A stretch of 64,000 bases of DNA, from contig NC_088300.1 of the NCBI RefSeq assembly GCF_032854445.1, positions 9,610,001-9,674,000 on the forward strand. Direction: 5' to 3'. Origin of the DNA: Liolophura sinensis. Its lineage: Eukaryota; Mollusca; Polyplacophora; Chitonida; Chitonidae. The translations under genes and the position numbers were made by a program. A model generated the notes under the pieces. The model had not been told where the DNA came from, searched no databases, and saw only the letters and a list, made by a program, of their open reading frames with translations. Positions 1-64,000 of this stretch are shown piece by piece; the first letter of the stretch is position 1, and the number at the start of each line of letters is the position of its first letter.

Positions 1-1737
1 TATAGCTATATGCTATGTACATAATTGCTCGATGATTCACCTTTTATTATATTTTTTTGATGTAATATTGTCAATACGCTGCATAGAGTCTAAACATAAT
101 ATCGTCATGATGATACATGTGGGCACTGAGAAATACGGCATGCTTGCTGCTATTCTGTCACGTTCTCATCACATGAGGCACCTAGTGATCACAAAGGCCT
201 ACATGCACTTGTCTGAAACCAGCAAATTTAAATACATTTATTTTAACTGTATAAGGTGATACATATTGTTACATAATCTGTCTAATACGTGATTCAAGCT
301 GCCATAATAACTAAGCGGATAACTGTGGGAGACAATAATTTCTATTAAATCATGTACAACCATTACATATTAATATGCTGCTTTTGTTGATTGGTTATGG
401 CAATATAGACGGCATTTTATTTAAAAAGTACACTGCGGTCGACTGCCTTATAAATATGTTTCCGGCTTAAATTATAAACCTGTTTACGCACACGGAGGAC
501 ATAAAATGTCATTGACTTTGATAATGGCCTATACGTTGGTTGGCGCTACAATGCGCTGGTATTATAACACATTTTTATAAAGCATTTTCTGCTACAAACT
601 GCATGTTTCTATATATAATTTCTGTAATACAATTATGTCCGAGGTATTAACTTTCTTTTCTTTTTTACGAGAACGAACACTATTTTAAAAAATGGAGATG
701 TTAGTAAATGTGTATTAACCCCTATTTTTGTGGTGAGGTTTGTAGTTAGAGTAATCCGCTATATTAACAACTCCCTAGCTTCAGGGTACAAGCTTACTAT
801 ACGATATAATACAGGGATTGCTATGTCAATGGGGGAAGTAACAAAGTACAGATCAGCTACATTTTTTGTTGAACATATTGTTATAGACTGAATAGTTGTC
901 AGGCTATATCGTTAACCGGCACGAAACCGACTATACAGATAAAGATTTAGTTTTTTTTTAACCATTACTCAGTTGGAGCATCAAGCTATTCTGAATTAGT
1001 TTTTACACCTCACTGAGCAATATTATAGAACAATAACATATTGATTACAGAGCAGTGAACAAAATAAAAAATAAAGCATAGGTGAACAATTACGAACAAG
1101 CCTTGTGGGTTCGATATTTTATTGATTTATTGATTTATTTCTCGGCTGATGCAGGGGAATGTCAGGTCACGCATGAAGTAGTCACGTGCATGATCGACTA
1201 TCCATTACATCATACTCCTTGCAGCGCATGCGTCACTCTACTTTTTTTGTTCCGCACAGTGATCAAGTTTAAATAATATCTATCGCGCAAATAGGTCTAT
1301 TCTTTGATTAAAACAAGTTTTGTATTACATTAGCTATACTTGTGTTAGATGTGACTCCAGAAAAGCCCATATTTATTTAATTTATTTGTTGTTGTATATC
1401 GCTTAAATGGAGTCTCAAGTTCCAACTGGCCTATAGGTAGAGAAAAACAAGCACAGCTTACAGGTGAAACAACCACACCTATCCAGGAGAACGATGCTTA
1501 TGATATTCAAACATCATGTATTATGACCTATTTTTGTTTTGCTCATTTTATTTTTCATTTTTATTTCTTTATTTTTATTTTTTTTTATATTACATCATAA
1601 GGGGTTGGTCTCAAGAATTTCGGATTGTGTGCGAAAAGTCAGTGCTACGACTGGCTACTTTATAAATAGTATACCGGCAGCTGGAATGTGATATTAAATT
1701 TTCAACCGTTGTGCGGTGTAGTGGTGTGGTGAATAGG
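1..1737. other. AT-rich stretch without recognised gene
   Basis: I see no convincing exon, RNA gene or mobile element here. Open frames are short, AT-rich and lack splice context or family resemblance. The only structure is poly-T/TTTA low complexity around 1550-1590. Confidence 0.6.
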
Positions 1738-1911
1738 ACTGGGGGAGGGGGCTCCATTTTCGAGGTGGTTAGCGTGCCAGCGCGGCGCAGACCCGGGAGC
1801 AGTTCACCAATGCGGCTATGCCCGGTTTCCTCCCACAATAATGCTGGCCGCCGTCGTGTAAGTGAATTATTCTTGAGTACGGATCAAAGCACCAATGAAA
1901 TAAATAAATAA
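1738..1911 (+). mobile_element. SINE family A, internally shortened copy
   Basis: A tRNA-like head (GGTTAGCGTGCCAGCGCGGC) is followed by the family-A 3' body (GGTTTCCTCCCACAATAATG, then CTTGAGTACG) and an (AATA)n tail. The middle part between head and body is missing compared with the full copy at 35379-35642. Confidence 0.75.
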
Positions 1912-2024
1912 AAATAAAATATTTAAAGTACGGTTTCCTTGAAAATTGACGACTTTTTCTGAGATATCCATATTTAACGATATGAGATATCCATATATGT
2001 CTGTCTGTCTGAATGGATGAACGT

Positions 2025-2337
2025 ATAAATGCAGGGGTTTAACGTCGTACTTAACAATTTTTGTCATTTGACGACGAGGAATCATTAGATGTGTGTATAC
2101 AGTGTGTTTTCTTGTGGCACGACGAGTCCATGCAGTCAAAGTGCTGCTGTCACTGAAGTATCGTGCCGGAGACACCAGATATGAAACCCCACCCAGTGAC
2201 ATTATACAGACACCGGGCCAACCAGTCCCGTTTCCTTGCTCTGACCTTTCAGTGGTGAGCGCCAAGTGAGGCAGCAACAAGTACCATCTCCCGACTCGGA
2301 GGCAAGCACTCTGACTATTAGGCCACTGAAGCCATAT
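2025..2337 (-). mobile_element. SINE family B, long copy
   Basis: Read on the minus strand, a tRNA-like head (GTGGCCTAATAGTCAGAGTG, then a B-box-like CCGAGTCGGG region) leads to the family-B tail TCGTCGTCAAATGACAAAAA and TACGACGTTAAACCCC. The same tail closes the copy at 54998-55338. The two share ends but differ in the middle, so they may be subfamilies. A long minus-strand open frame over this region is a by-product. Confidence 0.7.
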
Positions 2338-2348
2338 ACATGCGTCCA

Positions 2349-2440
2349 TGGATGGATGGATGGATGGATGGATGGACGGATGGATGGATAGGTGCGTGCG
2401 TGCGTGTATGTGTATGTATGTATCCTTAAATTTTCTCCAT
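2349..2440. repeat. GGAT microsatellite with GTGC/TGTA extension
   Basis: About eleven GGAT/GGAC tetranucleotides are followed by GTGC and TGTA repeats. The array lies next to the family-B SINE head. Confidence 0.9.
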
Positions 2441-3980
2441 ACACAAACACTCACCCCAAAAAATCTCAGTGTCGAGCATTAAAAAATGTCTATTGTGTAA
2501 GCAAATTACGAATTGATGACATCACAAATTGTGTGAGTCACTCGTAATTTACTGGCCATTGCCTTGTCATGGGAAAATTAGACAGTTGAAATGTGCGTTA
2601 TGTCAATATGATTAAAAAGGGGCTTCATTTTTTACATTATGAAGTCAGGGAATTTTCGCATATTAACATGCGTTCTGATGCACATTTTTATTTTCGGACA
2701 TTCTTTATATTTATCACCCTATCTTTAGATCATGATCTGAAATACGTATAGCTATCCACATATAAACGCATGCAACCAAGGTGCTACTAAGTTCTTGAAA
2801 CTATTTGATCTGACATAGAGGAAAGGTGTCGCTCTGATATTAATACATCATGGACATCAAAACAACTTTTCAAAAAGACATTGAAGCAATTTAGCTGACT
2901 AGGCAAGGAACATGTCATCGGCGTACATACGAAGTTGATTATTTAACACATGGAACGTTGCCAAGTATTTTATCCTCAGCGATAACAGTGTCCACAACAT
3001 GCTCATAAACAGAAAATATATAGTGATGGGGAACATATCCTGCCCTGTCTAATTCCACTGGAAGGACCGAAAAACTCAGAAACGGCACAGCCCAAAGTAA
3101 CTGTAAAAGGTCATTGAATCATATAATAACAAAGAGCAATTTCACATGCAATGTTATGAGGCACCAGGCGATTAAGTTATTGGGCTTATTAAGAGAGTAA
3201 AGAGTCCTTTCCTGGGAGCGATAAACATTAATTACTTCATAATAAAGATGAACGAGGTTCGAAGCCAAGGCGGGAATGAGAAATATATAGTATACATGTA
3301 ATAAGATTCCCTTAATGTAATTTGGGCTAAACCAGCTACTTAACCACATTCACACAACATATGTTATACCATATTTATCTTCTAAAAGGATACTTGTAAA
3401 GGGAGTATAAAGTAACATTGTTTTACATAACAGTTAGTAGGGAGCTCAGGGTGATGTGCAACAGGTGAGTGACCATTCACACCGCAAGTTAGGTCATGGT
3501 AACCAGCGTGGTACCCACGTGCTGCCCGTTTCGCCCACGCGTACAATTAACCTATGACCTTGTCATGCCCTTGAGAGGGCCGTAAAAGGTATTCAGATGT
3601 CAATGTTTTCCAACCAAATGTCACGATATTTCCCAGCCAAGCCAATTTTAGTTGCAAAGGATTTCAACTTTAAAGCTTTGTTAAACTTAGTCAAACACAG
3701 TTAAACCCTGCAAAAACATTTTTTCTGTAACTTTAAATATGTGTAAAACGTCTACTGGTCTAAAGTCAGTGGCATTATCAGTTTTCATTGATTGTTCATT
3801 TTACAAACGCAGACTGAAACATGTGTGGATTAATCAATACCGGTACCTTGTGTTAGATAACATTTTCCCAGATTCGACCAGTGCGGTCATTCACTGACAC
3901 GTTGTCGCCTTACAAACCCTATGAAAAGCCCAAAAGTCCACTTAGGTCTCATAATTCCCTGTCAGTTAACGCGAACCAAC
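2441..3980. other. Intergenic stretch upstream of the secreted repeat protein gene
   Basis: No gene or element is recognised. A TATAAAG at about 3405 lies nearly 580 bp before the start codon at 3981, too far for a simple promoter call unless there is a long or spliced 5' UTR. A non-coding upstream exon cannot be excluded. Confidence 0.5.
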
Positions 3981-5315
3981 ATGGGGCGTTCCGGAATGAT
4001 CACCGCAGGTTTGCTTATAATAGTCTGCGTTCTGGCCAAGTTAGACACGGTGATATCGGAGATTCCAATTGGATCAACATCAACAACTGAGCCAAGACCA
4101 ATAACTGACCCAAGGCCAACAACTGAGCCAACACCGACAACAGACTCAACACCAAAACTAATTTCCGATGTATGGCATACGTATTGGTCAACGAAAAGTA
4201 GTAGACCGACAAGCTGGCCAACAACCGGAACCTTGTCAACAAGCAGACGAACGAGGCAGTATGGAACAAATGATGACATCTGGCGGCCAAGCTCAACCAC
4301 AACAACAGCAAGGCAATACGGAACAAATGATGACATTTGGCGGCCAAGTTCAACCACAACAACATCAAGGCAATACGGAACAAATTATGACATTTGGTGG
4401 CCAAGCTCAACCACAACAACATCAAGGCAATACGGAACAAATGATGACATTTGGCGGCCAAGCTCAACCACAACAACATCAAGGCAATACGGAACAAATT
4501 ATGACATTTGGTGGCCAAGCTCAACCACAACAACATCAAGGCAATACGGAACAAATGATGACATTTGGCGGCCAAGTTCAACCACAACATCAAGGCAATA
4601 CGGAACAAATTATGACATTTGGTGGCCAAGCTCAACCACAGCAACATCAAAGCAATACGGGACAAATGATGACATTTGGCGGCCAAGCTCAACCACAACA
4701 ACAGCTAGTAAATACGGAACAAATGATGACATCTGGCAGTCAACCCCAACGACAGCAAGAACGACAATGCCGCCAAGACTACCGTGGATTGCCAGGAAAC
4801 CTAACTTCAATTTACTTCACCCGATCTTTGCTAAGTTACTTTGGCTTTTAAATAAAAATTACCATGGGAATCGCAAAGTGAGTACAACAACCCCATCTAT
4901 GAATACCACAACTGTTTTGGCAGCCACTGACGGCAGCAACACATGGGTGCCAGATATGCCCGGAAACCAAACGGATAACCACAATATAACAATGCTACCG
5001 ATTCAAGGAAACAAGAACACAACAATGCTACCTACTGAAGGAAAACAGAACACAACGATGCTGCCTACTCAACAAAACAAGAACACAACGATGCTACCTA
5101 CTCAAGGGAACCAGAACACAACGATGCTACCTAATCAAGGAAACCAGACCACGAATATGTCTTCTGTCCAAGGAAACGAGACCATGGATATGCCATCTAT
5201 CCAGGGAAACCAGACAATTCAGTTCCCATCTTTAACTGGTAACGAAACCATTCCAACTGTTAATCTGACGTCAAATGGCACGGGAAACCAGACACAGGAC
5301 TTTCTTATCGTTTAA
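3981..5315 (+). CDS. Predicted secreted Thr/Asn-rich repeat protein (single exon, 444 aa)
   Basis: I do not recognise a named family. The chosen start gives an N-terminus MGRSGMITAGLLIIVCVLAK, a typical signal peptide; an in-frame ATG at 3921 would add 20 residues in front of it and is less likely. After the signal peptide come Thr-Pro-rich repeats of the TDPRPTTEP type. Next are nine copies of a 19-residue unit (about residues 92-250) with core QYGTNDDIWRPSSTTTT; three pairs alternate between DDIWR and YDIWW, so the DNA repeat is a 57-bp unit duplicated as 114-bp dimers. The last 110 residues are Asn/Thr-rich, with at least ten N-glycosylation sequons in repeats such as GNQNTTMLPTQ. No transmembrane segment follows the signal peptide and cysteines are almost absent. 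This suggests a secreted, heavily glycosylated extracellular or matrix protein (inference). It is intronless as read. The first sense-strand AATAAA downstream lies in a SINE remnant. Confidence 0.6.
   Translation: MGRSGMITAGLLIIVCVLAKLDTVISEIPIGSTSTTEPRPITDPRPTTEPTPTTDSTPKLISDVWHTYWSTKSSRPTSWPTTGTLSTSRRTRQYGTNDDIWRPSSTTTTARQYGTNDDIWRPSSTTTTSRQYGTNYDIWWPSSTTTTSRQYGTNDDIWRPSSTTTTSRQYGTNYDIWWPSSTTTTSRQYGTNDDIWRPSSTTTSRQYGTNYDIWWPSSTTATSKQYGTNDDIWRPSSTTTTASKYGTNDDIWQSTPTTARTTMPPRLPWIARKPNFNLLHPIFAKLLWLLNKNYHGNRKVSTTTPSMNTTTVLAATDGSNTWVPDMPGNQTDNHNITMLPIQGNKNTTMLPTEGKQNTTMLPTQQNKNTTMLPTQGNQNTTMLPNQGNQTTNMSSVQGNETMDMPSIQGNQTIQFPSLTGNETIPTVNLTSNGTGNQTQDFLIV
4240..4745 (+). repeat. 57-bp coding minisatellite (114-bp dimers)
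   Basis: Nine imperfect 57-bp units lie inside the secreted-protein ORF. The unit is a multiple of three, so other frames also stay open through it on both strands. One unit has lost a codon (TTT instead of TTTT in the threonine run), which keeps the frame. Confidence 0.9.
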
Positions 5316-5448
5316 CAAGTTAGAGGTGCATAAAACGCTCATTATCAAACTGTTTTAAGTAAAGAAAAAATACAGAATTTTGATTCTGTTTTTATCTGTT
5401 ATCTGGTGCACTACTTTTAATAACTCATGTTTTTAATAAGTTCAGCTG

Positions 5449-5594
5449 GCTTCCGTTCCGGCCGTACATGTGAAAGTCGAATTTTCCTGGGTTTCCCCGG
5501 GGCTCTGCCTGGTTTATCTTATGCTGACCTCCGTCGTGGAAGTGAAATACTCTTGAGTAACGCGTGAAACGTCAAGCAAATAAATGAATAAATA
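5449..5594 (+). mobile_element. SINE family A, 3' fragment
   Basis: It contains the family-A body (GGGTTTCCCCGGGGCTCTGC, CTCTTGAGTAACGCG) and an AATAAATGAATAAATA tail. It lies 134 bp after the stop codon of the secreted repeat protein gene. Confidence 0.75.
5579..5584 (+). terminator. Candidate poly(A) signal inside SINE tail
   Basis: This is the first AATAAA on the sense strand after the stop codon at 5315. It belongs to the SINE tail. Use as a poly(A) signal is inferred from position only. Confidence 0.35.
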
Positions 5595-5599
5595 TATCC

Positions 5600-7344
5600 G
5601 TATATGCTATGCATATGTATTTTGCTGTACCGTTCAGTACATTCATAGCTATTCAAACAGACTGGAACACTGTAACTGTAGCAAAGGCAAAACAAATAAA
5701 TAAATTATCCGTTTCCCTATGCTTTAGATTGTGTCGTTCAATTTACTATTTGTTTCACGCAACTGTATCCCATATACGTCGTAGGTTCCAAAGCTTGTGA
5801 ATGAAAGAAAGCTTGAATTGAACACACAACCTCACCGATCAGGGCGTCAAGTATAATCCTTGGTGGCCACACATTTGAGGTCACAGTTGATGTGCATCGC
5901 TGTGTTGGGAGACAAACTTTTGTCTGTTTGACACTGCTCTAGCTCAGGAAGATTTCACATATCGGGTGGTAGGAGGCTTTATGGGTGGACGAGATCGGAC
6001 GAGGTCCGAGGGAAAGCAAACACATCTCTCCAGGTAATGGATACCCCCACCCCCACCTTAACACACGAGGCGGAGAGATGGGGAGAGAGGTGGAGGAGGT
6101 GAAAGGAGAGAGGAAAGCACGGGGGGTCGCTGTCGATTTCAACGGGCGTTTGTATGAGTTCAGTCTGAAATTAACTCCAGGTTCAGCGTCCGTTGAAATG
6201 AGATGATAAAAGAGTGGGGTCAGTTGTGTTTACAGGCAGGAGAATGGTGACCGTTATATTATTATATAAATTTATTAAAGGCATTAAATGAAGTTTATAT
6301 CAAAAGAAAGACCATGAAGCATTCGACAGGAAAATATTTTTGTCGAATTTTTTAAACCGAGTAAAATGCTTTAAAAACATCAGATTCTTTGGTGGTCTGT
6401 AGTGGCCCAGAGGGTATCATCATCAAGTCACATCCACACTTTCCCTTAAAACAGTTTGTTGACGGTTGAACAAACCGTTAGCTCTACATGTGATTCTCTA
6501 TGTTTTTAGTAACAAAAACCTGATGTGTCGTCCATGGTTCAAATATGGTTCCAAATTCATTTTACTGAGCTGAAAAAATTCTCAAAAAATAAATCCAACT
6601 ATTTTTGAGTGCAGTTTTAGTGGGTTGTCATCTGACAATTTTTTTAGCGTTAGTTTTTTCTTTGCCGTTAAAAATACAAATCAGTCAAACAAAACATAAA
6701 AAGAAAAGAAAAAAATTCTAATACTCATTTTCTAAGCTAACGTCCGACAACGCTAATTAACTGTCATAAGGTGTCAATGATCAAAACACTCGGTTATTTG
6801 AAGATCAAATTTCATTTTCGTGACGGATTTAATGGTATACGCGTGTTTTTCGCCTCACCTGCGATATTTCCTCAACATTTACTTGGCGGAGAGGTGAGCG
6901 GGTGTTTTACGAAGTACTCAATCACATTTCACTTCTATGGTCACGGAGGCCACCTCTGTGAAGAGGAAACGGAGCAGCGAGTGTAGAACTTTCTTCAGAA
7001 CTCAGCGCCATTTCACATTCGATCACAACGATTCGACACTGCACACTGAACGTGTTATACAGCTTATATTGGCAAATTCAAGTGTATTTAAGAATAGTCT
7101 TGCATGTTTGCGTGTTCCTATCGTTCAGTCTAAGAAACGGACCCGAAATTAAACTAAATAGTGACATATTATATGTACTCTTGTTAAATCTGTTGCTTTA
7201 TTGGATGTCCATACAATAGTTTCTGTGTTACGTTCACTTAAGAAATGTCCTATATTTACCCCCACCCCTTGATGGACATAGCATAAGTTATCGCCCTTGA
7301 TGCTCATGACCTAAATTAGCGGACGACAGACAATACTTAGATTT
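5600..7344. other. Intergenic stretch between the secreted protein gene and RBKS
   Basis: Short open frames here (for example 5985-6206 and 6771-7152) have no splice context or recognisable protein. The RBKS promoter must lie near the 3' end; no TATA box is obvious just before 7345. Confidence 0.5.
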
Positions 7345-14316
<6,972 letters not shown>

Positions 14317-14331
14317 GAACCCTTCCCTGTG

Positions 14332-14337
14332 AATAAA
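14332..14337 (+). terminator. RBKS: Candidate RBKS poly(A) signal
   Basis: This canonical AATAAA lies 15 bp after the RBKS stop codon, which implies a very short 3' UTR if used. Alternative downstream sites are possible. Confidence 0.5.
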
Positions 14338-15395
14338 GGCTCTGGTCTCAGGATCACAAAGTGATCTTAGGCCTAAGTCAAAATTTCAAATCACTTTAGT
14401 TGTTATTTCTTACATAACAAGGAAAAAATATTGCTTGACAACAGAAATTCTTGGTAAGTTATTGAAAAAAAAAATTCAGAAATGAAATTTTGATGTCATG
14501 TAGGGGGTGAGTGGGCAAAGGTTTAATTTACAAGGTTCTGTAAAAACTTGTTGGTAAAAAATAGTTTCAGAAGTTTTGAAACAAGAAAGCCAGGTGACTT
14601 TGTGTATTTAAGGTTTCAAATCATACAACATTGCATTGTCTTAACATATATGAAGATTAAGTAATTCATTCATGTGTACCATTGTAGGGGTGGGGAGGAG
14701 GGGAGGGGGAGAAAACGGATCTACATTTGAATGGTAACTGATGCCATGTAGTTGTGGTTGTTCCAGTTTAAACTTGTAAAAAAAAAAGTGGTAGCCCTCT
14801 TAGTATTTCACTAAAACATAAATTTGAGAAGTTTGTTTGACATCAAAATCAAAAGAATAACACAAGTATTCCAGTTTTCTTGGCTTTTTTCCATAAGGGT
14901 CAACCCAAGGTCCTGTGGGTTGAAGCAGTAAAGGACTTTCATGCTTACAGGGCACATATAATTCCAATATTTATGTAACCTTAACTTTATATGGCTTTTC
15001 CCTTCTTTACTAAGACTCATTTAAACAGGGCATATTGTTTTATAATGTGAGCGTCTACTTGCTCTCTTTTGTATTTAACCACAATTTACCTGATTATTTA
15101 AATGGAATCTTTGTTGTTATCTTCTTAAAGTACATAAACATGTGTATTAAAATATGACATTTGCTGAAAATTACCTAAATGAAATTTATGTTTACTGTAA
15201 AAAATGGTATTCAGACTTGGACATTTCACTGTGTCTCAGAAATTTCTGCCGAGGAATGTAGTAATGTGTACTTATTGTTTTGCTGTATTCTGTGATATGC
15301 TTGATGGTGCTGCTTACAACATGAAGGTGCTGCATTTTGGCAGGACGTTGTTGTCTTGTGGCTGACAGTGCTTCATTTTGGCATGGTTTGGATGT
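14338..15395. other. Intergenic stretch 3' of RBKS
   Basis: AT-rich, with short poly-A runs and a G-rich patch (about 14690-14715). No gene or element recognised. Confidence 0.5.
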
Positions 15396-15644
15396 TTTAT
15401 ACCAGGACATAGCTTCTTTATGGTATCACAATGCTGCATTCGTTCATGACATTGCTGCTTTATGGCATAACGGCCCTGCTTTATGGCATAACGGCACTGC
15501 TTTATGGCATTTTGGTTACTTTTTGGTGTGGTAATTGCTACTTTTTGGTGTGGTAATCGCTAATTTTTGGTATGATGGGAATGCTGTTTGACCTGATGCC
15601 TCCTTTTTGGCATTACAGTGCTTTATGGGGGATACGAACAAAAG

Positions 15645-16100
15645 GTTCACTGGACAAAAGGTCCACCCCCAAAACACCCTAGGTGATAATGCCCCTCGGA
15701 CAGAATGCCCATGCCTAATGTCAAAAGCAGACATAATACCCACTGCCCAAAAGAATGAAGTAAAATAAATTGATTTTTGGCCTTATTTGATGAATTCAGA
15801 TATTTGTTAAATAACTCCTATAAACAGAAATATATGTAAATTCAAAACAGCTTTTGTGTATTATTATGCCTTGTATTACAATGCTTTATTTCATGGTATA
15901 CCCAAATGCGATTTTAAATTATGAACACAAAAAATACACCTAATGCAGTAATTATGGTAAAATTTTGTTTTTATTTATATTTTAGTTTTTATTCTTTTGG
16001 GCAGTGTATATTTTGTCCGCTTTTGACATAAGGCATGGGCATTCTGCCCGAGGGGCATTTTGGCCTAGGTTGTTTTGGGGTGGACCTTTTGTCCTACACC
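15645..16100. mobile_element. Foldback/MITE-like element with about 105-bp terminal inverted repeats
   Basis: The left arm (about 15650-15756) reads GGACAAAAGGTCCACCCCCA, GAATGCCCATGCCTAATGTC, CACTGCCCAAAAGAAT. The reverse complement of the right arm (about 15995-16100) reads the same with few changes (GGACAAAAGGTCCACCCCAA, GAATGCCCATGCCTTATGTC, CACTGCCCAAAAGAAT). The loop of about 240 bp is AT-rich and non-coding. No transposase is present, so it is a non-autonomous element of unknown superfamily. Confidence 0.8.
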
Positions 16101-16186
16101 CGCTTTATTATACGACAGCTACTTTTTGACATGATGGCAATGTTTTGTGACCTGATGGCTACTTTTTGGTATGGCAGTGCGTTATG

Positions 16187-16400
16187 ATTTATTTATTTAT
16201 GTATTTATTTCATTGGTGTTTTACGCCGTACTCAAGAATAAGAATGTTTCATTTATATATTGCTGTTGCTGACAGCCCTTCCTTGCTGAGAGGAAGCCAA
16301 CATGAGCTGGATTTGAACTCACAACGACTGCATTGGTGAGAGACTCTTTGGTCATTACACTGCGTAAGCGCGCTAACCAACCAAGCCAAGGAGGCCCCCA
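16187..16400 (-). mobile_element. SINE family A with internal deletion
   Basis: Tail (ATTT)n, TTTTACGCCGTACTCAAGAA, then directly the head half: GAGGAAGCCAACATGAGCTG, GCATTGGTGAGAGACTC, GCGCGCTAACCAACC, ending in GGAGGCCCCC. The central body carried by the 35379-35642 copy is missing. Confidence 0.85.
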
Positions 16401-17039
16401 GTGCTTTATGACATGATGGCTGCTTTTTGGCATGATGGCAATGCTGCATGACCCGATGTCTACTTTTTGGCATGACAGCAATGCTGCGTGACCCAATGTC
16501 TACGTTTTGGCATGAGGGCAATGCTGCATGACCCGGTCTAATTTTTGGCATGATGGCAATGCTGCATGACCCGATGTCTACTTTTTGGTATGATGGCAAT
16601 GCTTTATGGCATTCACGCAACGGAGTTGTATTTGGACAGGTAACAATATTGTTTAGGAGCCTGTGGCTTACAGTGATGTTTATATTAACATCTTCTTGTG
16701 TGTGTGTGTGTTTTACCACATGCCATTATAAGATGCAGTGATGCTGGTCTTCTTCCAGGGCACTTCCCCCTTCTCTAGTCAACACCTATGACAACCATAC
16801 CCATCTCTGGAAAGCTAGCAGGAACCCACATCTAGCAACATGACTGTGGGAATGAGATTGCCCATTCCTGCTTATCCTGTACATTTATAATGGTATCATC
16901 TTAGAAATGGCAAATATATGCAAGCCAAACAATATTACTGGATCTGAACAGTCAGGGTATGAATTTAGCAACGCCTCTACTTTGTATTTTTTATAGGACA
17001 TTAACACTTCAGAATTGGACATAAGCTAAGCCTATACTT

Positions 17040-18885
17040 TGTACTAGCGGATGCAGACACCACCAGAGTATAACATCAGGTACGCCTATAGTTTGCATTA
17101 GTGGATGCAGACACCGCCAGAGTACGACATAAGCTACGCCAGTACTTTGTATTAGCGGATGCCGACACCGCCAGAGTATAACATACGGTACGCCTATAGT
17201 TTACATTAGTGGATGCAGACACCGCCAGAGTACGACATAAGCTACGTCTGTACTTTACATTAGTGGATGCTGACACCGCCAGAGTACGACATAAGCTACG
17301 CCTGTACTTTACATTAGTGGATGCAGACACCGCCAGAGTACGACATAAACAACGTCTGTACTTTACATTAGTGGATGCAGACACCGCCAGAGTACGACAT
17401 AAGCTACGCCTGTACTTTTACATTAGTGGATGCAGACACCGCCAGAGTACGACATAAGCTACGCCTGTACTTTACATTAGTGGATGCTGACACCGCCAGA
17501 GTACGACATAAGCTACGCCTGTACTTTACATTAGTGGATGCAGACACCGCCAGAGTACGACATAAGCTACGCCTGTACTTTTACATTAGTGGATGCAGAC
17601 ACCGCCAGAGTACGACATAAGCTACGCCTGTACTGTACATTAGTGGATGCAGACGCCGCCAGAGTACGACATAAGCTACGCCTGTACTTTTACATTAGTG
17701 GATGCTGACACCGCCAGAGTACGACATAAGCTACGCCTGTACTTTTACATTAGTGGATGCAGACGCCGCCAGAGTACGACATAAGCTACGTCTGTACTTT
17801 AAATTAGTGGATGCAGACACCGCCAGAGTACGACATAAGCTACGCCTGTACTTTACATTAGTGGATGCAGATGCCGCCAGAGTACGACATAAGCTACGCC
17901 TGTACTTTTACATTAGTGGATGCTGACACCGCCAGAGTACGACATAAGCTACGCCTGTATTTTACATTAGTGGATGCTGACACCGCCAGAGTACGACATA
18001 AGCTACGCCTGTACTTTTACATTAGTGGATGCAGACGCCGCCAGAGTACGACATAAGCTACGCCTGTACTGTACATTAGTGGATGCAGACGCCGCCAGAG
18101 TACGACATAAGCTACGCCTGTACTTTTACATTAGTGGATGCTGACACCGCCAGAGTACGACATAAGCTACGCCTGTACTTTACATTAGTGGATGCAGACA
18201 CCGCCAGAGTACGACATAAGCTACGTCTGTACTTTACATTAGTGGATGCTGACACCGCCAGAGTACGACATAAGCTACGTCTGTACTTTACATTAGTGGA
18301 TGCAGACACCGCCAGAGTACGACATAAGCTACGCCTGTACTTTACATTAGTGGATGCTGACACCGCCAGAGTATGACATAAGCTACGTCTGTACTTTACA
18401 TTAGTGGATGCTGACACCGCCAGAGTACAACATAAGCTACGTCTGTACTTTACATTAGTGGATGCCAACACCGCCAGAGTACGACATAAGCTACACCTGT
18501 ACTTTACATTAGTGGATGCAGACACCGCCAGAGGACGACATAAGCTACGCCTGTACGTTACATTAGTGGATGCAGACACCGCCAGAGTACGACATAAGCT
18601 ACGCCTGTACTTTACATTAGTGGATGCCGACACCGCCAGAGTACGACATAAGCTATGCCTGTACTTTACATTAGTGGATGCCAACACCGCCAGAGTACGA
18701 CATAAGCTACGCCTGTATTTTACATTAGTGGATGCTGACACCGCCAGAGTACGACATAAGCTACGCCTGTACTTTACATTAGTGGATGCAGACACCGCCA
18801 GAGTACGACATAAGCTACGTCTGTACTTTACATTAGTGGATGCCAACACCGCCAGAGTACTACATAAGCTACGCCTGTACTGTAG
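17040..18885. repeat. 54-bp satellite, about 34 copies
   Basis: The unit contains GTGGATGCAGACACCGCCAG, AGTACGACATAAGCTACGCC and TGTACTTTACATTA. Most units are 54 bp; some have one extra T (55 bp), which shifts the frame. Because 54 is a multiple of three, long open frames exist on both strands (plus-strand unit DADTARVRHKLRLYFTLV, minus-strand unit SASTNVKYRRSLCRTLAV). I treat these as repeat by-products: there is no start context, splice signal or family resemblance. Confidence 0.95.
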
Positions 18886-18909
18886 TTTTGTTGGCAAGAA
18901 AACCATCAC

Positions 18910-19373
18910 AATAACAGCATGTACACTGCCAAAAAGAAAGAATAACCTTGACGTTATTACGCAAGTATTTAGTTTATTTGACTGAAATATTTACAGCTTA
19001 AATCTGTACAGAAGAAAATACATAGTAATGAGTGTGCTGTATACATGTTAATGGGTAAAAATTTATGTAATATAAACACACATCAGAGCATGTAATGACT
19101 TCCCCAAAAATGCTGGACTATTTTTCTTTGTGCAGGCTCATTTTTCTCATTAACTCTATTCTTTGTGTACAGATGCACAGGTAAAGTACATCACTGTACA
19201 CAAATTATCACCATCTACTTTTTGATTTTGTTATATACTTTTATATAAATGTTATACGTTCAATAGCTTCAGGTTGAAACGTGGAAGATTTCTCGGCTGC
19301 ATAACACCCAGACACCCACATGTACATGGAATTCGTGCCCAACTGATTCATGAGAGGACAGATAAAACAGTTT
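18910..19373. other. Short intergenic stretch after the satellite
   Basis: AT-rich sequence with no recognised gene or element. Confidence 0.5.
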
Positions 19374-19602
19374 AGATTTATTTATATATTTGATTAGTGT
19401 TTTATTCTGTACTCAAGAACATGCAATCACCTATACACTGGGGAGGAAACCCATGACCATCGACAGGTTGCTGCCAGACCTTCCCACGTATGGTTGAAGA
19501 GGAAGCCAGCTTCTGCTGGATATAAACCTAGAGCAACTGCATTGGTGAGAGGCTCCTGGGTTACTGCGCCATGCTAGCATACTGACCACCTCTGCCCCAG
19601 AC
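19374..19602 (-). mobile_element. SINE family A, near full length, 3' of XRN2
   Basis: Plus-strand order: AT-rich tail, TTTATTCTGTACTCAAGAAC, GGAGGAAACCCATGACCATC, CAGACCTTCCCACG, GAGGAAGCCAGC, GCATTGGTGAGAGGCTCCTG, then a degraded tRNA-like head. The GGCCAGCATTATG core is deleted. Confidence 0.8.
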
Positions 19603-19657
19603 AGTTTAGCCACAGACAGTCAGCGTCACACAGTTTGTTATGGGATAAACTCTATAG

Positions 19658-19663
19658 TTTATT
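19658..19663 (-). terminator. XRN2: Candidate XRN2 poly(A) signal
   Basis: This is the first minus-strand AATAAA after the XRN2 stop codon (20865-20863). It implies a 3' UTR of about 1.2 kb that contains the 119-bp tandem array. Assignment is positional only. Confidence 0.4.
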
Positions 19664-19977
19664 TCCATGTTACACACAAATTTATGAAACATTTGAACCA
19701 ATATAGATATAAAATATTAAAGTCACTTAAAATCATTCTGTATTTTATGAGTCTGACAATTCATACAAAACAAAACAAATAAATAAACTCAACAGATACC
19801 TGACAGCTGGTCATGTATTGGGTAATATGCAGGTTTATGTGAATTTAAAATCTGATGATCGAACAGAGATATATAAAAGATTTCTGGTTGACTTCCCTAA
19901 AACAGTTCAAATGAATTACTATAAATACAGGGATCCTGTCGCTTGACACACTGAAATAAATCAATGATGTGAGAACA

Positions 19978-20578
19978 TGCAATGATCCTACAGAGTAAGT
20001 GTTACACTCTTCTTAAGTATCATGATCATTACGAACACCTTCAGAACTTCCGTTAGACAAAGACAGACAGGTCATGACAACCCATGGCCCTCCAAGCCAA
20101 TGATCCTACAAGGTAAGTGTTACACTCTTCTTAAGTATCATGATCATTACGAACACCTTCAGAACTTCCGTTAGACCAAGACAGACAGGTCATGACAACC
20201 CATGGCCCTCCAAGCCAATGATCCTACAAGGTAAGTGTTACACTCTTCTTAAGTATCATGATCATTACGAACACCTTCAGAACTTCCGTTAGACAAAGAC
20301 AGACAGGTCATGACAACCCATGGCCCTACAAGCCAGTGATCCTACAAGGTAAGTGTTACACTCTTCTTAGGTATCATGATCATTACGAACACCTTCAGAA
20401 ATTCCGTTAGACAAGGACAGACAGGTCATGACAACCCATGGCCCTACAAGTCAATGATCCTACAAGGTAAGTGTTACACTCTTCTTAGGTATCATGATCA
20501 TTACGAACACCTTCAGAAATTCCGTTAGACAAGGACAGACAGGTCATGACAACCCATGGCCCTCCAAGCCAATGACTC
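19978..20578. repeat. Five near-identical 119-bp tandem units in the likely XRN2 3' UTR
   Basis: Each unit runs from AATGATCCTACAAGGTAAGT through TTACACTCTTCTTAAGTATC and AACACCTTCAGAACTTCCGT to ACAACCCATGGCCCTCCAAG. Units differ at only a few positions, so the expansion is recent. Confidence 0.95.
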
Positions 20579-20862
20579 AAACAAACTAGCACAGAAATGA
20601 ATTTACTGACATGCAACCCCCATAAAACAAACTTGTTGCTCGTAAGAGAAACATTTCAGATTTCTTCATTTACCTGTCAAATTCATGACATCATGCTGGC
20701 TAAAAGGATCTAGACATATTTCAATTTTTTCGCAACATAATTTCAATGGGGATTACAACTCTTCTTGCAGAATGAATAAACAAATGTTCCAGACTGACTC
20801 GTAAGGAATTCAATTTGTATGTAATGTTCCGGGTCAGTTTTAGGAGTTTTACAGAACAGTCC

Positions 20863-20919
20863 TCAGTACCTTCTTTGCTGATAAGATGGCGGGTAAGGGT
20901 AGCCGTACTGCCTCGAATT
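20863..20919 (-). CDS. XRN2: XRN2 terminal exon 33
   Basis: Encodes [18 protein letters not shown] and a TGA stop. The acceptor is GTTTTCAG, phase 0, matching the phase-0 donor of exon 32 (GGATATGGG/GTAAGT). It is separated by a 2.2-kb intron (20920-23088). Confidence 0.8.
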   Translation of the reverse strand, partial: NSRQYGYPYPPSYQQRRY

Positions 20920-23900
20920 CTGAAAACAGAAAATTGTAAAAAATTAAAGTTTACTATTGTCTGAAGAAAAATAATTACCACAAAAGGAGATATCCCAATA
21001 TGCTTTTAGTACATGGTACCACTTGTACAAAGGGACTGTACGCTTAAGTTGATTGTAAACCAAGATCTTGATTGTAGTCTTAAAGGATTAGTGTCCAGAT
21101 TTAGCTATTGGTCCTAATTATAAAGATTATAACCTGTTTGCACAGTATACTACCGCCATGGCTTTAGAGAAACGTATTAATGACTTTAAATCCACAAAAA
21201 AAACAATAGATTTACTGCCCTCGCCAACCGCCAAGTACAGCTCAATGGGTGACATCAAGTCGAGCTGGCCTAAATAACCTGGGAATTCATATCAAAATGG
21301 TGTCATTTTCGACATGGATTCTCCCTACACAGAAGCAAATATACTGCCGTATTAATTTGAACCATGGACGATGTTGAAGTTCTGATTTATGACGACATCT
21401 CTACTCAGAGTTAAGATTTTAATTTTTCAGACGTTGAATTTGATCTTTGTCCAGGCATTTTCAACAGCACTTGGCAATATGGACTGGTAAGCTATAGCTT
21501 TATACTATATTACACATTTCGTGGTTTCTCTTATGATTTAATATTTATTTACTATTCTTTCCCTCTGTCCGCTTCACAATAAATACCATTCTATTCCCTG
21601 GGGGATTCTAAATTTACACCTATATGCAATGACAACTACCAGTACATCTTATCGTCTGCGCTCTAAATAGAATATGCCTATAGGGGCCTATAATCATGTA
21701 CCATATAAATACATGTGGATGTGGACGTCTGTTTTAGTGTCCAGAAATTTACTATCAGCTTTCAGTTCAGATAATAGTATTTTATAGCTACTGTGTAAAG
21801 GTGCCGTCGTGGAAATTCAGCTGTATTCCTCTTGTAGCTTTCAGATGTAAAATGGCAAATCGGTAAAAATGGTAAAATGTAAAAATCCTTCTTGTGCTGT
21901 AATTCCATGCATTGCTAACTGCCTAAATCGCCTGAAAACTTGAAAAAACTAATTCCATGTTTCATCAACGACTTGTTTTCACAACCGTCTGCAGACCAGC
22001 ACACAATTTCCTGAAGAATTTTGATATGCTTCTCGCACTCTCATAGGGTTTTTAACACTGAACTAAATGGCGAAGCTATGACAACTCGTAAAGGTTGGAC
22101 TTGTATGACATAAATCAGCAGAGACTTCCAAGTGTTGGCAGAAAAAATGCATGAAACCAGCTTCATTATCTTGAAGATCTGAAGCGTTTTATTGGTCAGA
22201 TAAACATACCCTTTCTCAATATTCTTTACAATCAATGTATTTAAACAATATACACATAGGGGAAGATAATTATGACTAAATAATAAATCTGGACACTAAT
22301 CCTTTAACTTACCATTGATACCCTCTTACATGAAGGGATTCATAGCTTAAGCTACGACAGTTGTAACTTATAATCAGAAATTACCTTCAGGTCGACCCTG
22401 CTGTAAATATTTACCATCGCCCCAAAATTAATGTTCAGTGCAAATACTTGCTTCAGGTAGATTGCTGGTACTTTTCGAAAAGATTTGTAAAGATGCGCAA
22501 TGTAATTGTCTTCATAAGATGTCACAAACATTTTTTCAAATGTTGTTGTTTTTAGTTGCTGGATCATTATGACGTAGAACTCTCTTGAAAATGAAAGCAA
22601 GAAAAGTTATTGACCAGTACACTGTCCATTTCCACAGGCCACCTTTATGTGCGAGTCAAATTTGGCCTATAATCGCATTTGTAACTTCAGAAAATTTCAA
22701 TCCCTTAACATTTCCTTTGTGCAAGTGGCACATCTTATTTTTTCAAGCAACTGTAAACTCAGTTGTGGGGTCTACAACTGATTGTAGCTACAATCTCTTT
22801 GTACACACAGACCCAGGACTGAATTTTATTTTGGTAATGCCATAGTTTGGTCAACAACTAATTTGGAACAAAATGTATGTATATACACATACATCGAAAA
22901 GTGTTCAGAATGTGGATCTGGTCAAAGCAAGAATTTTTAAGCAAGAATGGAGCTGAGTTGAAAATGGCGAATGATAAAAGAGCTGACTTTAGCATGCCAA
23001 CTTAGCATATTCAACCTAGCACTAACCCACTCTGTACACCCTCACCCCGTCACTTGTTAAGTTACCCCTTATTCCCCAGCTGACTTACCCCATATCCACC
23101 ACCCTGTCGTGTGGAGTAGCTGTCCATGTAAGGTTGCTGGTCGAACGCAGGGGCCCTGCGGGTGCTATAGCTGTCCAGGGGGGCAGAGTAGTTCCTTTGG
23201 TGATAGCCACCCTGGTTCTGCTGATATGCAGCCTGCTGGTTGTACATGTTCCTTTGCCACGCCCCTCCTCCTCCGCCTTGGCCTCCCCCTCCGCCTCGAC
23301 TACCCCCGCCATATCGACTGCCCCCGCCTCCACCTCTGCCTCCATAACCCCCACCACCATAGCCTTGACCTCTGGTTAATAGACAGAGTATGTATCAAGG
23401 TTAGCTGATTCAAATGTGACATGGCAGAGCAATTGAACAGCAGATCTATGCTAAAGCTTTGCCTGGTGGTATGCAGCAAGATTGAAAGTTCAGGTAAATA
23501 GGGTGTGTTTAACATGAAACCTTTGAATTATCAACAGAATATGAGCAGTTTTATATGATTACCGTTTTACTCAGTATGACTGACCTCAAAGGAAGCAGCT
23601 CATGTCTGGTTATGACTCTCCTTGGATTTAAACCTGCGTCTACCAGATCAATTAAACATGTGACATTTCAGGGAATAAAACACTTCCAGTGTAAGGAATT
23701 AATAAAGAGCAACTTACCTATTATCTTGGAATCTGGCATTATCCCAGGAGTTCTGTCTCCTATGCTCATTGTAACCTGCAGAGTGAAATCATTAAATTTA
23801 TTTATTTATTTGATTGGTTTTTTAACGGCGTACTCAAGAATATTTCACTTATATGACTGAGGTCAGCATTATGGTGGGAAGAAACCCCCCAGAGCCCAGG

Positions 23901-26900
23901 GGAAACCCAAGATCATCCGCAGGTTAAAATCACTAAAACAGTCAATTGTAGAAAAGCACTTTGCTTCAGGTGAGAACCCACACACCTATACTGCCATCAA
24001 CATTTCTACACTCAACAGTTATTCACCCTTATTAACTTACTGCCACTTGGAAATTTGGACAAGTTTTTCACCACCAGGCAGCATACCATCTTCACAAATC
24101 ATTTGAATTTATCAATTCTGTGCTTTGTTGAAAGAGACCTGGTTTTTCTGATACCAGTGAAGCGTGACAAAAATCTGTGTTAGCTAAGGACCCCGCTTTT
24201 TGCTCTAGGGGGAATGTCTTTTTTAATATTCACATAACAGGGTGTCAACTGCTGAGTCTCGCATTTCCAACAAACAAAAAAAAAGTACTCCCAGAATACC
24301 CGCTATCACTGATCTTCCACACGGGCAAGTGAACCATATATAGTCTCCATTTGTCATGTATATGGTATAGTTTGGCTTGTCTTCACTTTCCCGCTCTGTT
24401 CAGTTATAGCATTCTCACAACTACCCTATGTTACCTCAACATTGCTAAGGTTTCCATTGGTCAAAATTGACTCATTTGGGCTATTGTCAAAGGACTTTGG
24501 AAATTTTATGAATTTTGTGTGAGAAACATTGGATGTTTAATACATGGCAGCTACAGAATGTTCCGTAAACGATTAGTCTTGTGAATATGACCCAAGTACA
24601 TATATTCATTCTCTCACATATCCGTTGAGAGAATTGTGTCTTACCCTGTCCATGTTGACGGCCATAGCCCCCTCCCTGACCTTCTTGTGAACCCAGACCA
24701 TGTCTGCAAACGAAACAAACAACAGTCATGACAGGAAAGTTACAACGTAATGTTTTTTGTAAAGCAAATTTTGGGTACTCAGGCCTTGCAGCCTTTATAT
24801 TAAAATCCAGTTCTAAATCCACCAACCAAAATACAGCTCTAAATAGACCACCCAGATCCAGCTCTACACCCACGACCCAGCTAAAACTCTCTAACCCACC
24901 ACCAAGCCCCAGTTCTAAACCCACGACCCAGCTATATACTCGCCCGCTAAATTCAGCTCTAAATCCACCACCCAGATCCAGCTCTAAATCCACCTGCCAA
25001 ATAAAGTTCTAAACCTGCCACTCAAATACAGCTCTAAATCCACCACCCAAACACAGCTCTAAATCCACCACCCAAATGCAGCTCTAAATCCACCTCCCAA
25101 ATAAAGTTCTAAACCTGCCACTCAAATACAGCTCTAAATCCACCACCGCTATAAAAACAACACCCAAACACAACTCTAAATCCACCACACAAATACAGCC
25201 CTAAATCCACCACCCAGGTCCAGCTCTAAATCCACCTCCCAAATAAAGCTCTAAATCCAGTACCCAAACACAGCTCGAAATCCACCACCCAAATACAACT
25301 CTAAATCCACCACCTAAATACAGCCCTAAATCCACCACCCAAATGCAGCTCTAAATCCACCACCCAAATACAGCTCTAAATTCATCACTCAAACCAAGCT
25401 ATACAGTTTCAAAAAAAAGTTGAATGACCAATGCTAATCAGTGATACTGCTCAAGTCACATTTTGTTGACTAGGCAACAGCTACTAAGAACACTTTTTTT
25501 GATATCATAAACACCATCTCCTCTCCAACTGTTAGCTGCCCTACACAAACAAGGATGTCCGAGACCCTACACTCATAGGTAAAGACTACATACAGACACA
25601 TAAAACTATGACTGCCTCTATAGTGCTATAAAAGTTATATCGAGAACAGACGTTTTCAGAATACTATTGTTCAGAAACCATTCTGTCTCCTGCCTGAGGA
25701 AGTTTGTGGGTAGATTTGGTTATCCCCAAAAGAAGAAGAAATTCAGACTACATAATGCAGTGATTTTGTAAACTTTTCCTATTATCTTTCATGCCTAATG
25801 ACACAAGTAGAAGAAATGACAAATTTGTAAAGACTTGCCTGATAAATCGGTTTGCTGTAGAGCTGTCCCTCCCACCCCTGTGACCGAAACTTTTAGTGAA
25901 GCCCAACTGAGGACGGAAGTTATGGCCCGGATGTCTGTTGTTGAAATCCTCAGGTTTGAGAACTTTGTCTGGCATTCTGTAATGTAGAATAAAGAATGCA
26001 TTATCCACTGGCATTCTGTAATGTAGAACAAAGGATCCATTAGCCACTGGCATTCAGTAATGTAGAATGAACAATGCATTTGTCACTGGCATTCTGTAAT
26101 GTAGAATGAACAATGCATTAGCCACTGGCATTCTGTAATGTAGAATGAACAATGCATTAGCCACTGGCATTCTGTAATGTAGAATGAACAATGCATTTGC
26201 CACTAGCATTCTGTAATGTAGAATGAACAATGCATTAGCCACTGGCATTCTGTAATGTAGAATAAACAATGCATTATCCACTGGCATTCTGTAATGTAGA
26301 ACAAAGGATCCATTAGCCACTGGCATTCTGTAATGTAGAATGAACAATGCATTAGCCACTGCAATTCTGTAATGTAAAATGAACAATGCATTTGCCACTA
26401 GCATTCTGTAATGTAGAATGAACAATGCATTAGCCACTGGCATTCTGTAATGTAGAATGAACAATGTATTAGCCACAGACTTTAACACACAATGAATCTA
26501 CTTGAAATTACAATAAGCTTGGCAGAGTAGGTTAACTGATCATTTTATTGGTGCTTTCAAATTTTCATAATGTTCTGGTAAACAGGCTTCTTTTATTTTG
26601 TGTAAATTCTTGGTAAAGATATTCATTAAATAGTTTTCAGAGCAGTGTTACGCCATTGGTGGTGCCGCTCAGTCATGCTTTAAAAAATGTACAAGTTTTT
26701 GTGACACTTTTGTGACACTTATGATTGTTGGATGAATGCACCAAAGAAACTTTGATGTTGTTACGTCCCAAAATCCAAGGGAAAAAAGCAGAGGGGTTTT
26801 GAACAAATTACAGGCTGTTCAGATATATCAGTTTATTTCTGATCAAACTTGTGCTACAAATTGTATACATATGTATAAAATAAAAAAAAGAATGTATCAC

Positions 26901-29900
26901 ATTCCTCTCCTCTATCAAACACCTTTGCCATTTCACCTCTGAAGTACATTTACTTTTCCCGAGATCCTGAACCAATAAAGAGATTTTTGTGTGCAACATG
27001 TGTGCAACATTTTCCAAATTTGTAAAAATCCATAACATACCAAATGAATCTGAGCTTGTCAGTTAGACACATGTATACTCACTTTGCATTGGGTAAGACC
27101 TTAGCCTGGAACAAATATCCCTCCTCATACTGTGGATCTTGGTATTTCACACTGAAAAATATAATATGCAAATGTTTAAGGAAAATGGTCGAAGAAGATC
27201 TCCTCGAACTGAATATTTCTTTCCAAGTCCAGACAGGCAGTAAATATCCTTTTTGACAACAGGATAAGTTGTATTGTAACACATACTGAAGGTTGAGTTC
27301 TTGCGTTACACCCTAAATCCTAAGTCTGGGACAACTATGGGGTGTAGAGAAATAATTTGCAGTTTTAAGAGGCCTGCATATTTAGTGTCACAAACAAATC
27401 ATTTTTTTTCCACTCAAAAAAAATGCGTTTGAGGTTGAAGATTAACAGTAAACTAAAATATCTGGTGAATAGAAACATCACTTCTGATGAGATATTCACA
27501 GGCAGATGTCTTAAGCCCTCAGAAAACTGATAAGCAGTGGAATTGCATAATGCTTTTTTGTCACAATTAACATTCTCCAAGCAGTGCAACATGGTGGACT
27601 TACGTTATTGTTCTGTTCTCTGTGAGATCAGGCAGGTGGCTTGGTATTGGAGATTTAAACGTACTGCAGATAAAGAAAACACGAAACACAAAATTTCAGT
27701 TCATTTTCCAGGACAAAACCAATCGCTATGCTTATTCTGACAAGTGTTCACCAAAACATGTTGGCTTATAATACATCATTAATATTCTGGTGATAAACAA
27801 CGAAATACACAATTAGTCAACCAGAGTAAAGTTTTGGCCAGCTTCATAAAATACTGATGATAGTAATTACTTAAGTGAGATCTGCTACTTGTAACTTGAC
27901 ACTGGAGGTGAAATCAGAGATCGACCTTACCCGCTTGTCATCACAGCAAACTCGTCACACGCAACTTTGCCGGCCATTCCCTGAGTTAGCTTGGCATTAA
28001 TATCGAGCATCTGAAACACAAGGAGTATCAAAATCAATAGCTTAAGGTCAACATCAGGCTTGAAATCAGATATCAAAATCACTGGCCGTGTACATTTTGA
28101 CTGTCCATCAAATGTCCATACAAGCATACAGTGAATACCCATCAAAATGCCTTGACAAGCACAATTTGTATGTCCATAAAATGCCTGGACAAGCACAATT
28201 CGCATGTCATCAAAATGCCTGGCCAAGCACAATTCGTATGTCCATCAAAATGCCTGGACAAGCATAACTTGTATGTCCATCAAAATGCCTGGACAAGCAC
28301 AATTCGTATGTCCATCAAAAGTTCAACATAAGCATGCTTCATTCAGACAGCTCTTCTTAGCAGAGTCCACTGTGTAAGTTTGAAACTTGACTGCTTGAAA
28401 ACCTCAGAATCTTTTGTTCATAAGAGCAGGTGTTATGGCCAGAAAATCCACAATGACTGACAGCAACCACACTGGATTATGTTACAAAATCAATCCTAAC
28501 CATTCTGGTTGACCTCAAGTCAAATGGTAAGAATAAATTTCATTGGTTCAAATCTGTTCACGATGTCTTCTTCACAAGTGTGACAGCCAGAGAGACAGAC
28601 AGACACACAAACAGCATTTCCATGTCCCTTCCCCACTCGGCAAGGCAAAGAACAGGAAGCCTGAAGACAAATGTATGGTAAAGTATTCTTTATCGCTGTA
28701 GAGATAAGTCCTATCTGACTACTTACCTCCTCAGTTCTCTCCCCTTCATACAGACCCTCCAGGAAGCTAAAGACTGGGTGTGACTGACCCACAAACAGGC
28801 GGTCATTTCCTCGCACATTTCTTTTCTCTGAAAGACATACAAACAGTGTTAACATAGCAATCGCTCACAAAAATTTGGTTAGATAGATGCACTTGCCACT
28901 ACTGACCAGATACACCTCAGGTAAAGTAGCCTGCTAGATCATGCCATTATTGACCAGATACACCTCAGGTAAAGTAGCCTGCTAGATCATGCCACTACTG
29001 ACCAGATACACCCCAGGTACAGTAGCCTGCTAGATCATGCCATTATTGACCAGATACACCTCAGGTAAAGTAGCCTGCTAGATCATGCCACTACTGACCA
29101 GATACACCTCAGGTTAAGTAGCCTGTTAGATCATGCCACTACTGACCAGATACACCTCAGGTTAAGTAGCCTGTTAGATCATGCCACTATCGACCAGATA
29201 CACCTCAGGTAAAGTAGCCTGCTAGATCATGCCACTATTGACCTGATACACCTCAGGTAAAGTAGCCTGCTAGATCATGCCACTATCGACCAGATACACC
29301 CCAGGTAAAGTAGCCTGCTAGATCATGCCATTATTGACCAGATACACCTCAGGTAAAGTAGCCTGATAGATCACGCCACTATTGACCTGATACACCCCAG
29401 GTAAAGTAGTCTGTTAGATCATGCCACTATTGACCTGATACACCTCAGGCAAAGATGCCACCTAGATCATGCCACTATCGACCAGATACACCTCAGGTAA
29501 AGTAGCCTGTTAGATCATGCCACTATCGACCAGATACACCCCAGGTACAGTAGCCTGCTAGATCATGCCACTATCGACCAGATACACCCCTGGTAAAGTA
29601 GTCTGTTAGATCATGCCACTATTGACCAGATACACCCCAGGTAAAGTAGCCACCTAGATCATGCCACTAGTGACCAGATACACCCCAGGTAAAGTAGCCA
29701 CCTAGATCATGCCACTACTGACCAGATACACCCCAGGTAAAGTAGCCACCTAGATCATGCCACTAGTGACCAGATACACCCCAGGTAAAGTAGCCTGCTA
29801 GATCATGCCACTATTGACCAGATACACCCCAGGTAAAGTAGCCTGCTAGATCATGCCACTATCGACCAGATACACCCCAGGTAAAGTAGCCACCTAGATC

Positions 29901-32900
29901 ATGCCACTATCGACCAGATGCACCCCAGGTAAAGTAGCCTGCTAGATCATGCCACTATTGACCAGATACACCCCAGGTAAAGTAGCCTGCTAGTTTATGC
30001 CATCAAATGGCAACAGAAACACAACAAAAAGGTTTTGTTGGCAGTATCACGATGACTTCCCACCGTGAAATTTTTATATATGAAATGGTTCTTAAAGACA
30101 AAAGTATATATAATTTCACAATGCAAAACGTTTGAAACTTAGCATCAAAAGGTAAAATTTCATTCAATTTAATCTGAATTCCATCGTTTCCAAAAGTTTC
30201 TCTAAAGGGACACTTGACCAGGTAAACCTCAACATTACTGACCACTCCATTTTACCTATCTTTCTGAACAGAAGGTCTCTTGAATAAATCTGGACACTCA
30301 GAAACCCAATCTCCAGTATCAAACAGAATAACTAGCAGACACGTGTATGTATGGAAAAATCAAAATTCAAGTTCAAATTGATTTTACAAGCTGATGAACG
30401 TAAAATTCTTGCTTACTTTCATCCTCAGTGAGATCTGGATACACAGACTGTAACGCATCCTTCAGTCGCTTCTCATCCACGAACGGTAACAAGGCTACAC
30501 CTGTGCAACAGAACAGAGATCATTGCTTAACACTACTCTCACCATCAGGAGCAGGCCACCTATTACAACCTTTTAATGAGTTTTATGGGGTATCAGGTCA
30601 TTCACAGTCCAGTTTCTAATATAAATACATTTTGTAGAAATTACTGACATTATCAAAAATCACATACACATTTACAAAAGAGGTAAAAATGTATGAAATT
30701 CTCGGCCTGATTAAGACAGAAAAATACTTGTGAGTATACATGTATCAACTGCTCAGGTGTTTCTGCAAAATGAAGGCTTACAGGGGTCATTTTGATGACA
30801 AAGAATTCAAATGATACCTGGCTGTTAGAATTACACAAAAATAAAGTGAGCGTGGACAAGTCATATCTTTTTATTTTAAAATTGTACTAAAGAAATAGTT
30901 GCTTTAGGGCTTTAACTGACTGGTATTAATACAAAGGGGAATAAACTATTTTAATCACACTGGGAATGTTTAGCAGAGGGAGTGCTTCTATGCTAAAATA
31001 TTGGAACAATTCATGAGAAACCTTAAATATATCATGCGAGTCTATATGAATAAAGACACCAAATTTGATCTTTTAAATATGATTATTACCCTAACACTAA
31101 TTAAGTCATTTCCAATCTTGACCTACCTTGCCAAGCATATTTCTTTCCATTCAAATCTATTTTGAAATCCACTGGGTAAAAATCTATAATAGGTGATTCC
31201 TAAAATGGAAAATGATGCAATACATAAATTGATTTGCATATTACAATGTACTTAGTCACAGTACAAAAATGTTTCTGACTATTCAACCTTGAACAAATTT
31301 TCACAATAACAAATTCTTCTCTGCACGTAGAAAAAAATAGATCTAGGCATTTAAGCAAAGTGTTTTAAACTAATTTATTACCTAGTCAATTAGAAAAACT
31401 TGATTTTTAGGAGACAACATACTTAGTATTATATGGATCTGAACGATAGATCTGATTTTAAAACCCAACAAATAGTATAATACAGACCGGATCCTCCATG
31501 AGTCTCTGCCAAGTGAGGGGCAGGTGCTGTTTACTGGCTGCTGGGAACACGCTCATCAGCTGTTCCAGTGGCTTGAACTATGCAACAGACAAGAAATAGT
31601 TTGTGGGTTAATGTATAAAGTTGGACACAATCTGTCCATAATAAAAAAAATTGACAGCATTTGAGATATTTATGTAAGTTTAGAAAAGAAAGAAAAAATT
31701 AATAAAAAAAAAAAAAAAAGAGGAAAATTTAATATTGGAAACATGTAAGTACAGTATACATCTTTAACATGAAGAGTGACAAACAAAATATACGGTGTGA
31801 AATCTTATTCTTTTTTTTGTTGAAGATTTTCAGGTTGTACTAAAAAAGAAACTCACTGGTTCTGTGTTCCTCTCAAAGTCATTAGGTAAGTCCCCGATAT
31901 TCACAAAATCTGAGGCAAAAGGGGCATAATGGTATGGAAAATACCACTTCCAGGATGCACAACCCTGTCAAACAAATAATGGCTTACATGATGTCCTCAC
32001 TAATGCTGATAGGTGAGCCCATCTGACACACACGCATGTAAATGTGATGTATATAGCATGGAACAAACCAGTCTTACATCAATGCAAACATGGAACTGGT
32101 TAACATTATGCCAACATGTGTGAGAAATCTCTCTTCACAGGACAGGACCATAATATTACACCCTCATTCCTCAGCCCTTTCATATATCAATGAGCAGCTT
32201 TCAGTGAGATTTATAGCCATAGTCAAGAATTCTTCACTTATGTAAAGGTGTTCAGTTTACGGGTGGAGGAACCACTTCAAACTGGAGTGCCCAGCATAAA
32301 ACACAAAGTTACTGATGAACTTTTCAACAGAAAGAGTACAGATACTTGTCTATGCATGTACACCATGTTGGTGGAAGATGAGTGGTCTTTAAGGAATGTT
32401 TGAGTGTGCAAACTGCCACACAGACACTGTTGACTGCTTAACTGTCAAAAAAGGCCTCATACGCAGCGAGAGCAGGAGAAAATATTATTACCAAACCATC
32501 ACAGCAAATATGTTATCACAGGTCAGAAAAATATCGAACATGGAGGCAAATAATGAGCGATTCCATTACAGTGAGAGTCCTGAAGACAAAATTGTGTACC
32601 AACCTGATAGTAGTAGCGCAACACCCAACATAAGCCCCTCACATAATGGTTAGCCTGCGGACAAAGAGAATGGTAATATGAACACAGTGTCAAACATAAG
32701 CCCCTCACATAATGGTTAGCCTGCAGTCAAAGACAATGGTAATATGAACACAGTGTCAAACACTCACATTCCTTCTAAAGTAGAAATTTCACATTAGGCA
32801 GGGTAATCTTACCCTCAATTCTACCAATAACTCAGAAGTTAGGATCGAAGGTAACAACAAAATCACAATACTTACCACAGTATGTCTGAATTCTGCATCA

Positions 32901-35900
32901 CTGATATCTACATTGAACTTGTTTTTGTAGTACCTTTCCTTCCAACCATCTTCCCACAGTCTGTAAATATAAATGTGTATCAAAGGGTGTAAAACTGAAC
33001 ATACTCTCCGACCATACGTGGGAAGGTCTTACAGGAACCTGCGTACAGTCGTGGGTTTCCCCTTGGCTCTGCTCGGTTTCCACACTGGTCGCCGTCGTGC
33101 AAGTGAAATATTCTTGAGTACGACGTGAAAGACCAATCATATAAATAAATGAATAAATAAAACTGAACAAGCTTTACATGCTGAGGCCAAAGCTGTCGAA
33201 CTCGCTTTCTGCCATGGTCCACCAGAGCTTCTGCACCATACGACCCTCTTGTCTTAGACAGTCAGAGAGAAACACAGTACTGAGAGGTACACAAATATAT
33301 CAGGCACACCACAAACTGTTCCAAACCTATGGACAAACCATTTTATGCAGGGTTTCCGCCAGAAAATACATTCTGAGTCCTTTTGAGGCCGAGGGTTGGT
33401 GTAAGAGCGGTGGGGAGAAGAGCGCGAGGGTACCCCATTCAGTTTTGAGTCTTGATGAGGTATAATTAACAATGTCCGTAGTAAAATTCCTGTGTTGTAT
33501 CAGATGTGCACGTCGGGGCAACGAAAATACAAGCCAAAACTTACGAGTCATGGGCAAAAGTCAGGTGAATTACATTCCCTGACGGCTTTGTGGTCTTGTG
33601 GATAATTTTTATCTTACTCCATGGCGCATACGAAGGCAATTCCTAGCAAAAAAATTGGCTGTCAGTTTTTAAAATTAGTTAAGGTCTAGTTCACAGCCAA
33701 GAAACTATCCATAGCAAAATGTGTATATGGGTACAGAGCCTTTGTTCAGCGGAACAAAAATACGGAAAAAAACTTACGTCATCAGCAAATGTCAAGTGAA
33801 TTACATTCGCCTCGGGCACCACACTAAGAATAGAAATTTTGATGAATTGCAGGGCCGGGACTTGTCAGTGATGTTGCAGATAAACACGAGTTTGACAAGT
33901 GGGCGGATTAGTTTGTTTTGTGCTTTACATGTAGCTATTTATTTCCGTAAACATATCTGAAAAAGGATTCAAATATTCCACTGGTGATTGAAAACACTTT
34001 TCTTTATTTCACTTTTTGTATGTCTGAGGGGGAATTTTCGTTACCTTTTCCAGGGCTATGGGTCCAATTACCGAACGCAGACCAGACCTAGCGGAAACTC
34101 TGTCATGGTTACCAAACTAAGCCTTACAATGGAAACTACAAGCAACAATGGACAAAGGTGAACTATCTTTCTCACCTGACATTGTCTGGGGGTTCCTCTT
34201 CCTCGTCAGAATCATCGCCCGTTGACTTGCGTTTTTCTCCTCGCTGTTCATTTGATTCCTGCAAGTTACCACTCACATGTTAACAAAGTCTGACACACAT
34301 AGATGTTTTAATTAACCTGTTGTCCAATAAGATGCCAGTAACATTTTCACTGTTCATCAATTTTTGCAAATTCAGAAGACCCTCCAGCTGTCAACTGAAA
34401 ATGATGTCCATGTACTGAAGAGGAATTTAGGTGTTGTAACAGTAAACAGACACGGTAAACGGTGATGGGGATATATAGATACTGTACTAAAACATGTCCC
34501 CCTAATGCAGGATAACGATACATGTACAAATTAAAACATGAAAACACAGTTTTCTCAGAATACCCTAGCCACATATTATATCCCCAATACCCCTGTATAG
34601 GACTTGTAAATGATACAGAAAACATTTGCTTTTTATTTCTTATCAAGTCTAGGATTGTGCTAAAATCTAAAGGTACAACAATACTTCTTAGTTTTCATCT
34701 TGGGATGTAAAATGGCTGTAATTTACAGTTCACCCAAGGCCCAAGTGGTCAGCGCAGAAAATATGTAACCTGCATGTGACATCAATGGTGATAGCTGTCA
34801 AAACAACTCTGTGGGGGATCTTTGGGGGGAGGGAGGGGGGCGGGGATTACTCCACATGGGGAAAACTAAGCTGGTCCCTCGGTCCCAGTAAGTCCATTGT
34901 TGATATCATTTTGGAAAAATTCCAAACGTTGATGAAAAATATGCAGGATGTAGAGTGATAATTAACAGATATAAAATTTTTGGCACAACTTTCTTCCTTT
35001 CCTTTAAAACTATAATCTTTGTTTTAGAGTTCCTTTACAAGCATCCCATAAATCAGTTTCATTATTGGAGTTAGCTTTAATGGATATAGGTAAGTTGACA
35101 AATACGATGACATGTGTAGGTATGAAAAACACAGCAACATTAAGGAATCTTCCAAGCTTCTAGGTAATGACCTCACCTCCCCGTTCTTGAGCATTGACCT
35201 GAGTGCTGCGGCTGCCTCCTTGTTTGAGCTGTCAGCTGACGTGCCGTAATTCCTACCCTGTACTCTCATGTCCATAGCCGTCTGTTTGGGGTTGTGAATG
35301 GGAGACGGCCTGTTCCCGATTGGCTGAGGAAAGTAAGCACCGGGAATCTGAACAGCTATGTCCTCACTGTCAATCTGATTTGATTTATTTGATTGGTGTT
35401 TTACATCGTACTGAAGAATATTTCACTTATACAACGGCGGCCAGCATTATGGTGGGTGGAAACTGGGCACAGCCCGGAGGAAACCCACGACCATCCGCAG
35501 GTTGCTGGCTGACCTTCCCACTTAGGGCCGGAGAGGAAGCCAGCATGAACTGGACTTGAACTCACAGCGACCGCATTGGTGAGAGGCTCCTGGGTCATTA
35601 CGCTGCGCTAGCGCCCTAACCGACTGAGCCACGGAGGCCCCCCTGTCAATCTGAACTCATCAGGGATCGGTTGTTCAAAAGTGTATTAAAAGTTAAGCCA
35701 GACTTAAATCTTAATACTAAATCGCAATTTAGTTTGGACAAAAGTTAACACCCGAATTAACTGTTAATACAGTATCGAACAACTGGGCCCAGAGCGTTGA
35801 CTAAGTAATCGCTACTATACTACACGAATGGTGAATAATATGTGAATGATTAATATCACCAAGCAGTATTGTAACACATGTTTAAATAAGGGGGCTGTAC

Positions 35901-38900
35901 TATCATGAAGCAAATCAATCTTGGCTTTATTTAATCATGGCGTGAATTCTAATTTATCAGCCAACAAATTAACAACACACAGGTAGAAGGGTTTACAGTG
36001 ATTCAATGATGATGAAAGAATCACTGATGATAATATACAAGATATTTTGTAATCATGTCAAGACTTGTACAACAGAACAACACACTATTATATATTTATT
36101 CATTTATTAATTTGATTGGTGTTCTACACCATACTCAAGAATATTTTACTTATACGACGGCAGCCTGCACTATTGTGGGACGAAACCCGGCTGAGCCCCG
36201 GGGGAAACTCACAACAAACTATTAATGTAACACCGTGGACATGCGCACATAAATATCAGCCCATACCATTAATACACCTGTGATAATGATGTCACTCACC
36301 TGTGGAGCAAACTGTCCCCTGGGCGTCCAATTAGGCCTGTCCTTAAACTACACAAATAAATAACATTCCAATTAGTGTAATTCAACAAAATAATGTTTAA
36401 TTTACAGGCAAACATAGGCACACACTAAAAATGATCACAGATGAAATAAATTCTAGAGGGAACGAAGTTTATAGTGTACAATGAAATTTGTTTTCAAATT
36501 CAAGAAGAGCAGGACTTTTTACAAATTAGTATGTAACACTGCTCACCTGTTTCAGCCTCTTCTTCTTTTCTTTATTCCTCCTCCGGAAATTAAGCTGTAA
36601 ACAATTTTTACCTCAATAAATCCAAAACATGCAACAAGGATCAACCGCGTGACTGTGTATGGCAGAGTGCTTTGGAATTTTACACTAATTTAACATTGAC
36701 CAGGTTTATGGGTGAAAAAGACCGGAGTCCGAGAAGTAAAATACTGACTTCCACAAGCCAAGGTGCAAGTGTGGTGTATGTTGGGTGAACTTAAGCTAAA
36801 CCATTCAAGAGATAGCAGGTTTACAAACCTTTTTATAAAATTTAACTTAAAAGGCCCTAATGGCCTTGAAGGAAAAAGTCCAGTTAAAAACAAAGGGGTT
36901 CTTCCTCATGACAAAGTGTATGTGTGGTATAACTGAAATACCACAATACTGCAAGCTGGGTGAATATGGCACTACCCCGGGGATATTATGTTTGCAAGGC
37001 TTTTATAAAATTTAACTTAAATGACCGTAATGACCTTGAAGAAAAAGCTCTAGGTCTCTGAAAATCAATAGCGTTCTTCGTTATGCCAAGGCATAGATGT
37101 GGTGTAAGTTTAGTCAACTTGGGCTAAACCATTCTAGAGATAGAGCGTCTACAAGCATAAGAAGAGGCGGACAGACGAATGCTGCCTGCTACGACAATAA
37201 AAGACATCTTTTGAGTGTGTTACGTTTAAGTCTTTCAGGAGTTAGTTTGAGACGTAAAAAACATACAAAAAAAAGGTTGCTAGAGCAAAAAATTGCACCT
37301 TTGTCTTCAATCACAGCCTGAACAAAGTTGACATATGAAAGTAAGGCAGTTTTCACTGAACTAATTGTACATCCAGCTTAAGGTCTGGAGAATATGGTAA
37401 AGACTCCGCACCACAGAACGGTAACCAGAGATAATCATATACAAACAGCGCAGCAATTCTTTCGTTCTTACATAAGTCTTTCAATAGTGACAGCTGATAA
37501 AAAAAATTAAACAGAGTAAACCAAAGTTTTGAAAGAAAAGAAAAACAGTCCAAATACAATGTCAGAATCCAAATCTGGTCAAACTTTACAGAGCATAGTA
37601 CATAAAAAGTGGTGTTTAATAAACTTGTAAACTGGACAAAAGAAAATGGCCTCTGCAAGGCTCATGCTGCACCCACACCTCATTGTCTCTTCTCGTCTTA
37701 AAAATCTGGTCCTCCACTTCCCCCAGGTCTGAAAGAGACAAAGAAACAGTAGTCTCTAGTTCTAACAACAAGTACTCTAGCTCTAACAACAGATACTCTA
37801 GTTCTAACAACCAATACTCCATTTCTAACAAACAATACTCTAGTTCTGACAACCAATACTCTAGTTCTGACAACCAATACTCTAGTTCTAACAACAAGTA
37901 CTCTAGTTCTGACAACCAGTACTCTAGTTCTGACTACCAGTACTCTAGTTCTGACTACCAGTACTCTAGTTCTGACAACAGATACTCTAATTCTAACAAC
38001 CAGTACTCTAGTTCTGACAACCAGTACTCTAGTTCTGACAACAGATACTCTAATTCTAACAACCAGTACTCTATTTCTGACAACCAGTACTCTAGTTCTG
38101 ACAACCAGTACTCTAGTTCTGACAACCAGTACTCTAGTTCTAACAACCAGTTCTGACAACCAGTAGTCTAGTTCTAACAACCAGTGCTCTAGTTCTAACA
38201 ACCAGTACTCTAGTTCAAACAACCAATACTCTAGTTCTGACAACAGATACTCTAATTCTAACAACCAGTACTCTAGTTCTAACAACCAGTACTCTAGTTC
38301 TAACAACCAGTACTCTAGTTCAAACAACCAATACTCTAGTTCTGACACCAAAGATTATATGGATTACTTTCACAAGTCTCAATATTTATTTTTCTAATTG
38401 ATTGCTTTGTTAAATGCTTCACAGAATACAGTAAACACCTAAGTCCATCACTGGTGATAATAACTGTTAGCGTAAACTTGCTGCAATGTTACGTGCTGCA
38501 AGGAAAACAAAGGTGACATGATTTTCTGTGTTAACCTTACCTGCCATAACAAGCTGGACCCTGCTCAGGTTGACTACACCACTGTCTGTCAAGTAGCCCT
38601 GTCAGGGAAAGTCATAGTGTACTTTATACATCCATGTACATGAGCATCAGATAGGACACACTACCAACCCTATAAACGTTTCAACAAATCATCAGTGTAC
38701 ATGCTGAGATGAAACTGATATTAGGTTACCAATGAAACAACATTTCCTTGTCTTGCAATGTGACTGACTGCACACTGTTTAACATCCTCCTCAAAATGAC
38801 CGTCAGTTTTATGGGTGGATAAAACCTGAGTGGCCAGCTAAACTCACCAACCTCTGGCAAGTTACAAACAAACTTTCCACAAGGTATTTAGATGTATACA

Positions 38901-41900
38901 GAGATACATATAGAGTGGTCTTCAATCAGCATTACACCACATCAATGACCACAGGGGCACTGTCAACGACTTACTGTCACCAAGGCCCCATAAATCAGTT
39001 GGAGCAGGAGAATCTAGGAATTCCCTGTACATGGCCAAGTTTTGAACCCACATCTCGTGTGTCCATCTCACGCAGCGGACATGTACTTTGGATACATGGA
39101 CATTCAGCATTTCATAGTATCTGATATTCATATGGAGGCACTGTGTATTCTCCTCACACATTTAAGTTTTTAACTGTATCCTGTACAATGTGGTGTATAA
39201 AACATACCCCAGTTTTGTGAACTGTCTTCTTGTATAAATTAATGAGTCTGTCAATGGCATTTTCTCTGTCAAACAAACAGAAAGCAGAAAGGAGTAAAAC
39301 AAATGGAATATCGTTAACATTTAACAACACTTGTACATATCATACGGGATCCATACATCTACTTTGACAACCACTGTGAAAGGGAATAAATAGAACCCAT
39401 TCTTATCTCTGTACAACTCTCAAGAACAAAACACGTAGAATGTATATAAAGTTTTATATTTTAGGAAATATTTCAAGCCCCTGTTTGTTATTTATTATTT
39501 CATTTGACGACTAATGATCTCACTGGCCATCTTGTCTTATAGGTTATCCCAGAAAAGCAATAGAACTTGACCAGTGAAAATTAACGTTTAAAATCCCCCC
39601 TCATCAGCTTAGTCGCAGTTTTATATCAGAAGGCATACATGTAGAGTGATGAGATGTAATAGTTTTCTTAGGCCTCATACTGGACTACAGCCATATGAAT
39701 GCATACCTGACACACTCGAGCATAGCATAAAACATAAATCATAGATAATAAGCAAACAAATAAATTAAACTCATTGCACATTCAACTTACCTGATCTCTA
39801 ATGATGGTAAATGAGGTAAGAAATCATTTCCCACAAAGAAGCACATAAACACCCAGTCATCCAGAGCTCTCTGCACAATGATAAACCAGTAAGCAATATT
39901 TAAATACTTTCATGTTGATATGGTTATATGGCAGTAAAAGTTATGATTGATGCATTAAATACTTCAATCCATGGAAATGACAGTTTCAGATTCACATTCT
40001 GTACTGTGTAGTACTTCCCTTTTCTTTCACACCCACCTCAAAATCATAGGTAAATGGCAGCCCTGTCATCATGAGCTCTCTCTCCAGGTATTCCCGTAGA
40101 ATGTTCAACCTCAGGAAAATGAAGGCCTGTTCTTCTCCCACCGAGGCTGGCAACTCATCAAACTACATCATGGAACGCAGAAACATTAGACAAGGGTCAT
40201 GCTGTCAATGTTAGTTATCAGTAATGTAAATCTAAATACATGTATTACAATTTCAAATATTTGCGCAAAGCCTAAATAGCCCAATCAAATTAGTTAACTT
40301 CAATGAAGGTGCTTTAAACTGAAAACCCATTTCATGCACTGCAACATACTGCAGTGCAACTAATACTAACCTCTCCTTGCTTTTCCTTTGCAGCCCCTGT
40401 ACACTCCTTCAGTTCATGACCTACAATCAGGAAGAGCAACAACACATACAACAGAACTGAAATAAATTCTTCACTGTCATTCTTGTACCATCATCTGCAC
40501 TGTGATGTCTTGTACATGTACTACAGATATCTGTAGCTGTGATTACAGATTCATTCTTGATAGTTGTTTAGCTGGTCTTAATTTCATCCACTGAAAATTG
40601 TATCAATGGTGACATATTCCTTTAATGAGTTAATGAGTTTACCACAAAAACCATAAATTACAAATGTGAGGAAAAGGTCATCTTAGCCTCAGACCATTAA
40701 ATACAGAAAGCAGAGGTGTGAAACTGACCGATTTGTCCACAGAGCTCGCATGAGCGGGGCTTATTGGGTTTGAACTCCTCCCGGATGATGGTGAAGTAGG
40801 GTTCATGGGTAGCAAGACCTGCAACAACAACAGCTACTACAACACATTTGCACAACAATTTTATTCCTTACAAAAAACAAATAATGTAATAACAGAACTG
40901 AATATATCAGTTTTTTTGTTTTACAGAGAACAAGGAATATGTTATAAATCTCACAGCTGCGCTGAAAACAGTAAAAGATGATTTGGTTTTGGAATCTGGA
41001 ATTCTGGTCTGGTTTGTGTGGTTGTATATCATACTATGACCACTGCAGGGGTTTACCCTCCATTACATGTAAAGACTGGAGCGGTTGAATTAAATGAACA
41101 GAGGTCGAGTCTACAAGACTTTGTCACTGATTCATCTCATAATACTTACCCAACATGATCAGATCAGCTGAAAAATCAGAGCAAAAGTTTGTCTTATTAA
41201 AAGGTCATGCAATAACAGATGACTACAGAGTCATAAGGGGAGATGGGTGGAGTCAAATGCAAAGATGGGTGGAAACAAGATATATGTGCATGGGCATTCA
41301 GAAAGATGTTCTGAGACAGCTCAAATTTACACAGTAACAGAAAAATGGAAATTGTACAGCAGACTTACAAGGAGAATAGTTAATCACTGCAGAATTGATT
41401 GAAGATTACACAGTATTTCATATACTAAATAAAATCTTAAGTCGGAAGGTCTGCCTGCAATCTGCAGATGGTTGTGGGTTTCAATTGGGCTCTGCCCGGT
41501 TTCCTCCAACCATAATGCTGGCTGTCGTCGTATAAGTGAAATATTCTTGAGTATGGCGTACAACACCAATCAAATAAACAAATAAATAAACTAAATAAAA
41601 TTATAAACTTAATAACACTCCTACAATACTAGTGGATAACTGTGTGTGTCCGGGGGGAGGGTGCCCTTGTCAGACGTGGTGTGTCATACACATGGCAGAC
41701 ATAGGCTGACTCAACATGGTCTGGGCTTGATTACAAGACACAGAAATTACAAAATAATCAAATAGCTTACCGTCTGCGCCACATAAACAATGGTGTGTGT
41801 TAGGATCATGATCAGGCTGACCTGAAACAAGCACAAACAACATTCAAACTTTATACTTTTATCATCTGGCAACAGTTTTCCACCTCCCATTCATTATTAC

Positions 41901-44900
41901 GTTTTAATCCATTTACCCTACATTGTCTTAAAGTAACTTGGGTAAAACAAATGACAGCGTTACACTGACCTCTCTGTTTCCTGATGTAGTCCATGATTTT
42001 GTGCTCTCCCTCCCCGGGTACATTGGCGTCTGACAGGATCACTTTGATGTTTTTCCAGCCCGAGTCATTGTTCAAACGATCATGAACGTAGTACCGCAAA
42101 CACTCCGCTAACTTGAACATGAACGGCGTGCCCTGCCAAGCGTAACATTAATGATAACTATAATAAAATGATCTGATAACCAAAAAAGGGTGATAAAGAT
42201 CTGTTTACTTGTAGCTAGAATATTCTCTTTCCAGGTGAACCAACATGTAGCTTTAAGGACTCCAAATCTTATTAAAGACAACGTAGCTAAATGTATTGGA
42301 TACTCCAACCACTGCACAGTATACAACAGGAAAGAGTGGAAATAACTTCTGGTATTTACAGCTCATGCCCATTTCTCATCTACTCAAAATAAATTTTCAA
42401 AAATCCAATCCAATCTTGATTTACAAATCTTCTTTTAGATCAAACATACAGTATCTTCAAAAGACACCATTCTCTGCTTTGAGCTAGCCACACCTGACCG
42501 CATCCCAACACCTGACCACTCCTAGACATCTGACTACACCTCAACATTTGACCACACCCCAACACCTGACCACACCCCCACATCCTAATATGTGACACCC
42601 ACATCTCAACGCCTGACCACACCCTGACATCTGACTAGACCTCAACATCTGATCACACCCTAACACCTGACCACACCCCCACACCCCAATATGTGACACC
42701 CACATCCCAACGCCTGACCACACCCCGACACCTGACCATACCCCGACACCAGACCACACCCCAACACATGACATGACCACACCCCAACACATGACCACCA
42801 GACCACACCCCAACACCTGAGCACTCCCAGGACATTCCAAAATACTAACAGGGGTAATACAGTTACTGTCAAACTTCTCAGAGGCCGGCTTTTCCGGGGG
42901 AACGTACGCTCCTTTGGCGAGAAGTTCTTCTCTCACTTTAGTAATTTCTTCTGCTTTTTCCCTGTAATAATAATGTGAAGTACACGTAAATGATTAGCAT
43001 GTTAGAACCTAATTAGCTGATTACAGTCAAAATACTGAGCTTTCTCAGTTACAATGTAAATAAATACTGTTAAATCATCAGAAACTCCTTGTAAGCTGGA
43101 GTCCCACAGATAAACTCCATACCTCACATCTTTAATTCTTTTTACATAAGTACACCTGAGCACCACAAATTTTAACACACAAAAAAGTTACCTCCATGAA
43201 TCTGAATTAGATTTTTTATGTCAAACTTACTTGGATTCTTTCGAGGCTCTAAATCTTCTGGATCTCTGCTGGTTCATTTTAGCACGTGGTGCCTGTTGTC
43301 AGGAAAAATAGGACTATTTGTATAGTACATGTCCCATGGGAGTTGTAAGAATAACATCATATTCTGTTTCTTACAAATCTGCAGCTGAAAAAGTCTTCTT
43401 TCCAAGCTTACTTCGGAAAATAAAACTGCTGATGTATTAAAGTATGCTTTACTAAATCCTGCATTCTCCTGATGTTTACATCTCATGAATTAATGAACTG
43501 AAGTTAGAACATACCACACCGTCAATCGCCATGTAGAGCAACTTCCTAGGTCGGACAATGGAGAAGATTCTGTCAATGTATTCAAATATCAAAACCATCA
43601 TCTCATCCTCATTCTTGGGAGCAGGCCTGAAACAACACATGTATGATTCAAAGGTACGATTAAACTACATCTCCTAATTCTTGGGAGCAGGTGTGAAACA
43701 ATGCATGCATGATTCACACGTACGATTAAACTACATCTCCTAATTCTTGGGAGCAGGTGTGAAACAACACATGTATGATTCACAGGTACGATTAAACTAC
43801 ATCTCCTAATTCTTGGGAGCAGGTGTGAAACAATGCGTGCATGATTCAAAGGTATGATTAAACTACATCTCCTAATTCTTGGGAGCAGGTGTGAAACAAC
43901 ACATGTATGATTCACAGGTACGATTAAACTACATCTCCTAATTCTTGGGAGCAGGTGTGAAACAATGCATGCATGATTCACAGGTACGATTAAACTACAT
44001 GTCCTAATTCTTGGGAGCAGGTGTGAAACAACACATGTATGATTCACAGGTACAATTAAACTACATGTCCTAATTTTTGAGAGCAGGTCTGAAACAATGC
44101 ATGCATGATTCACAGGTACGATTAAACTACATCTCCTTATTCTTGGGAGCAGGTGTGAAAAAATGCATGCATGATTCACAGGTACGATTAAACTGCATCT
44201 CCTAATTCTTGGGAGCAGGTGTGAAACAACACATGTATGATTCACAGGTACGATTAAACTACATCTCCTAATTCTTGGGAGCAGGTGTGAAACAATGCAT
44301 GCATGATTCACAGGTACAATTAAACTACATGTCCTAATTCTTGGTAGCAGATGTAAAACAACACATGATTTACAGGTACTTTACTATTAAGGTAGTTTAC
44401 TATTAAACTACATCATGTACATGTAAATGCAGAATCTGTGCAATGTGTGATTTACAAGCACAATTTAACTACAACCGGACTTTTTCTTATACATCTTACT
44501 TTTATGTTTTCAGACTAAATCAAAAACAAATGTGGTGACAAATATGTAACAAAAGAGGAAATCACAAACAGTTAAGGATCTCATAGAAATATACAGAAAT
44601 GTGCTTGTAGTGTGTGAATACCCCCACTTCCCCAGCCGATGAGGCAAAGGGGCATAACTCTGCCAATTACAATATGAACATATTTTTTCCACACAATTAA
44701 CCAAGCTGGCATGGTGTTGTCCAGGACATGGCTTACTTACCTGTCTTCTGGATGACAGCATGGGTGAATGATGCCGTTCATGTCCAGGTACAGGTTGTCA
44801 AACTCCACCTCATTTGGGTTAGACTGACTAGAGTCCACTGGAGCCTTTACATCTCCAACTTGTTTTGGCTGGAGACCAAAAAAATTTATTTGATTAATTT

Positions 44901-47900
44901 ATTGGAATTTTACGCTGTACTCAATGATATTTTACTCATATGATGGAGTCAGCATTATGGTCATGAGGGTTGGAGGACACCAGGCAGGGTAAACCCACAA
45001 CCATCCGCAAATTGCTGACAGTCTATCCCACGTACCACTGGAGAGGAAGCCGACATGAGCTTGACGAACTCACAGCAATCGCATCAGAGAGGAGCTCCTA
45101 GGCTGTTGTGCCAATAACCAATACATCACTGGACTCCAAACAAAACTATGTACCAATATGCAGCCTCTAACACATTCACTGTAACCCGAGTTTTACGATT
45201 CTTCTCTAAATTACATGTTCATTTCAAGATTTAACTATAAAAGAAAGAATAACATATGTATGCTGTGGCTTTTACGTCCCACTTGACAAGTTTTCAGTCA
45301 TATGACGATGATATAAAGGATAGAATGTCTGTCTTCATAACCTTTCAGGCAATCAATTTCACGCCTGCTGTATGTACTGCTGGGAACCCAAGGAAATGCA
45401 GTATTGTGTACCGGTACTGCATTTCACTACAATTTTGGCCTGTAAAAATGCACTTTCTAAGACAAATTAAGACTTTAAAATGATACTTTTGATGTCAACA
45501 CTTGAGTTTTTCTGATAAGAAATTAATCAAACTTCACCAAAAACCCATAGCGATAAATAAAAATGAGTGAATCAATCAGAATCACGCAACCAGTCTTACT
45601 AGAAATATTCACATGAAAGATTCACATGAAAGATTCACATGAAATACATGTACCATATTCCAGCAATTGAATATCTAACATTCAGATCAAAAATGAGGAT
45701 CTTATAATGACCCCCATGGATAGACTTGTACTATTAGTCACAGAGACACTGCTGCTCACATATACTTTTTAGCTTAAAATCCATAGTGTATTTGCTCAAC
45801 CACAAATCATAGCACACCCCACACACAAGTCCTGTTGCATCCCAAATTTAAACTCATTCTGCTGTGTGCGCACTGCTGTTGGTATAAAGAACCAAACTAA
45901 ACCATAACTCATGTGGTACTCTTCTTGCTCCATCCACCACCATGCATACTGGCAGAGGTGTAATCTGACTACATATAGTTTCCTTGTCAGCAATAACGTA
46001 CTAACCATGGCTGATGCAGCATGACAAGTTATTTCACATCACTGAAGTATACATCTTGGTTCAATTTTCTGTGCTGAGGGCAGTAAAGATTGGATGCACA
46101 TCAATAGTTGTTTGAGTGATTTGTTATGATCATGGCCGTGCAAAAATACCATTAGATTGTCTGGGGGAAAAAAGTATGCAGTTTGACAGAAATTTGGCCA
46201 GCAGTGTAGCAGCTCCAGCTAACAGTAGACGTACAGAGTCAAACTACAGATACACAAAGGACTTCCCCATGGCCACACACGGATGCACAGATGGACAATT
46301 TGACAGACCAAAAAAATGCACCAACCACATGTATGTCTCACAATCAATGTAACCGACATGTTTATAATTTGCTATGACTAGGATTTTAAAGCATGAGGAA
46401 ATTAGGGTAAACTCCAACACTCCAAAAAATCTTTTGAACCTCATGATTTAGCTTAAAACAGCACTGAGTTAGGTTTATCACAACAGTGCAGTGTGATGGG
46501 TGCAGACAGGTCTTCAGGTTGGTGTCTTTTATTTGCATGAGACTTGTTCAATAACAAAGACAATCAGCCTGGATTGCGTTACGTATGAAATTAACACTGT
46601 AAGCATCGAGACTCCAACAGCACTTGGCCAGTATAAGAAAAGGAGTCTTTGGGGCTAACTACAGGGGTGAATAGGACTCATCCTTGACTATGCCAGCGCC
46701 AGAACAAACATAAAACAGAGAAGAGTCACCATGGGCTACCATTCAACAGTCGTAGCTAGCCCTGGATGACAACACTCATAAGGCCTTGGATCAATCCACT
46801 TCAGCCCGGTAGGATGAATTGTAAAATTTCGGAAGGCAGCAGATTACTAACTTACCCCGTCCATCCAGCCACTCTTTTTCAATGTTCAGGGTCCTAAGAC
46901 ACCTGACTGTTAAAATATCAAGATGTTGATCATCAAAATAGAAAATATCCATCCATATTTATTAAATTCCCCATCTCAGCTGACTTCTCACTAATAAAAT
47001 GTCCACCATCTACAAGGCGCACACGCACAGCCAGGCAGCTGGATACGAAACAATCCCCCCCCCCCCCCAGCACCACCAGCCCATCTTAGTCATGCAGGTT
47101 ATGAAGTCCTTTTGCTGTTATACGATCAGGCACTGGCTGGTTTAGACCCCCTGACTTTAGATGGTTCAAATAGTGTGTCAGGGAACCAAACTAGAACATG
47201 TGCCGTTGTTTTCACATGCGTGACCGCCACAAATGAGGCCAGTACAGGTCAGCCGTTTCATATCCGTCTGCCTGGCCACGCATGCGTGCCATGTAGATGG
47301 CAGCCTTTTTCTAAATGAGAAGTCAGCAGAGATGAGGACTTTAATAAATATGGATATTTACCTTTGGGACGATCTACATCTCAGGATTCTAACAGTCAGG
47401 TGTTCTAGGATCCTAAGCATTGTAAAGGAGTGGTAAAGAAAAATTTATTTATTTATTTGATTGGTGTTTTACGCAGTACTCAAGAATATTTCACTTATAT
47501 GAAGGCGGCCAGCATTATGGTGGGAGGAAACCGGGAAGAGCCCGAGAGAACTCAGGATTTTAACATCAAGTTCCCTAGAACCCTAAGCATTGTAAAGTAG
47601 TGGCTGGATGGGCGGGGTAGGTTTGTAATCTACTGTTTTCAGAAACTTTACAACTCATCCTACCAGGGTGAACGGGACTGATCCATGATTACGCGAGGAC
47701 CTACGAGCGTTGCCATCCAAGGCTAGTTGCAGATTCGTCGACTAACAGCACCCCAAACCTTCAGCCCACGGGATAGATTCTCTGCATTAAAACATAAAAA
47801 AAAATATCAAGTAATTAACACACGAAGCCCTCAGGCATCACTAGTTTGTCTTTGTGCACTGAATGGTCAGTCAACCAATGACTACAAGGGCCTGCTGCTG

Positions 47901-48034
47901 TCGTTGTTGAAACTGTGATACGATGAGCAAGATTGCTCGGATTATCACAAAAACATTACCTTTTCTTCCACACAATTTACCAAAATTGCGGGATATTTCC
48001 GACTTAGCCATCGGAAGAACGCTGGGACTCCCAT
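20863..48034 (-). CDS. XRN2: 5'-3' exoribonuclease 2, complete 33-exon gene (981 aa)
   Basis: Nuclear enzyme that degrades 5'-monophosphate RNA; in animals it drives torpedo transcription termination and rRNA/snoRNA trimming. Exons 5' to 3': 48034-47960, 44868-44741, 43626-43515, 43292-43231, 42961-42850, 42132-41970, 41821-41771, 41167-41150, 40818-40729, 40420-40371, 40162-40037, 39870-39791, 39265-39208, 38598-38541, 37728-37679, 36594-36547, 36347-36300, 35374-35177, 34258-34176, 32960-32876, 32654-32604, 31964-31857, 31577-31488, 31199-31127, 30500-30417, 28827-28727, 28010-27931, 27151-27083, 25976-25839, 24703-24645, 23775-23718, 23371-23089, 20919-20863. The 2946 nt close in frame. 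Motifs: [15 protein letters not shown] start; DMNGIIHP (54-61); PGEGEHK (202-208); catalytic GADADLIML (Asp234, Asp236); CCHC zinc knuckle (Cys264, Cys267, His272, Cys277); GNDFLPHLP (343-351); [15 protein letters not shown] (538-552), [12 protein letters not shown] and [10 protein letters not shown] in CR2. The tail is Gly/Gln/Tyr-rich, about 30 residues longer overall than human. Intron 29 is GC-AG; donors of exons 15 and 23 are weak. Confidence 0.96.
20920..23088 (-). other. XRN2 intron 32, about 2.2 kb without recognised element
   Basis: AT-rich intron. Open frames within it (for example 22585-22845) have no splice context or family resemblance. Confidence 0.6.
23089..23371 (-). CDS. XRN2: XRN2 exon 32: Gly-rich then Gln/Tyr-rich tail
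   Basis: This 283-nt exon encodes [18 protein letters not shown]-type sequence (RGG/YGG repeats), then a Gln/Asn/Tyr/Ser-rich stretch including [20 protein letters not shown]. It is the largest exon of the gene. Low-complexity Arg/Gly tails are known in XRN2 relatives; a role in RNA binding is inference. The frame is fixed by phase with exons 31 and 33. Confidence 0.85.
23797..23928 (-). mobile_element. SINE family A 3' fragment just upstream of XRN2 exon 31
   Basis: (TTTA)n, GATTGGTTTTTTAACGGCGT, ACTCAAGAATATTTCACTTA, GGTCAGCATTATGGTGGGAA, then a truncated body. It ends about 20 bp before the exon 31 acceptor, so its AT-rich tail (AATAAATAAATAAATTTAAT on the transcript strand) forms the region upstream of that splice site. 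Confidence 0.85.
24790..25400. repeat. 25-bp minisatellite in XRN2 intron 29
   Basis: Around 24 units of AAATCCACCACCCAAATACA plus GCTCT, with variants. It lies between exons 29 and 30 and starts less than 100 bp after exon 30 in plus coordinates. Confidence 0.9.
25971..26478. repeat. 39-bp array containing the XRN2 exon 29 acceptor
   Basis: Thirteen units of CATTCTGTAATGTAGAATGA plus ACAATGCATTAGCCACTGG. On the transcript strand each unit reads CATTACAGAATGCCAG, identical to the 3' splice site and first 8 nt of exon 29. Twelve of the thirteen keep the AG; the unit at about 26054 has ACTG instead. Confidence 0.92.
28138..28325. repeat. About 35-bp array in XRN2 intron 26
   Basis: Five to six units of the type CATCAAAATGCCTGGACAAG plus CACAATTCGTATGTC, with the first units diverged. 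The array lies about 130 bp upstream (transcript sense) of exon 27 and shares no sequence with it. Confidence 0.85.
28895..29998. repeat. 48-bp minisatellite, about 23 copies, in XRN2 intron 25
   Basis: Unit ACCAGATACACCTCAGGTAA plus AGTAGCCTGCTAGATCATGC and CACTATTG. Variants alternate (CTCAGG or CCCAGG; CCTGCT or CCACCT), showing subfamily structure. It lies within 28828-30416 and carries in-frame stops. Confidence 0.93.
32627..32758. repeat. 66-bp direct duplication spanning the XRN2 exon 21 acceptor
   Basis: Two adjacent 66-bp copies start AACATAAGCCCCTCACATAA at 32627 and 32693. Each contains, on the transcript strand, a CTTTGNCNGCAG acceptor followed by GCTAACCATTATGTGAGGGG, the start of exon 21. 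Only the 32604-32654 copy continues into the conserved CWVLRYYYQ coding segment. Confidence 0.9.
33003..33162 (+). mobile_element. SINE family A 3' part in XRN2 intron 19
   Basis: CATACGTGGGAAGGTCTTAC, GTGGGTTTCCCCTTGGCTCT, CAAGTGAAATATTCTTGAGT, then an (AATA)n tail. It is antisense to XRN2 and lies 42 bp upstream (transcript sense) of exon 20. The CCACCATAATGC core is shortened. Confidence 0.85.
33349..34101. mobile_element. Candidate hAT-like non-autonomous element (weak)
   Basis: CAGGGTTTCCGC at 33349 and GCGGAAACTCTG ending at 34101 are near-perfect inverted ends of a hAT-like type. The interior has a direct repeat (GTGAATTACATTC at about 33564 and 33797). I do not find matching 8-bp target duplications, so the call stays tentative. 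Confidence 0.3.
35379..35642 (-). mobile_element. SINE family A, full length, with 12-bp target-site duplication
   Basis: The youngest-looking copy. Flanking CTGTCAATCTGA occurs at 35367-35378 and 35643-35654. On the minus strand the element begins GGGGGCCTCCGTGGCTCAGT, has A-box-like GGTTAGGGCGCTAGCGCAG and B-box-like GAGTTCAAGTCC, then the body, and an AATAAATCAAAT tail. The insertion lies at the 3' splice site of XRN2 exon 18. Confidence 0.92.
36090..36216 (-). mobile_element. SINE family A 3' fragment in XRN2 intron 17
   Basis: Tail (TTTAT)n, GTGTTCTACACCATACTCAA, GACGGCAGCCTGCACTATTG, GAGCCCCGGGGGAAACTCAC. The head half is absent. Confidence 0.8.
37745..38345. repeat. 21-bp minisatellite, about 28 copies, in XRN2 intron 14
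   Basis: Unit ACTCTAGTTCTAACAACCAGT with TAA/TGA-flanking variants. As 21 is a multiple of three, 7-residue repeat frames stay open on both strands (SSSDNQY on plus, LLELEYW on minus). They are by-products inside the intron between exons 14 and 15. Confidence 0.93.
41150..41167 (-). CDS. XRN2: XRN2 exon 8: 18-nt microexon in the active site
   Basis: The exon is CTGATCTGATCATGTTGG between a TTTTTCAG acceptor and a GTAAGTATT donor. With one base from exon 7 and two from exon 9 it supplies A-D-L-I-M-L-G of the catalytic GADADLIMLGLATHEP segment. Phases on both sides fit exactly, and family conservation demands these residues. Confidence 0.92.
41440..41600 (+). mobile_element. SINE family A 3' part in XRN2 intron 7
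   Basis: GATGGTTGTGGGTTTCAATT, GGTTTCCTCCAACCATAATG, GTATAAGTGAAATATTCTTG, CACCAATCAAATAAACAAAT. It sits between the microexon (41150-41167) and exon 7. Confidence 0.85.
42485..42830. repeat. CACACCCCAACACCTGAC-type array in XRN2 intron 5
   Basis: Degenerate 18-20-bp units of ACCACACCCCAACACCTG with longer period variants containing TATGTGACACCCACATC. The array ends about 20 bp from the exon 5 donor (exon 42850-42961) and makes that region C-rich on plus and G-rich in the transcript. Confidence 0.85.
43615..44345. repeat. 66-bp array derived from the XRN2 exon 3 acceptor
   Basis: About eleven units of TTCTTGGGAGCAGGTGTGAA plus ACAACACATGTATGATTCAC and AGGTACGATTAAACTACATC. On the transcript strand each resembles exon 3's 3' splice site and first 18 nt (CCTGCTCCCAAGAAT). 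All but one copy read TTTCACACC where the true acceptor reads TTTCAGGCC. The unit near 44090 reads TTTCAGACC. Confidence 0.92.
44885..45118 (-). mobile_element. SINE family A, near full length, in XRN2 intron 1
   Basis: TTATTGGAATTTTACGCTGT, GTCAGCATTATGGTCATGAG, CCCACAACCATCCGCAAATT, GAGAGGAAGCCGACATGAGC, then a degraded head. It ends 17 bp from the exon 2 acceptor at 44868. Confidence 0.85.
45119..46739 (-). other. XRN2 intron 1 interior without recognised element
   Basis: Apart from three tandem TTCACATGAAAGA copies near 45608-45640, I see no repeat, exon or RNA gene. Open frames (45256-45483, 46116-46352) lack support. Confidence 0.55.
46745..47735. mobile_element. About 1-kb foldback element in XRN2 intron 1 with a nested SINE
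   Basis: The left arm (about 46745-47050) and the reverse complement of the right arm (about 47245-47735) align over their length: GCCAGGCAGCTGGATACGAA against GCCAGGCAGACGGATATGAA; CATATTTATTAAATTCCCCA against CATATTTATTAAAGTCCTCA; CCCGTCCATCCAGCCACT against CCCGCCCATCCAGCCACT. Arms are roughly 300 bp. The right arm is split by a family-A SINE at 47440-47555. No coding capacity is seen. Confidence 0.75.
47440..47555 (-). mobile_element. SINE family A 3' fragment nested in the foldback right arm
   Basis: (ATTT)n, GATTGGTGTTTTACGCAGTA, CAAGAATATTTCACTTATAT, GGCGGCCAGCATTATGGTGG, GAAACCGGGAAGAGCCCG. Both flanks carry a similar block of about 55 bp (CTAAGCATTGTAAAG plus AGTGG), longer than a normal target-site duplication. 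Confidence 0.85.
47960..48034 (-). CDS. XRN2: XRN2 exon 1
   Basis: Encodes 25 residues, [15 protein letters not shown] through VNCVEEK, the invariant N-terminus of XRN2/Rat1 enzymes (Phe6 and Phe7 lie in the conserved GVPxFFRW motif). The donor is AAAAG/GTAATG, phase 0. The ATG is at 48034-48032, facing the HEAT-like gene. Confidence 0.95.
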
Positions 48035-48286
48035 CGGGAATCAGGTTTTTCAGCGATTTAATCACTTATGTTTGACGCTTCTGTTTTCTTGCAGCAGGGG
48101 AGTTAGCAAGTACTTCCGCCAAGACATGGGTCCAAAATTATTTTGTTAGTTTAATTCTGATTGGGCCAAGCTTTAATTGTGACCAATGAAAGTAACTTTT
48201 ACATAATGCGTTCGTACCACTTCCCGCGGAGCACTCCATCTTAATTCTTATTGGCTATTTCATTACACAGTTAACCAATTAAAAGG
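48035..48286. promoter_or_regulatory. Putative bidirectional promoter between XRN2 and the HEAT-like gene
   Basis: The start codons of two divergent genes are 252 bp apart. The interval carries four CCAAT-type boxes in both orientations: ATTGG at 48160 and 48250, CCAAT at 48183 and 48275. It also has a YY1-like CCATCTT at 48236 and a GC-rich CTTCCCGCGGAG at about 48220. No TATA box is evident. CCAAT (NF-Y) pairs and TATA-less architecture are typical of bidirectional housekeeping promoters; activity is inferred. Confidence 0.65.
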
Positions 48287-51200
48287 ATGCTTGTTGAAGA
48301 TGTTCAGTTTGACACAAACAACATCGAAATGGCAGAGGAAATATTGAAACTGATCTGTAGCTCTGCTAAACTAGAACGTGACAGAGGTGTGGCAGAGCTG
48401 CAGCGATTTATAGCCACATTAGATGGACCAGGAATCCAAGAACTTGAGCAACGGTTCCTCCAGTTGTTAGGAGACACCAGCGCAGAATGGGAAAAGAAGC
48501 ATGGAGCTCTGATGGGTGCCAAAGCTGTCCTTGTACTGCAAGTTTCTTCCGACGATTTTTCGTCTGTAATGGGAGAAAAGGCCATCAGTTTGTTGGATGA
48601 TGGAGAGTTCCGTGTAAGAATTGCTGCTGGTGAGAACGAATAATCTTTAGGTTGTCACTGGATACAGCTGTCATATCTGTAATTATTTAATTCTCGCCAT
48701 GTACTGACAAACAGCACCATCATTTCAATGCCCGTACCGATTTTACTCTAGAAAATGAAAGAATAAACAAACAAGCAAACACAAGAAAAATGTAATGGCA
48801 TGCCGTGTGACTTCCATGTGTACATTTTAAATGATTGCAAGAAGATTAACATTTCAAGAATTGAATGTTGATTAGTGTACTTTATGTAAAGTAGTTCACA
48901 TTTTTTAAGTGACACATTTTGTTCGATACTGATTGACTGGTCTTACTTATAGAATCACTGAAGAGGTTTTTGTGTAATTGCATGAATTTACTATCAGAAA
49001 AATTAAGTGTTTGCATCAACAGTGAATGTATCATTTTAAGGTCTTGATATGTGATTTGGAAAGTGCATTTTTACATATAAAACTTATGTGTATGAACAGC
49101 ATTGTTCAGTTGACGTAGGCTGTCTTCAGATATTTATCTCATCCACCTTATAGGCTCACTTAAGCATTTTTTGTAAAGTTTTCTTGTCAGAAAAACTAAA
49201 GTGTTGGCATCCAAAGTAAAAGTATCATTTCATGGCCTTTATATGATTTGGAAAGAGCGTTTTTACATACCAATGTTGTATGTATGAACAACATTGTTCT
49301 AGATATTTATCACATTAAGTTATTAGGTTAAGGAGCTTTAAGAGGCTGCATTTGAATATAACTCAACGTGTGTTAGTTCAGAATTTTAGTGATTTCTCAT
49401 GTTTGATTGCCTCATGTAATGTTTGTAATATTCAAGGTCTGTCTCTTCTTTCAGGAGAGGTGATGGGTGCTCTGTGTAGTAGGGTAGGTCCTGAGATATA
49501 TGGGCTATACAAGGATGTCATACTTCAGGGAGTGCGATCAAACCTTGAGCGAGATCTTAGTCTGCTAGAACCGATGACTTCAAGTCAGGAGGACACAGAA
49601 AAACTTGTGGAAAAACTTGGAAACCTGGCAGATAGGAAAAGGGTATGACTCAAAAATATACGTAAAAATGATAAATGAAACGTATGGATTTCATAATTTA
49701 ATATTCAGTTTAGCGTTTCGTAAAGAATATTTCACTTTTATGATGACAGTCTTGGGGATACAAATGGCCTTAAACTTCCTAAGACCCTAATGATCAGTAA
49801 GGAAATAAAATAGTCAGTAACCATTACGTCATTATGTCCGAGAATTTCACATTACTAGGCGGAATATATGCATAAAATTTTGTCATAATTTTGAGACATA
49901 AAATGAAAATTTTGTGTGACACAAATTTCTGTTAACCACATTGCTATAGTCTGCATTTCAGATTTTGTGGAGCCATTAAGGTATTTATCCACTGATGCTA
50001 TTTTGCAGGACATTCCGTTCATTTAATTGACACAGTACATGTTGAATGGTTATTGACTTGTTTGGGGAAGGGGGTATCTCTTCACACATGCTACAAAAAT
50101 ATATGTAATGTATTTTGCTTCCAGAGGAACAGTGCAGATGCTGCTCAGATATTCCATGACACAGCTGGTTGGAAAGCACTTGAAACATGGATGAAGTAAG
50201 ATATTTCACCCACCACATACGATTAAAAGAAACTCAAAATTGACGTGGAGGTAATATAAAAGGTTAAAAACAAACACTTGATCATGGCTGTCTTTCCATG
50301 GCTAGGGTACATTATGTCTTGGATCAATCCTATCATCTCACTCCTGAAATGTTAAGATTAGATATTTGTCTTGAATTGATTTTCGTTTAAAATTAGATAT
50401 TTGAAGTGATCTTCAGTGTTCCATGATGAAATCACATCCTGTCTTTAGGAACAAAATGCTCTCGGTGCTTTGATGAAAGTAATTCTATGTTTGCAGGTGC
50501 CTCCAGTCTATGATAGATGGTTGTGGCCATCTGTTTAACCCTCATGTAGATCAGGACCTGTTAGACCTGATATTCCAAGCACTGAATCACACTAACAGGT
50601 TTGTGCGGGAGACTGGCTATTATGTGTGCGCCTCTCTCGTCTCCTGTGGAATTGATCACAATGGTAGGTGCTATGCCTCTGAGCTTAAACAGATAGTTCC
50701 GTAATCAAGTGTTAAAATGTGGACCGAGAATTGCTTGGGCACCGTAAACATGTACGGCTAAGAGATTATCATTGGAATGATTAAACTGTATAAATGTGCT
50801 ATGAGAGACCGTTACCAGAGCTGATTAATTTCAGATATCATGTGTTTGTTGTGTTACTTTTCTGCAGCCCCTGATGGTGTGGTTGCTATAGATGAGAGCA
50901 ATGCTGTGTACAGATATGGCCATCAGTTCACAGAGTACCTGGGCAAGGGTCTCAGTGACAACTGGAGTCAGGTGGGTTCTTTCTGCACTGCACGTTTGCT
51001 TCTGTGTATGTTCATGTACTGTCTTGTACTTCAGTTGCCATTATACGCAGAAGTAATTTGAGCAGTAACAGAAAACTGCATTGGCTAGGGTGCGTTAGAA
51101 GTAATGGTTTGTTCAGATTATATTTATTTTTTTATTGATTTGATTGATGTTTTACACCGAACTCGAGAGTATTTCATTTATATGACGGCAGCCATCATTA

Positions 51201-53769
51201 GGTGGAGGGGTGGGGGGGAACCCACGACCATCCACATGTTGCTGGCAGACTTTCCCATGTACGGGCAGAGAGGAAGCCAGCACGAGCTAGATTAACTCAC
51301 AGGGACCGCGTTGGTGAGAGGCTCCTGGGTTATTGTGCCATGCTGGCGCGCTAACCACCTCAGCCACGGAGGCCCCCAGTACTTTTTGTAATATATCATA
51401 ATGCGTAGACTGTTTGTTCACAACAGCATTGAGAAGTCTCAACATTAAAACCAATATTCAACAAGCAAGTACTGTAAGTACATTCTTTTGTTTCAGGTTC
51501 GTCTAGCAGCGTCAATTGCCACCCGCAAGTTTTTACAATCTCTGCCCTCAGATGAAATCCGAGGACAGTTCTACCCAGTGCTAATTCCTCGTATGTGCCT
51601 GAACAGGTCAGCAATCTCTCCGTGCTCGTCATAGTTCTTTTCGCTCAAAATTATCCGTAACTATATCTAGGTCGATTGACATATTATTTATCAGGGTTCT
51701 CAAAATTTCAAATAATATGGTAGCCCCGCCCGCTCATTTGTATTTTAACTGTGTGCAAATTGAATTGTTAAGCTTTGAGAAATCATGACTACTTCTGTAG
51801 GAAAAACAGTTATTTAGTTTTAACACCTTTCAAAAACTTTTGTTCTTTTAGATATTATGTGGCTGAAGGTGTAAAGATATTCTCACAGGAAACTTGGCGT
51901 CAGATAACTCAAGGGGAAGGGAAGCAACTGGTGGAAAGGTACATGCCTCAGGTGGTATGTATGAGCTATCTCCCTTGATGGGATTGGCGCGAACCATGAT
52001 TTAGAGGGATGTTTGAGAAACATTTTAACCCTGACAAGTTTCGTTTAGTATCTTATAAAGGAAAGTAGTGTCTGAAAACTTTGTCATTTTTGTTTTGGGT
52101 AAGCGCCTTTGAAATTATCAGTAACCAGTATTTCATCAAAACTTCAACGTAAAAAGACATAAAGATGCCTTGCATGTTGTGTGTTGTTTTAGTCTTTTAA
52201 TGTAATTTATTCTCAAGATAATTGGATTTAGGACGTAATTTATAGGGTTTAAAGATGTTGGAAAGACAGGAAAAAGAATTTGTGTATTAATACCAACTAT
52301 TGTGTGTTCAGGTGGAGTATTACATTGAACAGTCAGAAGCTGACAATCATGCTGTGAGGGAAGCAGCCTGTGCCTGTATTGCTGAGTTAGGACATAAGGT
52401 AACATGAGTTAGGACAAGGTAACATGAGTTAGGACATAAGGTAACATGAGTTAGTACACAAGGTAACATGAGTTAGGACACAAGGTAACATGAGTTAGGA
52501 CATACGATAACATGAGTTTGTGCACAAGGTATCATGAGTTAGGACATAAGGTAACATGAGTTAGGATGTAAGGTAACATGAGTTAGGATATAAGGTAACA
52601 TGAGTTAGTACATAAGGTAACATGAGTTAGGACATAAGGTGACATGAGTTAGGATATAAGGTACCATGAGTTAGTACATAAGGTAACATGAGTTAGGACA
52701 TAAGGTAACATGAGTTAGGATATAAGGTAACATGAGTTAGGATATAAGGTAACACGAGTTAGTACACAAGGTAACATGAGTTAGGACATAAGGTAACATG
52801 AGTTAGGATATAAGGTAACACGAGTTAGTACATAAGGTAACATGAGTTAGGACATAAGGTAACATGAGTTAGGATATAAGGTAACACGAGTTAGTACATA
52901 AGGTAACATGAGTTAGGACATAAGGTAACATGAATTAGGACATAAGGTAACATCACACAAACCTCGCCTCTAACATTGTCCAGATCTCCTTTGTAACACT
53001 ACAAAGGGCTAATATCAAATGTATATGTGTATCATCGGAGGGGCATTTATAGCATTTAGCATAGCTACTTTGTATCACAGTAATATCATACAGACCTCCA
53101 GGATCAAACCCAGGTTGGGTCATACCAAAGACTTTAAAAATGGCACCTTTCACAGCCTCGCTTAGCACTCAGTAATGACAGTGATGGCACCACTTTGGTG
53201 ACAATTTTTGCTATTTGTCACATTGTTATGTCATTGTTTTATAAAGTCAAGCCACTTACAAAGGTATACACATTGATTTGTGTGGAATGAAAATTGTCTT
53301 GTCATAATTCCTGATCATACCACCGGGTTATTTTAAATGCTTGAGGAGATAAGGATTGCTGTTGTTAATCTAAATGTCCTGTTATCATGTCAGAGCTATC
53401 TTGTTTTGTTATAGCTGGACAAGTCAGTGGTCAGTCCTTACATCCCCAAACTGCTAGATGCATTAATTGTCTGTTTCAATGATGACAGCTGGCCTGTCAG
53501 AGATGGTAAGATTTTTGACATAACACATTAAATAGGTGGTGTAGAAATCTGCAACTGTACATGGCTATTTCATAGTTGATATATTTTCACACTGCTGTAA
53601 TACTCCTTAATATCAAAACAACACAAGTTTTATGAAAATTTCTTCTTGATTTGGTCCAATTTTTTCTCCGCCCATCCTGGTAGATGTGATTCTGTCTTGT
53701 GAATTGCAAACAGATAGTGTCATGGCCTGCTTTCTTCATGGTCTATTCCTCCACCACCTCATGAAGCAG

Positions 53770-53806
<37 letters not shown>

Positions 53807-56800
53807 TGATATTTATTCAATTTGAGGTTGTTTTTTTTTTGAAAGAAAAAATTTACATAAACTCAATTTGAAGATATCAAACAATATGGAACATTTTTGT
53901 AACAATCTTGGTGTATCTATACATGTATACAATGTTCCAATATTACAGTTGTACCAAAAGGCTAATCAACTTCAGTGCTGAATTTGTCATAATGAACAAT
54001 AGTATCAGAAGGATGATGGACTGTATCTGTTTGGACTGAAGATGATTTTCATGTAAAATTAGATCTAGAACAGCACGCTGTAACTAAACCTTCAAGTAAA
54101 CAAATTTACTCTTTTTGATAACTCCTAATAATGTAGGTATTTCATATGAGTGTATGATGTGAACCACGAGAAATAGACATTCTTTTTCATAATGTGACAT
54201 ACATATATATAATACTTTGCCTGTAATACACAAATTTAACTTCTTCGTTATGCGGACCCTCGAAATATCCCAGAAGCATCTGCAAAGTATTTATTTTTAT
54301 CTCAGTATTTAATTAAATCGCGTTCTGTCGTACCTTCCTGGTCACACCTGTCACAGTTTGGGTACTCATTGACCATCACTCTGGACAGATACTTATCTCA
54401 TGGATATATTAGCGTGCAAAATCTTGTATTGCATTGATTTCACTTTGTTGTTGACACCAATTTCATGAGATAAAGGCCTATAACCTTGTTAATGAAGCAA
54501 CTTTATCAGTTATCTCCTTTTATATTCTCAATTTTCAGCTGCTTGTGTGGCATGTGGCAACTTTGTGCAGTGTTTTCCACAAGAATCTAAGTAAGTGAAT
54601 CTGAACTTATTTGTGGTATTGAAACATTGCAGTAATGCATGAGCACATACCCACTGTTTTAGCTTTATGTATTTGTGAGTCGTATTTGTCATGGATGACA
54701 GATGATGAACTTTGCTGGCTTTGATGAACTTGGATGGCCTGGGAGTCTATTTTATCAAACCTCACTGAACTGCCAGGAAGAGTAAACTAGGGGCATTCTT
54801 ATCTCAACCCATAAGACATGTCTTAAGAAGGTTTAGAAATATTTTTCCTTGTCTTGAAATGGCCACAGTTTCAGTCCTGAAAACATTGTTAAATGTTTGT
54901 CATAATGCCTTTTTAAGTGATGCAAAATTAAACTTTTAGATTAAATGTTTAGATATGAAAATTAATTTTTTTATTTGATGCCTTCCAAGAATTTGGTTGG
55001 TAGAGCGTCCGCTTCGGGACTGGTAGATCCAGGATCAATCCTTGATCGAGTCACACCTAAGACTTTAAAAGAGGAAGTTGTAACTTCCTCGCTTGGCGTT
55101 CAGCATTACGGGGATAGTGCAACGACTGGTTGACCCATATCAGTATAATGGCTCGGGCGGGGCGGCTTGCTTGCCTTCGGTAAGTCGTCTCAGTGAGGCA
55201 GCACTAAATAAAAGAGCGGTGGAAATCCGTCCTGCAACAAGGAGGCACATTACACGTATATGCACCCTAATGATTCCTTCGTCGTCATATGACTGAAAAA
55301 TTGTTGAGAACGACGTTAAACCCCAAGCACTCACTCACTCCAAGAATTTGGTCAGTGAATGTATACAATTTTTTTCCCTCAGGGATTCCATGCCTACATT
55401 GTACCCACTGTTCTTCAACAATTTACAAGACAACATCCCATCTGTGAGACAGGGTGCTGCTCTGGCCCTAGCTAATGTTCTCAAAGCATATGGTGAGTTT
55501 ACTCCCGTGTATGAGTTGGTCTGATGCGTATGAGTGGAACTAATGTTTGCTCCTGTTTATGAGTGGAACTGATATTTACTCCTGTTTCAGTTGAACAGAT
55601 GTTTACTCCTGTGTATGAGTGAGACTGATATTTACTCCTGTGTGACTGGAACTGATGTTTACTCCTGTGTATGGGTGTGACGGATGTTTACTCCTGTGTA
55701 TGAGTGTGACTGATGTATACTCTTGTGTGTGAGTGTGACTGATGTGTACTCTTGTGTATGAGTTTTACTGATGTTTACTCCTTGGAATGAGTGGGAGTGT
55801 TTACCCTTGTGTATGAGTGGGAGTTATGTTTACTCTTGTGTATGAGTGAGAGTGGTGTTTACTCTTGTGTATGAGTGTGACTGATGTGTACTCTTGTGTA
55901 TGAGTGGAACTAATGTTTACTCCTGTGTAAACATCACCGTGACTGATGACATGGAACACTTGTGGCGTGACAATACAATGACGTGGTGAAATGGGGCCTC
56001 ACCCAATAAAATGATTTCAGTTTGCGCATTAATTCAGCCTCGCAGGGTTTAAATTACATATACCTCTTGAGGTATATACCTCGTCTGCAGCTCTTGACAA
56101 GTGTATGTCAACATTTTAATCCGTTTGATCAGCCGATGGCATTCGAGAATCATGGATGACCTAGGGACAGCATTATTTATTAATGCGATTTCTGGGTACA
56201 ACACACAGGCTGGTCCTAAAAATTGGTATTAAAACAGCAACAACGAAAAATTAATGTTAGTATGTTATGAAGAGAAAGTAAAATATTAGCTACTTATTAC
56301 ATGCATATATTTTCCAGGGGACGAGAGTGCTAAAATAGTAATAGCTAAAATCAAAGAGGGTCTAGAGGGTGTAGCATCCCAGCCAGTGACCGCTGAGAAG
56401 TACGGGGATCTGGAAAAGGGCCCTGCGACTTACGGAGTTGTGAAGAGAGCCAGGGATAATGATATGGATCTACACACAGACAAACAGGTGAGAGGTGTGA
56501 ATGTATGAAGACACCTTGAGAACCTGAAATTAACAATCATAGTGGATCTAACCATGCTTCTGAGAATACCAACACCAACAAAAAATTAGAATGGTGTAAT
56601 TTTTTTTATACAGTCATGTATCTTTTTACTTGAAAAGGAAAAAGTTTGAATATGTTCAAAGTAGGAATATATGATGAGATTTATTCACGGTGAAAACTTG
56701 TTCCCATGGATACGAGATTTGTCTTTCAGTTCCTTGCTTCATTGTAGAAGCATCTTTCACATGGAGATTTTCCAGTTTGATTTGAGTATATTACAAGGTA

Positions 56801-59800
56801 GTATAGTTGTTCAATCCCCTAAATGACCAAAAATATTGTCCACAAAAGTGCATATTTAGAGGCAAATAAATGTCAAAATATATTACTTTTGGTGCTGAAA
56901 TTTAAAATTGCCCAGTAGAATATCATCCTAAGCTCCAAGCAAACCTCAAAACACCTTTCTAACTCTTAGAATCAGGAAAAATGGGCAAGTTAGTCATGGT
57001 TTAAATTTATGGTCACTTTGTGTACTTGATGTCCATTTATCATGTTTATTTGGCCTGGTTTCTCACCCCTGCAGATGTACTCCTGTGGGTCCCTGGCCCC
57101 CAAAATGGGCAGAGGGAAGCGAGGGGGTGGATGTATGGATCACAAGTTCAGGAAACCCCCAGAGCCATGGGAACTGGCAGATGGGTATGTGACTAATCTA
57201 TTGCTGGAGTTACAGATAAGCTTGTGCAAAAGTTCGAGAGAAGAAATTGTAAACGTGATAATATTAGCATCGTACCCAGATGCTTATATTACAATTAGAA
57301 TTGTGCTTACTATTAAATTGTTATCGTATTTTTGGTATACATTTTGCCATTAATTTTTGTATTATGTTCTCTTCTGTCTTCAAGTTGCGTCCACTTGGTG
57401 TCAGAAATAGCCAATATTCCTCAGTACAGCTCAGTGTTGACAGAGTTACTCCCCCTTGTTGCTCAAGCTGCCAGTCATAAACATTACACTCAGCATTTTC
57501 AACTTCTAGAGAGCATTTGTAAACAGGTACGTTGATTTAACTTTTCAAGAGAACTGAGCATGTCTCACAGGTGTGAGATACTCAATGTTGTTTGCACCGG
57601 ATCTTCGATTATGTCATTGCATGCATTTGTGGTGGCAACTACAATTTATCTCACCATCGTGCATATGATGGTGCAATAAATCTTAGTTGCTACCACAAAT
57701 AAATGCATTGACATGGTATATGCTACAGTCCACTGCAGACAGTATTGATCAAATTGAAGTTACCAAGCGTCTTCAGGAGGACTCGTTATATCGGGGAAAT
57801 AACATGATCATGTGAAAGGTTTGGGTGGCCATCTCGTGCAAAAAGTTAAGGTAGTATAATCAATCCTACATGGATTTTAGAATGCCAGTTTCCCTGTAAA
57901 CTTGATGTAATTATCTCCATATGTTTGTTTTTCCCACCTGATTGCCGATTCCGTCTGTGACACATGTTTATCTCACCTCACCTAGTGAAAACACTCTTGT
58001 TGGATGCCTACATGCAGTAATTTTAGAGTATCAAATAGTTTATATTGCCCTAAGTAATTATGACATTTGAGAATACCAAATAGTTATGGTCCTAAGTAAA
58101 TATGACATTTGAGGATAACTACTTGAAGTTATGGCTCAAAGTAAATGTGACATTTGAGAGTGCCTACATGCAGTTATGACCGTAAGTAATTGTGACATTT
58201 GAGGATGCCTACTTGCAGTTATGACCATAAGTAAATGTGACATTTGAGGTTGCCTACATACGTTTGTGGCCATAAGTAAATGTGACATTTGAGGATGACT
58301 ACATGCAGTTGTGGCCATAAGTAAATGTGACATTTGAGGATGACCATCCGTAGTTATAGCTGTAAGTAAATGTGACATTTGAGGATGATCATATGTAGTT
58401 ATAGCTGTAAGTAAATGTGACATTTGAGGATGACCATATGTAGTTATAGCTGTAAGTAAATGTGACATTTGAGGATGACCATAAGTAGTTATAGCTGTAA
58501 GTAAATGTGACATTTGAGGATGACCATATGTAGTTATAGCTGTAAGTAAATGTGACATTTGAGGATGACTATATGTAGTTATAGCTGTAAGTAAATGTGA
58601 CATTTGAGGATGACCATATGTAGTTATAGCTGTAAGTAAACATGACATTTGAGGATGACTACGTAGTTATGGCTGTAAGTAAATGTGGCATTTAAGGATG
58701 CCACATGCAATTATGGCCCTAAGTAAACATGATATTTGAGATTGTGCCCCAAAGTAAAGATGACATTTGAGAATGCTTATGTTCAGTTATGGTCCCAAGA
58801 ATATATGACATTTGAGGATGCTTACAAGCAGTTATGGCCTGAAGTAAACATGATATTTGAGGTTATGCCCCTGAGTAAATAACGTATGAGGTTTGATTAT
58901 GCTTAGTTACATGAAGTTATGGCCCAAAGTAAATAATGTATGACATTTGAGGATGCTTATGTACTGCCATGGTTTCAACTCTTGTATACACCCATATAAA
59001 TTCATGGCCCTAAAAATAAATAGGACATTGGACTACAAATTGTCTGCTGGATGATTAATTCTGTGGTTTTGTTGGTTTGGTTTTGTTCTCAGCTGCCAAG
59101 TATTGCAAGAGGTTTGGGGAAAAGGCCTTTCAAGCAGTTTATTGAATTTTTTTTAAATCCAGTATTTTATGCTCTGGTGAGTTTGATACACTTTACTATG
59201 ATATTCATTGATATTATCTAATCATGTGTCACAGATTTATCTAATGTGGCATGAATGTACAAATTAAAACAAAAGCATCATAATTTTTGAATTCAATGAG
59301 GCTCACATGTATAATTCTAACAGGGTTTCCCGGATTTTGTCGCGGCACTTCAGAATATATGACATATACCAGAGAAGTCAGTTACATGCATGTAGGTGGA
59401 ATTCTCTATGTATGCTGATAAACTTGTACTTTGTTTGAATCAGATAAACATTTTGTTGAAGGCAATGTAGTCAGGGTTGTTTGATACTGCACTGCAGTCT
59501 TGTGCACTATACCTGAACGCTTCTGTCTGTCGATGTTTCTGATCAATTGTAAGTGATATACATTCATTTGGGGTATAAGCAGGATTTGATGCTACATGTG
59601 AAATCTATCTCCAGACAAGTGACAACGCCTTGACCTCCAGTGCAGCCAGCCAGTGCCTTAACCAGCTCAGCAGCTTCCTGGGACCCAACATCCTCAGAGG
59701 ACGCGTGGAACAGTATAACCCAAGGTCAGTATATCCCTGAGGTCAATTGAGGGCTTCTCATGCCACCATTGTCAGGTGGGTGAGTTGACCTGGCAAATGA

Positions 59801-60389
59801 TGAAGTGTGATTCCCGGAAGGTCATTGTCTCAGAATAGTGCCACCCCCCAGGTCCCTGAGGTGGGCTGACCTGGTCAATGATGTGAAGTGTGTGGTCAAG
59901 TTAGCTCACTCCAGGGTGTACAGTGATAAAGGCGTAGGAGCCTTATTTTTGGCTAGGGACCAGAGAGAAAGGAATTAATGTGTGAATCAAAAAGGTGCAG
60001 ATCAGTAACACGATCAGCTTCCTGTTGACTCTAATTTTTTGTCACAAGCTGCGCAGTTATTGCTCAAGGCAGCCATCTTATTTAATTTTCCAGAGAAGTT
60101 ATTAAGTGAGTAAAATGAAATAAGAATTCATTTAGACCACCATAATGCTGGCCGCCATCGTATAAGTGAAATATTCTTGAGTACGACGTAAAACACCAAT
60201 CAAAGAAATGAATAAATCAAAATGATTTAGATCGTCAACCTGAAAGTTACAAAAGTTAAAGGTGAAACATAGAAAAAGAAATATTGATATACCAGGAGTG
60301 ATATACATGTATTATGTGTACAGTGTGTTTGATTTGTTTTCAGGTACTTGGAACAACTGGATGCCAATCAGTTCATAGCTCCATTGTAG
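48287..60389 (+). CDS. HEAT-like helical-repeat protein of unknown name, complete 17-exon gene (695 aa)
   Basis: I do not recognise the gene name. Exons: 48287-48629, 49455-49642, 50125-50195, 50497-50663, 50868-50971, 51497-51606, 51852-51954, 52312-52398, 53415-53505, 54539-54590, 55383-55492, 56318-56487, 57075-57184, 57385-57526, 59093-59176, 59615-59724, 60344-60389. All phases agree; 2088 nt with TAG stop. The protein is mostly amphipathic helices in HEAT/ARM-like pairs: DSWPVRDAACVACGNFVQCF, then SVRQGAALALANVLKAY; also NRFVRETGYYVCASLVSCGI and QVRLAASIATRKFLQSL. No signal peptide or membrane segment is visible. A basic glycine-rich insert (GSLAPKMGRGKRGGGCMDHK, exon 13) interrupts the helices. 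A second ATG at 48329 (MAEEILKL, good context) would give 681 aa and may be the true start, since a CCAAT box lies 8 bp before the first ATG. The overall shape suggests a scaffold or transport/chaperone-type protein (inference). Confidence 0.85.
51119..51379 (-). mobile_element. SINE family A, full length, in HEAT-gene intron 5
   Basis: TTTTATTGATTTGATTGATG, TTTTACACCGAACTCGAGAG, GACGGCAGCCATCATTAGGT, CCCACGACCATCCACATGTT, GAGAGGAAGCCAGCACGAGC, GCGTTGGTGAGAGGCTCCTG, CACGGAGGCCCCCA. Confidence 0.9.
52384..52952 (+). repeat. 22-bp array built from the HEAT-gene exon 8 donor
   Basis: About 26 copies of GAGTTAGGACATAAGGTAAC plus AT. The first copy is the last 15 nt of exon 8 (GAGTTAGGACATAAG) with its real donor GTAACAT at 52399. 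Later copies repeat exon end and donor, with variation at GGACATA/GGATATA/GTACACA. Confidence 0.95.
53085..53215 (+). mobile_element. Diverged SINE family B fragment in HEAT-gene intron 8
   Basis: CCAGGATCAAACCCAGGTTG, ACCAAAGACTTTAAAAATGG, CAGCCTCGCTTAGCACTCAG parallel the family-B copy at 54998 (CCAGGATCAATCCTTGATCG, CCTAAGACTTTAAAAGAGGA, CTTCCTCGCTTGGCGTTCAG). The tail is missing. Confidence 0.6.
53772..53801. repeat. (TA)n microsatellite in HEAT-gene intron 9
   Basis: About 15 uninterrupted TA dinucleotides followed by a T-rich run. Confidence 0.95.
54998..55338 (+). mobile_element. SINE family B, full length, with 14-bp target-site duplication
   Basis: Flanks TCCAAGAATTTGGT at 54984-54997 and 55339-55352. 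The head is tRNA-like, starting in or beside the left duplication (GGTAGAGCGTCCGCTTCGGG, then a B-box-like GATCCAGGATCAATCC). The tail is TCGTCGTCATATGACTGAAA, AACGACGTTAAACCCC and (CACT)n. It ends 44 bp before the exon 11 acceptor. Confidence 0.9.
55493..55935 (+). repeat. 29-bp array starting at the HEAT-gene exon 11 donor
   Basis: About fifteen degenerate units of CTGATGTTTACTCCTGTGTA plus TGAGTGTGA. The donor GTGAGTTTACTCCCGTGTAT is itself a diverged unit, so the array begins at the first intron base. Confidence 0.85.
57610..57708. repeat. Short perfect-looking hairpin element in HEAT-gene intron 14
   Basis: Left arm TGCATTTGTGGTGGCAACTA followed by CAATTTATCTCACCATC; right arm, reverse complemented, TGCATTTATTTGTGGTAGCA followed by ACTAAGATTTATTGCACCATC. 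The loop is only about ten bases. It resembles a small MITE or a structured RNA element. Confidence 0.7.
58055..58985 (+). repeat. 45-bp minisatellite with embedded GTAAGT in HEAT-gene intron 14
   Basis: About 20 units, well conserved from 58150 to 58680: GGATGACCATATGTAGTTAT plus AGCTGTAAGTAAATGTGACA and TTTGA. Edges are degenerate. The 45-bp period gives a 15-residue repeat frame on the minus strand (MSHLLTAITTYGHPQ), which is a by-product. Confidence 0.93.
60133..60222 (+). mobile_element. SINE family A 3' end in HEAT-gene intron 16
   Basis: CCACCATAATGCTGGCCGCC, GTATAAGTGAAATATTCTTG, AGTACGACGTAAAACACCAA, then an AATAAATC-type tail. Only the last third of the element is present. Confidence 0.85.
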
Positions 60390-63011
60390 TTACATTGTAG
60401 TTACATTGTAGTTACACTGTTGTGACCAGATGCAGGATGCAGATATATCCGACAGTGACACAGGGAGTGTTGGGGCCAGCCTCTAAATTAACACAACAAC
60501 AGAAAGCTGTTGCTTTCCTTGTGCACTAAGGCTGTGATGGGGGTGTTTATTAGTTAACAGTATCACATTTTACAGGAGATTTGTAGAAGAATATACCTCA
60601 GACCTGTTTTATAAACCTGCATATTGTTTTTTTTGACCTCCCTGAAATGGGAAAACATTCACACAGGTTTTTTAATCGGTGTAGTATGTTTGCCCAGGCA
60701 CAAGTGCATTTGTTATGATGTAAAATGTACAAATACACACAATATATAGATAAAAACATGCGGAAAACGTTCATAGTGGTTGTTGTTACCGTTTGTGTGA
60801 GCAAGTGATATGCTTAGTGGACTAACAATTGGATGAAGGATTATGGCCCTATTTCGGCCAAATCGTGGGGAAAAAATGATTTAGATGAAAGGGCAGCCAT
60901 CTTATTTAATTATTTGAAAAGGGCAGGATATTTGAATTTGAATTTCGTGTATTATATGACACTTTGTTTTGTTACACAGACCCACCTGTAACCAAGGCTA
61001 CTCTAGGATATAGTACACCTTGTGATGGAATTTTAGAGGCAGCTGTTTGTTTAATGTTCATATAGATTTGTTTATAATTACGGAAAATTAATATACTAGT
61101 TGAATGTGTGGAACATTAACCACTGTGTGTTGGTTTTAAAGATGGTGTGTTTTTGAAGATAAAATTACTTTCAACTTGCCTAGTCATCAATGATAATAAT
61201 TTACAAAACTTGAGTTTTTTTTAGACAAATACCCATGACTTGTAGGTTGTTAAAAGCTAGTATCATTTTACAATTTGTTTATAGCCTGATAATGTTTAGT
61301 CCTTGGTTAATGTTAATGCTAGTTGCTGTTGTTATGGTGTATATAGAACCCGTCTTTGAAGTTTAGCTTGTTAAAGTGTGCATGTGTATCATACACAGGG
61401 AAGCCTGGCTACAAAGGTAGTGCCAGGATAAATATGAATTATACAGGGGTGCATTTACAGAATTTCTATGTATCGTCATCATCATCTCCAGTCTTGTCTC
61501 ACAATTGCCTCCCACCATAAGCCTGAGTTTGTAGTGAGTGTGTGTATTACTGAAATAATCATGAATACCTAGAGGATATAGCCTTCACTGTGCAACGTTC
61601 TGTTTATTATTTATGAAAATATCATAATTTTGTGGATTTGAACAAGATTAAGCGATGTTTTTAACTGTAGGACTTCACAGACTTGTGTATATGACATGAA
61701 GTCGAACATGATGTCGGATTTTTTTTCATGAAGTAGGAATGTTAAAGTTGAGTAAACATCATACCACTGAGCTTAGAATGGAACATCACAAAACAAAATG
61801 TTTTTTTTTTTTTTTTTTTTTGACGTCATGGCGTTTGAGTGTGAGATAGCACAATGTAATAAACTAAAGTGAGTGACTAACTCTAACTGAGTGAAAATAT
61901 AAACTTTCATCAGTGAAGGAAATCTTGACATTTCACCTTTATATACATAATACAGTGTAAACGATCTGACCAGCCAATGCATTATTAAAGCTGGTATACA
62001 CTGTAAAGCTCACATCAAGGTTTACTGCCTAAGACAGCTATGATATTGTTTGGACATTTACCTGTACGTGTTACATACCTTATTTCTTTTAAGTTTTGGA
62101 ACACCTGGTCTGCCCATTTTAGCCAATATATATGTAAGTCTACCAGGAGTATTGGGTTTCTAATGAGCAACATACTCATATCTTTACTTTTCCAAAAGGC
62201 TGGTAAAGAAATATATTCTTTTTTCGTCATTCCTACTACACTGTATCTGTCCAAAAAAAAAATAGAAGAATTAGGGTAGTGTGAATGTTTATGTTATGCT
62301 GTGTAAATATCAACTAACCTGTTCAACATTTACACAATCGCAAAACAACTTACCCATGCAGTAATCATTGCCTCTTTGTTAAATCTATTTTGTAAAATTG
62401 ACTTGAGGTTAACAGATGCTCCTTCAAGTCTTATGTGATTGGAGACTTTAAAAAAAGAGATGTAGGAAGCAACCAAAGCTTTATATGGTATCCATGAATG
62501 TGAAGCCTAACTTACCAGTTAAATTGCCTTGCTATTTGAAGCTGTTACGTACGACACATGCCAAATTGTTATGTTCTTATGAGTGCTTGATTGGTTGATG
62601 TATTTGGATGAATCTTGTTGATGGTATGAATGTTTGCTAAGTAACATTGGGATTCATACTTGGGCTGAAACTCAAAGGCATATTCTCCGTAACTGATACA
62701 TTGTTGTATTAAATGATGGAATTCACTATATTTGGTCAGGGAATTTATGTAGCGGGTCATGGAATTTGTGTATTTGGTTTTTGAAAGTTGCTGTAATGTC
62801 TGCCCGTCAACCACCTCCTATATTTCTGGAAGGTTTGTTGGAAGAATGATCTGAAGGGTTGCCATGTATTTCTGGTGATGAGGTTCCTGGCTCTGGGGTC
62901 ACTGGCTTGAGGCCCAGAGCTAATTTCCAGCACTAGAGAATCTCTACTCTATTATTCCAGGAAAGAGTAAATCCCCAGTGATAAAATAAACTGGAATTCA
63001 TACATCTGGTC
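60390..63011 (+). other. Likely 3' UTR of the HEAT-like gene and downstream intergenic sequence
   Basis: Starts with a small TACATTGTAGT triplication after the stop codon. No open frame with support. The first plus-strand AATAAA I find is at 61858, after a 22-T run (about 61801-61821) and a CRE-like TGACGTCA at 61822. UTR extent is uncertain. Confidence 0.5.
61858..61863 (+). terminator. Candidate poly(A) signal of the HEAT-like gene
   Basis: This canonical AATAAA lies about 1.47 kb past the stop codon. It is positional evidence only; variant signals closer to the stop (for example GATAAA near 61429) are possible. Confidence 0.3.
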
Positions 63012-63014
63012 ATG

Positions 63015-63310
63015 GAGCTGGGTCGTGGAATTTCTGTATCCAGTCTTGGACTTCATGTATTCAATATTGGACGTCATCTACCCAATCTTGGACTTCTCGT
63101 ATCCAATGTAGGAATTCATGTATCCAATGTAGGAATTCATGTATCCAATGTAGGAATTCATGTATGTAGTCTTGGACTTCATGTATCCAGTCAAGGAATT
63201 CGTGTATCCAGTTTGGGAATTCATGTATCCAATCTTGGACTTAATGTATCCAATTTAGGAATTCATGTATCCAGTCTAGGAATTCATATATCCAAACTTG
63301 GAATTCAGGT
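63015..63310. repeat. 21-bp minisatellite near the window end
   Basis: About 14 units of GTAGGAATTCATGTATCCAAT, with variants CTTGGACTTCATG. The 7-residue open frame through it (SNVGIHV) is a by-product of a period divisible by three. Confidence 0.92.
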
Positions 63311-64000
63311 ATGATGTTACCTTGAATACTTCCTTATGTTATGTTGCTGTTACACAGGAGCAATTGTTTATGAAAACATAATGTATTCGGATAATACATA
63401 GTTATACGGAGTGTTTAATGTTGCTGAAATTGCTTGCCATGGCATTTTACAGCTAGGTGGTTTAAGCCATTGATCTACTGATCAGAGGTCTTATTAACGA
63501 ATATATTTTTCCAAACACATATCATGCAAACTGAGAATGTAATCGCAGCTTTTATTTGAGGCTCTAAGCCTGTTAGTAATTGTGTGTTGTTACATATTTA
63601 TAACTGTCATTTTAATGAAGTTAGACTTTGTTGTTTACATTTTAATTCAGCTATAAAAAGGACATCCCATTCATTTTATTTGTTAGTCGCACTTTGGTTG
63701 AATTGCCATAACGGCGCGTGCTTTGTGAAATTAAAAACTAGTACGAGTATGTATCTTGCATTATAAATCAGACATTTGCCGCTTGATTCACTCTGTATTA
63801 CTGCTTGGCAGCTAATATGTGTGTTAACGTTGCCCTTATTTGCGAAAAAATTATAATTGTCTTCGAAATCCAGTCTGTAGAATTGTAATCTTGTTATTCT
63901 CTAAAATACATGTCGGCAACAAATCGGACCCAAACTTTACGAGAATAAGGTTTTATTCTGATGATATTATTTGATGTCATCCACGTTGTTTCTAATATAT
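63311..64000. other. Terminal intergenic stretch
   Basis: No gene, RNA or repeat recognised. Confidence 0.5.

Follow-up and report, generated by a model that had tools for sequence, protein, structure and literature searches.

A 39-bp minisatellite spanning an XRN2 splice acceptor in the chiton Liolophura sinensis is probably a neutral duplication of the exon-intron boundary

NAGNAG-type tandem acceptors consist of several AGs near one acceptor, a few bases apart. Whole exon-intron boundaries can also be duplicated in tandem: such duplications were named 'mirages' in the amphioxus Adh3 gene, and are described as well in the amphioxus globin genes BflGb6 and BflGb9 and in troponin C, with similar repeats in PGBD5 (PMC3087553, PMC3902484). 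Their reported units are 10–160 bp long (PMC3087553). The arrays are unstable in length and variable in unit length, and regular splicing is reported or inferred to be kept, as suggested by RT-PCR (PMC3087553, PMC3902484). It has been proposed that mirages provide a route to intron gain, via the tandem duplication of proto-splice sites (PMC3087553). In the human gene IFI6 (6-16), minisatellite units are reported to act as alternative donors, with three mRNA species (PMC4526556). Among the open-licence papers on minisatellites (mollusc, chiton, splice junction) that were listed, no title or opening line of an abstract reports junction-spanning arrays in molluscs, and the relevant passages of a paper on cone-snail introns describe microsatellites within introns and mention no junction-spanning arrays (PMC3862624).

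Here we describe an array at a splice acceptor of XRN2 in the chiton Liolophura sinensis, located within a window of 64,000 nucleotides (positions 9,610,001 to 9,674,000 of NC_088300.1, assembly GCF_032854445.1). By its sequence anatomy the array is of the published mirage kind, in a host that is new and apparently rich in such arrays. Its 39-bp unit spans an exon-intron boundary and is present in 13 copies; this unit, and those of the other spanning arrays described below (22 to 140 bp), lie within the reported range; and many units keep the AG or GT (11 of 12 decoys in XRN2, and 114 of 142 over 11 arrays). The difference from the published cases that we found is one of host and not of anatomy, a mollusc as opposed to a cephalochordate, together with the finding of 12 arrays in a small sample of a single chiton genome. 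Eight matches to the molluscan haemocyanin family, all in one cluster, support a molluscan host over amphioxus; a search for the GFP family found no match, but carries little weight since its control was empty too. As in IFI6, splice signals sit within the repeats at a junction of the gene; however, the reported IFI6 units are on the donor side and are used, whereas the XRN2 array is on the acceptor side and its extra copies are only putative splice sites. Unlike NAGNAG acceptors, the XRN2 array repeats whole tract-AG modules every 39 bp. It shares with the published intron-gain model a tandem duplication around a splice junction, but no new intron is seen at the XRN2 array.

The gene was located by tblastn using a human XRN2 query sequence. 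It lies on the minus strand, with its ATG at 48034 and its C-terminal part near 23.2 kb. The exon at 25839–25976 encodes part of the C-terminal region; the first-pass annotation numbered it exon 29, whereas a partial gene model places it at approximately the 27th coding position. It has the acceptor ...CATTACAG/AATGCC (the slash marks the splice junction throughout), and we note that its donor, ATCAG/GCAAGT at 25834–25839, is of the GC type. The exon continues in phase from that at 27083–27151 on the same strand, which ends in ...VLPNA plus AA with the donor AAA/GTGAGT. The junction 27083/25976 aligns without gaps to human LPGAR/KPAAVLKPSDW, and therefore 25976 is the expected normal acceptor; the alignment also lends indirect support to undisturbed splicing here. 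PDB searches with the XRN2 C-terminus, and with a second gene in the window that encodes HEAT repeats, gave no useful match.

The array occupies 25969–26475 on the minus strand and consists of 13 tandem units of exactly 39 bp. TRF calls it as a single array (25969–26476, period 39, 13.0 copies, 91% matches), and a 21-base core, allowing up to three mismatches, occurs 13 times at exact 39-bp steps and never in 100 shuffles. The consensus unit is TGGCTAATGCATTGTTCATTCTACATTACAG/AATGCCAG, comprising 31 nt of intron and 8 nt of exon. Its order resembles that of a 3' splice-site module: a pyrimidine-rich tract, ACAG, and the first eight bases of the exon. ACAG is kept in 12 of the 13 units, such that AG survives in 11 of the 12 decoys. 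The exception is the second decoy unit (26047–26085), which reads ACTG; this single base change also creates an in-frame TGA. A branch-like CTAAT is found 25 bases ahead of the exon start in 8 of the 12 decoys, while the real unit has ATAAT at this point. Some variants are common to the unit pairs 26281/26242 and 26008/25969, at an offset of seven units, which indicates block duplications inside the array. At one position in the tract the real unit differs from unit 26242, to which it is most closely related, by having C in place of G; C is also present in units 26008 and 26281. The first-pass annotation had described a 13-copy array of 39-bp units, with 11 AG-bearing decoys upstream of an XRN2 acceptor at 25976. 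The gene and the acceptor are upheld by the ungapped alignment and the phase, the copy number by TRF and the spacing of the core, and the decoy count by the alignment of units.

An array of this regularity could in principle be an artefact of assembly, but we consider this hardly credible. The units differ among themselves in a patterned way, and a search of the whole assembly (609,464,459 bases in 632 contigs) returned a single match. The published assembly, from a chiton that has since been given the name Liolophura sinensis (PMC12441733), has a mean HiFi read length of 8,347 bp (PMC11068029), and the array, at 508 bp, is far shorter than this.

The strength of the decoys was assessed using a weight matrix built from 22 other XRN2 acceptors, whose median score, each being left out in turn, is 7.3. 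The real acceptor reaches 5.5, as compared with 6.8 for each of the decoys 26015 and 26288. The remaining intact decoys lie between 4.3 and 5.1, whereas the score of the ACTG unit falls to −1.2. No intrinsic signal thus marks 25976 as the strongest acceptor of its array, and since the real acceptor has neither the top score nor CTAAT, use of a decoy is conceivable. The first decoy unit (26008–26046, minus strand; AG intact, exon start 26015) would insert 13 codons in frame, and translation shows the insert to be open, as the earlier annotation had stated. That annotation had also noted that the next unit (26054) has lost its AG and gained an in-frame TGA that ends all longer extensions. The unit alignment agrees with this, as do the translations from acceptors 26093, 26132 and 26444, all three of which reach an in-frame TGA; an extension from any of the remaining seven intact decoys would cross this TGA-bearing unit in that frame as well.

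These features allow the array to be read as a functional set of tandem acceptors, in which 26015 would be used at a useful level to give an XRN2 isoform longer by 13 residues, and the length of the array would tune the ratio of the two forms. Decoy 26015 has an intact AG, an open frame, a score above that of the real site, and a CTAAT at a plausible branch distance; and the use of IFI6 units as donors is a precedent showing that repeat copies can be used. However, the insert would break a segment that aligns without gaps to human XRN2, the inserted residues are translated intron, and of the 11 intact decoys the other 10 lead to a stop (three of the ten having been translated). On balance we regard a functional array as improbable. 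The isoform itself, made via 26015, is possible from the sequence, and length variants of the C-terminal region of XRN2 are plausible.

The window holds three more junction-spanning arrays, two at XRN2 acceptors (43626 and 32654) and one at a donor of the HEAT gene (52398). The first has a 66-bp unit that includes 22 nt of the third XRN2 coding exon, and lies at 43605–44381 on the minus strand (TRF 43606–44367, 11.5 copies, with the limits extended by eye). Only one of its 10 scored decoys keeps the AG, the rest having AC, and both of the decoy readings that were translated also contain in-frame stops. The second, at 32627–32762 on the minus strand, is a 66-bp duplication of 2.1 copies identified by TRF, the matrix and translation. 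Its decoy, 32720, has an intact AG, and its use would lengthen the open frame by 22 codons with no stop; 32654 and 32720 both score 13.3 on a matrix that includes the real site, and the real site scores 8.3 when it is left out. The third, at 52383–52953 on the plus strand (TRF and parsing), consists of 26 copies of a 22-bp unit across the donor of the exon at 52312–52398 (...ACIAELGHK, AAG/GTAACA), and AAGGTAACA occurs in 19 of its 22 parsed pieces, a count in which the real unit is included and some pieces hold two copies.

Other arrays in the window were not counted as spanning. A 29-bp array (TRF, 55528–55929, plus strand) starts just inside the HEAT-gene intron that follows the donor CATATG/GTGAGT, and was rejected because it only abuts the donor. 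A 21-bp array (TRF, 37745–38351, minus strand) stops 17 nt short of XRN2 acceptor 37728 on its upstream side, adjoining the junction without spanning it. A 118-bp array at 19980 contains GTAAGT, and was dropped because no adjacent exon was seen. We also observed a single open frame of 484 amino acids at 3861–5315 that holds two arrays with units of 57 and 33 bp; both are multiples of three, and the frame resembles that of a repeat-rich protein.

We then examined 60 loci, each some 3.2 kb long and cut out around motor exons of kinesins and myosins, these being the best-scoring profile matches and not a random draw. The search listed 132 kinesin and 81 myosin matches; 56 of the kinesin matches were taken, of which 53 lie inside the cut loci, as do 45 of the 81 myosin matches. 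After removal of matches with stops or near the end of a locus, 68 exons (35 kinesin, 33 myosin) passed the filters. The loci overlap in 14 pairs, so that the 194,526 bases contain 178,411 distinct bases and some bases enter the coverage figures twice. To place the junctions, profile matches were combined with splice consensus. Eight of these 60 partly overlapping loci carry a junction-spanning array, at acceptors in L004, L006 and L050 and at donors in L001, L019, L041, L044 and L048, making a dozen spanning arrays with the four in the window. An automatic rule applied to the 115 refined junctions of the 68 exons placed six inside a spanning array, one of which (acceptor 1079 in L002) was set aside as ambiguous; the arrays in L019 and L044 and at the L001 donor concern junctions outside these 115, and these three of the eight were added by hand. 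The overlap in L030 was rejected, its array being intronic. L056 was left uncounted: although the real donor (GGCAACAT/GTGAGTAT) has a likeness in the repeat unit, the array (1615–1917) begins about 60 bp further on. Its first copies are degenerate, and it is possibly an old mirage. In L004 (20–1201), about 43 copies of a 27-bp acceptor-spanning unit lie beside a kinesin exon, with AG in 28 of 38 scored decoys; in L044 (2339–3021), a donor-spanning unit of 140 bp includes 113 nt of a myosin exon and so repeats the greater part of that exon downstream.

Minisatellites are abundant in all of this sequence. TRF arrays with a period of 10 or more cover 11,174 of the 64,000 bases in the window and 16,958 of the 97,848 bases in the kinesin loci, and under a stricter filter cover 11,839 of the 96,678 bases in the myosin loci. 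We note that this amounts to some 12–17% of the sampled sequence, as against 0.08% given for simple repeats and the like in the repeat table of the published assembly (609.5 Mb, 632 scaffolds, N50 37.34 Mb), where 14.04% is listed as unclassified (PMC11068029). The minisatellites may sit in this unclassified fraction.

Four spanning arrays in one window and eight in 60 sampled loci give a first impression of enrichment at junctions, and would suit a model in which minisatellites are actively born there through mutation linked to transcription or splicing, so that spanning arrays exceed chance. We compared this with a neutral model in which an array starts from a single duplicated unit whose position within the intron is random, using 8 arrays (TRF score of 80 or more) and 27 XRN2 introns, with limits that were partly set by hand; a unit of 18 was used for the 42501 array, and longer periods would raise the expectation. 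For XRN2 the model gives 1.56 spanning arrays, with three seen among the eight (P = 0.17); when the 25969 array is left out, it gives 1.45 with two seen (P = 0.44). The frequency of arrays therefore fits neutral seeding, within chance. Nor does array coverage peak at junctions: it is 6/115 at the junction and 15/114 at 240 bases into the introns, the three hand-added arrays being outside this profile, and 0/115 within the exons at all points tested between 24 and 60 bases from the junction. Taken together, the profile and the neutral expectation imply that junctions look like no hot spots and are merely unprotected, while the interiors of exons are protected. Enrichment at junctions is rejected on these grounds, and active birth of arrays at junctions is very unlikely.

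Selection could act instead after an array has formed, by removing decoy splice signals that are harmful. Almost all decoys are dead in two arrays, at acceptor 43626 (9 of 10 without AG) and at the L001 donor (3 of 3 without GT), and in L041 the decoy donors are weaker, with the GTGAGT of the real site in none of the seven decoys inspected. The dead decoys at 43626 and L001 could reflect selection; each set can also be explained by a single change spread by homogenisation. When 11 spanning arrays are pooled (without that at 52383, and without five poorly aligned L004 copies), however, 114 of 142 scored decoys keep their dinucleotide. Mismatches to the real unit amount to 29/284 (10.2%) in the decoy dinucleotides and to 786/6492 (12.1%) at the other positions of the unit, and there is thus no general excess of inactivated decoys over these 11 arrays; because copies within one array are not independent, this comparison is a coarse test. 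We consider the removal of decoys by selection distinctly improbable. The first-pass annotation had raised strong selection on the choice of branch point or acceptor as an alternative to length variation, and this is unsupported, since the pooled decay of decoy AG and GT is not above background.

The reading that we favor strongly is that the XRN2 array is a neutral duplication spanning a junction, in a genome rich in minisatellites, in which the exon-proximal copy works and the other copies are mostly ignored. A 39-bp segment of 31 intron and 8 exon bases was presumably duplicated in tandem, and later duplications would have grown the array into the intron. The unit adjacent to the exon would stay in place throughout, so that the frame is preserved along with an acceptor that works. 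The 11 intact upstream copies are probably silent or rarely used, most likely as a result of exon definition, in which the donor of the exon pairs with the acceptor closest to it. Low-level splicing to the first decoy would lengthen the protein by 13 residues, while use of any farther decoy would end at the TGA and yield a transcript that is probably degraded.

If mirages are as common in the chiton as this sample suggests, the phenomenon is no amphioxus oddity. A single genome would then offer many natural experiments in which the spliceosome chooses the exon-proximal site among similar ones, in one case among some 30 to 40, and it would become testable both by what rules the proximal site is chosen and whether introns are gained through tandem duplication. 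There is a fairly small chance of a wider consequence: by extrapolation, thousands of chiton splice junctions may lie in unstable minisatellites, with some in-frame copies being used, and with polymorphism of the arrays yielding small variants in protein length and feeding the gain of introns and exons. If this is true, the variants would come in steps of 13 residues at the XRN2 array described here, and of 22 residues at XRN2 acceptor 32654.
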